A stretch of 50,340 nt of DNA. It comes from a virus. The notes beneath the pieces are model-generated. The model was not told the origin of the DNA and did not search any database. It was given only the letters and a program-made list of their open reading frames with translations. The stretch spans positions 1 to 50,340 of the IMG/VR virus record IMGVR_UViG_3300021247_000232; one strand, written 5' to 3'. This document shows, in pieces, positions 1-50,340 of the stretch (the first letter of the stretch is position 1; each line of letters opens with the position of its first letter). Both the position numbers and the translations under genes were made by a program.

Positions 1-79
1 TTGTTCGCGCCCGTGTAGTGGGTTGGTGATGGGGTAGTATTGGTGACAACAACATCTAAAATCACCCGTCACGAGAGGG
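1..79 (+). other. Non-coding stretch upstream of the truncated dUTPase
   Basis: All three forward frames carry stops here, and none encodes dUTPase motif 1 (the AGxD region), which should lie just upstream of the dUTPase ORF. A GGTGA/TCACC inverted repeat is present. The stretch could be the 3' end of an intervening sequence such as a group I intron, or an assembly or window-edge effect. I cannot tell which. Confidence 0.4.
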
Positions 80-445
80 ATGAAAAATGGCACTAGCAAT
101 CAGGGCCCACACGAAAGAGTTTTAGTTCCGACTGGTTTGATTCTGGATATTCCAGAAGACTTTTCGGTTCGTATTCACCCTAGGTCAGGCATTTCTTATA
201 AGCAAGGCCTAACTCTAGTAAATGGTGAGGGTGTTATCGATGCGGATTATGTTGACGAACTATATATCATCATGTATAATGTATCTGATAACGGACATAT
301 GGTCAATAATGGCGACCGAATCGCACAAGCAGAAATGGTTCAAAAAGAAAAGTATGTTCTTTGGGAAATTTTTCAGAAGCCAAGTCAGAAATCAGAGCGT
401 GATGGCGGCATGGGTTCAACAGGAATAAACGTAAAAATAATATAA
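80..445 (+). CDS. dut: dUTPase (C-terminal part, motifs 2-5)
   Basis: dUTPase hydrolyses dUTP to dUMP and pyrophosphate, keeping uracil out of DNA and supplying dUMP for thymidylate synthesis. The 121 residues carry trimeric dUTPase motif 2 (PRSGIS, 34-39), motif 3 (GVIDADYVDE, 51-60), motif 4 (GDRIAQ, 78-83) and the C-terminal glycine-rich motif 5 (DGGMGSTG, 108-115). Motif 1, with its metal-binding Asp, is absent. The family is usually about 140-150 residues, so the N-terminus is missing. The only in-frame ATG after the upstream stop is at 80, and the GAGAGG before it is too close to be a good ribosome-binding site. The reading frame is therefore likely the second part of a split or interrupted gene. 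Family assignment is secure; the start is not. Confidence 0.85.
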   Translation: MKNGTSNQGPHERVLVPTGLILDIPEDFSVRIHPRSGISYKQGLTLVNGEGVIDADYVDELYIIMYNVSDNGHMVNNGDRIAQAEMVQKEKYVLWEIFQKPSQKSERDGGMGSTGINVKII

Positions 446-448
446 TAC

Positions 449-477
449 TTGACATTTCAGACCAGAAGTGTTATATA
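449..477 (+). promoter_or_regulatory. Sigma70-type promoter
   Basis: TTGACA (449-454), a 17-base spacer and TATATA (472-477). It sits between dut and hsp20 and probably drives the tRNA-like element and hsp20. Confidence 0.6.
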
Positions 478-481
478 TACC

Positions 482-512
482 AGTGTGAGAATGAGTAATG
501 CGTACTCACACT
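482..512 (+). terminator. Hairpin followed by TTTT
   Basis: AGTGTGAG (482-489) pairs with CTCACACT (505-512), an 8-bp stem, followed by a short T run. It could terminate the dut transcript, or act as an attenuator or 5' stabiliser of the transcript from the promoter at 449. Confidence 0.4.
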
Positions 513-515
513 TTT

Positions 516-586
516 GCGGGATAGTTTAATGAAAATACCTTGGTACCCCCAAGGTGATGTGAGTGTCAACCCTCATTCCCGCTCCA
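516..586 (+). tRNA. tRNA-Gly-like element, degenerate
   Basis: GCGGGA/TCCCGC acceptor arms (6 bp, then a T-T mismatch), an encoded TCCA end with the glycine-type U73, and a strong central hairpin (CCTTGG/CCAAGG). The D-arm is weak and the T-loop lacks the usual TTCRA. Read as a cloverleaf the anticodon would be ACC. It is either a decaying tRNA-Gly or a tRNA-like leader of hsp20. Confidence 0.4.
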
Positions 587-608
587 CTCTTCGCCTAATG
601 GGAAGAGT
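586..608 (+). other. Hairpin in the hsp20 leader
   Basis: ACTCTTC (586-592) and GAAGAGT (602-608) form a perfect 7-bp stem directly after the tRNA-like CCA. No T run follows, so it is more likely an RNA processing or stability element than a terminator. Confidence 0.35.
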
Positions 609-640
609 TCTAAACAACTTGCTTAATAGGAGTTAGCAAT

Positions 641-1153
641 ATGACTATCAATAAGATCCCTTATTTTGATCCTTTTTCTTTCAATAAGTCAATCGACAAG
701 TTTAACACTACTGTAGGCTTTGAACCAATTCTAAAGCGCCTTGCTGAATCATTTGAATCAATGCCTAAACTTCCAACTTATCCCCCATACAATATCAAGA
801 AGGTCGATGAAAACAAGTATGTCATCGAAATGGCTGTGGCTGGTTTTGGCCGTCAAGACATTGAACTTGAACTTCAGGATGGTATCTTGACCGTCAAAGG
901 TTCTATCACTTCAGAAGATGCAGACTATCTTTACAAGGGTATTGCTGATCGTGCATTCACTCGCCAGTTCACTCTTGCTGATGCTGTTGAAGTCAAGAAT
1001 GCAGATTTAATCAATGGTATGCTAAAGATTTGGCTTGAGCGTTTCATTCCTGAAGAGAAGAAGCCTAAGAAGATCAACATTGGCGAAAAGCCTGAAGATC
1101 ATAACGGTGAAGCTACAAAGCAGTTCTTATCAGAGAAATACGGCGAGAAGTAA
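641..1153 (+). CDS. hsp20: Small heat-shock protein (Hsp20/IbpA family)
   Basis: An ATP-independent chaperone that holds unfolding proteins in a refoldable state; homologues are common in T4-like phages of cyanobacteria and rhizobia. The alpha-crystallin domain spans roughly residues 48-140, with the family AGF turn (67-69), GILTVKG (81-87) and GMLKIWLER (126-134), and an IxI-type tail (INI, near 146). At 170 residues the length is normal. The ATG follows a good AGGAG site at about 8 bases. The gene lies downstream of its own promoter (449) and a structured leader containing a tRNA-like element. It is followed with a 1-base overlap by a small gene, then a terminator. Confidence 0.93.
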   Translation: MTINKIPYFDPFSFNKSIDKFNTTVGFEPILKRLAESFESMPKLPTYPPYNIKKVDENKYVIEMAVAGFGRQDIELELQDGILTVKGSITSEDADYLYKGIADRAFTRQFTLADAVEVKNADLINGMLKIWLERFIPEEKKPKKINIGEKPEDHNGEATKQFLSEKYGEK

Positions 1154-1305
1154 TGTCTAGATTTCTAAAGAGGCTATTCACTCCAAAAAGTGAACAACAG
1201 CGCATGTATGATTATCTTTGTCAAGCTACTGATCAGGTGCATTTGGAATGGCTTCAGCGCGAATGGGACCGTAAGTCCTACAATGAGAAGAATAACTGGC
1301 AATGA
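1153..1305 (+). CDS. Small DUF3563-like protein, 50 aa
   Basis: The start ATG shares its A with the stop codon of hsp20, so the two are translationally coupled. The product is basic at the N-terminus (RFLKRLF) and then a helix with acidic and aromatic residues. The pattern YL..A.D..HLEW..REWDR resembles the short DUF3563 proteins of proteobacteria, whose role is unknown. The resemblance is by eye only. Confidence 0.6.
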   Translation: MSRFLKRLFTPKSEQQRMYDYLCQATDQVHLEWLQREWDRKSYNEKNNWQ

Positions 1306-1358
1306 TACCGTATACAAATGAAGAGTCGGACTGGCTATCAGGCCAATAACAATATATA

Positions 1359-1388
1359 CAGAGGGGAAATTGTTTCCCTCTGTTTTTT
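1359..1388 (+). terminator. Rho-independent terminator after the hsp20 operon
   Basis: CAGAGGG (1359-1365) pairs with CCCTCTG (1376-1382), with further AAA/TTT pairing inside, followed by six T (1383-1388). It ends 12 bases before the pstS start. Confidence 0.85.
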
Positions 1389-1400
1389 ATGGAGAAGTGT

Positions 1401-2363
1401 ATGAAGAAACTATTAATTATTGCGGCAGCTTTGGGTCTATTCATTGTGCCAGCACTCTCAGCAGATGCAATTCGCATCGTTGGATCGTCTACCGTTTATC
1501 CTTTCACAACCGCTGTAGCAGAACAGTTTGCTAAGAAGACTGGCGCACTAGCACCAATCGTTGAATCAACTGGTACTGGCGGCGGAGTTAAGCTATTCTG
1601 TGCTGGTGATGGCCCAGATACTCCTGATGCAGTCAATGCTTCACGTAAGATGAAGAAGGAAGAAATTGATGCTTGTGTCAAGGCTGGCGTCAAGGGAACA
1701 GAAGTCATCGAAATTGGTCTAGATGCTATTGTTCTAGCAGCATCCAAGGATCATGTTGATATGAACTTGACAACTGAAGACCTTTATAGAGCTTTAGCAA
1801 AGTATGTTTTCATTGACGGCGGTTTCAAAGAGAATACTGCTAAGACATGGAAAGACATTCGTGCCGATCTTCCAGCTGACAAGATTGAAGTTCTAGGCCC
1901 ACCGCCAACTTCTGGTACCCGCGATTCATTCGTAGAGTTGGTACTTGAAAAGGAATGTAAGGCTGTTATCAAGAAGAACAACATTATCACATCGCCAGAA
2001 GATGAAAAGTCATTCTGTAAGTCTGTTCGTGAAGACGGCGCATATGTTGAAGCTGGTGAGAATGATAATCTAATCGTTCAGAAGATTGAAGCTAATCCTA
2101 CTGCGCTTGGTATCTTTGGATTCTCTTTCCTTGAACAGAATGCAAATGCTATTATAGGTACAACTATCAATGGCGTTGCGCCTGAGTATGAAGCAATCGC
2201 TGCCGGTCAGTATCCTATCTCGCGTAAGCTCTACGTATACTTCAAGACCTCGCATCTGGAATCTAATCCAGACCTGAAGAAGTTCATGGAAGAATATCAG
2301 AGTGAAGAAGCTATCGGTTCAGATGGCTATCTTGTAGACAAGGGTCTTATCCCGCTTAAGTAA
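1401..2363 (+). CDS. pstS: Phosphate-binding periplasmic protein PstS
   Basis: The substrate-binding component of the Pst phosphate transporter. Phage copies are thought to boost host phosphate uptake during infection. An N-terminal signal peptide (MKK plus a hydrophobic stretch, cleavage near residue 20) points to export. The phosphate-binding loops are visible: GSSTVYPF (28-35), ESTGTGGG (55-62) and TSGTRDSF (170-177). At 320 residues the length matches the family. I chose the ATG at 1401, which follows GGAGA and gives a clean signal peptide, rather than the in-frame ATG at 1389 inside the terminator T run. No pstC, pstA or pstB is present, so it must work with the host transporter. I saw no convincing Pho box upstream. 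Confidence 0.92.
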   Translation: MKKLLIIAAALGLFIVPALSADAIRIVGSSTVYPFTTAVAEQFAKKTGALAPIVESTGTGGGVKLFCAGDGPDTPDAVNASRKMKKEEIDACVKAGVKGTEVIEIGLDAIVLAASKDHVDMNLTTEDLYRALAKYVFIDGGFKENTAKTWKDIRADLPADKIEVLGPPPTSGTRDSFVELVLEKECKAVIKKNNIITSPEDEKSFCKSVREDGAYVEAGENDNLIVQKIEANPTALGIFGFSFLEQNANAIIGTTINGVAPEYEAIAAGQYPISRKLYVYFKTSHLESNPDLKKFMEEYQSEEAIGSDGYLVDKGLIPLK

Positions 2364-2366
2364 TAG

Positions 2367-2395
2367 TTGACATTATGGAGAGGGTGCTATATACT
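2367..2395 (+). promoter_or_regulatory. Consensus sigma70 promoter embedded in the pstS terminator
   Basis: TTGACA (2367-2372), a 17-base spacer and TATACT (2390-2395). The -10 hexamer forms the loop and first paired base of the terminator hairpin at 2377-2413. It drives the glycan cassette. Confidence 0.75.
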
Positions 2396-2413
2396 AGCAT
2401 CCTCTCTTCTTTT
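2377..2413 (+). terminator. pstS terminator
   Basis: A 12-13 bp stem, GGAGAGGGTGCTA (2377-2389) with TAGCATCCTCTCT (2395-2407), loop TATAC, T-rich tail TTCTTTT. It overlaps the downstream promoter. Confidence 0.75.
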
Positions 2414-2424
2414 ATAGGTATATC

Positions 2425-3180
2425 ATGAAACTCGTTATTGAAAAGTCTGTGATCGTTATCACTCCCACAATCGGTTCTCCAAAACTAGCAGACGCAATTG
2501 AAAGCGTTCAAAGACAAACATATGGTAATCTTGAACATCTTGTAGTCGTTGATGGATATGATTATGAAGATGCAACAAACGAAGCTTTTCGTTCTGCATG
2601 GCAAAGATTTCCTGATGGTAGTTTAAAGTCTGCCCGTGCTATGATTCTTCCTTACAATACAGGCGGTAATGGATTCTATGGTCATCGTATTTATTCTGGT
2701 GTTCCCCATTTACTCAATGCTGACTACATCTTCTTTCTTGATGAAGATAACTGGTATGAACCTGATCATGTAAAGTCTATGGTTGAAGTCTTAGACCAAG
2801 GTAATGATTTCGCTCATTCGCTTCGCAAGATTTATAATCCAGATAAGACATTCGTATGTGATGATAATTGCGAAGCTCTAGGCAAATGGCCCATCTATTT
2901 CACCCACAATGATCCCCAATATCTAATCGATACATCTTCATTTGCATTCAATCGTGAATTCATTCAAAAGACTTGTCATTTGTGGCATTCTGGTTGGGGC
3001 GGTGATCGTAGATATTTCTATAGCATCATGGCTGCAAATCCAAAGTGGGATACAAACTATAAGCACACCCTTTGCTATCGACTAGACGGCAATCCTGGCT
3101 CAGTTGATGCCAACTTCTTCATTGAAGGCAATAATAAGCAGCTTGAACACTACAATAACAATTTACCATGGATTAAGTAA
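2425..3180 (+). CDS. Glycosyltransferase, GT-A fold (family 2-like)
   Basis: Probably transfers a sugar from a nucleotide sugar to a phage or host acceptor. The N-terminus has the family 2 opening (VIVITPTIGSP, 9-19, then ESVQRQTY), and DEDNWYEPDH (106-115) is the metal- and nucleotide-binding DxD-type motif. At 251 residues it holds one catalytic domain with no transmembrane segment, so it should act in the cytoplasm. It is the first gene of a tightly spaced cassette read from the promoter at 2367; the next gene begins 2 bases after its stop. Donor and acceptor cannot be deduced. Confidence 0.8.
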   Translation: MKLVIEKSVIVITPTIGSPKLADAIESVQRQTYGNLEHLVVVDGYDYEDATNEAFRSAWQRFPDGSLKSARAMILPYNTGGNGFYGHRIYSGVPHLLNADYIFFLDEDNWYEPDHVKSMVEVLDQGNDFAHSLRKIYNPDKTFVCDDNCEALGKWPIYFTHNDPQYLIDTSSFAFNREFIQKTCHLWHSGWGGDRRYFYSIMAANPKWDTNYKHTLCYRLDGNPGSVDANFFIEGNNKQLEHYNNNLPWIK

Positions 3181-3182
3181 CA

Positions 3183-3905
3183 ATGGATTTAATCAATTTA
3201 ATATATGAGGTGCAGAAAGCACCAAACATCATGCTTAAGAAGAGTGAACAGCTAGAATTTGTTGGTCACTGTCTATCTAATGCAAACTACACCTATTCAC
3301 AGAACTATCAGGATGTGTTTGCACTATATGAAACGAAATACATGAAGGGTGGATATTTCGTAGAGTTTGGTGCTACTGATGGCGTATCTATCAGTAATTC
3401 ATATCTTCTTGAAAAGAGATATGGTTGGAAAGGCATTGTCGCAGAACCTAATCCATACTGGCATGAAGCTCTAACTAAAAATAGGGTTTGCCATGTCTCG
3501 AAAGATTGTGTATACTCCGAGACTGGTAAAGAGATTGAATTTATGGCATCTAATGCGCCTGATCTTTCTGGTATTAAAGAGTTTGCATCTAACGATGAAC
3601 ATACCGAAACTCGAAATAATGGTCAGACAATCATAGTGCCAACTATATCGCTTGTTGATTTACTAATCAAGTATAGTGCGCCAGACAATATTGACTATCT
3701 ATCTATCGATACAGAAGGTAGTGAGTATATTATTCTCAAAGCATTCTTTGATGACTCAAAAAACTATGAAATACAAAATATAACAGTAGAACACAACTAC
3801 ATACCTGAAGAAAGAGAAAAAATATTCCAACTTCTCTCTCAGAATGGATACAGAAGAAAGTTCCCTGAGTTTTCTCGCTGTGATGATTTCTACGTGAAAG
3901 GTTAA
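3183..3905 (+). CDS. FkbM-family SAM-dependent methyltransferase
   Basis: Likely O-methylates a sugar made or attached by neighbouring enzymes. SAM-binding motif I is seen as EFGATDGVS (61-69), with the EPN acidic loop (88-90), and the FkbM hallmark IDTEGSEY lies further on, followed by VEHN. The YSQNYQDVFALYE opening is typical of FkbM (Methyltransf_21) proteins. Length 240 residues. It sits between two glycosyltransferase-like genes with 2-base gaps. FkbM enzymes are common in polysaccharide and glycoprotein decoration loci. The substrate is unknown. Confidence 0.85.
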   Translation: MDLINLIYEVQKAPNIMLKKSEQLEFVGHCLSNANYTYSQNYQDVFALYETKYMKGGYFVEFGATDGVSISNSYLLEKRYGWKGIVAEPNPYWHEALTKNRVCHVSKDCVYSETGKEIEFMASNAPDLSGIKEFASNDEHTETRNNGQTIIVPTISLVDLLIKYSAPDNIDYLSIDTEGSEYIILKAFFDDSKNYEIQNITVEHNYIPEEREKIFQLLSQNGYRRKFPEFSRCDDFYVKG

Positions 3906-3907
3906 TT

Positions 3908-4810
3908 ATGAAAAACTTAATTATAGGCGGCGCATCTAATTATACTTGGGATCACTTGAAGTATTGGGTGAACTCTATTAAGAAGTCTGGCTTCGACGGT
4001 GATATTGTTTTGTGCGCTACAAACATTTCTAAAGAAACAATCGAAAAGCTAACACTAGAGGGAGTTATTTTAGAACTGTATGGTAATATGCAGCCAGATG
4101 GTAGCGTCAAGGCTCATAGTACTGGGGCGCCGCATGTGGAACGTTTCTTCTACATCTGGAACTTCCTGAATAAGAACAGAGATAAGTATCGATATGTAAT
4201 TACTACAGATACGCGCGATGTAGTTTTTCAGTCTAATCCTATGGTATGGCTAGATCGAAGATTGAAAGATTCAGATAAGAAGTTTGTCATTTCGTCAGAG
4301 GGTCTAAAGTATGAAGATGAACCTTGGGGAAACCAAAACTTGTTAGAAGCATTTGGCCCATACTTCCACAATCTGTATAAGTCGCGTTTGATCTATAATG
4401 TAGGAACACTTGCTGGATATGGAGAATATGTTTGCGATTTGATCTTTATGATTTTTCAAATGTCAATCAATCGTCCTATTCCAGTTGTTGATCAAGCTGT
4501 ATATAATGTACTATTGCAGCAGAATTTCTTTTACGATAATGCACTAATATCATTCAATTCAAGTGCTTGGGCTATTCAACTTGGTACAACTATTCAGGCC
4601 GTCAGGTCTGGCGCAGGCGACCTCGGCGCCATGGCTGTACGAGATCCAAGTTCGTTAATTCTATATCAAGCCAAGTATCTTGATGATCAGCCTGATATTG
4701 ATGAAGAGGGTTACATTGTGAATGCTCAAGGCAATCGCTTTGCTATCGTACACCAGTATGATCGCTGCGGTTTCTGGAGAGACAAGATTATGGAGAAATA
4801 TAATGACTAA
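3908..4810 (+). CDS. Putative glycosyltransferase with DxD motif, 300 aa
   Basis: Looks like a nucleotide-sugar-binding GT-A enzyme. YVITTDTRDVVFQ holds a DTRD motif of the type that binds the metal and sugar nucleotide, and AVYNVLL together with the HQYDR end matches the usual C-terminal pattern. The protein is soluble. Its last 8 bases overlap the epimerase gene. I cannot name the exact family; the assignment rests on the DxD motif, the predicted fold and the company of other sugar enzymes. Confidence 0.65.
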   Translation: MKNLIIGGASNYTWDHLKYWVNSIKKSGFDGDIVLCATNISKETIEKLTLEGVILELYGNMQPDGSVKAHSTGAPHVERFFYIWNFLNKNRDKYRYVITTDTRDVVFQSNPMVWLDRRLKDSDKKFVISSEGLKYEDEPWGNQNLLEAFGPYFHNLYKSRLIYNVGTLAGYGEYVCDLIFMIFQMSINRPIPVVDQAVYNVLLQQNFFYDNALISFNSSAWAIQLGTTIQAVRSGAGDLGAMAVRDPSSLILYQAKYLDDQPDIDEEGYIVNAQGNRFAIVHQYDRCGFWRDKIMEKYND

Positions 4811-5843
4811 GACAGCATTAGTATTAGGCGCTGGTGGATTCATCGGCAATCATATGGTCAATCGATTAAAATATGAGGGATATTGGGTTCGTGGTGTTGA
4901 CTTGAAGCATCCGGACTTTTGTATTTCAAAAGCAGACCATTTCGTTATTCGTGATCTTCGTGATCCGATCAATGTTCAAGAGTTAGTTGGTTGGGCAGGT
5001 TCTAATCGTGGCCCACACCAGACTTGGGCAAGACAGTTTGATGTGCCCTTTGATGAAATCTACCAGTTCGCAGCCGATATGGGTGGTGCTGGATATATCT
5101 TCACAGGTGAGAATGACGCTAATGTAATGCACAATTCTGCTATGATCAATCTGAATGTGCTTGATGCTGTGCGTGATATGAACAAGACTTATAACATAAG
5201 CAAGACGAAGATTTTCTATTCATCATCAGCTTGTATGTATCCGGAACACAATCAGTTAGATCCTGATAATCCAAACTGTGAGGAATCTTCTGCATATCCA
5301 GCCAATCCTGATTCTGAGTATGGATGGGAAAAGCTTTTCAGCGAACGTCTATATCTCGCATACAATCGTAACTATAATATCCCTGTTCGCATTGGTCGTT
5401 TCCATAATATCTATGGCCCGATGGGTACATGGAAAGGCGGCAAAGAAAAAGCACCTGCTGCTATCTGCCGTAAGGTAATTGAAGCAGATAAGTCTATTGA
5501 GATTTGGGGTGACGGTGAACAGACCCGTTCATTCTTATACATTGATGATTGTATTGATGCTATTCGTCTAATGATGGAGTCTGATTTCATGGGCCCAGTT
5601 AACATCGGCTCAGAAGAAATGGTAACTATCAATCAACTATCCGAAGTTGCTATGACCGTTCATGGTAAGATTCTTGAGATAGTACATATTCCTGGCCCGC
5701 TTGGAGTTCGTGGTCGCAACTCTCATAATAGATTGATTGAAGAGAAGCTTGGATGGAAGCCAAAGTACTCGTTGAATGATGGTATCACTTGGACATATAA
5801 CTGGATTGAGGAGCAGATTGCAAATGACAAAGCCGGTTCTTAA
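4803..5843 (+). CDS. GDP-mannose 3,5-epimerase-like NAD-dependent epimerase
   Basis: A short-chain dehydrogenase-fold sugar nucleotide epimerase. The NAD-binding GAGGFIG (9-15), the SSSACMYPE segment (140-148), the catalytic YGWEK (173-177) and the GRFHNIYGP..TWKGGKEKAP block (about 198-218) are nearly those of plant GDP-D-mannose 3',5'-epimerase, which makes GDP-L-galactose and GDP-L-gulose. This points to a GDP-linked substrate rather than a generic epimerase. I use the ATG at 4803, where homology begins; an upstream in-frame ATG (4722) lies inside the previous gene. The fucosyltransferase that follows uses a GDP-sugar, so the two may act in sequence. Confidence 0.85.
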   Translation: MTKTALVLGAGGFIGNHMVNRLKYEGYWVRGVDLKHPDFCISKADHFVIRDLRDPINVQELVGWAGSNRGPHQTWARQFDVPFDEIYQFAADMGGAGYIFTGENDANVMHNSAMINLNVLDAVRDMNKTYNISKTKIFYSSSACMYPEHNQLDPDNPNCEESSAYPANPDSEYGWEKLFSERLYLAYNRNYNIPVRIGRFHNIYGPMGTWKGGKEKAPAAICRKVIEADKSIEIWGDGEQTRSFLYIDDCIDAIRLMMESDFMGPVNIGSEEMVTINQLSEVAMTVHGKILEIVHIPGPLGVRGRNSHNRLIEEKLGWKPKYSLNDGITWTYNWIEEQIANDKAGS

Positions 5844-6723
5844 ACTTGGATTTACCGACACATTCGGTGCAATCTCCAACTTCTTCATAAACCAGTTAGA
5901 ACCTGATTACGAAATCATCCGTGATGATGTAGCGCCAGATTATCTTATCTTTGGTGATAAGAATTTTGGTAATAATAATGTTAGCTATAATGATAAGCGT
6001 TGTATCAAGATATTCTATACAGGCGAGAATGAAAGGCCTGGCGATTATACATGTCATTTTGCCATTTCATTCGATCATATAGATACAGAACAGCAGTATC
6101 GATTACCACTCTATGTTATCTACGACTATGATAACCAGAACCGTAATGTAGAAAACTCTAAGACTGTTAGTCGCCAAGCATCAGACCTGAATAAGAAGTT
6201 TAATGATAAGTTCTGTTCGTTTGTTGTCAAGAATGGTGCTTGTGCCAAAAGAAATTATTTCTTTCAGCGTATCAGTGAGTATCGTAAGATTGACAGTGGC
6301 GGTCCTTTGTTCAATAACATTGGATACATTCTGCCTAGAGGTGAAGAGTCCGTTTCATCCAAGATGAAGTTCTTGAATGACTATAAGTTCAATCTATGCT
6401 TTGAAAACTCTAGCTATCCAGGTTATGCAACCGAGAAGCTTTATGAAGCATATATGGGCGGCACAGTGCCTATATATTGGGGAAGCACGACAATAGAATG
6501 TGACTTCAACCCTAAAGCGTTTATAAATTGGCATGACTATCAAGACGATGATGCCTTCATGAAGGCAATCATTGAAGTGGATCAGACTCCAGAATTATAT
6601 GAAGAAATGTATCTGCAACCACTCTTCAACAATTGGAGAGAACCATATAACAAGTATATGGATATGGACAGATTCAGGCTTTGGTTTAAAAAGAATGTGT
6701 ATAAAGGCGTGATCAATCAATGA
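5824..6723 (+). CDS. Fucosyltransferase-like glycosyltransferase, GT10
   Basis: GT10 enzymes transfer L-fucose from GDP-fucose in alpha-1,3/4 linkage. Family blocks are clear: FCSFVV (130-135), RNYFFQRISEYRKIDSGG (143-160), FENSSYPGYATEK (193-205) and GTVPIYWG (213-220). There is no membrane anchor, as in bacterial members. The ATG at 5824 overlaps the epimerase end by 20 bases; the N-terminal MTKPVLKLGF reads as a natural start. No GDP-fucose synthesis genes (gmd, fcl) are present, so the donor may be host GDP-fucose or the GDP-L-galactose-type sugar expected from the preceding epimerase, since GDP-L-galactose is a close analogue of GDP-fucose. Confidence 0.88.
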   Translation: MTKPVLKLGFTDTFGAISNFFINQLEPDYEIIRDDVAPDYLIFGDKNFGNNNVSYNDKRCIKIFYTGENERPGDYTCHFAISFDHIDTEQQYRLPLYVIYDYDNQNRNVENSKTVSRQASDLNKKFNDKFCSFVVKNGACAKRNYFFQRISEYRKIDSGGPLFNNIGYILPRGEESVSSKMKFLNDYKFNLCFENSSYPGYATEKLYEAYMGGTVPIYWGSTTIECDFNPKAFINWHDYQDDDAFMKAIIEVDQTPELYEEMYLQPLFNNWREPYNKYMDMDRFRLWFKKNVYKGVINQ

Positions 6724-7454
6724 AGCGTAAAGCATTAATCATAACCCCAACAGCCACTAATATCTATTTCTCGGACGAATATGACCGAGAAAACCACTGG
6801 CGTTTTCGCAAGCCAGAGCGTACATATGATGTTTGTGTCGTAGTCTATAAAGATGATTTTGAACCGGAGCCCGGCACTTACGATATGATTATTCGTAAGA
6901 AGGGTTTGAAGTTCAAATTAATTCCTGAAATCTGCAAGATGATCAAGTGGGAAAATTATGACTATATTGGTACATGGGATGATGATTACGCTACAGATAT
7001 TCAGTCTGTTAATCGCGCATTGGAGATTGCTAGAAAGTTCGACTTTAGACTATTCCAGCAGGCTGCCATCTCATATAACTTCTATGATTGTCTAAAGCAT
7101 AATCCAGAGTTCGTCTTCACCGAGACAAACTTTATTGAGACTGGTGTGCCATTCTTTAGAAACGATATATTCAGAAGGTTCTTAGATTTCTTGAACGATT
7201 ATGAGTATAAAGTTTCTGAATGGGGTATTGACAAAGTGATGTGTTATCTGCTACAATGTACAGCACATGTTGTCCACGATACAACGGTAAAGCATATGCG
7301 ACCAGAAAGCTGGTACGATAAGACAGATGCGTTCCGCGATATGGAATATCTGATGAGAGAATTCTTCCCGAAGTATATGAAAGAGAAGTTTGGGATTGAT
7401 TATACATATGATGATAGGCAGATCACGTTTGCTGGATATAAGAAAGGTTCATAA
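6720..7454 (+). CDS. Putative glycosyltransferase (DUF707-like), 244 aa
   Basis: WDDDY (86-90) following YDYIGT is a DxD-type motif, and the later SEWGIDKVMC segment resembles the GLD block of DUF707 proteins, which are GT-A-fold glycosyltransferases of unknown specificity. The start ATG overlaps the GT10 stop by 4 bases and the stop shares one base with the next start. The family name is tentative; a sugar transferase role fits motif and neighbours. Confidence 0.6.
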   Translation: MKRKALIITPTATNIYFSDEYDRENHWRFRKPERTYDVCVVVYKDDFEPEPGTYDMIIRKKGLKFKLIPEICKMIKWENYDYIGTWDDDYATDIQSVNRALEIARKFDFRLFQQAAISYNFYDCLKHNPEFVFTETNFIETGVPFFRNDIFRRFLDFLNDYEYKVSEWGIDKVMCYLLQCTAHVVHDTTVKHMRPESWYDKTDAFRDMEYLMREFFPKYMKEKFGIDYTYDDRQITFAGYKKGS

Positions 7455-8494
7455 TGGCTAAGCGAGTATTAATTACAGGTGGTGCAGGCTTCATCGGCCA
7501 CCACATCATCGATCTATTTTTAAAGAAGACAGACTGGGAAATTATTTCACTAGATCGTCTTGATTACTCAGGCAATCTAAACAGACTTGATAATGTGGTT
7601 CGTCAGTATCCGCCTGAGGTACGTAAGCGTGTCAAGATTGTTTGGCATGACTTGAAGGCTGAGATTGCTGAAATCAACCGCAATCTTATCGGTGATGTAG
7701 ATATCATTCTACACTTGGCTGCATCTTCACACGTTGACCGTTCTATCTCTCACCCGATGGAGTTTGTCATGGACAACACCATTGGTACTGTACATATGCT
7801 CAACTATGCCCGCACTCAGAAGAACCTTGAGCGTTTCATCTACTTCTCTACTGACGAGATTTTTGGTATCGCACCGAATGGTGTCGCCTATAAGGAGCGT
7901 GATAGATATAACTCTACGAATCCTTACTCAGCATCTAAAGCCGCTGCTGAAGAATTCTGTGTAGCTTATGAGAACACTTACAAGCTTCCTATCTTCATCA
8001 CTCACACAATGAATGTATTTGGCGAACGTCAGCACCCAGAAAAGTTTATCCCTATGTGTATTCGTAAGATCCGCGATGGTGAGAAGATTTTCATTCACTC
8101 AGATCATACTAAGACAATTCCTGGTTCACGTTTCTATATTCACGGTAAAGATGTTGCAGAAGCTATGTACTTCTTGCTGAACTTAAATGAAGAGCAGTTG
8201 AAGAAGGTATACGAGCCTGATTTTGGCGGCGCAAAGTGTCCGAAGTTTAACGTTGTCGGTAAAGAAGAGATTGATAATTTACAGCTTGTTAAGTATATTG
8301 CAGCGGCAGTTGGTAAAGAACCAGTGTATGAGTTGATTGACTTCCATACTTCACGACCAGGCCATGACCTTCGTTATGCTCTATCGGGTGAGTACATGAA
8401 GGAACTTGGTTGGGAGCCGCATCTTACTCTCAAAGAGAGAATTAAAGAAGTCGTTGATTGGTCACTTGATAACAAAGAATGGATTGAACTATGA
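7454..8494 (+). CDS. dTDP-glucose 4,6-dehydratase-like enzyme (RmlB family)
   Basis: An NAD-dependent short-chain dehydrogenase that would convert a nucleotide-linked hexose to its 4-keto-6-deoxy form. GGAGFIG (9-15) binds NAD, HLAASSHVDRS follows RmlB closely, STDEIFG (132-138) replaces the usual STDEVYG, and YSASK (158-162) carries the catalytic Tyr and Lys. At 346 residues the length is typical. The 4-keto-6-deoxy product is the usual substrate for sugar C-methyltransferases such as the product of the gene at 9131. The exact nucleotide (dTDP, GDP or CDP) cannot be read from sequence alone. Confidence 0.85.
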   Translation: MAKRVLITGGAGFIGHHIIDLFLKKTDWEIISLDRLDYSGNLNRLDNVVRQYPPEVRKRVKIVWHDLKAEIAEINRNLIGDVDIILHLAASSHVDRSISHPMEFVMDNTIGTVHMLNYARTQKNLERFIYFSTDEIFGIAPNGVAYKERDRYNSTNPYSASKAAAEEFCVAYENTYKLPIFITHTMNVFGERQHPEKFIPMCIRKIRDGEKIFIHSDHTKTIPGSRFYIHGKDVAEAMYFLLNLNEEQLKKVYEPDFGGAKCPKFNVVGKEEIDNLQLVKYIAAAVGKEPVYELIDFHTSRPGHDLRYALSGEYMKELGWEPHLTLKERIKEVVDWSLDNKEWIEL

Positions 8495-9147
8495 GTCATC
8501 TAGAAGAACTACACAAGAAGTCAGAACATTCGTCAGATAAATGGCAACCATACTTTGAGGTGTATGAGAGGCACTTGAATAAGTTCATGGGCACCGACCT
8601 TAATATTGTTGAGGTTGGTGTTCAGAAAGGCGGCTCACTTGAAATGTGGGGCAACTATTTTGGTGCCGGTTCAAAGATCGTAGGTATCGATGTAGATCCG
8701 GAGTGTGCTGCATTGAAGTATGACAACCAGAATATTGAAGTGGTGATTGGTGATCAAGGACTACCGCATTTCTGGGATAAGTTTCTGAACAACCGAAAGA
8801 TTGATGTATTCATTGATGACGGCGGCCACTTCATGGATCAGCAGATAGTTACCTTTGAAAAGGTATTCCCTATGCTGAATACTGGCGGTATCTATATCTG
8901 TGAAGACTGCCATACTAGCTATATGTCCTATAATGGCGGCGGTCTGAACCGTAGATCAAGCTTCATTGAGTATGCCAAGACATACATCGATGTTCTACAC
9001 TATAACTGGAAAGAAGAAACTACCAGTGATCTAGAAGTTCGCAATAAGATTGCAAATGATGGGTTGTCAGGCATATTCTTTTATGATAGTATGGTCGTAT
9101 TCGAGAAATTTGGTAAAAGGAAGATGGAACGTGTTTTCGCAAAGTGA
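8491..9147 (+). CDS. SAM-dependent methyltransferase (CmcI/macrocin O-methyltransferase-like)
   Basis: SAM motif I appears as EVGVQKGGS (41-49), with IVGIDVDP next and IDDGGH about residues 108-113; the pattern V.KVFPMLNTGGIY.CED matches the class of O-methyltransferases that act on sugars in antibiotics and surface glycans. 218 residues, soluble. It overlaps the dehydratase by 4 bases and the following C-methyltransferase by 17 bases, so all three are likely co-translated. Substrate inferred from context only. Confidence 0.8.
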   Translation: MSHLEELHKKSEHSSDKWQPYFEVYERHLNKFMGTDLNIVEVGVQKGGSLEMWGNYFGAGSKIVGIDVDPECAALKYDNQNIEVVIGDQGLPHFWDKFLNNRKIDVFIDDGGHFMDQQIVTFEKVFPMLNTGGIYICEDCHTSYMSYNGGGLNRRSSFIEYAKTYIDVLHYNWKEETTSDLEVRNKIANDGLSGIFFYDSMVVFEKFGKRKMERVFAK

Positions 9148-10372
9148 TTGTGTAGAACTAAAAGAATGCCTCGCGTGTGGATCAAAGAATTTGGAACTTA
9201 CACTAAATTTGAATGCTCAGCCGTTAGCCAATTCTTATAAAAACGGTAAGAATGATGTTGAGCAGATATTCCCGCTGGCTATTAACCACTGCATAGATTG
9301 TTTCCATGTGCAGCTAACACATGCAGTTAATCCTGATCTAATGTATAAGGACTATCTGTATGTGTCTGGCACATCACAGACAATGAAAGATCATTTCAAG
9401 TGGTTTGCAGATTACAGCAAAGAATATTACGAACTGCTATCAGGCGAGTATCTTGAGACTGTGCTAGATATTGGTTGCAATGATGGTTCACAACTTAACT
9501 ATTTCATTTCCGATATGATTGAAACATATGGTGTTGATCCAGCAGAGAACCTAGCGGAAACTTCAAGAGCTAAAGGCCATAATGTATATGTTGGATATTT
9601 TGATGAAGAGTTTGTTGACATTGAAGGTGGTAAATATAATATTGTTATAGCCCAAAATGTCTTTGCCCATAATTATGATCCCCTTACCTTTCTTAGAAAT
9701 GCTAAGAATATCATGGGATACAATTCTCTATTGTTTATCCAGACTTCACAGGCTGATATGATTCTCAACAACGAGTTTGATACTATCTACCATGAGCATA
9801 TCTCATTCTATAATATCAACTCAATGAATGAACTATGTAAGAGGTCCGGTCTTTATCTGGTCGATGTGACCAAGTGTCCTCTGCATGGTAACAGTTATAT
9901 CTTTGTTGTATCGTCTTCGGAACATAATGCACGACCAGCCCACATTGCCAATCTGATTGAAATGGAGAGAAAAGCTGGATTGCTATCTGAAGAAACTTAT
10001 GAAATATATGCTTTAAAGTGTCAGATGGTCGGCAAAGAGTTCAAAGCTGCTGTTGATCGTGCGCGAGCCGATGGTTATAAGATCGTTGGTTATGGTGCTG
10101 CTGCGAAGGGTATGACTCTTCTCAACTACACCAAAGCTAAGTTGGACTATATCATCGATGATAATCCGCTTAAGCAGGGTAAATATACTCCCGGTTATAG
10201 TGTAGAGATTATATCTTTTGATGATTTGCCTTATGGTGAGAACGAAAAGATTATGTTCATACCTCTTGCCTGGAACTTCTTCAAGGAGATTTCTAGTAAG
10301 ATCATGTCAAAGCGTGATAATAAAGAAGATCGCTTTATGAAATTTTTCCCAACTCTAACGGTGTTGCATTGA
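9131..10372 (+). CDS. Sugar C-methyltransferase (NovU/TylCIII-like)
   Basis: These enzymes add a methyl to carbon 3 of 4-keto-6-deoxy sugars. The N-terminal domain has paired cysteines (CLACGS near residue 12 and CIDC about 42 residues on) that form a zinc site. The middle is a SAM fold (VLDIGCNDGSQ, then YGVDPAENLAETS). The C-terminal domain has the typical VGYGAAAKG and YIIDDNPLKQGKYTPG segments. I start at GTG 9131, which has GGAAG 8 bases before it and gives 413 residues, the usual family length. The upstream in-frame ATG (9050) lies deep in the preceding gene. It probably acts on the product of the RmlB-like enzyme. Confidence 0.85.
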   Translation: MFSQSDCVELKECLACGSKNLELTLNLNAQPLANSYKNGKNDVEQIFPLAINHCIDCFHVQLTHAVNPDLMYKDYLYVSGTSQTMKDHFKWFADYSKEYYELLSGEYLETVLDIGCNDGSQLNYFISDMIETYGVDPAENLAETSRAKGHNVYVGYFDEEFVDIEGGKYNIVIAQNVFAHNYDPLTFLRNAKNIMGYNSLLFIQTSQADMILNNEFDTIYHEHISFYNINSMNELCKRSGLYLVDVTKCPLHGNSYIFVVSSSEHNARPAHIANLIEMERKAGLLSEETYEIYALKCQMVGKEFKAAVDRARADGYKIVGYGAAAKGMTLLNYTKAKLDYIIDDNPLKQGKYTPGYSVEIISFDDLPYGENEKIMFIPLAWNFFKEISSKIMSKRDNKEDRFMKFFPTLTVLH

Positions 10373-11166
10373 AAAACGTATTATACTACCATCTATATCT
10401 AACTGATGATTATGGTACTTGGTCTTCGATCTTCATGGAGCATATGAAGCTCCTTGAAGATCACAAGGTCTTAGATGCTCTTGATAAGATCGACTTCACA
10501 GTCATCACTCAGGACGACCAGAGAAAGATGAATGCGTTTGTCGATCTTCAGGGTCAGTATGATATTGGTAAACCTAAGAACTTAGACTTTATCTTCAATC
10601 CATATGCTAATGATAGAGACATGCTTAATGCTCTTGAATCTCCTTCAACTGCGACCGAAAATATTACCATGCGAAAGATATGGACTCATTCTCAGACCGA
10701 AGACATGAAGATTCTATATCTACACTCTAAGGGTATAACTTCTACACTCAGGCATCTAGAGATGACTGAATGGGGAGCGCCGACCTTCAAGACATATTAC
10801 TATTGGCGCCAATTCTTGAATTGGGGCGTCATTGAAAATTGGAGAAAGTGTTACGAAGCACTTAGACTTAATGATATTGCAGGGGTGAACTATTACACTG
10901 CACCGTCCAAACATTTCAGCGGCAACTATTGGTGGGCCAACTCTAGCTACATCAAGAGACTGCCTGATCCGTCTACTACCGATTGGTGGATAGATATTAA
11001 AAAGAAGTCTAGTGATACTTGGCTTCGTTCTGCTGGTGATCGTTTTAGAGATGAACAATGGCCGTGCAGCTTAGACGATGTTAGAATATACAATGTATAT
11101 TCACCGGACCAAAAAGATAATCCTGCTGGAAAGGTATTTCCGCGGATGTTATATGAAGACAAATGA
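10369..11166 (+). CDS. Glycan-modification protein, glycosyltransferase-like, 265 aa
   Basis: Starts at TTG (10369), overlapping the previous stop by 4 bases. The segments ILYLHSKG, DIAGVNYY and HFSGNYWWANSSYI recall a domain of uncertain activity found beside glycosyltransferases in bacterial capsule and LPS loci. No classical DxD motif is obvious. Its position as last enzyme of the cassette suggests a role in sugar transfer or assembly. Function unproven. Confidence 0.6.
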   Translation: MKNVLYYHLYLTDDYGTWSSIFMEHMKLLEDHKVLDALDKIDFTVITQDDQRKMNAFVDLQGQYDIGKPKNLDFIFNPYANDRDMLNALESPSTATENITMRKIWTHSQTEDMKILYLHSKGITSTLRHLEMTEWGAPTFKTYYYWRQFLNWGVIENWRKCYEALRLNDIAGVNYYTAPSKHFSGNYWWANSSYIKRLPDPSTTDWWIDIKKKSSDTWLRSAGDRFRDEQWPCSLDDVRIYNVYSPDQKDNPAGKVFPRMLYEDK

Positions 11167-11363
11167 TGACAAACTCAATTTGCACTAAGGTATGCGAATA
11201 TGGAAAAGATGGACAAACATGCAAAGGCTGCAACAGGACGAGCGAAGAAATCACCGAGTGGTTCTACGCCAGCAGCGACCGAAAAAAGGAAATTGCCAGA
11301 ACCGCGCGGGCGCGTGGTAAGGAAAGAAGGATTAGAGAAGCCATCTTACGTGCCGATGGGTAA
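11163..11363 (+). CDS. DUF1289 family protein, 66 aa
   Basis: The pattern CTKVC..GKDGQTCKGCNRTSEEI..W followed by a basic helix ending R.R..R is the DUF1289 signature, a small proteobacterial family with four conserved cysteines, probably metal or Fe-S binding. The ATG overlaps the preceding stop by 4 bases. The family is abundant in alphaproteobacteria, which hints at host origin. An overlapping ORF (from 11200) in another frame is a shadow. Confidence 0.85.
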   Translation: MMTNSICTKVCEYGKDGQTCKGCNRTSEEITEWFYASSDRKKEIARTARARGKERRIREAILRADG

Positions 11364-11390
11364 AGTTGTCAGAAAACCTAAAGGAAAAGC

Positions 11391-11418
11391 TTGACAATCC
11401 TAATGGATAGTGTATTAT
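11391..11418 (+). promoter_or_regulatory. Sigma70-type promoter
   Basis: TTGACA (11391-11396), a 16-base spacer and TATTAT (11413-11418), upstream of the 73-aa gene at 11449. Confidence 0.6.
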
Positions 11419-11448
11419 ATCCAGACTGAAACACACACAGAGGAAGTT

Positions 11449-11670
11449 ATGGCTACGTTCACTGAAACTGTTTATATCGATGTTGATGCTAGTGATTTTG
11501 AAGACGGAGATTTGATTGAAGAACTTAAATCGCGCGGCTACTATGTAAGTGAAGAGCCTGATACTCTGTTCATTGAACATGCTTGGAATCGCGGCGATAA
11601 AAAGGAAGCACTCATTCTTCTTGAGAGAAAGTTTCCTGAACTGCGTGGAATTTCTAATCTAGTAGACTAA
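11449..11670 (+). CDS. Hypothetical acidic protein, 73 aa
   Basis: ATG at 11449 is preceded by GAGGAAG at good spacing and by the promoter at 11391. The product is soluble and acidic, with alternating strand and helix patterns (TVYIDVDASDF, then IEELKSRGYYV). No family recognised. It is the only gene in this promoter's first segment; a late-promoter motif overlaps its stop codon. Confidence 0.7.
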   Translation: MATFTETVYIDVDASDFEDGDLIEELKSRGYYVSEEPDTLFIEHAWNRGDKKEALILLERKFPELRGISNLVD

Positions 11671-11674
11671 ATAC
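11667..11674 (+). promoter_or_regulatory. Late-promoter-like CTAAATAC
   Basis: CTAAATAC resembles the T4 late -10 TATAAATA and recurs ahead of several late genes here. ATACAAAC (11671-11678) can pair with GTTTGGTAT (11686-11694) with one bulge. Confidence 0.4.
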
Positions 11675-11722
11675 AAACAATGCGGGTTTGGTATATGGGT
11701 TGTGCCCTAGCCTTCATGTTTA

Positions 11723-11752
11723 CTAAATACATGTGGAGACAAACACATGTAT
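11723..11752 (+). promoter_or_regulatory. Late promoter inside an RBS-masking hairpin (GIY-YIG gene)
   Basis: CTAAATAC (11723-11730) overlaps the left arm ATACATGT (11727-11734). The right arm ACATGTAT (11745-11752) contains the start codon (11747), and GGAG lies in the loop. A late transcript starting about 6 bases after the -10 would lack the left arm and leave the start free. T4 controls I-TevI in this way. Confidence 0.6.
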
Positions 11753-12214
11753 TATACAGTATATAAGACAACCAACACCGTGAACGGTAGATTTTACATT
11801 GGAAAACATAAAACCAGAGACTTGAACGACGGTTATATGGGTTCGGGTAAACTTCTTAGACAAGCCATAGAAAAGTATGGCAAAGACAAGTTTCTAAAAG
11901 AAATCTTGTTCATCTTCAACAATGAAGAAGATATGAGCAAGAAAGAAAAAGAACTTGTAATCTTGTCGGAACAGTCGTATAATCTATGTGAAGGCGGTAA
12001 TGGTGGATTTGATTATATCAATCGTTCCAACATTACAAAATTCAAAGGTAAAAAGCACACTGATGAAACTAAAAAAGTCCTTAGTGAGCAGAGAAGGGGT
12101 AGAACAAATTATGTGCCTACTCCAGAATATAAAGCCAGAATGAGTCAAATCATGAAAGAAAAACATGCTAAGAATCCTGGTTTCAACAACAAAGCGGACG
12201 TAACTCAGAGGTAG
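11747..12214 (+). CDS. GIY-YIG homing endonuclease (Seg-like)
   Basis: A free-standing homing endonuclease that cuts intron-less or element-less alleles and spreads itself by recombination. The catalytic GIY-YIG domain opens with YTVYKTTN..NGRFYIGKHKT (residues 3-22), with the conserved Arg and Tyr following and the catalytic Glu region in the KFLKEILFIF to KKEKELV segment. A NUMOD3-type DNA-binding repeat (FKGKKHTDETKKVLSEQRRG) lies near residue 100. At 155 residues it is short. The stop codon lies inside tRNA-Gly (12194), so its last seven codons are part of the tRNA gene. This suggests the element inserted at the tRNA's 5' edge. Confidence 0.88.
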   Translation: MYYTVYKTTNTVNGRFYIGKHKTRDLNDGYMGSGKLLRQAIEKYGKDKFLKEILFIFNNEEDMSKKEKELVILSEQSYNLCEGGNGGFDYINRSNITKFKGKKHTDETKKVLSEQRRGRTNYVPTPEYKARMSQIMKEKHAKNPGFNNKADVTQR

Positions 12215-12268
12215 AGTGTCAGCCTTCCAAGCTGTTCGTCGTGGGTTCGATTCCCATCGTCCGCTCCA
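12194..12268 (+). tRNA. tRNA-Gly(TCC)
   Basis: Full cloverleaf: GCGGACG/CGTCCGC acceptor, anticodon loop CTTCCAA, TTCGATT T-loop, encoded TCCA with U73. Its first 21 bases are also the 3' end of the homing endonuclease ORF. Reads GGA. Confidence 0.93.
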
Positions 12269-12270
12269 AT

Positions 12271-12281
12271 ATCCCGCTCCA
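12271..12281 (+). repeat. Remnant of a tRNA-Gly 3' end
   Basis: ATCCCGCTCCA directly after tRNA-Gly(TCC) matches the 3' acceptor strand and CCA of a second glycine tRNA (compare 26629-26639). It is a likely scar of a lost duplicate or of the homing event. Confidence 0.45.
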
Positions 12282-12300
12282 TTCATTATGAGGTATAGAC

Positions 12301-12540
12301 ATGCTTTGGTTTATTGTTTTGACTACCATTATGAGCAACGGCGATGTTTATGCCGAAGTTCAGTTCCCATTAGATCCCCAATATAATAACGAGAAATCTT
12401 GTAACGAATCTGGCGCTGCAATTATAAATCAAAAGCAGCTTGAGATTGGTACAAATGCTGGTAAGGTATACTACATCTGCCAGTCTGTTAATTCTGATAC
12501 CTTACTTAAGACTATTGGAAAAACTGGCAGTGGCCTCTGA
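12301..12540 (+). CDS. Small, possibly secreted protein, 79 aa
   Basis: The N-terminus MLWFIVLTTIMSNGDVYA looks like a short signal peptide, followed by a polar region with two cysteines (SCNES and YICQS) that could form a disulfide. The ATG follows ATGAGGTATAGAC, which offers a weak GAGG site. No family recognised. The 3' end overlaps the next gene. Confidence 0.55.
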   Translation: MLWFIVLTTIMSNGDVYAEVQFPLDPQYNNEKSCNESGAAIINQKQLEIGTNAGKVYYICQSVNSDTLLKTIGKTGSGL

Positions 12541-12700
12541 TAAAGAGAAGCCCAAGCCAAAGAGAGATGAGATTATCAAAAGACTAGATTTTCTCATTCG
12601 TGAAATGAATAATGATCGACATGATGGTTATGTAAAACAAGCCTATCGTGTCGATTTACTAGAAATCAGAGACTATATCATAGAGGCATTAGACAAGTGA
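12530..12700 (+). CDS. Hypothetical protein, 56 aa
   Basis: Start GTG 12530 overlaps the previous stop. The charged helical product (RDEIIKRLDFLIREMNNDRHDGYV, ending DYIIEALDK) looks like a small coiled-coil or helical hairpin. An upstream in-frame ATG (12440) would add unlikely N-terminal sequence. Overlaps the next gene by 4 bases. No known family. Confidence 0.55.
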   Translation: MASDKEKPKPKRDEIIKRLDFLIREMNNDRHDGYVKQAYRVDLLEIRDYIIEALDK

Positions 12701-13281
12701 AAATTTATATCGGCCCATACAAGAACTGGATTGGCCCTTATCAGATTGCAGAAAAGATCCTGTTCTGGATGGACAAGGATGATGATCGTCTCGGTAATTT
12801 TGGCGATTGGCTAGCCAAGAGCAAGATGCTTTGTAGTATCTGCGACTGGCTTGATTCAATGAAGAACCGCAAGACCAAGATTCGTATTGATCGTTACGAT
12901 ACTTGGAATATGGATCACACTCTTGCTCTCATCATTCTTCCCATGCTTAAGCAGCTTAAGTCTACCAAGCACGGTTCGCCTTACACCGACGATGAAGATG
13001 TGCCTGAGCATCTTCGCTCAACAGCGGCAACTCCTCTCACACAAGATGAAAAAGATTGTGGTCACACCGATGATCTTTGGTTCAAGCGTTGGGACTGGAT
13101 CATGGATGAGATGATCTATGCATTTGAAATGGAACTTGATGAAGACTGGGATCTGAATATCTATCAGCGTGAACCTGAAGGTTGGGATGATGCAAAGTTT
13201 GCTGAACGCAAGGTAATCCAAGATCGTATCGCAAACGGTTTTCGTCTCTTTGGCAAGTATTATCAGGGGCTTTGGGACTAA
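12697..13281 (+). CDS. Conserved phage protein, 194 aa
   Basis: GTG start overlapping the previous stop (GTGA). The product has a recurrent phage pattern: an N-terminal YIGPYKNWIGPYQIAEKI, then RYDTWNMDHTLALIILPMLKQL, KHGSP, and a C-terminal segment IQDRIANGFRLFGKYYQGLW. I have seen such proteins as uncharacterised members in diverse tailed phages. It is soluble with many Trp and Asp residues. No enzymatic motif is evident. Confidence 0.8.
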   Translation: MKIYIGPYKNWIGPYQIAEKILFWMDKDDDRLGNFGDWLAKSKMLCSICDWLDSMKNRKTKIRIDRYDTWNMDHTLALIILPMLKQLKSTKHGSPYTDDEDVPEHLRSTAATPLTQDEKDCGHTDDLWFKRWDWIMDEMIYAFEMELDEDWDLNIYQREPEGWDDAKFAERKVIQDRIANGFRLFGKYYQGLWD

Positions 13282-13499
13282 TGAAGTGTAAAATGTGTAA
13301 TGAAGATGTAGAATGTCATAGTACACTTTTTATGAGCAAAGGTGATTTTTACATTCTTGCTATGTATGGTTCTTTGCATGATATGCGGAGATTTGCTCTT
13401 AAGAAAGATAAATATGATACAGGCGACATTTGCGATGCCTGCATAGATAAACTTTTAGATGATGGCCGCGCGTGGGTAATAGAAGACGGAGTATGGTAA
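13281..13499 (+). CDS. Small zinc-ribbon-like protein, 72 aa
   Basis: ATG overlaps the preceding stop by one base. Two CxxC pairs, CKMC (3-6) and CDAC near residue 53, could bind one zinc. The remainder is unremarkable. Function unknown. Confidence 0.6.
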   Translation: MKCKMCNEDVECHSTLFMSKGDFYILAMYGSLHDMRRFALKKDKYDTGDICDACIDKLLDDGRAWVIEDGVW

Positions 13500-13521
13500 T
13501 CTTTTAAAAAGGAATAGAACT

Positions 13522-13722
13522 ATGACATATCAGACTATTTCCGAAGAGACTATAAAGCAAGCAGCCGAAATATGTGGGCCAGATAGCAGCTTTTACGTAG
13601 CACTAAAATATGCAGATGACTATAGACAAGCAGGACTAAACCCTGTATACTATACCGACGATGAAGAACGGATGATATTCGTCACTACCGAAGAAAAGAT
13701 GAACGGTACAACATTTAATTAA
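13522..13722 (+). CDS. Hypothetical protein, 66 aa
   Basis: Preceded by AAAAAGGAATAG at proper spacing. The product is acidic and soluble (ETIKQAAEICGPDSSFYVALKY). No family recognised. It sits in a run of small early-type genes before the DNA polymerase. Confidence 0.65.
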   Translation: MTYQTISEETIKQAAEICGPDSSFYVALKYADDYRQAGLNPVYYTDDEERMIFVTTEEKMNGTTFN

Positions 13723-13737
13723 TTGGAGAAGTATATT

Positions 13738-13920
13738 ATGAATATTCTTGAAACTCAGTTTGTCCAGCGCGCCTATGATGGCAAGTGGGAGAAGCTTGCT
13801 AAGGTTATGGACTACGATAACAAGTATGTCTATAAGTCTGAAACGGGTCAGCGTATGACCTATGTTCCCACCAAGTGGGCCACTGTTGGCGTTTATGATT
13901 TGCTGGGGGAGCTTGAATAA
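13738..13920 (+). CDS. Hypothetical protein, 60 aa
   Basis: ATG at 13738 has GGAGAAG 8 bases upstream; the ORF is open further up but that part overlaps this ribosome-binding site. The product has repeated aromatic and lysine residues and ends GVYDLLGELE. The stop shares a base with the next start. Unknown function. Confidence 0.65.
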   Translation: MNILETQFVQRAYDGKWEKLAKVMDYDNKYVYKSETGQRMTYVPTKWATVGVYDLLGELE

Positions 13921-14246
13921 TGGATATTAAAATTATTAGACTGTTGAATGGTGAAGATTTGCTTGGTGAAGTTCTTCCTCGCACGCCCGGAAGTGATCCA
14001 AGTTCCGTAACTGTTAAGAATCCTGTTCGTATTGTTGTGATGCCGAACAAGCTCGACCCAAAGACTCCAAATGTTGGATTTGCTCCTTGGGCTGAATTTA
14101 GTGACAATAAGACTTTTACACTTGACAAAGCCCATATTGTCTGTATAATGCAGCCTATCAAAGAATTTGTTGCCCAATATAATAACATGTTTAGTTCAAT
14201 CGTCATGAATCCAAGTGGACCGGGGTTGATCATTCCAGGAGCATAA
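13920..14246 (+). CDS. Sm-like fold phage protein
   Basis: KIIRLLNGEDLLGEVL followed by SVTVKNPVRIVVMP has the beta-strand order and glycine placement of Sm/LSm proteins, and the pattern VGFAPWAEFSDNKTFTLDKAHIVCIMQP..EFVAQYNNMFSSIV resembles a conserved protein next to polymerase genes in T4-like cyanophages. It may bind RNA. It overlaps the polymerase gene by 1 base, so dosage is probably linked to gp43. The Sm call is a pattern match, not proof. Confidence 0.6.
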   Translation: MDIKIIRLLNGEDLLGEVLPRTPGSDPSSVTVKNPVRIVVMPNKLDPKTPNVGFAPWAEFSDNKTFTLDKAHIVCIMQPIKEFVAQYNNMFSSIVMNPSGPGLIIPGA

Positions 14247-16804
14247 TGAAAAATTTTTACACAAACGTTCAAGTCTACGGCTCACGTATCCTATATCGCG
14301 GAGTTGAAGATGGAAGAAAAGTTAGCCGTAAAATAGATTACTTCCCAACGCTGTATGTACCGTCACAAGTACCTACAGCGTTAACTACTGTTACAGGCAA
14401 GCATGTATCTGAAATGAAGCCTGGCAACATTCGTGAGTGCCGCGATTTCGTCAAGCAATACGAAGACGTTCAAGGTTTCAAAATTTACGGTAATCAACGA
14501 TATGAGTATCAGTTTATCTCCGACAATTTCTCTGATGATGTGGATTGGGATATCTCTCTCATGAACGTTGTCAATATGGATATTGAGGTGGAGTCTGATA
14601 ACGGATTCCCTGAACAGGAGTTTGCAAACGAAAAAGTTATCTCTATTACCATGAAGTCCAATCAAGGCGGCTTCGTGGTTTTTGGCTGTGGTGATTTCAA
14701 TAACACCCGCGATGATGTTGACTATCGTAAGTGCCGAGACGAGTATGATCTACTGAAGCGTTTCTTGGATCATTGGTCTGCTAACTATCCAGATGTAATC
14801 ACTGGTTGGAATGTAGAGCGTTTCGATATCGTCTACTTGGTTAATCGCATTCGTAAGATACTCGGTGATACTGATGCTAATAGGCTTTCGCCTTGGGGTG
14901 TGATTAACGAATCTAGAGCGACTAACAAGGTCGGTAAAGAAGAGATTGTATATAAGCTTCTCGGTGTTGCAACTCTCGACTACATCACAATGTACCGTAA
15001 GTTTCAACCTGGCGGCCAGTCTAAAGAATCTTATCGTCTAGACTTTATCGCAAGTGAAGAGATTGGTGAACGTAAGCTATCTTATGAAGAGTATGATAAT
15101 CTCCACACTCTCTATAAAAAGAACTATCAGCTATTCATTGAATATAACATTCAGGACGTTGAACTTGTTAGTCGTATTGATGACAAGTTGAAACTGATTG
15201 AATTGACACTAACTCTTGCATATGATAGTAAGACTAACCCAGATGACGCATTCTCTCAGGTGCGTATGTGGGATGCTATTGTCTATAACTATCTCCGTAA
15301 GAAGAATATGGTTGTCAATCCGATTGAGCGTCATAGCAAAGATTCTATGTATGAAGGCGCACATGTGAAAGATCCAATTCTTGGTAAGCACAAGTGGGTC
15401 GCTTCATTCGACTTGAACAGTCTGTATCCGCATTTGATCATGCAGTACAACATCAGCCCAGATACCATCATTGAACCAGAGAACTATGATGGAACTTTGC
15501 GTGAGTTTGTTTCTCGCAATCGCATTTCTGTGGATACTCTACTCAATCAAGAAATCAAGACCAGTGCGCTACAGACTGCTAACGTAACCCTGACACCTAA
15601 CGGACAGTTCTTTACAAAAGAACGCCATGGGTTCTTGCCTGAAATTATGGAGACAATGTACAATGACCGCTCTGCGTACAAGAAGAAGGCTATTACGGCT
15701 AAGAAAGAACTTGAAAAAGAGACCGACCCATCGAAACGCTATGAGATTGAGAAACGTATTGCACGATATAACAATCTCCAACTTGCGAAGAAAGTGTCGC
15801 TCAATTCCGCTTACGGCGCTCTTGGCAATGAATTTTTCCGATACTTTGATATTAGACAGGCCTCGGGTATTACCACGGCCGGTCAACTTTCTATTCGATG
15901 GATTGAAAACAAGATAAACGAGTATCTGAATAAGATTCTCAGAACGAAGGATCACGACTATGTTATTGCGTCAGATACGGACTCGATTTACCTCTCTCTT
16001 GACAAATTGGTGTGTGAAACTATTGTTAAGCAGAAGCCGAATGCAACTACAAGAGAAATCATCGCCTTCATGGATAAGGCGTGTGAAGATAGGATTCAAC
16101 CGTTTATCGACAAGGCTTATTCTGAACTTGCTGAATATGTAAACGCATATCAGCAGAAGATGCAGATGAAGCGTGAAGCTTTGGCTGACAAGGGTATTTG
16201 GACAGCCAAGAAGCGGTACATTCTGAATGTGTATAATAACGAAGGTGTTGAATATACCAATCCAAAGATCAAGGTGATGGGCCTTGAAATGGTCAAGTCA
16301 TCTACTCCTACATATTGTCGAAAGATCCTGTGGGAAGCAATTGATATTGTTCTGAACAAAACAGAAGATGATATGATTGATATGATTGAAACCTATCGTC
16401 AGGAATTTAGGTCTAGAAATATTGCAGACATTGCCTTCCCGCGTGGAGTAAATGGTCTTGCTAAGTTTTCTGATGTGAATATGATCTACGGTAAAGGTTG
16501 TCCAATTCACGTTAGAGGTTCATTGTTATACAATGCTTTGATCGTAACAATGAACTTAGACAAGAAATTACCCTTGATCAAAGAGGGCGAGAAGATCAAA
16601 TTTTTATTCTTGAAAGAGCCGAACACTATTCATTCGAATGTGATTGCATTCCCGCAATCTCTACCGGAAGAACTCAAATTGAAAGAATATATTGATTATG
16701 ATACACAATTCGAGAAGTCTTTCATTGATCCACTTCGAATAATTTTAGACAGCATTGGTTGGAAAACAGAACATGTTTCATCATTGGAGGATTTCTTCGC
16801 GTGA
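14246..16804 (+). CDS. 43: DNA polymerase, family B (T4 gp43-like)
   Basis: The replicative polymerase with 3'-5' proofreading. The 852 residues carry exonuclease motif I MDIEVES (111-117, equivalent to T4 Asp112), motif II NVERFD (189-194) and motif III YNIQDVEL (about 297). Polymerase motif A is DLNSLYPH (about 388), motif B is KKVSLNSAYGALGN, and motif C is ASDTDSIYL with the two catalytic aspartates, followed by KKRY. T4 gp43 is 898 residues, so it is slightly short but intact. The last bases overlap the methyltransferase start, and the gene opens the replication block with uvsX and gp41. No sliding clamp or clamp loader is in this window. Confidence 0.97.
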   Translation: MKNFYTNVQVYGSRILYRGVEDGRKVSRKIDYFPTLYVPSQVPTALTTVTGKHVSEMKPGNIRECRDFVKQYEDVQGFKIYGNQRYEYQFISDNFSDDVDWDISLMNVVNMDIEVESDNGFPEQEFANEKVISITMKSNQGGFVVFGCGDFNNTRDDVDYRKCRDEYDLLKRFLDHWSANYPDVITGWNVERFDIVYLVNRIRKILGDTDANRLSPWGVINESRATNKVGKEEIVYKLLGVATLDYITMYRKFQPGGQSKESYRLDFIASEEIGERKLSYEEYDNLHTLYKKNYQLFIEYNIQDVELVSRIDDKLKLIELTLTLAYDSKTNPDDAFSQVRMWDAIVYNYLRKKNMVVNPIERHSKDSMYEGAHVKDPILGKHKWVASFDLNSLYPHLIMQYNISPDTIIEPENYDGTLREFVSRNRISVDTLLNQEIKTSALQTANVTLTPNGQFFTKERHGFLPEIMETMYNDRSAYKKKAITAKKELEKETDPSKRYEIEKRIARYNNLQLAKKVSLNSAYGALGNEFFRYFDIRQASGITTAGQLSIRWIENKINEYLNKILRTKDHDYVIASDTDSIYLSLDKLVCETIVKQKPNATTREIIAFMDKACEDRIQPFIDKAYSELAEYVNAYQQKMQMKREALADKGIWTAKKRYILNVYNNEGVEYTNPKIKVMGLEMVKSSTPTYCRKILWEAIDIVLNKTEDDMIDMIETYRQEFRSRNIADIAFPRGVNGLAKFSDVNMIYGKGCPIHVRGSLLYNALIVTMNLDKKLPLIKEGEKIKFLFLKEPNTIHSNVIAFPQSLPEELKLKEYIDYDTQFEKSFIDPLRIILDSIGWKTEHVSSLEDFFA

Positions 16805-17307
16805 CACAAAATGAAATTAAAAAGCATAACGAGCAGTACTATGATGAGAAATCTATGTCTGTATGGAAAAACCGAGATATCTTGACTATTAAAGATATTA
16901 AAGTTCCTCAATACATTTATAATGGTCGAGTTGATCCTTTAGACCATAACACTGTGGTTTCAGAATACATCACAGAGATGAAAGAGACCTTTCAAGGTAA
17001 GACTATTTTAGATATTGGTTGTTGTGCTGGTATCAATAACATTATACTAACAAAAGCAGGCTTCACTATTATCGGATTAGATAACAGCATCTATTCTCTC
17101 AATGCTTCACTCTACACCATGGAGCTAAATGATGTATATTATAAGGTTGTTCTCGGTGATCATAATGATATTTCGAAGATGGAATATGATGTTCTGATTA
17201 TCAATCAGATGGATTATCTAGAAGAATTTATGAATGAGATTGGGCCAATCATCAAGAATGAACGTGAACGCGGTAAGTTCGTAATCATGACAAGGACAAA
17301 AAGATGA
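16801..17307 (+). CDS. Class I SAM methyltransferase
   Basis: GTG start overlapping the polymerase stop by 4 bases. The Rossmann SAM motif TILDIGCCAGINNIIL is followed by the acidic loop GLDNS and a VLGDHNDI segment. 168 residues. The N-terminal IKKHNEQYYDE and IYNGRVDPLDHNTV recall small-molecule or tRNA methyltransferases, but no catalytic signature for DNA methylation (such as NPPY) is present. Substrate unknown. Confidence 0.7.
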   Translation: MTQNEIKKHNEQYYDEKSMSVWKNRDILTIKDIKVPQYIYNGRVDPLDHNTVVSEYITEMKETFQGKTILDIGCCAGINNIILTKAGFTIIGLDNSIYSLNASLYTMELNDVYYKVVLGDHNDISKMEYDVLIINQMDYLEEFMNEIGPIIKNERERGKFVIMTRTKR

Positions 17308-17843
17308 GCCTAGATCAAATGACACGACTGGCTGGGTCTGGTAATCCTAATCGTGAGAAGGATGATTTCTATGCGACTCCTGATTGGGCTATCGATGCTC
17401 TATTAGATCGTGAAAAGTTTGATGGTGAGATTTGGGAACCGGCTTGTGGTGATGGAGCAATCTGTAAGCGATTAATAAAATATGGATACTCTGATATTCA
17501 TGCTACCGATCTGATTGATAGAGGTTATGGTGACGCACACTTTGACTTTATGAATAGTAGACGAGAAGCGGTCAATATCATTACCAATCCACCATTCAAG
17601 ATTGGAACTAAGTTTACTTTACATGCATTGAACTTGGCTTCCAAGAAAGTGGCTATCTTCAATAAGCTATCTTTTCTTGAGGGGAAAGAAAGAAGAGATA
17701 GACTTTACTCTTTGAATATGCTAGAATGCTGTTATGTATTCGGTGAACGAGTAGGATTTAATGGTGGCGGCGGTATGTTAGCCTTCGCTTGGTTTGTGTT
17801 CAACAAAGAATATAATGGTAAGCCTAGATTGGAATGGATATGA
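17304..17843 (+). CDS. DNA adenine methyltransferase-like protein
   Basis: EPACGDGAI (motif I) and NPPF (motif IV, N6-adenine type) are both present, with the phage-typical opening DDFYATPDWAIDALL. 179 residues, with no separate target-recognition domain. It may protect phage DNA from host restriction or act on another nucleic acid. It overlaps the previous gene by 4 bases and the next by 4. Confidence 0.8.
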   Translation: MSLDQMTRLAGSGNPNREKDDFYATPDWAIDALLDREKFDGEIWEPACGDGAICKRLIKYGYSDIHATDLIDRGYGDAHFDFMNSRREAVNIITNPPFKIGTKFTLHALNLASKKVAIFNKLSFLEGKERRDRLYSLNMLECCYVFGERVGFNGGGGMLAFAWFVFNKEYNGKPRLEWI

Positions 17844-18472
17844 GATATCAAATGTGTGATTGTGATCCGCTGGACTATTGTAAACATAAACAGAAGCGAG
17901 ATCGGGCACTCATTGATGCTCAAAAGAAAGTATATCAAGAATGGGTCAAAGCAACTGGTAAAGCAATAGAGGAACAGAGAATGAGTTGGTGTAACTGTGA
18001 TGCTTCGTGTGGTGAAAACAGATCACATAGAATTGGATCTGTTGGTTGTCGATTTGCAACAGAAGAAGAACATGATGCTTATTGGGATAGACAGAGAAAG
18101 GAATGGCCTACTATGAATTATGATGAGCCAAAGCGAGAACAACCTTATGTTGGATCTATGAAGCGCCCATGGGGTGAGTGGCATGTCCTTGATGTAGATC
18201 AGGGATACAAAGTCAAGCGACTGCATATTTTACCTGATCAAGCAATCTCACTTCAATATCACAATCATCGCTCAGAACACTGGACGATTGTACAGGGTGA
18301 AGGTAAAGTCATCGTTGATGGTAATATCTTCACTGTCTCTAAGGGTGAATCATTTCATGTGCCGAGAATGGCTCTACATAAGATTACGAATACCCATCTA
18401 AATGAAACTTTGATTGCTATCGAAGTCCAGATGGGTGAAATATGCAGTGAAGAAGATATTGTTAGGTGTTAA
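17840..18472 (+). CDS. Cupin protein with mannose-6-phosphate isomerase type II domain
   Basis: The C-terminal 110 residues match the cupin domain of ManC/AlgA-type enzymes: RPWGEWHVLDVD, KRLHILPDQAISLQYHNHRSEHW, VQGEGKV, then the FHVPRMALHKITN block, which includes the metal-binding histidines. The domain interconverts mannose-6-P and fructose-6-P. The N-terminal 90 residues are different: cysteine-rich (CDCDPLDYC, CNCDASC) and charged, with no known match. The start is either 17834 or 17840; I prefer 17840 with its 4-base overlap. The guanylyltransferase half is missing. It links to the GDP-mannose epimerase 12 kb upstream. Confidence 0.8.
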   Translation: MRYQMCDCDPLDYCKHKQKRDRALIDAQKKVYQEWVKATGKAIEEQRMSWCNCDASCGENRSHRIGSVGCRFATEEEHDAYWDRQRKEWPTMNYDEPKREQPYVGSMKRPWGEWHVLDVDQGYKVKRLHILPDQAISLQYHNHRSEHWTIVQGEGKVIVDGNIFTVSKGESFHVPRMALHKITNTHLNETLIAIEVQMGEICSEEDIVRC

Positions 18473-18481
18473 GGAGATAAA

Positions 18482-19549
18482 ATGTCAGCATTGATGGATA
18501 AGATTAAGAAGAATACGACTATTATGGGCACAGCAATGCTCAAAGAGTCGAAGATTTTTGGCAACAAGGATATGATCACCACTCCTGTACCAATGATTAA
18601 CGTTGCATTGGGTGGAGATATTGACGGTGGCCTTACGCCAGGTTTGACTGTTCTTGCAGGCCCGTCGAAGCACTTCAAGACTTTGTTTGCTCTTGTTATG
18701 GGCGCAGCATTCTTGAAGAAGTATGAAGACGGCGTAGTTCTGTTTTACGATTCAGAGTTTGGTACTCCAATCAAGTATTTTGAATCGCTAAACATTGATA
18801 TGAGCCGTGTTGTTCATACTCCGATCACAGATATTGAATTGCTTAAGCAAGACATTATGGTTCAGCTTAAAGGCTTTGATCGCAAAGATAAGGTGATGAT
18901 CATTGTTGACTCGGTCGGTAATCTAGCTTCTCGTAAAGAAGTTGATGATGCGCTTGACGGCAAGACAGTCGTTGATATGACTCGCGCAAAGGCAATGAAG
19001 TCTTTGTTCCGCATGGTCACACCACATTTAACGATCAAGGATATTCCTATGATCACAATCAATCACACATATCAGACATTGGAAATGTTCTCTAAGGCTG
19101 TCGTGTCTGGTGGTACTGGCATCTACTATTCGGCTGATACGATTTGGATCATCGGCCGTCAGCAAGATAAGGACGACAAGACAAAGCAGATCGACGGATA
19201 TCACTTCATCATTAACATTGAGAAGTCCCGATATGTTCGTGAGAAGTCTAAGATTCCTATCTCTGTTTCATACGAACAGGGTATTAACAGATGGTCTGGC
19301 TTCCTTGAACTTGCACTTGAAGCAAAGGTACTTGGAAAGCCTCTTTCTGGTCGTTATGAACGTATCGATGCTGATGGTGTGTTCTTTGGTCCTCGCTACA
19401 AGGAAGAAGAAATCATTTCTAATGATGCATTCTGGGAAGACATTCTTAAGACCACTAACTTCCGTGATTGGATACGTGAGAAGTATTCTGTTGCTGGTGC
19501 TGGCAGTCTCATTCAAAATAGTCCTGAAGAAGTGGGAGAAGACGAATGA
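18482..19549 (+). CDS. uvsX: UvsX RecA-like recombinase
   Basis: A DNA strand-exchange ATPase for recombination-dependent replication. Walker A is GPSKHFKT (60-67), Walker B is in KVMIIVDSVGN, and TINHTYQT is the sensor/L1 region, all as in T4 UvsX. 355 residues, a normal length. A strong AAGGAGA site precedes the ATG. The stop overlaps the next start by 4 bases. Confidence 0.95.
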   Translation: MSALMDKIKKNTTIMGTAMLKESKIFGNKDMITTPVPMINVALGGDIDGGLTPGLTVLAGPSKHFKTLFALVMGAAFLKKYEDGVVLFYDSEFGTPIKYFESLNIDMSRVVHTPITDIELLKQDIMVQLKGFDRKDKVMIIVDSVGNLASRKEVDDALDGKTVVDMTRAKAMKSLFRMVTPHLTIKDIPMITINHTYQTLEMFSKAVVSGGTGIYYSADTIWIIGRQQDKDDKTKQIDGYHFIINIEKSRYVREKSKIPISVSYEQGINRWSGFLELALEAKVLGKPLSGRYERIDADGVFFGPRYKEEEIISNDAFWEDILKTTNFRDWIREKYSVAGAGSLIQNSPEEVGEDE

Positions 19550-19875
19550 GTGTCGGTAAATTATACAAGTTCCGCGATGATCTAAAGCAATACGATACTG
19601 TACCTATTGAATTATTGACAGAGAAGTATCAAGGTGTTATACTGCGATATACAAATGTTAGTGTGAAAGAGTTGGAAGATAATTCAGCAAGTCTAATTTT
19701 CGGCTATGATTTAGTCGAAATGGGTAAACACACTGAGACCAATCTGCGTCGGAGCAAAGACTTTGATCAGCATATTGGAACAATTCTCAACGAAATGATC
19801 TTAGAGGTAGTAGACGATGACATTGCAAAATCAAAGCTTAGAAAAGACGATACTAACGAGTTTGTTGAAGAGTGA
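19546..19875 (+). CDS. Conserved replication-block protein, 109 aa
   Basis: It lies between uvsX and the helicase gene, where T4 has gene 40, but no similarity to T4 gp40 is obvious. The product is soluble and has the shape of a small strand-then-helix protein (VPIELLTEKYQGVILRYTN, then ILNEMILEVVDDD). It overlaps the helicase by 59 bases, an unusually long overlap, and the helicase start is supported by homology. A recombination-accessory role is a guess from position. Confidence 0.65.
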   Translation: MSVGKLYKFRDDLKQYDTVPIELLTEKYQGVILRYTNVSVKELEDNSASLIFGYDLVEMGKHTETNLRRSKDFDQHIGTILNEMILEVVDDDIAKSKLRKDDTNEFVEE

Positions 19876-21223
19876 AGACTACACTCGAAAGGTATTGCCT
19901 TATCTAAAGCCTGAGTATTTCCTTGTCGAAGAAGATCGTATTGTCTACAAAGAAATTCAGAGTTTCATTCTTAAGTACAATCAAGTTCCTAATCGCTCTG
20001 CATTGATGATCGAAATTGATGCCCTTAAAAACATCAAAGAAGATCAGGTTAAATCGATTACGGAATTTCTAGATTCGGTTAAGACGAACACTGATACTCC
20101 AAATGACCAGTGGCTTGTTGATAGTACCGAAAAGTTCTGTCAAGAAAAGGCTCTATATCATGCGATTATGTCCTCAATTGAAATCATGAATAACAAGAAT
20201 GGTGCTCTGACAACGGGCGCCATTCCCTCTATTCTATCTGATGCTCTGGCCGTATCGTTTGATCCAAATGTCGGTCACGACTATCTTGAAGATTTCGATA
20301 AGCGATATGATTACTATCATCGTGTACTAGAGAAGATTCCGTTTGATCTAGAGTTCTTCAATAAGATCACGAAAGATGGTCTGCCGAAGAAGACATTGAA
20401 TATCGCACTGGCTGGTACTGGTGTTGGTAAGTCATTGTTCATGTGTCATGTTGCTGCTTCTGCTCTCAATCAAGGCAAGAATGTATTGTATATCACTCTT
20501 GAGTTGGCCGAAGAAGAAGTTGCAAAGCGTATCGATGCCAATCTTATGAATATCACATTCGAAGACCTGATGGCTCTTCCGAAAGATATGTATGAGAAGA
20601 AAGCATCTGTGCTTAAGTCTAAGACAAACGGTAAGCTGATTGTCAAAGAGTATCCAACTGCTGGTGCATCTTCAATGCATTTCAAGGCTCTACTCAATGA
20701 GTTGAACCTGAAGAAGTCATTTAGGCCAGATATCATCTTTGTTGACTATCTGAATATCTGTATGTCCTCGCGCGTGAAGCCTGGTTCTAATATCAACTCA
20801 TACACCTATATCAAGTCTATTGCCGAAGAGCTACGCGGTCTTGCTGTAGAGTTTGAAGTTCCATTAGTATCAGCTACACAAACGACCAGAAGCGGCTTTA
20901 CTTCTTCCGATGTTGGTCTTGAAGATACTTCGGAATCATTTGGTCTGCCAGCTACAGCCGACTTCATGTTTGCGTTGATTTCCACTGAAGAGCTACAAGA
21001 GCTTGGCCAGATTATGGTAAAGCAATTGAAGAACCGATATAATGATCCTACAATGAACAAAAGATTTGTTTTGGGTATTGATAGATCGAAGATGAAGTTG
21101 TATGATGTGGAGAATTCGGCTCAGATAGACATTGTAGATAGTGGGCAGACTTCTAGCGTGCCTAAGATTCCGCAGAAACAATTTGGAAACAATAAAGATA
21201 AGTTCAAAGGATTTAAAGTATGA
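19817..21223 (+). CDS. 41: Replicative DNA helicase (T4 gp41, DnaB family)
   Basis: A hexameric 5'-3' helicase of the replication fork. Walker A GTGVGKS (200-206), the ITLELAEEEVAKR segment, Walker B IIFVDYLN, and ATQTTRSG (motif 3) define the DnaB RecA-like domain. The N-terminal 150 residues form the helical domain and resemble T4 gp41 (LPYLKPEYF corresponding to its MDSEYF region). 468 residues against 475 in T4. The C-terminal tail is basic and low in complexity. The N-terminus overlaps the previous gene by 59 bases. Confidence 0.95.
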   Translation: MTLQNQSLEKTILTSLLKSEDYTRKVLPYLKPEYFLVEEDRIVYKEIQSFILKYNQVPNRSALMIEIDALKNIKEDQVKSITEFLDSVKTNTDTPNDQWLVDSTEKFCQEKALYHAIMSSIEIMNNKNGALTTGAIPSILSDALAVSFDPNVGHDYLEDFDKRYDYYHRVLEKIPFDLEFFNKITKDGLPKKTLNIALAGTGVGKSLFMCHVAASALNQGKNVLYITLELAEEEVAKRIDANLMNITFEDLMALPKDMYEKKASVLKSKTNGKLIVKEYPTAGASSMHFKALLNELNLKKSFRPDIIFVDYLNICMSSRVKPGSNINSYTYIKSIAEELRGLAVEFEVPLVSATQTTRSGFTSSDVGLEDTSESFGLPATADFMFALISTEELQELGQIMVKQLKNRYNDPTMNKRFVLGIDRSKMKLYDVENSAQIDIVDSGQTSSVPKIPQKQFGNNKDKFKGFKV

Positions 21224-21423
21224 GTGAGATGCCAAAAGTCAGAAGTATCTATGAAGATATTACAATGAGAGGATTTGCTACGGTATGGGCTGAACAATGT
21301 AATCGATATAATGGAAGACTTTTAGTCGGTGAGAAATCTCATTGGTGCCCAGATTTCGATTATCTGCCAATAGATGAAACATGCAAAGAAATTGAAGCCT
21401 GCACATGTAAGTGGAAGTCATGA
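21220..21423 (+). CDS. Hypothetical protein, 67 aa
   Basis: ATGA overlap with the helicase stop. Cysteines at the C-terminal end (ETCKEIEACTCKW) and one earlier (HWCPDF) could bind a metal. No family recognised. Confidence 0.6.
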   Translation: MSEMPKVRSIYEDITMRGFATVWAEQCNRYNGRLLVGEKSHWCPDFDYLPIDETCKEIEACTCKWKS

Positions 21424-21827
21424 TAGTAGAAGATGTTGACATTGAGATAAAAAAGTTCAAGATGTTTGCTGAGAAGGCCGACAGTGAACAGAAGATTATA
21501 GACCTTTGTAAGAAGTATCTCAAGCACAAAGGTGTTGATACTGATGCTCCTCTTGTAAACCATTTTAAACCTAGAGAACCTGAAAGAATATATGTTGGAA
21601 TGAAAGATATTATATCTGTCCATGGTCAACATACAGTGGATGGTTGGGACATGTCTGCCTTGCAAACAAGTGAACAAATGATACATGCTAAAAAATATGT
21701 GATAGATAAGATTTTATATGAGATAGTTAGAAACGATATGATTCTATTCGATACATATAAAGACATGGCAAACTATCAAACAATCATCAAAGGCAAACTC
21801 AACGTGTGGAAGGAACCAACAAAGTGA
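21420..21827 (+). CDS. Hypothetical protein, 135 aa
   Basis: ATG 21420 overlaps the previous stop by 4 bases and follows GGAAG. The helical N-terminus (DIEIKKFKMFAEKADSEQ) is followed by a mixed segment ending NVWKEPTK. No recognised family or motif. Confidence 0.6.
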   Translation: MIVEDVDIEIKKFKMFAEKADSEQKIIDLCKKYLKHKGVDTDAPLVNHFKPREPERIYVGMKDIISVHGQHTVDGWDMSALQTSEQMIHAKKYVIDKILYEIVRNDMILFDTYKDMANYQTIIKGKLNVWKEPTK

Positions 21828-22066
21828 AGATGACCAAGTATGAAGTAGTGCCGTTTAAGGATAATCATGACTATATGTGGGCAGTCTATGAATTTGCCAC
21901 TGAGCAGGTCATCGATACTTTCTATTTTGAGGAAGATGCAAATTCTTTAGCTAAGAGACTAGACCGAGGTCACGGATTCGCTGGGTGGACGCCAGCCTTT
22001 CTTCTAACCAAGGTTGTAGTCAAGGAAGATATCAACCAGAAGTTTAACCAGCTATTCAAGGCATAA
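21824..22066 (+). CDS. Hypothetical protein, 80 aa
   Basis: GTG 21824 gives a 4-base overlap with the previous stop and follows AAGGA; ATG 21830 is an alternative. The pattern YEVVPFKDNHDYMWAVYEFATEQVIDTFYFEEDANSLAKRL is an uncharacterised phage-type fold. Last gene before a strong terminator-like hairpin, so it closes the replication operon. Confidence 0.6.
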   Translation: MKMTKYEVVPFKDNHDYMWAVYEFATEQVIDTFYFEEDANSLAKRLDRGHGFAGWTPAFLLTKVVVKEDINQKFNQLFKA

Positions 22067-22093
22067 CGCCTTCCAATATGACTTTCTGAGTGG

Positions 22094-22123
22094 AAAGCGT
22101 TTCCGAAGCTACGGAGGCGCTTT
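22094..22123 (+). terminator. Hairpin closing the replication operon
   Basis: AAAGCGTTTCCG (22094-22105) pairs with CGGAGGCGCTTT (22112-22123), 12 bp with two G-U pairs and a 6-base loop, followed by T then CTGG. The T run is short, so termination may be partial. Confidence 0.6.
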
Positions 22124-22259
22124 TCTGGTCTGGGCCGCTATGTCTGCCTCTAGCCAGCGGATGACGCTCCAAGACGCTCCGGGCGCTCTGGAAAAACCAT
22201 AATGAAATCAATAGCTTACGGTATGCGCTGGACGCAGATCAGACATGCAAAACCAAACA
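22124..22259 (+). other. Intergenic region without a gene
   Basis: No ORF with a usable start. It is GC-richer than its surroundings, with repeated GACGCTCC and CGGGCGCT-like segments. It ends in the upstream part of the promoter at 22260. No RNA gene recognised. Confidence 0.5.
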
Positions 22260-22288
22260 TTGAAAGTGGGGGGTTTAATCACTATATC
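22246..22288 (+). promoter_or_regulatory. Phage-repeated promoter, copy 1
   Basis: TTGAAA (22260-22265), 17 bases, TATATC (22283-22288). The upstream ATGCAAAACCAAACA and downstream CCAGTATGTAA are nearly identical to the copy at 26049-26091. Drives the small-gene block from 22317. Confidence 0.65.
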
Positions 22289-22316
22289 CAGTATGTAACA
22301 AGAGAGACTTATAGAC

Positions 22317-22745
22317 ATGATCACCCTTGCTCAATACCTCCGCGACCGCAACGCTGCTACTGAAGCGTGGGTTGCCGAAGACCCGACTAATCGTTGGGCT
22401 GGCATGTACACTGAAGACCTCGCCCATTGGGCCGAGATCGGTGTGCTGACCATGCGCGACTTTCTGCGATACGAGATGGAGACCCAGTATTCGGATCTTC
22501 ACAAGGATGCTTACGGCTTCCGCCCGCGCGATATCAATATCTCGGAGTGGTCGTATGAAGAGTTGGTCGAGGAGACCGACCGCATGTATCGTTACATGGA
22601 ATCTCAGGCTGAGTATGATGCTCAGTGGGAGATTCAGGAAGCGGCGTATCGCGCCGAGCAGGAAGCAGAACATGCTGCTTGGCTCGCTGAACAGCCCGAA
22701 GCCATCGATTATGTGGCCTGTCACTATCAGGAAGGTTGGCTCTAA
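22317..22745 (+). CDS. Hypothetical protein, 142 aa, acidic and Trp/Tyr-rich
   Basis: First gene of the promoter at 22260. Codon use is more GC-rich than in neighbouring genes (many GCC, GAC and CGC). The C-terminal third is a long Glu/Ala-rich helix (YDAQWEIQEAAYRAEQEAEHAAWL). The ribosome-binding site is weak (AGAGAGAC). No family recognised. Possibly acquired separately from its surroundings. Confidence 0.65.
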   Translation: MITLAQYLRDRNAATEAWVAEDPTNRWAGMYTEDLAHWAEIGVLTMRDFLRYEMETQYSDLHKDAYGFRPRDINISEWSYEELVEETDRMYRYMESQAEYDAQWEIQEAAYRAEQEAEHAAWLAEQPEAIDYVACHYQEGWL

Positions 22746-22837
22746 TGCTTGAAGTTCTAATCCGCGTTTCGCTTTTTGTTGCCATGGTCGCATTTGCCGC
22801 CTGGTTCTGGACAACTCTTTTCTCTTGGGTGTTCTAA
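22745..22837 (+). CDS. Single-span membrane peptide, 30 aa
   Basis: ATG shares a base with the previous stop, and the stop shares one with the next start. The product is nearly all hydrophobic (LFVAMVAFAAWFWTTLF), a single transmembrane segment. Likely real because of the tight packing; function unknown. Confidence 0.5.
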   Translation: MLEVLIRVSLFVAMVAFAAWFWTTLFSWVF

Positions 22838-23028
22838 TGCTTACAATCTACAAAGTCATTGGTTGGACGAACCCTATTGATTGGGCGTCTCCCACAAAGG
22901 CTTGCACTCTTGGCTACTTTCAGTCCCGTTTTGGCGCTGAAGACAAGATTGCTGATATGAAAAGCGAACCCGACTATGGTTATGACTGGTCAGAGTTTGA
23001 GATTGAGGAAATTGGGGTATGGCCGTAA
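22837..23028 (+). CDS. Hypothetical protein, 63 aa
   Basis: ATG 22837 overlaps the previous stop by one base. The pattern YKVIGWTNPIDWASPTKACTLGYFQSRFGAEDKIADM suggests a small globular protein. Unknown family. Confidence 0.6.
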   Translation: MLTIYKVIGWTNPIDWASPTKACTLGYFQSRFGAEDKIADMKSEPDYGYDWSEFEIEEIGVWP

Positions 23029-23213
23029 TGTCTAAGTTTAAGATGTATCAGATGGTCCGAATCAAGGGCATGCCGAAAGGTGATATTAACGAGTTTGCGA
23101 AAATTCGTGGTGTACACGGTGACGGTACGTACTGGATTGCGAACCTTAATTCGCCCTTTTCGGGCACGATTAGCGCCGTTGTGACGGCGGAGGAGATTGA
23201 AAGTCTTGCTTAG
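23028..23213 (+). CDS. Hypothetical protein, 61 aa
   Basis: ATG 23028 shares its A with the previous stop. A basic N-terminus is followed by strand-rich sequence (KIRGVHGDGTYWIANL), similar to small SH3-like phage proteins. No firm family. Confidence 0.55.
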   Translation: MSKFKMYQMVRIKGMPKGDINEFAKIRGVHGDGTYWIANLNSPFSGTISAVVTAEEIESLA

Positions 23214-23346
23214 AATTCTGATGGGTATGGTTCTTGGCGCATCCGCTGCGACTGGACTTGGATTTCAGATTGTGATGGGCACTATCGGCTTAGGTCTTAT
23301 GACTTGGGGCTTCTATTCAATGCTTATGAATGGTGAATTGGAATAA
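23206..23346 (+). CDS. Two-span membrane peptide, 46 aa (TTG start)
   Basis: TTG 23206 lies 11 bases after GGAGGA and overlaps the previous gene; ATG 23221 is the alternative. Two glycine-rich hydrophobic stretches (ILMGMVLGASAATGLGF and IVMGTIGLGLMTWGFY) should span the membrane as a hairpin. Function unknown. Confidence 0.5.
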   Translation: MLRILMGMVLGASAATGLGFQIVMGTIGLGLMTWGFYSMLMNGELE

Positions 23347-23603
23347 TGTTTAGCACCGACAAGACCGAGTATATGAACGGCTTTCATATGACTTTCGCAA
23401 ACGGTTGGACTGTATCGGTTCAATTCGGCAAGGGCAACTATATCTCGGATCGTGGTCATCACGGTCAAAGTGTTGACGCTGAGATTGCCGCTTGGGACAA
23501 GGACGGTAAGTGGTATTACTTTTCCGATCAGAATGATAATGTGAAGGGTTGGGTCAAGGCCGATGAGGTCGCCGACTTCATGGCAATGATTAAGGCGAAG
23601 TAA
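23346..23603 (+). CDS. Conserved hypothetical phage protein, 85 aa
   Basis: ATG shares a base with the previous stop. The sequence YMNGFHMTFANGWTVSVQFGKGNYISDRG..SVDAEIAAWD..GKWYYF is a recurring phage and plasmid pattern, probably a small beta-sheet protein. No activity assigned. Confidence 0.65.
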   Translation: MFSTDKTEYMNGFHMTFANGWTVSVQFGKGNYISDRGHHGQSVDAEIAAWDKDGKWYYFSDQNDNVKGWVKADEVADFMAMIKAK

Positions 23604-23604
23604 G

Positions 23605-24129
23605 ATGGATATCAAGATTCTCGGCAAGCAGGATAGAATGTGTAAGGCGGAAATCAAGTTCGCTACTGCATTCTTTGCCAACTATATTATGGGTGAACGT
23701 CTAGCTAAAAACCTTGACTTTGAAATCCATTTCAAGGATCAGGGTGAGAATACTGACGGTCATTGCTACCCGCTTGATGATGAGCGATATCCGCGCTTCT
23801 TTCATATCGGTATTAATCCTGAAATGTCTAAGCGCAAGATGCTTCATTGTATCGCGCATGAGATGGTACACGTTAAGCAGTATGCCCGTGCCGAATTAGC
23901 TGACCAGAGTGTTACTGCGCTGTGGAAAGGCAAGACTTATAAGCTGACCAATTCAACGGAAGATTACCTTAACTGGCCTTGGGAAATCGAAGCATACGGT
24001 CGTGACCGTTCGCTATATATGTTTTATAAGGTCATGTTGAGAACGGAAAAGGTTAAGTTCAAGAATGGAAAACTTTATATCGGCGGTAAGCTGATGCGTT
24101 TTAAGAAGCTTGACAATCCCGCCGAATAG
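23605..24129 (+). CDS. Zincin-like metallopeptidase (HExxH)
   Basis: MLHCIAHEMVHVKQYA holds the HExxH zinc motif (85-89), and WEIEAYGRD, about 40 residues later, supplies a likely third ligand (Glu). 174 residues, SprT-like in outline but without the zinc ribbon. A very similar motif (IAHELVHHKQ) occurs in the 1187-residue late protein, so the phage has two related zincins. Substrate unknown. Starts 2 bases after the preceding gene. Confidence 0.75.
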   Translation: MDIKILGKQDRMCKAEIKFATAFFANYIMGERLAKNLDFEIHFKDQGENTDGHCYPLDDERYPRFFHIGINPEMSKRKMLHCIAHEMVHVKQYARAELADQSVTALWKGKTYKLTNSTEDYLNWPWEIEAYGRDRSLYMFYKVMLRTEKVKFKNGKLYIGGKLMRFKKLDNPAE

Positions 24130-24138
24130 TGCTAGGAT
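24110..24138 (+). promoter_or_regulatory. Sigma70-type promoter with little or no leader
   Basis: TTGACA (24110-24115), 17 bases, TAGGAT (24133-24138). The -35 lies inside the end of the metallopeptidase gene. Transcription would begin near 24145, the first base of the next ATG. Confidence 0.6.
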
Positions 24139-24144
24139 GTATAC

Positions 24145-24372
24145 ATGATGACGAAACAACGGAATATTCAAGTCGGTGATCTAGTCCATGTTCGTACGGA
24201 ATACAAGTACGGAGCGGTTCATAACCGAGATATCAAATCTGGAAAGGTAATTGCAAGTGAGCGACATGATCCCAAAGGCACTTTTCGCCTGTACACTGGT
24301 AACCCTAAGTATCCCGTTTCTCTTATCGCATTTGAACGGGTCACTGGCCTTAAGCTTCGTGAGGTCGCGTAA
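24145..24372 (+). CDS. Hypothetical protein, 75 aa, possibly leaderless
   Basis: ATGATG at 24145 lies about 7 bases after the -10 element, and no ribosome-binding site precedes it, so translation may be leaderless or begin by read-through from upstream. The product is basic, with an SH3-like pattern (QVGDLVHVRTEYKYGAVHN..SGKVIASE). Unknown family. Confidence 0.6.
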   Translation: MMTKQRNIQVGDLVHVRTEYKYGAVHNRDIKSGKVIASERHDPKGTFRLYTGNPKYPVSLIAFERVTGLKLREVA

Positions 24373-24542
24373 TGATTAGGAAGTATGCGCCATCGCCGGG
24401 TCCCGGTTGGGAAGAGAGTTTTGAAATTCGTAAGGCAGCACTAGAGGCAGCTTCACGTACTAACTCTGGTCGAGGCTGTACTTCGGAGCAGATAATCAAT
24501 CTTGCTAAAGTTCTTGAAATGTATCTAAAAGGTGATATGTGA
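24372..24542 (+). CDS. Hypothetical protein, 56 aa
   Basis: ATG 24372 shares a base with the previous stop. The product opens APSPGPGWEESFE and continues as two helices. No family recognised. Overlaps the next gene by one base. Confidence 0.55.
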   Translation: MIRKYAPSPGPGWEESFEIRKAALEAASRTNSGRGCTSEQIINLAKVLEMYLKGDM

Positions 24543-24730
24543 TGGTTAAGTCTTATGATGTAGACTTTTATATTCTTGACAATCAGGCCGGCTTCATGCT
24601 ATACTGCTTTGAAGATGATGATTGTGTCCACGAACAGTTCTTCCGTGATTCAGATGATGCTCACTTTGTAGGTCACAAGTTTCTTGATGGATGCTATGTT
24701 GAAGGTTATATCCTTGAGGATGTAGCATAA
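24542..24730 (+). CDS. Hypothetical acidic protein, 62 aa
   Basis: ATG 24542 follows AAGGTG at 8 bases; a GTG one codon earlier is also possible. Asp-rich, with strands (YDVDFYILDN, MLYCFEDDD). Unknown. Confidence 0.6.
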   Translation: MVKSYDVDFYILDNQAGFMLYCFEDDDCVHEQFFRDSDDAHFVGHKFLDGCYVEGYILEDVA

Positions 24731-24810
24731 TGCGTGAAGTAGATAATACATATATGGCAATGCTGTTTCTAATGTTAGTATTTGGCATTTGCTTGTTATT
24801 CTTTGTATAA
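24730..24810 (+). CDS. Single-span membrane peptide, 26 aa
   Basis: Overlaps the previous stop by one base; MAMLFLMLVFGICLLFFV is one transmembrane helix. The coding end overlaps the TATAAATA motif at 24806. Existence is supported only by packing. Confidence 0.4.
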   Translation: MREVDNTYMAMLFLMLVFGICLLFFV

Positions 24811-24813
24811 ATA
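24806..24813 (+). promoter_or_regulatory. Late-promoter-like TATAAATA before the tRNA array
   Basis: Exact T4 late consensus, 8 bases before tRNA-Arg. Confidence 0.45.
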
Positions 24814-24820
24814 AACAACT

Positions 24821-24897
24821 GGTTCCGTAGTTCAACTGGATAGAGCAGTCGCCTTCTAAGCGACGAGTTGGGGGTTCGAATCCCTCCGGGACCGCCA
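24821..24897 (+). tRNA. tRNA-Arg(TCT)
   Basis: GGTTCCG/CGGGACC acceptor (one G-U pair), anticodon loop CTTCTAA, TTCGAAT T-loop, GCCA encoded. Reads AGA. Confidence 0.93.
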
Positions 24898-24983
24898 GCC
24901 CCCTTGGCGTAATGGTAGCCGCATCGGACTTAAAATCCGCTTCTCGTAAGGGAGTGCCAGTTCGAGTCTGGCAGGGGGCACCA
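24898..24983 (+). tRNA. tRNA-Leu(TAA)
   Basis: Begins on the base after tRNA-Arg. GCCCCCT/AGGGGGC acceptor, anticodon loop CTTAAAA, long variable arm, ACCA encoded. Reads UUA. Confidence 0.92.
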
Positions 24984-24989
24984 ATCAAA

Positions 24990-25065
24990 GCGCCTATAGC
25001 TCAGTGGTTAGAGCTGACGGCTCATAACCGTCTGGTCCTAGGTTCGAATCCTAGTGGGCGCACCA
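24990..25065 (+). tRNA. tRNA-Met(CAT)
   Basis: GCGCCTA acceptor with normal pairing, stem GACGG/CCGTC around CTCATAA, ACCA encoded. Elongator Met or lysidine-modified Ile2; cannot be separated by eye. Confidence 0.9.
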
Positions 25066-25081
25066 ATATAATGAGGAAGTA

Positions 25082-25306
25082 ATGAGAAGTCAGTGTTCGG
25101 TGTTCTATTCTGAAGATATGGATTTAAAAGCCATTGTCTACTACGATTCAAACACGGATCAATATGAAGTAGACTACGCCAAGAATGGTTTTCTAGTGAC
25201 AACTGAATCGTATGATGGCCATAGCCTCCGATATCACGAAGATGCCGCTGAGAATTATGTACACGGAATTAAAAAGTTAGATGAGAGTAAAGTGTACAAA
25301 GTGTAA
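25082..25306 (+). CDS. Hypothetical protein, 74 aa
   Basis: ATG preceded by GAGGAAG. Strand-rich sequence (LKAIVYYDSNTDQYEVDY). The gene lies between tRNAs. Unknown family. Confidence 0.6.
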   Translation: MRSQCSVFYSEDMDLKAIVYYDSNTDQYEVDYAKNGFLVTTESYDGHSLRYHEDAAENYVHGIKKLDESKVYKV

Positions 25307-25307
25307 G

Positions 25308-25397
25308 ATGACATTCAATAAAGAGACCTATATCAAGGCTCTTTTAGAATGCCCTTACTGGACATGTGGACTGAAACAGTCTACTACAAAGAAATGA
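25308..25397 (+). CDS. Possible 29-aa peptide
   Basis: ATG begins 2 bases after the previous stop and the reading frame ends exactly where the tRNA-like element at 25398 begins. CPYWTC could bind a metal. Weak evidence. Confidence 0.3.
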   Translation: MTFNKETYIKALLECPYWTCGLKQSTTKK

Positions 25398-25489
25398 TGG
25401 CGTGGGTGTTGGTACACAAGAGGGATTTATAAACCCTTTAGCACTAGATTGGTGTTCTCGACTGGGTTCGAATCCTAGCACGCCAACCA
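25398..25489 (+). tRNA. Class II tRNA-like, anticodon unclear
   Basis: TGGCGTG/CACGCCA acceptor, good T-arm (CTGGG, TTCGAAT, CCTAG), ACCA, 92 bases with a long variable region. The D-loop is unusually short. The anticodon hairpin is AGGG...CCCT around ATTTATAAA; a 7-base loop TTTATAA would give TAT (Ile, AUA), while other registers give TTA or ATA. Functional status uncertain. Confidence 0.55.
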
Positions 25490-25504
25490 ATTATGAGGAA
25501 GATG

Positions 25505-25708
25505 ATGAGTGAAGTTGATAAGGTTTATATGAATGTCGGCGAGATTATGGATCTTGCCCGCTGGGTCGAACAAAAGGGCCTTGCGAAAAATCATAGAGTT
25601 GAGATATCATTCAGTCATACTGGAATTGGTACTGCTATTCAAGCCTTAACCAAGATGACCGAAACTGAAGGTATCTTTGTTGATATTACCGATTACGATT
25701 GTTGGTAA
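25505..25708 (+). CDS. Hypothetical protein, 67 aa
   Basis: GAGGAAG precedes three in-frame ATGs; I choose 25505 for spacing. Helical N-terminus (VGEIMDLARWVEQKG). No family recognised. Confidence 0.6.
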   Translation: MSEVDKVYMNVGEIMDLARWVEQKGLAKNHRVEISFSHTGIGTAIQALTKMTETEGIFVDITDYDCW

Positions 25709-25714
25709 TCAAAA

Positions 25715-25796
25715 GCGAGTGTGGTGAAACGGTAGACACAGTGGTCTCAAAATCCACCGCGTAAGCATGGGGGTTCAAGTCCCTCCACTCGCACCA
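25715..25796 (+). tRNA. tRNA-Leu(CAA)
   Basis: GCGAGTG/CACTCGC acceptor, anticodon loop CTCAAAA, class II variable arm, ACCA. One T-T mismatch closes the anticodon loop. Reads UUG. Confidence 0.9.
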
Positions 25797-25814
25797 AAAT
25801 AATTTTGAAGAGAC

Positions 25815-25843
25815 TTGACATTCTAATATAGATGTGTTATAAA
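25815..25843 (+). promoter_or_regulatory. Consensus sigma70 promoter
   Basis: TTGACA (25815-25820), 17 bases, TATAAA (25838-25843). Reads into the 26-codon ORF at 25881. Confidence 0.75.
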
Positions 25844-25880
25844 TAGGATATAAGTTCTTAGAAAAAACGAAACGGAAGAA

Positions 25881-25961
25881 ATGAATAAACACTATCCCAT
25901 TAATGATAATCAATTCGAAGGTCGCCCATCATGGGCAGCCGATGGGGGTACTGTAGTTTAA
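25881..25961 (+). CDS. 26-aa leader-type peptide
   Basis: It sits between a strong promoter (25815) and a strong terminator (25990) with a GGAAGAA site, so it forms a complete mini transcription unit. The peptide is polar, with a Gly/Pro/Trp-rich end. It could be a leader peptide, a small effector, or a by-product of a regulatory RNA. Confidence 0.4.
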   Translation: MNKHYPINDNQFEGRPSWAADGGTVV

Positions 25962-25989
25962 AGTCTTAGATCAGACTTAGATTCTCAGG

Positions 25990-26021
25990 AACCCTCGATA
26001 GCGAAAGCTTCGGGGGTTTTT
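25990..26021 (+). terminator. Rho-independent terminator
   Basis: AACCCTCGA pairs with TCGGGGGTT, extended by AGC-GAAA-GCT with a GNRA tetraloop, then TTT. Preceded by a smaller AAGTCT/AGACTT hairpin at 25961. Confidence 0.85.
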
Positions 26022-26048
26022 AGTTATGCAAGGATAACATAGCTGATA

Positions 26049-26091
26049 TGCAAAAGCAAACATTGAAAAACAGACTTGCAGTCACTATATC
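26049..26091 (+). promoter_or_regulatory. Phage-repeated promoter, copy 2
   Basis: TTGAAA (26063-26068), 17 bases, TATATC (26086-26091), in the same conserved frame as the copy at 22246: ATGCAAAAGCAAACA upstream and CCAGTATGTAA downstream. Drives the 64-aa gene at 26121. Confidence 0.65.
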
Positions 26092-26120
26092 CAGTATGTA
26101 AGAGATTGAGAGGTGAGAGA

Positions 26121-26315
26121 ATGCTTCACTTCGTAGGTTTTAAAGGCGACGAATACCTTCGGGCTTGTCGCGTATTTGGTTTACCAGATTTCATCCATCC
26201 GGGATGGGATCTACGTGCAAAGCGGGAGATTGCTCCCGATGATACCGTGATCTTTGCTACTGGTTCTTTTAATCAAGAGCCGCGTAGTCGGTCCTTTAGT
26301 GACCTCAAGGAGTAA
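26121..26315 (+). CDS. Hypothetical protein, 64 aa
   Basis: ATG 26121 follows GAGAGGTGAGAGA. The pattern HFVGFKGDEYLRACRVFGLPDFIHPGWDLRAKREIAPDDTVIFATG is a recurring phage small protein of unknown role. Read from promoter copy 2. Confidence 0.65.
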   Translation: MLHFVGFKGDEYLRACRVFGLPDFIHPGWDLRAKREIAPDDTVIFATGSFNQEPRSRSFSDLKE

Positions 26316-26345
26316 CGGTCTGCTGATTTACATTGTTAAGTTCCT

Positions 26346-26474
26346 AGAGATAACGAAAGTTATCTCTTAAGAAACACACCGAGCATGGTAGCTACTGCTT
26401 GTGTGGCACACAGTCCGAGCATCCTTTGGGAAGCTTGGGTACACGGTTCGATTCCGTTAGGTGTGTTTCTTAAG
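26346..26474 (+). ncRNA. Extended-stem tRNA-like RNA A
   Basis: A GNRA hairpin (AGAGATAAC-GAAA-GTTATCTCT, 26346-26367) leads into CTTAAGAAACACACC (26366-26380), which pairs perfectly over 15 bp with GGTGTGTTTCTTAAG (26460-26474). Inside lie a small D-like arm, a central hairpin containing GTG, a 24-base variable-arm-like hairpin (CCGAGC/GCTTGG) and a T-arm (ACGG-TTCGATT-CCGT). There is no CCA end. It has tRNA modules but is not a canonical tRNA. Confidence 0.5.
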
Positions 26475-26483
26475 TGATAATAT

Positions 26484-26560
26484 TGGATAGTAGCTCAGCC
26501 GGTAGTAGCGGATGACTGTTAATCATCAGGTCGTAGGTTCGATCCCTACCTATCCAGCCA
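26484..26560 (+). tRNA. tRNA-Asn(GTT)
   Basis: TGGATAG/CTATCCA, GATGA-CTGTTAA-TCATC, TTCGATC T-loop, GCCA. Reads AAC/AAU. Confidence 0.94.
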
Positions 26561-26564
26561 ATAT

Positions 26565-26639
26565 GCGGGAATAGCTCAGAGGTAGAGCGTCACGTTGCCA
26601 ACGTGAATGTCGTGGGTTCGATCCCCATTTCCCGCTCCA
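26565..26639 (+). tRNA. tRNA-Gly(GCC)
   Basis: GCGGGAA/TTCCCGC, TCACG-TTGCCAA-CGTGA, TTCGATC T-loop, TCCA with U73. Reads GGC/GGU. Confidence 0.94.
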
Positions 26640-26643
26640 ATAT

Positions 26644-26718
26644 GCGCCAGTAGCTCAGTGGTAGAGCAGCGGTCTCTTAAACCGACGGTCAAGAGTTCAA
26701 TTCTCTTCTGGCACACCA
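26644..26718 (+). tRNA. tRNA-Lys(CTT)
   Basis: GCGCCAG/CTGGCAC acceptor with a C-A mismatch at pair 2-71, shared with tRNA-Lys(TTT) at 28865. Loop CTCTTAA, ACCA. Reads AAG. Confidence 0.9.
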
Positions 26719-26723
26719 ATTAA

Positions 26724-26797
26724 GGTCTTGTAGTGAATGGATATCACACCTCTCTGTCTAAGAGGAGAAGCGAGTTTGAGCCTCGCCAAGATCGCCA
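26724..26797 (+). tRNA. tRNA-Asp(GTC)
   Basis: GGTCTTG/CAAGATC, CCTCT-CTGTCTA-AGAGG, T-loop TTTGAGC, GCCA. Reads GAC/GAU. Confidence 0.92.
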
Positions 26798-26801
26798 ATA
26801 A

Positions 26802-26878
26802 CGGAGTGTAGCGCAGTCTGGTAGCGCATCTGCTTTGGGAGCAGAGGGTCCAAGGTTCGAATCCTTGTACTCCGACCA
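26802..26878 (+). tRNA. tRNA-Pro(TGG)
   Basis: CGGAGTG acceptor, TCTGC-TTTGGGA-GCAGA, TTCGAAT T-loop, ACCA. Reads CCA and wobble codons. Confidence 0.94.
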
Positions 26879-26981
26879 TTTAGTCGCTGGATTACTATTC
26901 GTTGGTTCCTAGGCCTAACGATGTGTGTACCAGTAGAGGGGTTGCGATAACATAGCCTCTATAAAAACGCGAATGAATTAT
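26879..26981 (+). other. Intergenic structured spacer
   Basis: No ORF or tRNA. Two hairpins are visible: CGTTGG/CCTAACG and AGAGG/CCTCT. May be the relic of tRNAs or part of a structured RNA. Confidence 0.35.
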
Positions 26982-27079
26982 GTCCTCGTAGTGTAATGGT
27001 AGCACAGGAAGTCCGAGACACCCAAGGGTGGAGTAGGCATCAAAATGCCAAGACGAGCGTTCGATTCGCTCAGGGGACG
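26982..27079 (+). tRNA. tRNA-like with enlarged core, anticodon unreadable
   Basis: GTCCTC/GGGGAC acceptor, normal D-arm (GTG, TAATGGTAG, CAC), perfect T-arm (GAGCG-TTCGATT-CGCTC). The anticodon and variable region is about 49 bases instead of about 22 and holds CACCC/GGGTG and GGCAT/ATGCC hairpins. Possible insertion, intron or decay. Confidence 0.45.
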
Positions 27080-27178
27080 ACCTTATAACAGCCCACCTCT
27101 TGACAATGTGGGTGCCTGACATACGGGCTTGGGGAGAGACATAAAGTATTAAGGAATGAAACTCCTCCACCAATTCAT
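27080..27178 (+). other. Structured spacer ending in an orphan tRNA 3' end
   Basis: CCCAC/GTGGG hairpin near 27091-27113, then a segment ending CTCCTCCACCA (27162-27172), which looks like a tRNA 3' acceptor strand and CCA with no matching 5' half nearby except a poor GGGGAG. Probable tRNA remnant. Confidence 0.4.
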
Positions 27179-27252
27179 ATCAGTGTAGTGTAACGGTAGC
27201 ACAGCGGTCTCCAAAACCTCTTGTCAGGGTTCGAATCCTTGCACTGGTGCCA
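27179..27252 (+). tRNA. tRNA-Trp(CCA)
   Basis: ATCAGTG/CACTGGT acceptor, D-stem GTG/CAC, anticodon loop CTCCAAA, TTCGAAT T-loop, GCCA. Confidence 0.9.
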
Positions 27253-27380
27253 ATTATCCGGTATTCTAGAACAGACCGGAGAGACCTCGCAAGATTAACA
27301 GAGGGGAATGCTTGCTAATATCGGATTGCTTACCTCAATAAGCGCAATGGGCTAAACCGATTGGGTGTAAAGAATGCAGC
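27253..27380 (+). other. Structured intergenic segment
   Basis: No ORF. CCGGT/ACCGG, CCTC/GAGG and ATCGG/CCGAT stems can form in series, the last enclosing an inner ATTG/CAAT stem. No CCA and no T-loop. Possible small RNA; not assigned. Confidence 0.35.
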
Positions 27381-27409
27381 TTGACTTTGCTAACTACCTC
27401 GTCTATAAT
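27381..27409 (+). promoter_or_regulatory. Sigma70-type promoter
   Basis: TTGACT (27381-27386), 17 bases, TATAAT (27404-27409), upstream of the 71-aa gene. Confidence 0.7.
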
Positions 27410-27432
27410 ATAACAATAATGACGAGGACAGA

Positions 27433-27648
27433 ATGGCAAAGTTGACAATCAAACAAGTGATGGACATGCAAGAGCATTTCATCAAAGCAGGCATTATGCG
27501 TGATCCTAATTCGTATAGTGCTGATGAATTAAAGTATCTTAATCCGAACATTCCACACTGGTTCATTGATGATCATGTTGCTGTTCGTGATGGTAAGAAA
27601 GCTAAGAGTGATTATGAACGGATCAAGATTGATCTGGATAAGTTTTAA
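27433..27648 (+). CDS. Hypothetical protein, 71 aa
   Basis: ATG preceded by ACGAGGACAGA and by a consensus promoter. Helical N-terminus (MAKLTIKQVMDMQEHFIKAG), then a charged C-terminal half. No family recognised. Confidence 0.7.
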   Translation: MAKLTIKQVMDMQEHFIKAGIMRDPNSYSADELKYLNPNIPHWFIDDHVAVRDGKKAKSDYERIKIDLDKF

Positions 27649-27655
27649 GAATAAC

Positions 27656-27730
27656 GGGCTGCTAGTGATAATGGGAGCACATCGCCTTTGCACGGCGAGG
27701 GTAAGAGTTCGATTCTCTTGCGGTCCACCA
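27656..27730 (+). tRNA. tRNA-Ala(TGC)
   Basis: GGGCTGC/GCGGTCC with two G-U pairs, TCGCC-TTTGCAC-GGCGA, AAGAG-TTCGATT-CTCTT, ACCA. No G3-U70 pair: third position is G with T, the reverse of the usual alanine identity element, so charging is uncertain. Confidence 0.85.
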
Positions 27731-27849
27731 GTTTGACTTGATTACTTACGCTTGAGACACTATCCGCTTGAGGCTAGGAAAATGTTATCAAGATAAGTCG
27801 CAGTGAATATCAAGCACATTCGTACCGACAGCGTGAGGTACAGCTTTCT
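27731..27849 (+). other. Structured spacer
   Basis: GACTTGAT can pair with ATCAAG..AAGTC, and GTACC with GGTAC. CGCTTGAG occurs twice. No ORF, no CCA. Part of the irregular RNA landscape between tRNAs. Confidence 0.35.
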
Positions 27850-27978
27850 AGAGTATAGACAAGGCGCCGGGCTTTGGTGAGCATTGTCGTCTCCCTCATA
27901 AGGTTAGCTATGGAGATATGCGGCCTAATGTTGTGACAAGTTGGGTTCAATTCCCTTCTGGGGTCTTGTCTATACTCT
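27850..27978 (+). ncRNA. Extended-stem tRNA-like RNA B
   Basis: AGAGTATAGACAAG (27850-27863) and CTTGTCTATACTCT (27965-27978) pair perfectly over 14 bp, with a G-U and a C-G pair continuing inward. Inside are TCTCC/GGAGA and a T-arm-like GGG-TTCAATT-CCC next to the closing stem; CTCATAA resembles a Met anticodon loop. No CCA end. Confidence 0.45.
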
Positions 27979-27988
27979 GTTACAAACC

Positions 27989-28015
27989 CTCAGACAATTT
28001 TGATTTCTGTCTGAG
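27989..28015 (+). other. Hairpin
   Basis: CTCAGACA (27989-27996) and TGTCTGAG (28008-28015), 8 bp perfect. No T run. Possibly a tRNA-precursor processing element. Confidence 0.4.
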
Positions 28016-28030
28016 TTATTCTAACAGTTT

Positions 28031-28116
28031 GGGTGAGCGGCAACGACGGTGAGTTGCGGCGGACTGTAAATCCCCTGCCTAGTGCTTAGAAGGTTCGAAT
28101 CCTTTCTCACCCACCA
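28031..28116 (+). tRNA. tRNA-Tyr(GTA)
   Basis: GGGTGAG/CTCACCC, D-arm GCAAC/GTTGC, anticodon loop CTGTAAA, class II variable arm, ACCA. Confidence 0.92.
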
Positions 28117-28285
28117 AATGCGCCACGGGACCGGTTAGCGAAGCGTTGAAGTGTACTCAGCATGGAGCTTTCGTTTTCCCCTGTGCCCTCTGGTCGATAT
28201 CTTGAGCGATATCGGTTCGCAAGAAGAGGGGCGGTCACCCGCTTGACCAGGAATCGTGCTGATACCACGATGCGGGATCATTCAC
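28117..28285 (+). ncRNA. Structured RNA segment with possible pseudoknot
   Basis: No ORF. CCCTCT pairs with AGAGGG and CTGGTC with GACCAG in crossing order, which fits a pseudoknot or two alternative folds. GCGG-TCAC-CCGC, GATATC repeats and ATCGTG/CACGAT inside CCCGC/GCGGG add further hairpins. No CCA or T-loop. Unknown. Confidence 0.4.
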
Positions 28286-28359
28286 TGGCTTGTAGCTCAA
28301 TGGTAGAGTAGGCGCTTGATAGGCGTTTGACGAGGGTTCGATTCCCTACTGGCCAACCA
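28286..28359 (+). tRNA. tRNA-Ile(GAT)
   Basis: TGGCTTG acceptor with one mismatch, D-stem GCTC/GAGT, anticodon loop TTGATAG, AGGG-TTCGATT-CCCT, ACCA. Confidence 0.85.
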
Positions 28360-28361
28360 GT

Positions 28362-28430
28362 TTCGGTATAGCATGGTGCGACAGTTAACCGGTTCTGTCC
28401 AAGTTCGTTCGAATCGAACACCGGAAGCCA
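28362..28430 (+). tRNA. Degenerate tRNA
   Basis: TTCGGT pairs with ACCGGAA only with a bulge; a GACAG/CTGTC stem encloses a 10-base loop; T-arm GTTCG-TTCGAAT-CGAAC intact; GCCA present. Anticodon unreadable. Probable pseudogene. Confidence 0.45.
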
Positions 28431-28455
28431 ATTTAACATAATGAAGGAAGTGAAT

Positions 28456-28662
28456 ATGAGAAAGTTTTCTGGTAAGTTATTGCTCGGCGCAGTCAGCGGT
28501 CTATCGCTGCTTGTCGGATCACATGCCGCTAAGGCAGATCCGACTGATATTGAAAATCTGTGTGAGTATCCTATTTACAATGAATTTCCACTGCTACAAG
28601 AACAAGATTGTAGTGGTCCCGTTGAAAATCGAGAAGAGCCAACAGGCCCGTACACCTCATAA
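28456..28662 (+). CDS. Small exported protein, 68 aa
   Basis: ATG 28456 has AAGGAAG 5 bases upstream. A basic start and hydrophobic core (LLLGAVSGLSLLVGSHAAKA) form a signal peptide, cleaved near AKA-D. The mature part is only about 40 residues, with two cysteines that may pair. No family recognised. Confidence 0.65.
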   Translation: MRKFSGKLLLGAVSGLSLLVGSHAAKADPTDIENLCEYPIYNEFPLLQEQDCSGPVENREEPTGPYTS

Positions 28663-28669
28663 CGAACAT

Positions 28670-28743
28670 TGGGAGATCGTCTAAAGGTAGGACGCAGGAT
28701 TTTGATTCCTGCTATCTAGGTTCGAATCCTAGTCTCCCAGCCA
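28670..28743 (+). tRNA. tRNA-Gln(TTG)
   Basis: TGGGAGA/TCTCCCA, anticodon loop TTTTGAT, TTCGAAT T-loop, GCCA. Reads CAA. Confidence 0.93.
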
Positions 28744-28744
28744 A

Positions 28745-28858
28745 TTAAATACCAGACTGAAAGAGTGTTCTCTTAGGAGAACTGTCCTCCCTCCAGCGGG
28801 ATGCCCACCAAGATAGACTGCCTCGCAAGAGAGTTAAGAATAGGTCGGTGGTATTTAA
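28745..28858 (+). ncRNA. Extended-stem structured RNA C
   Basis: TTAAATACCA (28745-28754) pairs with TGGTATTTAA (28849-28858), 10 bp. Inside: GTTCTC-TTAG-GAGAAC, CCC/GGG and a GNRA hairpin CTC-GCAA-GAG. No T-loop or CCA. Begins immediately after tRNA-Gln. Confidence 0.45.
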
Positions 28859-28864
28859 CAAGAT

Positions 28865-28940
28865 GCGCCCTTAGCTCAGTGGTTAGAGCGTCCGGCTTTT
28901 AACCGGCAGGTCCTGGGTTCGAGTCCCAGAGGGCACACCA
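28865..28940 (+). tRNA. tRNA-Lys(TTT)
   Basis: GCGCCCT/AGGGCAC with the same C2-A71 mismatch as tRNA-Lys(CTT); loop CTTTTAA; TTCGAGT T-loop; ACCA. Reads AAA. Confidence 0.9.
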
Positions 28941-28945
28941 ATTAT

Positions 28946-29006
28946 GTACCATGTGGTCATCCTGCCAAGGTAAAGGAAAGCGGTTCGATTCCGCAATGGT
29001 ACACCA
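28946..29006 (+). tRNA. 61-base tRNA lacking the D-arm, Gly(GCC)-like
   Basis: GTACCAT/ATGGTAC acceptor (7 perfect pairs), T-arm GCGG-TTCGATT-CCGC, ACCA. Only 4 bases (GTGG) replace the D-arm. TCATC-CTGCCAA-GGTAA gives an anticodon arm with one mismatch and anticodon GCC. Either a D-armless tRNA or a deletion pseudogene. Confidence 0.5.
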
Positions 29007-29012
29007 ATTCAT

Positions 29013-29087
29013 GGAGCATTCGACTATCGGTTAGGTCACATCCCTTTCAAGGATGAGAGACGGGTTCGACTCCCGTATGCTCTACCA
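29013..29087 (+). tRNA. tRNA-Glu(TTC)
   Basis: GGAGCAT/ATGCTCT, D-stem GAC/GTC, CATCC-CTTTCAA-GGATG, ACGGG-TTCGACT-CCCGT, ACCA. Reads GAA. Confidence 0.93.
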
Positions 29088-29101
29088 ATCAAGGAGTTGT
29101 G

Positions 29102-29233
29102 ATGTTCAAACTCACTTCATTATCTGCTATCGGAGCTAAGTCGTTGGCAAAGCAGTATGTGAGATTCGGTTATAAACTGGTATCTCAAAAATATGACGAA
29201 AAGAAACAAGTATACATTAGTACATTTAAGTAG
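29102..29233 (+). CDS. Small basic protein, 43 aa
   Basis: ATG 29102 follows AAGGAG. Stops on the base before tRNA-Met (29234). Sequence SLSAIGAKSLAKQYVRFGYKLVSQKYDEKKQ suggests a helix plus strands. Unknown family. Confidence 0.55.
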   Translation: MFKLTSLSAIGAKSLAKQYVRFGYKLVSQKYDEKKQVYISTFK

Positions 29234-29309
29234 TGCGGGTTAGAGAAGTGGTCATCTCGCTTGGCTCATAACCAGGAAATCGTTTGTTCGAATCATTCAC
29301 CCGCAACCA
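29234..29309 (+). tRNA. tRNA-Met(CAT)
   Basis: TGCGGGT/ACCCGCA, D-stem GAG/CTC, CTTGG-CTCATAA-CCAGG, ACCA. T-stem is weak (2-3 pairs). Could be Met or Ile2. Confidence 0.85.
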
Positions 29310-29315
29310 ATTCAT

Positions 29316-29390
29316 CCCGTTTTAGTTCAATGGTTAGAACGTGCGTCTGTGGAACGCAATACGGTGGTTCGATTCCACCACTCGGGACCA
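29316..29390 (+). tRNA. tRNA-His(GTG)
   Basis: TGCGT-CTGTGGA-ACGCA anticodon arm, D-arm GTTC/GAAC, T-arm GGTGG-TTCGATT-CCACC, ACCA. The acceptor pairs best as TCCCG with CGGGA, which puts the 5' end one base earlier and a C at position 73, as in bacterial tRNA-His. Confidence 0.88.
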
Positions 29391-29395
29391 ATTAT

Positions 29396-29456
29396 GGGCA
29401 GGCAGTAAGAAGGTCTATCGCGCGTGATGTGGGTTCGATTCCCACCCTGTCCACCA
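29396..29456 (+). tRNA. 61-base truncated tRNA-like
   Basis: GGGCAGG/CCTGTCC acceptor and perfect T-arm (GTGGG-TTCGATT-CCCAC) with ACCA, but only 26 bases remain for the D and anticodon arms. No clear anticodon stem. Same total length as the element at 28946. Confidence 0.45.
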
Positions 29457-29461
29457 TTTAT

Positions 29462-29538
29462 GCCACTATCGTCTAGATTGGATAGGACGCTGCCCTCTCA
29501 AGGCAGTAGCACGGGTTTGAGTCCCGTTAGTGGTACCA
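29462..29538 (+). tRNA. tRNA-Glu(CTC)
   Basis: GCCACTA/TAGTGGT, CTGCC-CTCTCAA-GGCAG, ACGGG-TTTGAGT-CCCGT, ACCA. Reads GAG. Confidence 0.9.
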
Positions 29539-29543
29539 ATTAT

Positions 29544-29617
29544 TGCCGGGTCGTCTAACGGTAGGACACTTGCCTCTGAAGTAAGGTATCGTGGTTCGAA
29601 TCCATGCCTGGCAGCCA
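29544..29617 (+). tRNA. tRNA-Gln(CTG)
   Basis: TGCCGGG/CCTGGCA, CTTGC-CTCTGAA-GTAAG, TTCGAAT T-loop, GCCA. Reads CAG. Confidence 0.92.
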
Positions 29618-29634
29618 ATACTATATAAGTTAAT

Positions 29635-29710
29635 GGAGCCGTAGCAAAATGGTTAATGTGCGGGACTGCAAATCCTTGAGGTATCAGTTCGAATCTGATC
29701 GGCCCCTCCA
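29635..29710 (+). tRNA. tRNA-Cys(GCA)
   Basis: GGAGCCG/CGGCCCC with one mismatch, anticodon loop CTGCAAA, TTCGAAT T-loop, TCCA with the cysteine U73. Confidence 0.9.
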
Positions 29711-29715
29711 ATAAT

Positions 29716-29807
29716 GCATCCGTATCCCCCTTGGCTACGAACCAGGAGAAAGGTAACTGGAAATGGTCTAACGACTAATGCAGGTTCGAATCCTGTCGGG
29801 TGCTCCA
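29716..29807 (+). tRNA. Rearranged tRNA-like, anticodon ambiguous
   Basis: GCATCCG/CGGGTGC acceptor, T-arm GCAGG-TTCGAAT-CCTGT, TCCA. No D-arm in the usual place. CTTGG-CTACGAA-CCAGG would be an anticodon arm with ACG (Arg) right after a 7-base linker, leaving 32 bases before the T-arm. A second candidate loop, CTGGAAA, would read GGA (Ser). U73 is unusual for either. Confidence 0.45.
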
Positions 29808-29824
29808 TTAAAGGATAATAATTA

Positions 29825-30172
29825 ATGAAACTATTAACAACTTTAATCGCTACATCATTTTTATTCGTGGCGATGCCAGAAGCTAATGCTACAATTGCAT
29901 CATGGTACGATTGTACAAAACCAGGTGAATGTAGTAAGAGTAAGAGAACAGCTAATGGGGAAAAGTTTAATCCCAATGCGTTAACAGCGGCGCATAAGAC
30001 ACTTCCATTTGGGACAAAAGTCCGTATTACATATAAGGGAAGATCCGTTATTGTGAGAATTAATGATCGCGGCCCATTTATTAAGGGTCGTCATATTGAT
30101 CTTTCCAGGGCTGCTGCTCGGAAGATTGGATGTCATGGAGTTTGCACTGTGCAAATGGCTGTGATAAAATAG
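29825..30172 (+). CDS. RlpA-like double-psi beta-barrel protein
   Basis: RlpA proteins act on peptidoglycan in the periplasm, and some are lytic transglycosylases. A signal peptide ([20 protein letters not shown], about residues 3-22) precedes the barrel: [40 protein letters not shown] and [14 protein letters not shown] match RlpA blocks, including the conserved Asp and His. There is no SPOR domain, so it is a minimal 115-residue form. It may help in cell-wall entry or lysis. AAGGATAA precedes the ATG. Confidence 0.88.
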
Positions 30173-30173
30173 C

Positions 30174-30202
30174 TTGACAGTTTATACTATATAGAGTATA
30201 GT
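30174..30202 (+). promoter_or_regulatory. Consensus promoter with operator-like palindrome
   Basis: TTGACA (30174-30179), 17 bases, TATAGT (30197-30202). The spacer and -10 contain the inverted repeat ATACT..AGTAT, which could bind a repressor. No ORF follows for 300 bases; it likely drives tRNA-Ser and the genes after it. Confidence 0.65.
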
Positions 30203-30302
30203 ATGTGTTAGAGGATTGTGAGTGGACTGTAATTGACTGGGAACTCTCGCTAATCAATATCGAAGTGGAGGCCGTAACCACTATAAGAAAACGGTGCGAA
30301 TT

Positions 30303-30390
30303 GGATAGATGGCCGAGAGGCTTAAGGCGCCAGTCTTGAAAACTGGAGAACTGAAAGGTTCCGTGGGTTCGAATCCTACTCTATCCGCCA
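30303..30390 (+). tRNA. tRNA-Ser(TGA)
   Basis: GGATAGA/TCTATCC, CCAGT-CTTGAAA-ACTGG, long variable arm, TTCGAAT T-loop, GCCA. Reads UCA. Confidence 0.94.
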
Positions 30391-30501
30391 ATATCGGGAC
30401 GAAGCAAGAGTAACTGAGACAACTTGCTGAATGGATAACTGCTGGTAAAACCGTTAAAAAACCTTCTCAGGTTGTGCAGATGATCCTAGATCCCGGCCCT
30501 A
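30391..30501 (+). other. Structured spacer
   Basis: CGGGA/TCCCG ends can pair around GCAAG/CTTGC and AACC/GGTT hairpins. No T-loop or CCA. May be another irregular RNA. No coding potential. Confidence 0.35.
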
Positions 30502-30514
30502 AAAGGAGATACTA

Positions 30515-30661
30515 ATGAGTAAAGATTGCGGATGTGGAAGAAGTCCAACTGGAAAATGTATCGGTTGGCACGGGTTGACAAATGAACAATATTCTGTTAA
30601 AATACAAGAATATGAAAAGAAGCAACTAACGGAATCAGCACCGCAATTGCTGAAGGAATAA
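30515..30661 (+). CDS. CDGSH-like cysteine-rich protein, 48 aa
   Basis: ATG follows AAAAGGAGAT. CGCGRSPTGKCIGWH has the C-x-C-xx-S...C-x-G-x-H layout of CDGSH iron-sulfur proteins, though one residue shorter between Ser and the third Cys, and with Ile for Asp. The rest is a charged helix. It could bind a 2Fe-2S cluster or zinc. It ends just before tRNA-Phe. Confidence 0.6.
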   Translation: MSKDCGCGRSPTGKCIGWHGLTNEQYSVKIQEYEKKQLTESAPQLLKE

Positions 30662-30663
30662 AA

Positions 30664-30739
30664 GCAACCTTGGTGAAGCTGGTGCTCACGTTCGCCTGAA
30701 GAGCGAAAGAACTCTGTTCGATCCAGAGAGGTTGCACCA
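30664..30739 (+). tRNA. tRNA-Phe(GAA)
   Basis: GCAACCT/AGGTTGC, TTCGC-CTGAAGA-GCGAA, CTCTG-TTCGATC-CAGAG, ACCA. Confidence 0.93.
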
Positions 30740-30753
30740 TTTGGGAAGTGAAA

Positions 30754-31350
30754 ATGATAAAAGTTGATACAGGGTCTTCCATCATTGCGAGGTATGATAA
30801 TGTTCTTCCTCCGCATGTATGTAATAAAATTATCAAGTACATTCTTAAGGAAATACGAGAGAAAAAAGTCGCTGCAAATGGGTTATTGCCTTGGCAAAAT
30901 AGCGACACCTTCGACTTCGTGAAAGTTAGAGACAAAGAGATTAGAGCTGAAATTGATCTTTATAGGTTTACTCTAACTCAGCTTGTATCCAAAAATTATG
31001 ATGAGATAGTTTATCCACATTTCTCCGATCTAGTCGTCTGGAGAAAAGGTATGAAAATGGACTTTCATAAAGATGATGGATATGAAGGCCCTGATGAAGA
31101 CGTATTAAGAACACGTAAGTATAGCACAATTCTTTATCTTAATGATGATTATCTTGGCGGTGAAACAGTCATTCATCAAGCAAACAAGCCAGACTATGTT
31201 AGTACACCAAAACAAGGTTCAGTCGTGATATTCAAGAGCAATGAAGAATGTGAACACGGCGTCAATGAAATACTGGAAGGTACAAGATATACTATTGCAA
31301 GTTGGTTTTCTTTAGATATCAATGATTGTGAAGTAGTAGACAAACACTAA
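30754..31350 (+). CDS. 2OG-Fe(II) oxygenase (prolyl 4-hydroxylase-like)
   Basis: Hydroxylates a protein or small-molecule substrate using 2-oxoglutarate, oxygen and Fe(II). FHKDDG holds the HxD iron ligands, YLNDDYLGGETVI follows, and EHGVNEILEGTRYTIASWF gives the distal His and the Arg that binds 2-oxoglutarate. About 198 residues. ATG 30754 follows GGAAG at 6 bases. Such enzymes are frequent in T4-like cyanophages; substrate unknown. Confidence 0.9.
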   Translation: MIKVDTGSSIIARYDNVLPPHVCNKIIKYILKEIREKKVAANGLLPWQNSDTFDFVKVRDKEIRAEIDLYRFTLTQLVSKNYDEIVYPHFSDLVVWRKGMKMDFHKDDGYEGPDEDVLRTRKYSTILYLNDDYLGGETVIHQANKPDYVSTPKQGSVVIFKSNEECEHGVNEILEGTRYTIASWFSLDINDCEVVDKH

Positions 31351-31357
31351 AAATAAT

Positions 31358-31433
31358 GCCGCTGGGACGGTGTTGGCCATCGTGCCCTCCTCATAAGGGG
31401 GATAACCCAGTTCGAAACTTGGCAGCGGCACCA
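31358..31433 (+). tRNA. tRNA-Met(CAT)
   Basis: GCCGCTG/CAGCGGC, D-stem ACG/CGT, CCCTC-CTCATAA-GGGGG, T-loop TTCGAAA, ACCA. Third CAT tRNA of the array; one of the three may be initiator or Ile2. Confidence 0.88.
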
Positions 31434-31453
31434 AATTTTTTAAAGGATAATCA

Positions 31454-31804
31454 ATGTACGTATATAATTGCAAAGTCTTAAACATTGTAGATGGCGATAC
31501 TATCGATATTGAAATAGACCTTGGATTCAATATCAAAGTCAAGGAGCGCGTTCGTCTCCTTGGTCTTGATACACCAGAGGTATTCGGTCCAAATGCTGTA
31601 GCAGAAGGCACTGTTGCATCTGACTTCACTAAGAAGTGGATAAGCGACCGTCAAGCTATCTGGGATAGATTTAGCTACCATAGCATCAAGTATAATGCTA
31701 AGGACAAGTATGGTCGTAGTCTAGGTATTCTAATGTGGACAGGTACCAAGTTAGCCGAAAGCTTAAATGATGCTATCGTAGCATCAGGTAATATCAAAAA
31801 GTAA
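31454..31804 (+). CDS. Thermonuclease-like protein (SNase fold)
   Basis: Staphylococcal-nuclease-type Ca-dependent nuclease. IVDGDTIDIEIDLGF, RVRLLGLDTPEV and DKYGRSLG contain the conserved Asp, Arg, Asp, Glu and Arg positions. 116 residues with no signal peptide, so it acts in the cytoplasm, perhaps in host nucleic-acid breakdown. The ATG follows AAAGGAT. Confidence 0.88.
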   Translation: MYVYNCKVLNIVDGDTIDIEIDLGFNIKVKERVRLLGLDTPEVFGPNAVAEGTVASDFTKKWISDRQAIWDRFSYHSIKYNAKDKYGRSLGILMWTGTKLAESLNDAIVASGNIKK

Positions 31805-32016
31805 AAACAAATGTCTGCTCCGACGGGAGCGGGCCGAGTGCAAGGAAATGACCGCGCGTCAAGAGCGGTTAACTTGGCTAGATGGTGTGGTGCCCATGCG
31901 CGAGTGGCGAGAGCCGAAGGCGTACTGTCTCCTCCCAAGAGAATCTAGGCTATCACGTTGAACAGGTATCTGGACCGTGATTTGTGGGTGTACCCGAATC
32001 CCACCTCACCTTATTT
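31805..32016 (+). ncRNA. GC-rich structured RNA, unknown
   Basis: More than 200 bases with no credible ORF and far higher GC than the flanking genes. Stems: GCTCC-GACG-GGAGC, ACCGC/GCGGT, a GNRA hairpin GGC-GAGA-GCC, CACG/CGTG, and GTGGG/CCCAC around an 11-base loop. It has no CCA and is not a tRNA. Likely a non-coding RNA. Confidence 0.45.
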
Positions 32017-32057
32017 CATAAATACTTCACGGTCAATCAAGGCCGAAATGAGGTATT
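32017..32057 (+). promoter_or_regulatory. Late promoter inside an RBS-masking hairpin
   Basis: CATAAATAC (32017-32025) overlaps AATACTTCA (32021-32029), which pairs over 9 bp (one G-U) with TGAGGTATT (32049-32057), the ribosome-binding site of the gene at 32061. Confidence 0.6.
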
Positions 32058-32060
32058 AAC

Positions 32061-32234
32061 ATGCTAAACACACTAGTTGTATTAGTTCTTTTAGCCGTTG
32101 TTGCTTGGGGTCTTTGGACTCTCTGGCAGAGTGGTTGGGACGTTAAGAAGGCAGGCGCTGCTCTAATCGCTGCTGGCGCTGCTGCTTGGTTGTGGATCCA
32201 TGATTCCATCACAGCACTAACTTCTGGAATGTAA
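32061..32234 (+). CDS. Membrane protein, 57 aa
   Basis: Two hydrophobic segments (TLVVLVLLAVVAWGLW and AALIAAGAAAWLWI) separated by a short basic linker with Trp residues. TGAGG lies 8 bases before the ATG but within the hairpin above. It resembles small holin-like proteins in outline only. It is probably late-expressed. Function unknown. Confidence 0.65.
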   Translation: MLNTLVVLVLLAVVAWGLWTLWQSGWDVKKAGAALIAAGAAAWLWIHDSITALTSGM

Positions 32235-32251
32235 TAATAAGAACCGTCGTT

Positions 32252-32346
32252 GGCCCGTGACGGTATATAAATCTTCGGGGTGTAAGTTCCTGCCTTGACC
32301 CTTCCATAAGGAATCACTGATCGCAGTAACCGCTAACGGGCCTCCA
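32252..32346 (+). tRNA. tRNA-like without T-arm
   Basis: GGCCCGT/ACGGGCC pairs perfectly over 7 bp and ends TCCA, but the interior has no TTCRA T-loop and no readable anticodon arm. Possibly a relic or another irregular RNA. Confidence 0.4.
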
Positions 32347-32353
32347 ATTTTAT

Positions 32354-32427
32354 GCCCCCTTAGTTCAATGGTAGAACTTCGGTTTTACATACCGACTGCG
32401 GCAGTTCGATTCTGTCAGGGGGTACCA
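32354..32427 (+). tRNA. tRNA-Val(TAC)
   Basis: GCCCCCT/AGGGGGT, TCGGT-TTTACAT-ACCGA, TTCGATT T-loop, ACCA. Reads GUA. Confidence 0.92.
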
Positions 32428-32442
32428 TTTAGAGAGAGCAAC

Positions 32443-32616
32443 ATGGAAACGAAGACCAGATCAATTGTTAAGGCTATTACCTGGCGCATCATTGCGACAT
32501 TGATCGCTTTCGTTTTTGTTGGCTTTACAGCAGCCATTCTTATTAATGTTGTTCAGACAATAGCATATTACTTCCATGAGCGTGGATGGGTCCACATCAA
32601 ATGGGGTAAAGAATAA
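32443..32616 (+). CDS. DUF2061 membrane protein, 57 aa
   Basis: METKTRSIVKAITWRIIATLIAFVFVGFTAA..NVVQTIAYYFHERGWVHIKWG is the DUF2061 pattern: a basic start, two transmembrane helices and YYxHExxW near the C-terminus. The family is common in proteobacteria and cyanophages; function unknown. ATG 32443 follows AGAGAGAG; the longer ORF upstream runs into tRNA-Val and is not used. Confidence 0.85.
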   Translation: METKTRSIVKAITWRIIATLIAFVFVGFTAAILINVVQTIAYYFHERGWVHIKWGKE

Positions 32617-32618
32617 AC

Positions 32619-32701
32619 GCGGACGTGGTGGAACGGTATACACACTGGTCTTAGAAGCCAGCGCCTCGTGCTTGAGAGTTCGAATCTCTCCGTCCGCACC
32701 A
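32619..32701 (+). tRNA. tRNA-Leu(TAG)
   Basis: GCGGACG/CGTCCGC, CTGGT-CTTAGAA-GCCAG, class II variable arm, ACCA. Starts 2 bases after the DUF2061 stop. Reads CUA. Confidence 0.93.
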
Positions 32702-32706
32702 ACAAC

Positions 32707-32780
32707 GCCTCTATAGTATAAAGGTAGTACACGGCTTTGGTAAAGCCGAGACACAGGATCGATACCTGTTAGAGGCACCA
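32707..32780 (+). tRNA. tRNA-Thr(GGT)
   Basis: GCCTCTA/TAGAGGC, CGGCT-TTGGTAA-AGCCG, ACAGG-ATCGATA-CCTGT, ACCA. Confidence 0.92.
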
Positions 32781-32794
32781 TTTAGAGGTACATA

Positions 32795-33178
32795 ATGATT
32801 GAGTGTTTAGTTCTTGGTGATAGCATTGCAGTTGGTGTTGGTTCAGTATCACCACAATGCCAGACAATCGCAAAAGTTGGAATCAATAGTAAGAACTTTA
32901 TTGTTTCCAGAAAACATATTCCACATGCAAACACTACAATTATTTCCCTCGGTTCAAATGATGGAAATGCAGACTTCTCAAAATACCTAAATCAACTTCG
33001 TGGAAAGATATCTGGAAAAGTTGTCTGGATACTTTCCGCTAACAATGCAAAAGCAAGGAAGATTGCGCTAAATATTGCTAGACAAAACGGCGATAGTGTT
33101 GTATACTTATCTTCGTTCGCTACTGCTGATGGAGTTCATCCGAAGAATTACTCGGCCGTAGCAAGAAAAGCTTTATAG
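32795..33178 (+). CDS. SGNH-type hydrolase, 127 aa
   Basis: GDSIAVG (8-14) is block I with the nucleophile Ser, SLGSND is block III with the Asn, and DGVHP near the end is block V with Asp and His. This is a minimal GDSL-like hydrolase that could deacylate or deacetylate cell-surface glycans. No signal peptide, so it may be carried on virions or act on lysis. Preceded by GAGGTACATA. Confidence 0.82.
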   Translation: MIECLVLGDSIAVGVGSVSPQCQTIAKVGINSKNFIVSRKHIPHANTTIISLGSNDGNADFSKYLNQLRGKISGKVVWILSANNAKARKIALNIARQNGDSVVYLSSFATADGVHPKNYSAVARKAL

Positions 33179-33183
33179 AATAA

Positions 33184-33258
33184 CGCCCGCTTAGTTAAGT
33201 GGCATAACATCGGTTTTGTAATCCGAGGTTGGGAGTTCGATTCTCTCAGCGGGCACCA
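33184..33258 (+). tRNA. tRNA-Thr(TGT)
   Basis: GCCCGCT/AGCGGGC, anticodon loop TTTGTAA with a T-T closing mismatch, TTCGATT T-loop, ACCA. Reads ACA. Confidence 0.92.
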
Positions 33259-33277
33259 TTTACTCAGGAACTTAACA

Positions 33278-33619
33278 ATGCGTATTCTAGTATGCGGCGG
33301 TCGTGACTTCAATGATGAAATCCTCCTTTCAAACACCCTTGAATCCCATATATGTTCTAATCTAACAATCATTCATGGTGCAGCTAGAGGCGCAGATGAA
33401 CTTGCTGGTACTTGGGCAGCACATCATGGATTTCCAACAGAAACATATCCAGCTAACTGGGATAAATATGGCAAACGAGCAGGCTATATTCGTAATACTC
33501 AAATGCTCAATGAAGGCAAACCAGATCTTGTCATAGCCTTTCCAGGTGGTAAAGGTACTCAGATGATGATCAATTTAGCGGAGGCAGCCGGTGTGCCGGT
33601 TGTTAGGATAAATGATTAG
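33278..33619 (+). CDS. DUF2493 (YspA-like, SLOG fold) protein
   Basis: MRILVCGGRDFND, IIHGAARGADELAGTWA, YPANWDKYGKRAGYIRNTQML and VIAFPGGKGTQ are the DUF2493/YspA blocks of the SLOG nucleotide-binding superfamily, in the same group as DprA and LOG proteins. It may bind or process nucleotides. 113 residues. Overlaps the next gene by 8 bases. Confidence 0.88.
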   Translation: MRILVCGGRDFNDEILLSNTLESHICSNLTIIHGAARGADELAGTWAAHHGFPTETYPANWDKYGKRAGYIRNTQMLNEGKPDLVIAFPGGKGTQMMINLAEAAGVPVVRIND

Positions 33620-34112
33620 AAAAGCATTAGACTTAGACGAAGTAAGAGCATTCATCAACGCTCAGTCTCCTGAGACAAAGGTATATCTTGGTGGTGACTC
33701 AGAACGCTTCCAGATTGACGGCGTATGGTATGCTGACTACATCAACGTTGTAGTTGTTCACAAGAACGGCAAGAACGGTTGTAAGGTGTTTGGTGGTATC
33801 GTGCGTGAGCGTGACTATGACCAGCAGAAGGACAAGCCTCGTATGCGTCTAATGAACGAAGTATACAAGACTGCTGGTTTGTACATTGAACTGGCCGATG
33901 TGCTTGAGGATCGTGAGGTTGAAATCCATCTGGACATTAACCCAGACTCAAAGCATGGCTCTTCATGTGTTATAAACGAAGCTGTTGGTTACATTCGTGG
34001 TATGTGTAACATCGTACCTCTTGTGAAGCCTAATGCTTGGGCTGCTTCTTACTGTGCTGACCGTTACAAGGACGCTATTCAGCACATGACCCACTCTAGA
34101 GAAGTAGCATGA
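33612..34112 (+). CDS. YkuK-like (DUF458) RNase H-fold protein
   Basis: VYLGGDSERF near the start, then INVVVVHKNGKNGCKVFGG, EIHLDINPDSKHGSS and KPNAWAASYCADR match YkuK/DUF458, predicted RNase H-fold nucleases. The Asp residues in GGDSE and DINPD are likely metal ligands. 166 residues. Possible RNA processing or degradation; substrate unknown. Confidence 0.8.
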   Translation: MIRKALDLDEVRAFINAQSPETKVYLGGDSERFQIDGVWYADYINVVVVHKNGKNGCKVFGGIVRERDYDQQKDKPRMRLMNEVYKTAGLYIELADVLEDREVEIHLDINPDSKHGSSCVINEAVGYIRGMCNIVPLVKPNAWAASYCADRYKDAIQHMTHSREVA

Positions 34113-34216
34113 ACATAGATACTCTAATAACTACCATGCTTTTGATTTACATCATTGGCATGGTAGCTATCGTTCGTAACAACAATGTAAGGTTTGAAAA
34201 GAATCATGATGAATAA
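34109..34216 (+). CDS. Single-span membrane peptide, 35 aa
   Basis: ATGA overlap with the previous stop; MLLIYIIGMVAIV is a transmembrane helix. The 3' end overlaps the L,D-transpeptidase start by 11 bases, so the genes are coupled. Function unknown. Confidence 0.45.
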   Translation: MNIDTLITTMLLIYIIGMVAIVRNNNVRFEKNHDE

Positions 34217-34634
34217 GATTCTAATTGGTATTTGTTTTTTTGTTGCAGCACTTGCATTTCTAATCGATTATGCTAGGGCTGATGTTTATATTCTAATTGA
34301 TAAGACAGAACAACAGATGTATGTAGAAACGCCAGTAGGTAATTTCGTATGGGAAGTTTCTACAGCAAGGTCTGGTTATCATACGCCAACCGGCGAATTT
34401 AAACCTTATCGTTTAGAACCAATTCATTATTCTAAGAAGTATGATAACGCACCAATGCCGAATTCTATATTCTTTCATGGCGGATATGCCATTCATGCTA
34501 CGTATGATATCAAGCATCTTGGTCGACCTGCATCACACGGCTGCGTCCGTCTTAGCCCTCAGAATGCTAAATGGTTATATCGTATGATTCAAGAAGAGGG
34601 TCGAGAGAATACATATATCAAGATTATAGACTAA
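34206..34634 (+). CDS. L,D-transpeptidase (YkuD domain)
   Basis: Cross-links or modifies peptidoglycan in the periplasm. A signal-anchor (ILIGICFFVAALAFLIDYARA) precedes a YkuD domain: VSTARSGYHTPTGEF, IFFHGGYAIHAT and the catalytic SHGCVRLSPQNA with Cys. ATG 34206 is chosen; a TTG at 34194 is open. About 142 residues, a minimal domain. May remodel the wall during infection. Confidence 0.88.
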   Translation: MMNKILIGICFFVAALAFLIDYARADVYILIDKTEQQMYVETPVGNFVWEVSTARSGYHTPTGEFKPYRLEPIHYSKKYDNAPMPNSIFFHGGYAIHATYDIKHLGRPASHGCVRLSPQNAKWLYRMIQEEGRENTYIKIID

Positions 34635-34638
34635 ATAC
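34631..34638 (+). promoter_or_regulatory. Late-promoter-like CTAAATAC
   Basis: Overlaps the stop codon of the L,D-transpeptidase and lies 7 bases before tRNA-Ser(GCT). Confidence 0.4.
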
Positions 34639-34644
34639 AATAAA

Positions 34645-34734
34645 GGAAGGATGGCCGAGAGGCCGAAGGCACCTCACTGCTAACGAGGCGTACCCTAACC
34701 GGTACCGTGGGTTCGAATCCCACTCCTTCCGCCA
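34645..34734 (+). tRNA. tRNA-Ser(GCT)
   Basis: GGAAGGA/TCCTTCC, CCTCA-CTGCTAA-CGAGG, long variable arm with a GGTACC-containing stem, TTCGAAT T-loop, GCCA. Reads AGC/AGU. Last tRNA of the array. Confidence 0.93.
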
Positions 34735-34736
34735 TT

Positions 34737-34761
34737 TATAAATATGGGTAAACCATAGGAG
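34737..34761 (+). promoter_or_regulatory. Late promoter with hairpin next to the RBS
   Basis: TATAAATA (34737-34744) runs into TATGG (34743-34747), which pairs with CCATA (34753-34757); AGGAG (34757-34761) begins at the end of the right arm. A late transcript would start inside the loop. Confidence 0.6.
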
Positions 34762-34768
34762 ATTTAAA

Positions 34769-35212
34769 ATGGAAGAACTAGTAGAAAAGATGAAGTCTGT
34801 CTTAGGTAGTACCTTTGCAGCTGGACTTAAAGCGCATGGATATCATTGGAATGTTATTGGTTCTGATTTCCCACAGCTACATGATTTCTTTGCAGAGATT
34901 TATGGAGAGTATGAAGGATCAATCGATGACATTGCAGAGCATATTCGTCAGTTAGATTCATTCTCTCCTGGCACAGTTGCTAGAATGGCAGAACTATCTG
35001 TTATTTCAGAAGACGAAAAGATTCCAACAGCAGAGAAAATGGTAGCAAATCTTCTATCGTGTAATGAAGCTCTATTAAATGTTACGACAGAAGCTTATGA
35101 AATGGCCGAAACGCAGAAGAAGTATGGTCTATCTAATTATCTCCAAGGTCGTATCGAAGCACTTACTAAGTTGAAATGGAAGATTAAAGCCACAATGGGT
35201 AAAAAGTCTTAA
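34769..35212 (+). CDS. dps: Dps-like ferritin family protein
   Basis: Dps proteins form 12-subunit shells that store iron with peroxide and can shield DNA. KAHGYHWNVIGSDFPQLHDFFAEIYGEYEGSIDDIAEHIRQL holds the ferroxidase residues (His, His, Asp, Glu) in the usual spacing. 147 residues, no DNA-binding tail beyond a few Lys. It sits behind a consensus late promoter, so it is probably made late and may protect newly made genomes or be packaged. Confidence 0.88.
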   Translation: MEELVEKMKSVLGSTFAAGLKAHGYHWNVIGSDFPQLHDFFAEIYGEYEGSIDDIAEHIRQLDSFSPGTVARMAELSVISEDEKIPTAEKMVANLLSCNEALLNVTTEAYEMAETQKKYGLSNYLQGRIEALTKLKWKIKATMGKKS

Positions 35213-35231
35213 CTATTGAAAGTCCTATATT

Positions 35232-35957
35232 ATGAAAGATATTATACTCTACCGAATACATCGAAGAAGCACTGTACATGTTCGAAAAGGTGTGCGTGAA
35301 AGAGAATGGATGGAGAATACGCAAGATAAGTTTGCTTATCGGTGTCTACCTCTAACGATTGCAAACCAACATGGTTATGAAGTCTGCTCTTCTCAAAAAA
35401 TTAAGCTGAAGTGGAACGGCGGCAGCGAAATATCAGATATTACTGTTGATGGTCCAAGTGAAATTTGTGTATCTCATTTTGGAAATGGTGTGATTACTTT
35501 TCATGCTGGTTTCCTTGTTCGTACTCCCGAGAATGTAAATCTATATGTTTCCGGAACACCTAACAATCCAAAGCGTGGTATTACACCACTAACTGGCATC
35601 GTTGAGACTGACTGGAATCCAGCTACATTTACGATGAATTGGATGATCACCGAACCAAATTATGAAATTGTATTTGAACCATTCGAACCGTTTCTATTCT
35701 TCTTCCCTGTCGAGAGGTCATATACAGAAAGTTTCCGCAGTATAGTTAAACCTCTTGAGTTGCATGAAGAAGAGGCTAAGAACTATGAAGCGTGGTCAAA
35801 AAGTAGGGATGACTTCGAAGAGTTGATGATTCAAAAACCCGAAACACCCACTGACAAGACATGGGAAAAGCATTATTTCAGAGGTGAATATAAAGACGGG
35901 CGTAAGTGTCCAGTAAATCATCAAACAAAGATCAAGCTAAACCTCAAAGAAGAATAA
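35232..35957 (+). CDS. DUF6065-like protein, 241 aa
   Basis: REWMENTQDKFAYRCLPLTIANQHGYEV and the following SGTPNNPKRGITPLTGIVETDW block resemble DUF6065 proteins, which often neighbour 2OG oxygenases and glycan loci. Strand-rich, cupin-like. A C-terminal basic tail follows. Function unknown. The gene ends at a strong terminator. Confidence 0.7.
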   Translation: MKDIILYRIHRRSTVHVRKGVREREWMENTQDKFAYRCLPLTIANQHGYEVCSSQKIKLKWNGGSEISDITVDGPSEICVSHFGNGVITFHAGFLVRTPENVNLYVSGTPNNPKRGITPLTGIVETDWNPATFTMNWMITEPNYEIVFEPFEPFLFFFPVERSYTESFRSIVKPLELHEEEAKNYEAWSKSRDDFEELMIQKPETPTDKTWEKHYFRGEYKDGRKCPVNHQTKIKLNLKEE

Positions 35958-35960
35958 ACA

Positions 35961-35984
35961 AAGCGGCTTTCGGGCCGCTTTTTT
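35961..35984 (+). terminator. Rho-independent terminator
   Basis: AAGCGGC (35961-35967), loop TTTCGG, GCCGCTT (35974-35980), then TTTT. Separates the Dps unit from the next late operon. Confidence 0.9.
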
Positions 35985-35991
35985 CATTCAA

Positions 35992-36017
35992 CTAAATACC
36001 TAATAAAAAGAGGTATT
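35992..36017 (+). promoter_or_regulatory. Late promoter inside an RBS-masking hairpin
   Basis: CTAAATAC (35992-35999) overlaps AATACCT (35995-36001), which pairs over 7 bp with AGGTATT (36011-36017). GAGG (36010-36013), the ribosome-binding site of the gene at 36022, lies in that arm. Confidence 0.6.
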
Positions 36018-36021
36018 AGAC

Positions 36022-36747
36022 ATGGCAGGCGCATCGGCAGAAAGGCAAGAAACAGGGTTTGTTGAAGCTGTTAAGAAAGCTGTTCAAAAAAACAAGAATA
36101 ATCCAATCACTGTTCAAGCCGGCAAGACTAAAATTGATAATGTTATTGGAGCCAAGAAGTATAGTGGTCGTCAAGCGAGTGGTTCTGAACCATATACAGA
36201 TGTAATTCTTGTAAGAAAGAATAAGAAAGACGTTAATCTATCTCTAAAAGGTGAAGCAGCACCATCATTAGCTGGCGGCGGACTTAGAGGCCTAGAAGCT
36301 ATCTTGCCTGGCATCACATCTAAATTTATGAAGTCTGCCTTAAAAAAACTACTATCACAAGGTTTAAAAGCTGGCGATAAAGTTCCTGATACATACGGAC
36401 AAATAGATGAATTAAATAAAATAAAAATTGTTGTAGGTACTGCCGCTATGGGCGGACCAATTGATTATATGTATATTGGTCCAATGTCAGTTATACCTGA
36501 CTATAATAAAGATAATAATGTGCTATCTCTTAATGGTACATTTACAGATTCGAAAACATTTGCTAAAACACATGACCTGTATTTTCGTTTAAGAGCGAGA
36601 AGAGAAGATCAAAGATTTGATCCAAACGCTGAACAAGGCGGTATTCCAAAAATATATGGAAAATCACCTTCACGCGGAGATAGTGCAGGAAGAATAGTAG
36701 TAACTGATAGCGTACCATCAACAGCAGTAATTGTGGCAGTAAAATGA
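36022..36747 (+). CDS. Possible PD-(D/E)XK-type nuclease, 241 aa
   Basis: YTDVILVRKNKKDVNLSLKGEAAPSLAGGG has the D...SLK layout of restriction-endonuclease-fold proteins: an Asp at the strand end, then a Lys two residues after a second acidic or polar position. The remainder is a conserved T4-like phage pattern that ends IVVTDSVPSTAVIVAVK. Function unproven; could also be structural. First gene of a late operon; overlaps the next gene by 4 bases. Confidence 0.55.
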   Translation: MAGASAERQETGFVEAVKKAVQKNKNNPITVQAGKTKIDNVIGAKKYSGRQASGSEPYTDVILVRKNKKDVNLSLKGEAAPSLAGGGLRGLEAILPGITSKFMKSALKKLLSQGLKAGDKVPDTYGQIDELNKIKIVVGTAAMGGPIDYMYIGPMSVIPDYNKDNNVLSLNGTFTDSKTFAKTHDLYFRLRARREDQRFDPNAEQGGIPKIYGKSPSRGDSAGRIVVTDSVPSTAVIVAVK

Positions 36748-37979
36748 TTTTATTCACTCAATATCTAAACGAGTCAAAAGAAGGTAAGAACCTTCACCTA
36801 GAACATTTGGAGGACGAAGTACTCAATGGAGGAGTTTCTGGAACAAGAGGTGCAATATCCTTTTTACAGTCTCTTCGTGATATGCTTGCTGGTCACGCTA
36901 CTAGTAAGTCAGTGAATTTAACAACAAAGTGGGATGGTGCGCCCGCCGTCTTTGCTGGTATCAATCCAGAGAACGGCAAGTTCTTTGTTGGTACAAAAGG
37001 AGTATTTGCACAAAATGCAAAGCTCAATTATACTAATGCAGATATTGATACTAATCATCCAGGCGCAGGCCTCAACACAAAATTAAAGATCGCCCTAAAG
37101 TATCTACCTGAACTTGGTATTACCGGTGTAATGCAAGGCGACATGATGTTTACTACAGCCGATCTTAAGAGTGAAAACATCGAAGGTAAGAGTTACATTA
37201 CATTTCAGCCAAATACAATCGTATATGCCATACCTGAAGATACTGGTTTAGCTAAGTCTATTAAAGCGGCTAAGATGGGTATTGTTTGGCATACCACATA
37301 CAATGGTGATACAATGGCCGATATGAAGGCTTCGTTTGGTGCAGACATTGGCTCATTCAAGAACTCTCGCAATGTTTGGTATCGTGATGCATCATTCGTT
37401 GACGCAACTGGTACTGCTACATTTACAAAGCAAGAGACTGATGCACTTAATGCTATCCTATCACAAGCAGGCACTCTATTCAGAAGCATATCACCACGCA
37501 CACTAAACCAGATTGCAACAAACGATACTTACAAGATCGCAATCAAGGCATGGAACAATCTTAAGGTTCGTGAAGGAAAAGAAATCACAAACACCGCGCA
37601 ACATGTAGCGGGACTAATTGCCACAACTGAAGAGAAGATGAATAAACTAATCCTTGATGCTAAGAAAGCTGACACAAAGCAGAAGCGTCAAATGGAAAAA
37701 AAGATCGTTATTGGATTTTATAAGACCAATAAAAACGAGCTAAAGAAGATTTTTGACTTGCAAAACTTGCTGGTTCGTGCTAAAAATATGGTTGTAAGAA
37801 AACTACAGCAGGTGCAAGACAGTGTTGGAACATATCTTAGAACAGACGAATCAGGTTTAAAGGTAACAGCGCCAGAAGGTTTTGTTGCTATCGACCATAT
37901 TGGTAATGCCGTCAAGTTAGTGGACAGATTAGAATTTTCACAAGCCAACTTTAACGCAACAAAAAACTGGGCAAAATAA
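36744..37979 (+). CDS. KxDG nucleotidyltransferase (RNA/DNA ligase-like), 411 aa
   Basis: TTKWDGAPAVFAG carries the KxDG active-site motif of covalent nucleotidyltransferases (ligases, capping enzymes); FFVGTKGVFA and MQGDMMF fit motifs III and IV, and EGFVAID..NAVKLVDR near residue 390 fits motif V. The protein belongs to a family seen in T4-like cyanophages (DUF6267-like). The N-terminus MILFTQYLNES resembles T4 capsid-targeting peptides (MKTYQEFIAE). It may seal RNA or DNA, possibly after delivery with the genome. Activity untested. Confidence 0.7.
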   Translation: MILFTQYLNESKEGKNLHLEHLEDEVLNGGVSGTRGAISFLQSLRDMLAGHATSKSVNLTTKWDGAPAVFAGINPENGKFFVGTKGVFAQNAKLNYTNADIDTNHPGAGLNTKLKIALKYLPELGITGVMQGDMMFTTADLKSENIEGKSYITFQPNTIVYAIPEDTGLAKSIKAAKMGIVWHTTYNGDTMADMKASFGADIGSFKNSRNVWYRDASFVDATGTATFTKQETDALNAILSQAGTLFRSISPRTLNQIATNDTYKIAIKAWNNLKVREGKEITNTAQHVAGLIATTEEKMNKLILDAKKADTKQKRQMEKKIVIGFYKTNKNELKKIFDLQNLLVRAKNMVVRKLQQVQDSVGTYLRTDESGLKVTAPEGFVAIDHIGNAVKLVDRLEFSQANFNATKNWAK

Positions 37980-38923
37980 TGTTAGGATTTAAACAATACT
38001 TAAACGAAATGGCAAAACTTATTGGCAGAGGAGAGGATCCAAATGCCGATGAAAAAGAAATAGAAAATATTTTTAGTAGAGTACAATCACACCCTAATAA
38101 AAAAGAACGTGATCATTACACATCACATCCTGAAGGAATAAAACGATTTGCTGAAAAGCATCTAATGACTGGTAATAGTGATCGGGATACTGGCACAAGA
38201 ATAGCAGCCAATGCGGCTCAGCAACTAATGAACCATAAATCTAAAAAACACGGTTCAGTCAGATCGATCATTAGAGCTGGAGGTAGTGTAAAGAGAAGTG
38301 GCGCCACAGCAGCTAAAGTAAGACCTGAGTATTCTTCTCTAGGCGGTAAAAATTCTACATCAAGAGCCGATATTGCAGTCTTTGATAAAAAAGGTAAACA
38401 AAAGCATACGATTTCTGTTAAGAAAGATGATGCACAAGTTGCATCGGCAGAATCTGGAGAATTTAGATCACTAGGCCATGCAGCCGCAGACAGAATGCAT
38501 CCAAAAGTTAGAGATGCTGTAAAAAAGAAAGTCGATGCTATCTCTAAGATGCAAAAAGCATCTTCAAATGCAAAGTCTGATGATGAATATAAATCACATG
38601 CAAAGAAAGCAAATGCAGCTTTACAGAGATTAAGACAAGATCATCCTGAATGGGAACATCATGTAGCAAGAGAAGCAGCAACAGGCCATGCTAAATTTGG
38701 TAAAGATTCACCAGGTTCAGCAGACAATATGCTAACATATAGTGGTAAGACAGGTGAAGCTAAGATTTGGAATAGTGAGAAGACAGGATCACCTTACAAA
38801 GGTTTAAAAATGGAAATCAGAGCAGGCAAAGGTCGTAAGGGTAAAAGAAATCCTAAAGATAAACCTGGTACTGATAGTAGAGCAAGAAGACAAGCAGCAT
38901 TCAGAGTTGAACCTAAAAAGTGA
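37979..38923 (+). CDS. Possible PD-(D/E)XK nuclease with capsid-targeting-like N-terminus
   Basis: SRADIAVFDKKGKQKHTISVKK has the D-x(n)-S-V-K pattern of restriction-fold nucleases. MLGFKQYLNEM at the N-terminus resembles T4 internal-protein targeting peptides, with LNE as a possible prohead-protease site. Lys/Arg-rich overall and probably nucleic-acid binding. 314 residues. Shares one base with the preceding stop. Confidence 0.6.
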   Translation: MLGFKQYLNEMAKLIGRGEDPNADEKEIENIFSRVQSHPNKKERDHYTSHPEGIKRFAEKHLMTGNSDRDTGTRIAANAAQQLMNHKSKKHGSVRSIIRAGGSVKRSGATAAKVRPEYSSLGGKNSTSRADIAVFDKKGKQKHTISVKKDDAQVASAESGEFRSLGHAAADRMHPKVRDAVKKKVDAISKMQKASSNAKSDDEYKSHAKKANAALQRLRQDHPEWEHHVAREAATGHAKFGKDSPGSADNMLTYSGKTGEAKIWNSEKTGSPYKGLKMEIRAGKGRKGKRNPKDKPGTDSRARRQAAFRVEPKK

Positions 38924-38932
38924 AATATTATA

Positions 38933-39628
38933 ATGAAATATAACGCATATCAGAAAAAACACAAAGACGAAGTTCGTACCTTGAACGTATGGGACATTGA
39001 TGATACTCTAGGCAAGACAGATGCTAGGGTTGTCATAATAAAGGGCGGTAAAACAACAAAAGTATTAAGCCCCGGCGAGTATAATAATTATAAGCTTCAA
39101 CCTGGCGAAAGCTTAGATTTCTCTCAGTTTCGTTCTGGTAAAATCTTTCGTGATACATTCAAACCTATCGCAACTGTACTTGATCGTGCCAAAGAAATTG
39201 TTTGGAATCAATCTGAGAATTCAAATTCTATCATCATTACAGCTAGAGCAGACTTTGATGACCACAAAGAGTTTCTAGAAGCTTTTCGTGACCATGGATT
39301 CCCTATTGATCATGTATACGTTGAACGTTCTGGTAACTTAGCCAAGCTAAAGCCAAGTTCACCTGCACATATCAATAAGGGCGTCATTCTGAAACGTTAC
39401 CTCTCTTCAGGTAAATGGGATCGTGTCCGTATGTGGGATGATCATGAAAAGAACTTAGACATGCTATTCAAAGTCGCAGCTATGTTTCCAAATGTAGAAG
39501 CGGTGGGTTATCTAGTTAAAGATGGTCGTGTTATCAAGTACGGCCATGATCAAAAGAAGAAGTCCTTGAGTGAAAATGTCAGGTCTGTAGTTAAAGGTTC
39601 AGTCAAAAAGAGCTTATACGAAAGATAA
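38933..39628 (+). CDS. HAD-superfamily phosphatase (Pnkp 3'-phosphatase-like)
   Basis: VWDIDDTLGKTDARV (19-33) is HAD motif I with DxD; IIITARADFD is motif II and MWDDHEKN is motif IV. 231 residues. The closest functional analogue is the 3'-phosphatase half of T4 Pnkp, which removes 3' phosphates before RNA ligation, though a nucleotidase role is possible. The C-terminus (KKSLSENVRSVVKGSVKKSLYER) has a possible prohead-protease site. Encoded between ligase-like and kinase-containing genes. Confidence 0.8.
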   Translation: MKYNAYQKKHKDEVRTLNVWDIDDTLGKTDARVVIIKGGKTTKVLSPGEYNNYKLQPGESLDFSQFRSGKIFRDTFKPIATVLDRAKEIVWNQSENSNSIIITARADFDDHKEFLEAFRDHGFPIDHVYVERSGNLAKLKPSSPAHINKGVILKRYLSSGKWDRVRMWDDHEKNLDMLFKVAAMFPNVEAVGYLVKDGRVIKYGHDQKKKSLSENVRSVVKGSVKKSLYER

Positions 39629-39635
39629 TAATCCA

Positions 39636-39670
39636 CTAAATACCTCTATAGATTAACGTTCCTATAGAGG
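39636..39670 (+). promoter_or_regulatory. Late promoter inside an RBS-masking hairpin
   Basis: CTAAATAC (39636-39643) is followed by CCTCTATAG (39643-39651), which pairs perfectly over 9 bp with CTATAGAGG (39662-39670). The AGAGG of the next gene (ATG 39677) is in the right arm. Confidence 0.65.
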
Positions 39671-39676
39671 GAAATA

Positions 39677-42600
39677 ATGAAGAAGTTAGTAATTTATCCG
39701 GGGCGCTTTCAGCCTTTCCATAAGGGTCATGCCCAGGTTTTCAATTGGCTTAAGAATAAGTTTGGCGATGCTATCATAGCAACATCCGATAAAGTAGAAG
39801 CGCCAAAAAGCCCATTCAATTTCAAAGAAAAAAAGCAGATGATGAAACTCGCGGGAGTTCCAGCGTCTAAGGTTAAGCAAGTCTTAAATCCTTATATGGC
39901 CCGCGAAATCCTTAAAGATTATGATCCAAAAACGACAGTGCTAATCTTCGCAGTGTCGCAAAAGGACATGGAAGAAGATCCTCGCTTCTCGTTCAAACCT
40001 ACTAAATCTGGTAAACCTGGCTATCTCCAACCATATGCCGGTAACGAAAATAAACTGAGATCGTTTGGTAATGCTGATAAGATGCAGGGATATGTTGTCG
40101 TAACACCAACATTTACATTTGATGTTCTTGGTAAACCAGCTACATCCGCATCTGAACTTCGCAAACAATTTGTATCGCTAGATAATAAGACACAGAAAGA
40201 GTTTGTCAAAGATTTATTTGGCAAGTATGATGCTGACATTCATAAGCTAATGAAAACAAAAATTGGCGCCATGATGAAGCAACCAAAAACATTAAAGCAG
40301 CTTAAAGAAGAAATGACACGCAAAGAACTAGCACCTATGCTGGACTCTTTCGTGTCTTTTGCGTCTGATAAGCTTGGTCTAAAATCTATGCCTAATCTTA
40401 GATATAAGACTGATAAAGACGATTACAATTCATTCGCAGCATACAATCCATCGTCTAATGAACTATCGGTGTCTACTATGAATAGACATCCAATGGATAT
40501 ATTTCGTTCTATCGCGCATGAACTTGTACATCACAAACAGAATGAAGATGGTAAGCTAGGCAAAGATATTGCCAAAGAAGGTTCTACTGGATCTGATATA
40601 GAGAACGAAGCAAACTCAGAAGCTGGCAAGATCATGCGTTGGTTTGCCAAAGAACAACCACATATGTTCGGTAAGTCTTATGTAGTTGAAACAAATACAG
40701 CAGCAATTGGCGGTAGTATCAGAGGTTTAGGCAATGTGACTGGAGAAATTTCGCCTACAGAAGTATCTCAATACGTACTAGATAATCAAGCATATACTGA
40801 AAATCTTAAGAGTGGTAATAGAACAGACAGTCTTTGGAATTCAAAATCTGATCCAAATGATGACTTCAATTGGTATGACGAAAAAGAAGCAAAGATGCAT
40901 AAAGCTAATGGTCAGAAGACCTTTAAAGCTATGAGATCGCAACTAAACGAAGGTATCAATGATCCAGGTAAACTAAAAGCCATATTCTTGGCTGGCGGAC
41001 CAGGTTCTGGTAAAGACTTCGTTATGAACAAGACACTTGTTGGTAACGGTCTAAGAGAAATCAATTCTGATACTGCATTTGAATTCCTCATGAAGAGACA
41101 CGGTCTTGACATGGAAATGCCAGATAAAGAAAGAGTTGAAAGAGAAATTGTTCGTGGTCGTGCTAAGAATATGACCAGTAAGAAAGAGATATCTTCTCTA
41201 GCCGGTCGTTTAGGCCTTATAGTAAATGGTACTGCTGATGATCTAGAAAAAATCAAGACAGTTAAATCAGAACTAGAAGACCTTGGTTACGATACCATGA
41301 TGGTCTTTGTCAATACATCTAATGAAGTTTCACGCGAACGTAACGTTGAACGCGGCAAATCAGGTAATCGTAAAGTGCCTGATGGTACTGATAAGCAGGG
41401 CGTGCCAGATAATTCGCCAAATATCAGACAAGAAAAATGGGATCTAGCGCAAAAGAATATTGGCGCTTTGATGAATATTTTTGGTAAAGATAACTTTACT
41501 GTAATCGACAACACGGCTGATATTCGTAAGGTGACACCTGAAGATAAAGTTAGAATTGAAGCAGACTTCAATCGCGTTCGTCGCATGGCAATGCAGTTTG
41601 CTCAATCACCTGTAAAAAATAAAAGAGGTAATGCTTGGGCTGAAAGAAGTGCAAGATACAGAGGCGTCACACAATATTCAGCGCCAAAATCAATATCACA
41701 AATCAGACAACAGAAGCCTGTTGAAACTCCAAAAGCTATTATTAAACCATCTAGTGAGATAATGGATCAAGCCAGAAGACTTGGTCTATCATACTATGGT
41801 TTTGGTCGTTTTGGTAGAAAAGTAAACGGCATTAACAAAGTGCTTTTCCACAGCGTTGGTGGAAAACTGATAAAAGTACAAATGATGAATGAAGACCTAC
41901 GTAAGTGGTTTAAACAGAAATGGGTTAGATTTGATACTAAGGGTAATATTAAAGGTGATTGTGCGCGCGAACCAGGAGAAGGTAAACCTAAGTGTCGTCC
42001 ACTCGCATCTGCAAGAGCAATGGATAAAGAAGAACGTGCTAAATCAGCAAGAAGAAAAAGAAGAGAGGACCCTGTGGCAGATAGATCAGGAAAAGGCGGA
42101 AAGCCAATTAATGTTCAGACAGAATCTTTAGAGCAACAAGCAGCAATCGCTATAGCTAAGAAAAAGTCTGGTAAATATGATAAAGAGGGTAATAGGATTA
42201 AAGAAGAATCTGTTTTGATGGAAAAAAATATTCCAACTAATCCTGGATTATGGAGCAAAGCTAAGTCAATGGCAAGAAGTAAGTTTGATGTTTATCCATC
42301 AGCTTATGCTAATGGTTGGGCATCAAAATGGTATAAATCAAAAGGTGGTGGTTGGAAAACATCTACAAATGAATCATGCTGGGATGGTTATGAGAAGAAA
42401 GGCATGAAGAATAAAAACGGTCGTGAAGTTCCTAATTGCGTGCCTGTAGAAGAGGGCCGTGAAGCTATAAACATGCAGAAAGAATATAAGAAGTATAATA
42501 GACTGAAGGGTAAAATTACCCGCAAACTGGCTGAAAATATTGATAATCGATTTGAGACATTCATGGAAGAACATGGCGCCGGTGATTGGGGTACCAATAA

Positions 42601-43240
42601 GTTAACTAATCGCTATAAGAAAGATACGCCAGGTCAAACCAAGAAGAAGATCGTCGCTAAAGAAGATAATGTTATACCGAGAGGTGGTCTACCAGTTGGT
42701 GACGGAATTGGTCCAGAAACCACACAGTACAGACCAATGACCGCTGTCGGATATGCTTTAGCTGAATCGATTGTAAACTGGATGAACAACCCAAAGACAC
42801 AAGAGAGGTTTGCTGAGAAGTACGGTGACCTAGCAGAACAAAAACTAACGGAAGCTGCCATAAAGCTAGAACAATGTGGTTGTGGCAGTGATATGCCTAA
42901 GGGTCGGAAGAGCGTCAAGAAGATCAAAGAGGGTCTTGGACTAGGTTATAACGACCAAAGTTCAATTGGTGTTCAAAGAAAGCAAGAGATTGAAGAGAAA
43001 TCTGAGACATGGCAGACCAAAGAAGGTCAAAATCCAAATGGCGGTCTTAATGCTAAAGGTAGAGCGCAGTACAATAGAAAGCACGGCGCACACTTAAAGA
43101 GACCTCAGCCAGAAGGTGGTTCACGTAGAGATTCATATTGTGCAAGATCAGCAGGTCAATTGAAAATGTGGCCTAAAGCTGCAAAAGATCCAAATTCTAG
43201 ACTTAGAAAAGCTAGAAGAGCATGGAACTGCGAAGAATAA
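39677..43240 (+). CDS. 1187-aa fusion: NMN adenylyltransferase-like, zincin, P-loop kinase, phage domains
   Basis: Residues 1-200: cytidylyltransferase fold with FHKGH (14-18) and SASELR (157-162), like nicotinamide-nucleotide adenylyltransferases. Residues 214-340: zincin with HELVH (281-285). Residues 431-615: P-loop kinase with GGPGSGKD (440-447), zeta-toxin or polynucleotide-kinase-like. Residues 738-930: phage domains with FKQKWVRFD, NPGLWSKAKSMARSKFDVYPS and a CWDGYEKKGMKNKNGREVPNC finger-like motif. Residues 1115-1187: SRRDSYCARSAG, seen in other phage proteins. LKEE (209), LNEG (423), MNED (737), IKEE (841) and MEEH (963) look like T4 prohead-protease sites, so it may be a packaged polyprotein cut into pieces. 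It follows its own late promoter. Confidence 0.85.
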   Translation: MKKLVIYPGRFQPFHKGHAQVFNWLKNKFGDAIIATSDKVEAPKSPFNFKEKKQMMKLAGVPASKVKQVLNPYMAREILKDYDPKTTVLIFAVSQKDMEEDPRFSFKPTKSGKPGYLQPYAGNENKLRSFGNADKMQGYVVVTPTFTFDVLGKPATSASELRKQFVSLDNKTQKEFVKDLFGKYDADIHKLMKTKIGAMMKQPKTLKQLKEEMTRKELAPMLDSFVSFASDKLGLKSMPNLRYKTDKDDYNSFAAYNPSSNELSVSTMNRHPMDIFRSIAHELVHHKQNEDGKLGKDIAKEGSTGSDIENEANSEAGKIMRWFAKEQPHMFGKSYVVETNTAAIGGSIRGLGNVTGEISPTEVSQYVLDNQAYTENLKSGNRTDSLWNSKSDPNDDFNWYDEKEAKMHKANGQKTFKAMRSQLNEGINDPGKLKAIFLAGGPGSGKDFVMNKTLVGNGLREINSDTAFEFLMKRHGLDMEMPDKERVEREIVRGRAKNMTSKKEISSLAGRLGLIVNGTADDLEKIKTVKSELEDLGYDTMMVFVNTSNEVSRERNVERGKSGNRKVPDGTDKQGVPDNSPNIRQEKWDLAQKNIGALMNIFGKDNFTVIDNTADIRKVTPEDKVRIEADFNRVRRMAMQFAQSPVKNKRGNAWAERSARYRGVTQYSAPKSISQIRQQKPVETPKAIIKPSSEIMDQARRLGLSYYGFGRFGRKVNGINKVLFHSVGGKLIKVQMMNEDLRKWFKQKWVRFDTKGNIKGDCAREPGEGKPKCRPLASARAMDKEERAKSARRKRREDPVADRSGKGGKPINVQTESLEQQAAIAIAKKKSGKYDKEGNRIKEESVLMEKNIPTNPGLWSKAKSMARSKFDVYPSAYANGWASKWYKSKGGGWKTSTNESCWDGYEKKGMKNKNGREVPNCVPVEEGREAINMQKEYKKYNRLKGKITRKLAENIDNRFETFMEEHGAGDWGTNKLTNRYKKDTPGQTKKKIVAKEDNVIPRGGLPVGDGIGPETTQYRPMTAVGYALAESIVNWMNNPKTQERFAEKYGDLAEQKLTEAAIKLEQCGCGSDMPKGRKSVKKIKEGLGLGYNDQSSIGVQRKQEIEEKSETWQTKEGQNPNGGLNAKGRAQYNRKHGAHLKRPQPEGGSRRDSYCARSAGQLKMWPKAAKDPNSRLRKARRAWNCEE

Positions 43241-43246
43241 GATTCA

Positions 43247-43254
43247 AATAAATA
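43247..43254 (+). promoter_or_regulatory. Late-promoter-like AATAAATA
   Basis: 26 bases before the 813-aa gene. No masking hairpin is seen here. Confidence 0.45.
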
Positions 43255-43279
43255 TAGTAAACTAAAAAGGAATTCAATA

Positions 43280-45721
43280 ATGTTTAACAAAAACGATCCA
43301 TTAATTGGCGCAGTTCAGGAAGTGATGAAGAGAAATCAAGCTGAACGTGAAGCTGTAAAAGTAGTAAACGAATATTTTGGTATTGAAGATCGCAAAGCTT
43401 TACCTCATGAGTATCAAGCTGAATGGAATGATGTCTATCAGCAGGTACTTTCTGAAAGCGATGATATGGGACCTGTCGATAAGAAAGATGATGAGTCTAA
43501 AGAATATGAACATAAAACATCAGGTAAGAGATCGAAGTTTACAAAGCATCCTGGCAAAGATTGGGAACTTTGTGAAGAATCACTTGATGAAGCTAAAATT
43601 GATCACCCAAATAAGAAAAAGCTTGATGTTGCTGAACCTTATGGTGAACTAACATCCGACGATTTTAAAAAGCTTCGTGCTATGAAAGAAGAAGAGCAGA
43701 TTGCCGAGAAAGCTCCTCCAGGCAAGAAGTACGAGCGTATGGTAAAAGATATTAAGGCCAAGTATAGCGAGAATGGTTTGACAGATAAAGAAAAAGCTAT
43801 TGCATATGCTACAGCTTGGAAAGCCAAGAACAAGAACGTTAACGAGGGTTTTAATGGCCGCCATAATTTGAGCGGAAACGCTTCTGATGAAAGTCAGGTT
43901 GTGGCGGTTCAACTTAATGAACTTGGTGGCGTACCTGAAGTTGCTAGAAAAAAGCAACAACAAGTAAAAAAAGATATGATAGCAACTAATCAAAGACTTG
44001 CTAGAGAACCTAAGGAAGCTCCAAGTTCTATAGGTACAAGAATAAAGCAAGGTCTTGGTGCTGTTGATGCTGGTCTTCGTCGATTTTCTCAGGGTTTAGG
44101 CGGTGATTATGTAGCTGCGGCTGGTGATTATGCAGCTAAAAATATTGCTGCAAACGCTGGTTTTGGTAAAGGTACTTCATACTCTAAAGAACTAGAACAA
44201 GAGAGAGAAAAGTCAACAAGAGCAGGAGTAAATTATCCAACTGCAACTGCCGTTGGTGCTGCTGCTGATGATATCTCTACTGTAGCTGGTGTTGGTGGTC
44301 TAGCTAAAGGAGCCGTTAAGGGCGGCCTAAAATATGTTGCAAAGAAAACAATTCAAAAAGGTGCAGATAATGTAGCCGCAGCGGCAGCTAAGCCTGCCGC
44401 TACAGCAACTACTGCCGCTGCTAAACCTGCCGTATCTAAAGCTGCAAGCGTGTCTGCAACTCCTGCTGAAACAGCAATGGGTAGAAAAGCAGCAGATGCT
44501 CTTAAATCTAATTTAGCAGCTAAAAGAGGCAACGCTATGCGTAGACCTGTTCAAGGAGCTAAACCTGTTGAACCAACCGTAAAACCACAAGCAACAACTG
44601 CAACTGGAGTACCTGCTGTAGCAAGAACACCAGGTAATAAAATTGGTATTGGATTAAATAGAGCAGAACGCGCAGGTCCATGGAATCGCGTAGGACCAAA
44701 TGCACCTGCTGGCGCTGCTAGTAAAGCAGCTAAATTAGATGCTCAAGCAAGTAGAGTCGGTGTTAATACGGCCGCAGCAACAAAAACTTCTGGTCTAAGG
44801 CAGAAAGCAATGCAAGTTGCCAAAGACATGAGAGTTGCTGGCGGTAAAGCAATTAACAAAGTTGATAATGTAATTGCAAAGAATCCTAAAGCTGCTGCTG
44901 GTGTTGCCGCTGGCGCAGCAGGCCTTGCTTTGGGAAGAATGTCTAATAATGCACCAGCACCAACAACTGCTGCAACGACAACCGCAACTCAAACTGCTGC
45001 TGATAAGCCAAAACTTGCTCAGACAACTACTTCAACTCAGCCAGATTATGATAAAATGTCATTTAAAGATGCATTCAAAACTGCTAGACAGCAGGCATCT
45101 GGCGCTGGCGGTAAGTTCAAGTACAAAGGTAAAGAATACCAAACTAATGTTCAGGGTAAAGGAACAAAAGTTAAACCACAAGAAAAGTATCAGGCGGCTA
45201 GCAAGTTAAAGACTGTTGCGCCTGCTGCACAGACACAGACAACTACATCTGTGACTGGTGGTCAAGGTATTGCAGGTATAGCAGGTAATAGCACAAACAA
45301 GCTTACTGCTAAACCAGTTTCACCTAATGTTAGCATGTCTGGTGGTGGAGTAAATAATCCTAAGATTGATGCAAAAGCTCAAGGTGCTCAAGTAAGTAGT
45401 TCTGGTCTAGCAAAGCCAGCCGGATCTACAGCACAGCCTTACGGTATGAATACACCAGCTAAACTTAATCCAAACTCACGCATAGCTCAAGGTAATGTTA
45501 CACCAAAAGTAGATGCTAAAGCTCAAGGTGTACAATTAGCACCAAGAACAACTATGGGCGGCGGTGGCCGAAATGAAGGTCCATCATCAAGCACAAGTGG
45601 AACATCTACTGCTTTTGGTGGTCCAAAGACGGCACCAACACCATCTACATCTCCTATCAATAATCTAGGAAGAAAATCTGCTGCGACAAAACCAACACCA
45701 ACATTTGGCGGACCAAAATAA
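43280..45721 (+). CDS. Large low-complexity virion-associated protein, 813 aa
   Basis: The N-terminus (NDPLIGAVQEVMKRNQAEREAVKVVNEYFGIED) and the segment YERMVKDIKAKYSENGLTDKEKAIAYATAWKAKNK recur in T4-like cyanophage proteins of unknown function. From about residue 330 on it is Ala/Thr/Lys/Pro-rich with repeats (KAQGAQ, KAQGVQL, TTTATT), likely disordered and DNA-binding. LSES and LDEA near the front look like prohead-protease sites. It is probably an internal head protein. RBS AAAAGGAATTC. Confidence 0.75.
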   Translation: MFNKNDPLIGAVQEVMKRNQAEREAVKVVNEYFGIEDRKALPHEYQAEWNDVYQQVLSESDDMGPVDKKDDESKEYEHKTSGKRSKFTKHPGKDWELCEESLDEAKIDHPNKKKLDVAEPYGELTSDDFKKLRAMKEEEQIAEKAPPGKKYERMVKDIKAKYSENGLTDKEKAIAYATAWKAKNKNVNEGFNGRHNLSGNASDESQVVAVQLNELGGVPEVARKKQQQVKKDMIATNQRLAREPKEAPSSIGTRIKQGLGAVDAGLRRFSQGLGGDYVAAAGDYAAKNIAANAGFGKGTSYSKELEQEREKSTRAGVNYPTATAVGAAADDISTVAGVGGLAKGAVKGGLKYVAKKTIQKGADNVAAAAAKPAATATTAAAKPAVSKAASVSATPAETAMGRKAADALKSNLAAKRGNAMRRPVQGAKPVEPTVKPQATTATGVPAVARTPGNKIGIGLNRAERAGPWNRVGPNAPAGAASKAAKLDAQASRVGVNTAAATKTSGLRQKAMQVAKDMRVAGGKAINKVDNVIAKNPKAAAGVAAGAAGLALGRMSNNAPAPTTAATTTATQTAADKPKLAQTTTSTQPDYDKMSFKDAFKTARQQASGAGGKFKYKGKEYQTNVQGKGTKVKPQEKYQAASKLKTVAPAAQTQTTTSVTGGQGIAGIAGNSTNKLTAKPVSPNVSMSGGGVNNPKIDAKAQGAQVSSSGLAKPAGSTAQPYGMNTPAKLNPNSRIAQGNVTPKVDAKAQGVQLAPRTTMGGGGRNEGPSSSTSGTSTAFGGPKTAPTPSTSPINNLGRKSAATKPTPTFGGPK

Positions 45722-46152
45722 TGAACAACAAACAACTTGCGGAGATGATCAAAGCTCTCCGCAAAAAGAAGCTAGAAGAACAAGATCCTCAAGCTTCATC
45801 AAAATTATACTTGAAGCAGCAGCAGTTCAAACCTGTTCATATTCCTGATCCTTATGATAAGAAAGATGCTTCGCCTAATGACTATGCACATAGAATGGCA
45901 GAAGCGGCCGCTTTTACTCAGCAAGGTGTTGGATCTAGATATAATCCTAGAGTGACAGTCGGTAATGTATCAAAATTACCGTCTGATAGAAGATCATATC
46001 AGGCTAGAGGAAATCAGTCAAGAGATCCTGGAAAGTATCACAATTCACCTATTGCCGAAGAAGAAACAGAAGATTTAGGTAATACTGACACAAAGAAGAA
46101 AAGTCAGAAAGTTACTATAACGCCTGAGATTGAACAGTTTGGTAAACAATAA
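45721..46152 (+). CDS. Hypothetical late protein, 143 aa
   Basis: Shares one base with the preceding stop. Lys-rich helical N-terminus (LAEMIKALRKKKLEEQD), then polar, Pro/Asp-rich and probably disordered. Likely a minor head protein by position. No family recognised. Confidence 0.6.
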   Translation: MNNKQLAEMIKALRKKKLEEQDPQASSKLYLKQQQFKPVHIPDPYDKKDASPNDYAHRMAEAAAFTQQGVGSRYNPRVTVGNVSKLPSDRRSYQARGNQSRDPGKYHNSPIAEEETEDLGNTDTKKKSQKVTITPEIEQFGKQ

Positions 46153-46159
46153 AATTATT

Positions 46160-46167
46160 GATAAATA
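46160..46167 (+). promoter_or_regulatory. Late-promoter-like GATAAATA
   Basis: Upstream of the virion protein gene at 46196, which has an AAAGGAG ribosome-binding site. Confidence 0.45.
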
Positions 46168-46195
46168 AAAAGAAAGATTAAAAGGAGTACTAACT

Positions 46196-46810
46196 ATGCC
46201 TCTATGGGGAAATCAAGACACTGCAAACGGCTATCAGAAGCCATTATTTGCAAACACAACAAATGCTTGGTCTAGATCAACAATCAACGGTTCTAGAGCC
46301 AATACAAATCATCACTACGGCAACATGTATGGCGTATCCGTAACAGAGCAGTCTAACACACAGGCTCAGCTTGACGGTTCACACTCATCACACGCTGGTT
46401 GGGTTAGCCAGAAGATTGGAACCGGCCCAGTTAAAAGTATTGCCATTACTAATGGCGGTACAGGTATCAACGCTGATGGTTGGCTACTTATTACAGATTC
46501 AAGTTATCTTGGACAAGGTGCTGGATTCAATGCATCATTCACTATCGCTAACTCACAGAATACACTACAGTCGTATTCTTCTAACTCAACATTGAATACC
46601 ATTAATACCATTACTATTGTCAATGGTGGCACAGGATTCACTAATGCTACTGCACTTAATGTTAGAACAAATGGCACAAATACAGTTTGGCCAACTCTAG
46701 CTGTTACTCTAGGTGGTCGTGCTGGTCGTGTCAACTATGAGACAATCGTAGCTATGGGTTCAATCACTGGCGACGATCCAAGAGATAACGTATACTTCGG
46801 CGGCATTTAA
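46196..46810 (+). CDS. Virion structural protein (T4-like cyanophage type)
   Basis: MPLWGNQD at the start, THAGWV-like SSHAGWVSQKIGTGPV, and the C-terminal GGRAGRVNYETIVAMGSITGDDPRDNVYFGGI form a set found in structural proteins of T4-like cyanophages. It is Gly/Asn/Thr-rich and beta-rich, with GGTG repeats in the middle (about residues 85-90 and 145-150). 204 residues. Position in the virion unknown. Confidence 0.8.
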   Translation: MPLWGNQDTANGYQKPLFANTTNAWSRSTINGSRANTNHHYGNMYGVSVTEQSNTQAQLDGSHSSHAGWVSQKIGTGPVKSIAITNGGTGINADGWLLITDSSYLGQGAGFNASFTIANSQNTLQSYSSNSTLNTINTITIVNGGTGFTNATALNVRTNGTNTVWPTLAVTLGGRAGRVNYETIVAMGSITGDDPRDNVYFGGI

Positions 46811-46834
46811 TATTAGAGAGAAAATAGGGCTAAC

Positions 46835-48550
46835 ATGAAAAAGTTTAAGGAATATCTATCAGAAGAAGTTGTACCACAAGCTTTATCTGACAAAGGATTT
46901 ATTGGTGTTGAAGACGAATCTGTTAGAGATAACATCAATAGTCTTCTAAACGGTGTTACTGCAAGACCTGTTGTTACGCCTTATATTTCTCTTGAGAGAG
47001 TACGCAAAGTGCTTTCTTATTATCACATCTTTCTCCCTGCACATCAGTTTATGCAGGGAGATTGTGGTAATAAAGTATTTAATATCAGTCAGTTTGGTGA
47101 GAAGTACGGCCAGACAAATGATGGTAAATTTGTTACAAAATCAGATTCGCCATACTCACTATATTTTGAGTATCAGATGAATGATGCTGGACTATACGAC
47201 ATATATGCTGAAGTTGTTGATGATGATGAACTAGAAGAAATTCTATCAGATTTTGAAGACGAACTAAGCGATGATGATGGTGAAGAAGATAATTCTGAAG
47301 TTGTATCTAATGATCAACAAAATAGCTATCTACTCAACAAAGACGAACATAAGGGTAATGTTCAAGAAGAAAACATCAACGAAATAAAACGTTCTACTGC
47401 CAGAAGAGCAGAAAAGCAAGCAAGATATTTGGCTAAGAATCCGGGCGAAGAAGGTGATGACGAAAACGAGCGTCCAACATATAGAGATCGTGAAGATCAA
47501 GCCAATAATATTAGAAGAATGAGAATAAAAAAACTTGCTAAAGAAGTCTATGATTTCAGAGCCAAGCAAGATGCTGAAGATAATGTTGCTATTAGTAAAT
47601 CATTGAGAAAACCAAGTAAGAAAGCTTGGTGGACAAAAGCAGCTAATAAGAATAAAAAGAAAGCTGTCACTGGCATGGAACCTAGTAGAAAAGGCAATAA
47701 GTATATTGGAGAAAATGAGCAGCTTGATGAGAAAACTATTGCTTCAAAGAAAGCTAAAAAAGGCACTAAGTATAAAGTTAAAGCGACAGAACCCGATAGT
47801 GAAGGATCATACATTAGACTTACACAAGGTAAGAGAAAGATAGATACCGGTGATTATGATCACGGTGCTGGCGCTTTCTTTATGAGAAAAGGAACTTATA
47901 ATTCAGCAAAAGATATGTTGAAGACTGTTAAGGAAGAAGCTCTTGATGAAGTCTCACAAAAAGCAGCTACAGATGCTTATGCTGCTGCTGATGATCCTGG
48001 ATATTATCATCCAAAAGCCGATGATATTCTAAAACATATCAGACGTAAGTTTGGTAAAGAAGCTGAAAAAGGTGCAGAGAATCACGCATATGCCGATCAT
48101 TTTGGCAGAAATACACCAAAGCCAGGCAAAGATTCTCTATCTGGTGGTCTAAGACAATACTTGGATAAGAAACTGACAAAGAAAAATATGATTCCTAGGG
48201 GCACTCAAAAGGCCATGAAGGATAGAATGAATCCTAAAAAGTGGCAAGGTTATGGTAGAAAAGTTGGCGGACCAAAAGGTCTTCTACCTGAAGAAGCTCT
48301 TGATGAAATTGCAAATACCAAAAAAGGTATAATGGCACTAAGAAGAGCAATAGACAAAGCAGCTAAGAATTACTATGATACATATGATGCTGAGACAGAT
48401 GCTAGAGCGGAAGTTCAAAAGAAGAGAACTCCTGAATCTAGAAAAGACGCTGAAAATGCTAGAGCAGCTAGAATAAAAGCAAAAGATCGTGTTATTAAAT
48501 TCCAAAACTATGCTGATAAGAAAGCTAAGGAAAAGACTGACAAAAAATAA
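46835..48550 (+). CDS. Probable internal head protein, 571 aa
   Basis: MKKFKEYLSEE is close to the T4 IpI-IpIII targeting peptide (MKTYQEFIAE), with LSE as a likely gp21-type cleavage site. INEI (near 186), LDEV (near 371) and LDEI (near 490) repeat the pattern inside. Acidic stretch at 130-155 (DDDELEEILSDFEDEL), otherwise Lys-rich and helical. A role as a packaged or scaffold protein is inferred. No known enzyme domain. Confidence 0.7.
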   Translation: MKKFKEYLSEEVVPQALSDKGFIGVEDESVRDNINSLLNGVTARPVVTPYISLERVRKVLSYYHIFLPAHQFMQGDCGNKVFNISQFGEKYGQTNDGKFVTKSDSPYSLYFEYQMNDAGLYDIYAEVVDDDELEEILSDFEDELSDDDGEEDNSEVVSNDQQNSYLLNKDEHKGNVQEENINEIKRSTARRAEKQARYLAKNPGEEGDDENERPTYRDREDQANNIRRMRIKKLAKEVYDFRAKQDAEDNVAISKSLRKPSKKAWWTKAANKNKKKAVTGMEPSRKGNKYIGENEQLDEKTIASKKAKKGTKYKVKATEPDSEGSYIRLTQGKRKIDTGDYDHGAGAFFMRKGTYNSAKDMLKTVKEEALDEVSQKAATDAYAAADDPGYYHPKADDILKHIRRKFGKEAEKGAENHAYADHFGRNTPKPGKDSLSGGLRQYLDKKLTKKNMIPRGTQKAMKDRMNPKKWQGYGRKVGGPKGLLPEEALDEIANTKKGIMALRRAIDKAAKNYYDTYDAETDARAEVQKKRTPESRKDAENARAARIKAKDRVIKFQNYADKKAKEKTDKK

Positions 48551-48936
48551 TGATTGAAAATTTAAATGATGACAACTTTATGCTTTATGCTATGAAGGCC
48601 TACGATAAACCAAATGCTATCGTATCTGAGTTTGAAGAAGACTTGAAGCGTATAAAATATGTCAAGAGATTGATTAAACGATATAGAGCTACAGGTGAAC
48701 TTAAGGAGAGGTTAATACTTAACCACATTATTATCCTCTCCAATGTTTTTGGTGTAGAACCATCTGTGAAAATGTTGTTCTATAAGATGGATGATAATGA
48801 CTATCCAATACTAAAGACTTTTCTAATATTCTTGAATTTCATGCCTAGGCATTTGAATGGAATCAAAGGAAAGTACATCAACTCTTCAGATGTTAGTATC
48901 GATATGATAGTTGGTAGAAAACTTAAGGACCTATAA
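48550..48936 (+). CDS. Conserved T4-like phage protein, 128 aa
   Basis: NFMLYAMKAYDKPNAIVSEFEEDLKRIKYVKRLIKRYRATGELKERLILNHIIIL.NVFG is a strongly conserved pattern in T4-like phages of cyanobacteria and alphaproteobacteria. All-helical and soluble; function unknown. Shares one base with the preceding stop. Confidence 0.8.
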   Translation: MIENLNDDNFMLYAMKAYDKPNAIVSEFEEDLKRIKYVKRLIKRYRATGELKERLILNHIIILSNVFGVEPSVKMLFYKMDDNDYPILKTFLIFLNFMPRHLNGIKGKYINSSDVSIDMIVGRKLKDL

Positions 48937-49003
48937 AGGTATTCATTTCATACAGGGCATAGCCTTTATACATGGTTGTCAAGAGAAAGTCAAGGATAAA
49001 AGA

Positions 49004-49522
49004 ATGAAAAAAGATAACTTCGCATTAAAAAACTTTCTGAAGACCAAGATAGGCAATAAAAATCATTTCTACTACGAACATCCAGAAGATAATTCTTTCA
49101 AGTGGGAAGGAACTGCTTGGGATAAAGCAGAGGCTAGAAGTAAAGCTAAAGATTCGTATGAAAAACATACTGGTAAAAGAATGGAAGAAGATGCGCCTGC
49201 GAATAGTGCGGGCGCAGGTAATGTAGCTGCTCTTGGCGTAGGGCCAAAGGGTGAACCCGGTAGATCAGCACAGATGATGCCTATGGTTAGAAGAGGTAAG
49301 TTTGCTGGAAAACCAACTTTCATCGTTTCATCCACAACATTCAATTCATTAAAAGAAGCAAAGAGAATGAGAAAGCATTGGCGTACATATCTTAATGAAG
49401 ATGATGCTTACCATGATCTAAGAGAATATGCAAAGAGTTGCAAGGGTCCAATCATCGTAGAAGACGAACTAACAGGTTGCTGCATGTTTGTTCGCTATGG
49501 TAACGGTGGCTCTCTTTTCTAA
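49004..49522 (+). CDS. Conserved late phage protein, 172 aa
   Basis: ATG 49004 follows CAAGGATA; the ORF is open further upstream but that part lacks a ribosome-binding site. The sequence has two halves: a charged helical N-terminus (ending GKRMEEDAP, perhaps a protease site) and GNVAALGVGPKGEPG..MPMVRRGKFAGKPTFIV...GPIIVEDELTGCCMFVRYG, a pattern seen in T4-like cyanophage proteins. Probably virion-associated. Confidence 0.7.
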   Translation: MKKDNFALKNFLKTKIGNKNHFYYEHPEDNSFKWEGTAWDKAEARSKAKDSYEKHTGKRMEEDAPANSAGAGNVAALGVGPKGEPGRSAQMMPMVRRGKFAGKPTFIVSSTTFNSLKEAKRMRKHWRTYLNEDDAYHDLREYAKSCKGPIIVEDELTGCCMFVRYGNGGSLF

Positions 49523-49587
49523 GCATATGAAAATCATGCTACCTAAACAAGCTGGTTGCTTCTGTATAAAATAAAAGGAAAAAAATA

Positions 49588-50325
49588 ATGATTACTAAAG
49601 AGATGATTAAGCAGATTGCACCAAACTCTAAGAATGAGATTGTAGATCCTCTTGTCAAATATCTTAATAAATATCTAGCTAAGTATGAAGTGAATAATTT
49701 TTGGCGTGTAAGCCACTTTATATCACAGTCTGCACATGAGTCAGCTTCATTTAGAACATTAGAAGAATATGCATCTGGTGCAGCTTATGAAGGTCGTAAA
49801 GATTTAGGTAATGTTAATTCAGGTGACGGTGTACGTTATAAAGGTCGCGGCATTTTTCAATTGACCGGTCGTGCAAACTACCGCGAGATGAGTAAGAAGC
49901 TTGGTCTTGACTTAGAAGGTAATCCAGAATTAGCCGAATCGCCTGAGGTATCAGTACTGACTGCTCTAGAATATTGGAAATCTCGTAATCTAAATGCTCT
50001 AGCCGATGCTAACGACATAATGGGCATCACAAAGAGAATTAATGGCGGTTTCAATGGTCTAGATGACCGCAAAAGATATTTTGCTAGATGTAAAGAGATT
50101 ATTCCAAAAAATATTACATTTGTTAATCAGCCTGAACCAGAACTTCCTAAACCTGAACCAATCGTCATGCCGATAATTGTTATGGCCAAAAAAGGTGATA
50201 AATCACCCTATATTGCTGATCTACAGAACATTTTGATCAAAAAAGATCCAAAAAATCATACCGACGGTTCATTTGGGCCTAAAAAAGAACAGGCAGTAAA
50301 AGATTTTAAACTGAAGAAAAAATAA
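49588..50325 (+). CDS. Endolysin: GH19 glycosidase with truncated peptidoglycan-binding domain
   Basis: Cuts the glycan strands of peptidoglycan to release progeny. The GH19 domain spans about residues 15-175: SHFISQSAHESASFRTLEEYASG (catalytic Glu in HES), YKGRGIFQLTGRANYREMS and RINGGFNGLDDR are all diagnostic. After a Pro-rich linker (about 180-196), a peptidoglycan-binding domain begins (DKSPYIADLQNIL, DGSFGPKKEQAVKDF) but stops at FKLKKK before its usual end. The stop sits in an A-rich tract, so a frameshift or an assembly edge is possible. No signal peptide, so it needs a holin. Confidence 0.9.
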   Translation: MITKEMIKQIAPNSKNEIVDPLVKYLNKYLAKYEVNNFWRVSHFISQSAHESASFRTLEEYASGAAYEGRKDLGNVNSGDGVRYKGRGIFQLTGRANYREMSKKLGLDLEGNPELAESPEVSVLTALEYWKSRNLNALADANDIMGITKRINGGFNGLDDRKRYFARCKEIIPKNITFVNQPEPELPKPEPIVMPIIVMAKKGDKSPYIADLQNILIKKDPKNHTDGSFGPKKEQAVKDFKLKKK

Positions 50326-50340
50326 AAAAAAAAAAGAAAA
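50303..50340 (+). other. A-rich tract ending the window
   Basis: Runs of A with single T and G residues cover the end of the endolysin gene and the last bases. Possible homopolymer sequencing problem or contig edge. Confidence 0.5.

Follow-up and report, generated by a model that had tools for sequence, protein, structure and literature searches.

DUF6267, a probable ligase-like nucleotidyltransferase in an accessory gene cluster of marine T4-like phages

Introduction

The stretch of DNA analysed here (the window), a viral fragment of 50,340 bases, comes from a marine T4-like phage. The question it raises is whether a ligase-like protein, a phosphatase and a kinase encoded near its tRNA genes form a nucleic-acid repair set comparable to the Pnkp/Rnl system of T4, carried in the phage head and used on tRNAs. 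This was the original prediction for the locus. The proteins concerned are compared below with their homologues, with solved structures and with published virion proteomes.

Results and discussion

Layout of the locus

Four open reading frames of the predicted locus are all present at their stated places (P0001 and the DUF6267, HAD and 1187-aa proteins, Table 1), and the tRNA genes, estimated at about 30, number 31. The gene order is P0001, the DUF6267 protein, P0003, the HAD protein, the 1187-aa protein and an 813-aa protein. Two features of the predicted arrangement were not borne out. The ligase-like, phosphatase and kinase genes are not consecutive, because P0003 separates the first two, and nothing marks them as late genes. 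The window carries genes for a T4-type DNA polymerase, a UvsX-like recombinase and a DnaB-like helicase, followed by most of the tRNA genes and then by the cluster. In HTVC008M, Melnitz and the cyanophages the cluster lies in the same place, 3' of the polymerase, UvsX and helicase genes, and late expression is therefore not supported. Homologues of P0003 are often found immediately 5' of DUF6267; a D...S-V-K motif in P0003 resembles those of PD-(D/E)xK nucleases, which we mention as a lead only.

Table 1. Features of the cluster and of one further tagged gene in the window.
Feature	Position	Strand	Remarks
P0001, 241 aa	36022..36747	+	Conserved D60...S74xK76 motif; 5' of DUF6267 in relatives too
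DUF6267 protein, 411 aa	36744..37979	+	Pfam PF19782, E 1.2e-111; probable Rnl1-like covalent nucleotidyltransferase
Capsid-targeting 10-mer MILFTQYLNE, DUF6267 N-terminus	36744..36773	+	Spacing (4, 7, 8, 10) as in T4 IPII/IPIII
Motif I, KWDG, residues 62-65	36927..36938	+	K, D and G kept by all 74 homologues
Motifs IV-V, EGFVAIDHIGNAVK, residues 378-391	37875..37916	+	E, G, V and K invariant
P0003, 314 aa	37979..38923	+	Capsid-targeting start MLGFKQYLNE
HAD phosphatase, 231 aa	38933..39628	+	HAD motifs; phrog_415 'polynucleotide kinase', E 1.6e-6
1187-aa protein	39677..43240	+	
NMNAT/cytidylyltransferase-like domain, about residues 1-212	39677..40312	+	GRFQPFHKGH; PF01467, E 1.1e-10; NMNAT matches
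Zinc-metallopeptidase-like domain	40313..40726	+	HELVH at residues 281-285; motif conservation
P-loop kinase domain, PNK/zeta group, about residues 418-659	40928..41653	+	GGPGSGKD; RNxxR lid
Prohead-protease-like site LNE/G	40943..40951	+	Directly before the kinase domain
DUF6321, residues 1118-1183	43028..43225	+	PF19846, E 1.3e-14
571-aa protein	46835..48550	+	Capsid-targeting start MKKFKEYLSE

Motifs and fold of the DUF6267 protein

The protein encoded at 36744 belongs to DUF6267 (Pfam) and to phrog_455, both family labels without a function. Among marine T4-like phages the gene is very common; it was found in 466 phage records of the isolate collection, and the name DUF6267 was not mentioned in the literature searched. 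An alignment of 74 diverse homologues, which share 36-82% identity with the window protein, has 41 invariant columns, including K62, D64, G65, K85, G132, D133, E378, G379, V381 and K391. These supply, in order, the KxDG of motif I, the K/R of motif Ia, the D/E of motif III, the E/D-G of motif IV and the K of motif V. The order I, Ia, III, IV, V is that of ligases and capping enzymes. It did not arise once when the 41 columns were permuted 200,000 times, and the motif string was present in 334 of 339 DUF6267 proteins compared to 1 of 2048 other open reading frames. The exceptions in the wider DUF6267 set are truncated sequences, apart from two shorter forms in which G132 is replaced by alanine. 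The KxDG protein of the original prediction was thus borne out at the level of motifs, with the full superfamily set present.

The closest parallel is with T4 Rnl1 (gp63), which reads KEDG ... FKSKG ... EGYVAVMKDGSHFKIK, while the window protein reads KWDG ... VGTKG ... EGFVAIDHIGNAVKLV. The two share the KxDG, a downstream lysine, an EG(F/Y)VA and a further lysine 13 residues later. They differ in that DUF6267 has a helical insert of about 130 residues before motif IV (229-355 in an AlphaFold2 model with a pLDDT of 87.7 and a pTM of 0.83, in which residues 1-17 are disordered), and in the lack of a significant profile or fold match between them. When the whole model was compared to the PDB with Foldseek no match fell below E 1e-3, with LigA adenylation domains recurring among the weak ones. 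Among viral structures, three RNA ligases or ligase-kinases (ranks 16, 17 and 19, E 0.06-0.5) are among the first named matches that do not belong to the family. This likeness of the modelled fold to ligases is suggestive only. In hhalign comparisons of DUF6267 with Rnl1 and Rnl2, the best local match to T4 Rnl1 lay at motifs IV-V, against EGYVAVMKDGSHFK, but the scores against Rnl1 were not above those of shuffled profiles (1/60 and 6/100 as good); the positive control, Rnl1 against Rnl2, was itself weak (E 0.006). A PDB sequence search returned coiled-coil noise only, and neither the Rnl1 family (PF09511) nor any other ligase family was among the Pfam matches listed for the 74 members.

We consider it likely that DUF6267 is a covalent nucleotidyltransferase of the ligase/capping superfamily, and probable that it is a new family of ligase-like enzyme; that it is a true ligase by activity has about an even chance. 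This assignment gives a testable function to a widespread family that had none.

The HAD protein and the kinase

The HAD motifs DIDDT, TAR, K and DD are intact in the window protein and kept over 35 homologues, and family members match acid phosphatase HAD models. At the threshold used, no homologues were found in the isolate phage collection. The protein gave no useful match in the PDB and no convincing match to the phosphatase of T4 Pnkp, so that it is at most a candidate for a Pnkp-like 3'-phosphatase.

The P-loop kinase and the NMN adenylyltransferase-like domain predicted to share the 1187-aa chain are both there. The kinase clearly belongs to the PNK/zeta P-loop group. The top Foldseek match of its model (residues 418-659, pLDDT 86.1) is Clostridium thermocellum Pnkp (4gp7; E 3.3e-6, TM 0.66 on the target), a bacterial RNA repair enzyme and the closest solved structure, with zeta toxin close behind in second place and the Clostridium protein having the better target coverage. 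In hhalign T4 Pnkp is matched along the domain (prob 95%, E 3.7e-8), with an RNxxR...VP stretch in common. Zeta toxin (PF06414) is the best Pfam family, found in 60/60 members (best 5e-15), with AAA_33 in 56/60, and the best PDB sequence match is also a zeta toxin (1gvn, E 3.3e-6). Zeta toxins and PNK match the kinase equally well and the two are not separable; the predicted relation to T4 Pnkp holds at the level of the PNK/zeta group. These same zeta assignments would suit a zeta-toxin-like kinase of small molecules that targets a host metabolite, in which case the cluster would be a host take-over set. With the top structural match being a Pnkp, the T4 Pnkp match extending along the domain, and a PNK-like lid stretch that sets it apart from the zeta family whose fold and Pfam assignment it shares, we think this quite unlikely. 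The P-loop ends in GKD in the window, as in the dNMP kinase gp1 of T4, and in GKS, GKT or GKG elsewhere.

The domain arrangement is that of neither known Pnkp. In the window the kinase and phosphatase are in separate chains, unlike in T4 Pnkp, and the kinase is fused to NMNAT-like and peptidase-like domains, rather than to a phosphatase and a ligase as in the Clostridium enzyme. The metallopeptidase-like domain and DUF6321 were both absent from the original prediction. The HELVH of the former is kept in 45-46 of 47 homologues, and the region that contains it (40313..40726) gave no family match.

Conservation of the cluster

Neighbours of DUF6267 were counted only in loci with enough flanking or downstream sequence. 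A cluster of DUF6267, NMNAT-like and kinase genes, with or without the HAD gene, recurs across marine phages. The HAD gene lies 3' of DUF6267 in 35/35 loci of the window's clade, a kinase lies near it in 29/35 and 17/25 loci (two clades), and an NMNAT-like gene, its most constant neighbour, in 29/35, 39/45, 25/25 and 38/38 loci (four clades). Fusions of DUF6267 to a cytidyltransferase-like domain occur in S-PM2 and others. From these counts and fusions, the more widespread unit is a DUF6267-NMNAT pair, which the full cluster extends in particular clades. The ligase-like, phosphatase and kinase genes do travel together in related phages.

The prominence of the NMNAT-like partner makes NAD+ supply a serious rival to repair, if not a probable one. 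The NMNAT-like domain would convert NMN to NAD+ and a fused NadR-like kinase would convert nicotinamide riboside to NMN; the HAD protein would act on nucleotides, DUF6267 would be NAD+-using or unrelated, and the module would counter NAD+-depleting host defences. Besides its constancy and its fusion to DUF6267, the NMNAT-like protein is the cluster member that has been found in virions, NMNAT/cytidylyltransferases having been detected in those of S-SZBM1, S-CREM2 and S-SCSM1 (PMC9146016, PMC10665884, PMC9602691). Fusions of a HIGH-NTase to a P-loop kinase for NAD+ salvage are described for jumbo phages (PMC7824862), and the 1187-aa protein likewise joins an NMNAT-like domain to a P-loop kinase. 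However, a peptidase-like domain lies between the two in the window, the kinase is of the Zeta/AAA_33 type, and AAA_28, the NadR kinase family, was not among the Pfam families listed for its 60 members. In HTVC008M-type phages the kinase and NMNAT are separate genes, and NAD+ supply gives no role to the invariant ligase motif set.

Capsid targeting and virion content

T4 IPII and IPIII begin with MKTYQEFIAE, in which positions 4 and 7 are important for targeting and positions 8 and 10 for processing (PMC9026906). The corresponding pattern (an N-terminal 10-mer with aromatic residues at 4 and 7, L/I at 8 and E at 10) begins the DUF6267 protein, P0003 and the 571-aa protein. Neither the HAD protein nor the 1187-aa protein of the window begins with it, although 23 of 95 HAD homologues elsewhere do. 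In the 1187-aa protein there is an LxE site before the kinase, kept in 38/38 full-length homologues and also seen at the N-terminus of stand-alone kinases. The prediction that the proteins bear capsid-targeting or protease sites is thus right for the start of DUF6267 and for the pre-kinase site, but not for the starts of the other two. A gp21-type protease was found in 9/10 related contigs, the window being a 50-kb fragment only.

In the loci compared, 263 of 4165 open reading frames begin with the pattern, against a mean of 8.5 when shuffled. On DUF6267 itself it was found in 75/77 close homologues and 74/80 of a further group, compared to 5/80 in the HTVC008M group and 0/80 in the cyanophage group. 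All five annotated genes of S-CREM2 with such a start are represented in its virion proteome as determined by mass spectrometry, which holds 52 proteins from about 219 genes (PMC10665884); by simple counting the chance of this is about 6e-4. The tag is a good but imperfect predictor of virion proteins, because only one of four tagged gene products was detected in S-SZBM1 (PMC9146016). The untagged DUF6267 of that phage is not among its listed virion proteins, whereas the tagged cytidylyltransferase beside it is. As a simple test on sequence, the tag allows candidate injected enzymes in marine T4-like phages to be listed.

The DUF6267 protein starts with the head-loading tag of T4 and therefore may be injected with the DNA. 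It would probably be loaded into the prohead and trimmed after Glu10 by a gp21-type protease. The T4 internal proteins share this peptide (PMC9026906), but in the window it is carried by a probable enzyme encoded in the replication region and by only part of the cluster. Several internal proteins of T4 are not known to act as enzymes, and the tagged proteins could by analogy be internal head proteins with enzyme-derived folds, serving in structure or head maturation with catalysis unimportant. The invariant residues are the catalytic ones, and the untagged cyanophage branch keeps them, so we regard a purely structural role as highly improbable.

Rnl1 in relatives and the question of tRNA repair

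Repair of tRNAs was predicted in part from the tRNA genes of the phage. A dense tRNA array is found there in the window's clade only (6.3 genes per 10 kb for those of its loci that bear a HAD gene vs 0-1.5 in other groups, a comparison confounded by lineage and limited flanks). Because it is confined to one clade, the array is not independent support, and the link to tRNA rests on a single lineage.

Of ten relatives, three have a classical Rnl1 as well. In one it is about 390 aa long and near a Pnk-like kinase, in another the match goes no further than the first part of the family, and in the third a stop codon splits the gene. Since these relatives have both, it becomes less likely that DUF6267 replaces Rnl1. 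The DUF6267 cluster would therefore be a second, different set beside the Rnl1 set, and it may act on something other than tRNA. Of the T4 Pnkp/Rnl system originally proposed there remain the ligase motif set, a PNK/zeta kinase and an intact HAD protein, encoded near one another as in T4, but the cluster is not simply the T4 Pnkp/Rnl1 set.

The best explanation, to which we give roughly even weight for and against, takes the region as an accessory cluster conserved in marine T4-like phages, with DUF6267 as its core, whose products would act on nucleic-acid ends. In the mechanism we propose, DUF6267 would most likely be an Rnl1-like covalent nucleotidyltransferase with Lys62 accepting AMP from either ATP or NAD+, and would activate or join ends. 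The HAD phosphatase could remove 3' phosphates, and the PNK/zeta-type kinase, fused to NMNAT-like and metallopeptidase-like domains, could phosphorylate 5' ends; the three proteins may act jointly. DUF6267, probably injected, would work on damaged nucleic acid ahead of any new synthesis. A fuller version, in which the cluster is a head-packaged, injected kit for end healing and sealing, based on a new ligase family and additional to Rnl1, with the NMNAT-kinase partner a protease-cleaved polyprotein, is put forward as a tentative and rather doubtful extension. In the available passages of a report on jumbo-phage RNA repair sets (PMC7824862), the ligase families named do not include DUF6267; those sets (Rnl1/Rnl2, PNK and HAD) do resemble the present cluster in bringing together a ligase, a kinase and a stand-alone HAD protein in large phages.

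Capsid-targeting starts and associated proteins

In phage S-CREM2, for which virion mass spectrometry has been published (PMC10665884), five proteins carry the T4-type N-terminal 10-mer that serves as a capsid-targeting start, and all five are virion proteins; three of them are a SAM hydrolase, an APH-like kinase and a cytidylyltransferase. The motif may offer a way of listing the injected enzymes of marine T4-like phages. No family match was found for the 571-aa protein of the window, which has a capsid-targeting start. Among the clusters of tagged proteins, the second largest, of 50 ORFs, is headed by a 10-mer similar to that start and reading MKKFKEFLSE.

The DUF6267 gene, coding for the probable ligase-like nucleotidyltransferase, often has a P0003 homologue immediately upstream. 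A conserved D ... S-x-K pattern is common to P0001 (D60, S74 and K76) and P0003 (D131 and S146), and is reminiscent of PD-(D/E)xK nucleases. The DUF6267 fold was matched by BFVD H8ZNG8, a viral protein whose label, 'NrdB ribonucleotide reductase A subunit', is probably a misannotation. The HELVH of the 1187-aa protein is strongly conserved. An in-frame stop codon interrupts the Rnl1 gene of a close relative (the G002 contig); there are relatives that appear intact.

Other genes of the window

Lytic transglycosylase-like DPBB, 2OG-Fe(II) oxygenase, SNase-like, YspA/SLOG, RNase H-like, L,D-transpeptidase, ferritin-like and DUF6065 proteins are encoded among the tRNA genes. The 3' end of the homing-endonuclease gene overlaps a predicted tRNA-Gly.

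Positions of features in the window
Feature	Position	Remarks
Apparent sugar-modification cluster	3183-9147	two nucleotide-sugar epimerase genes, methyltransferase-like genes
Homing-endonuclease gene	11747-12268	phrog_314
Predicted tRNA-Gly	12194-12268	
Proteins among tRNA genes	29825-35957	
P0001	36022-36747	241 aa
P0003	37979-38923	314 aa
HELVH, zinc-peptidase-like	40517-40531	in 1187-aa protein, between NMNAT-like and kinase domains
571-aa protein	46835-48550	capsid-targeting start
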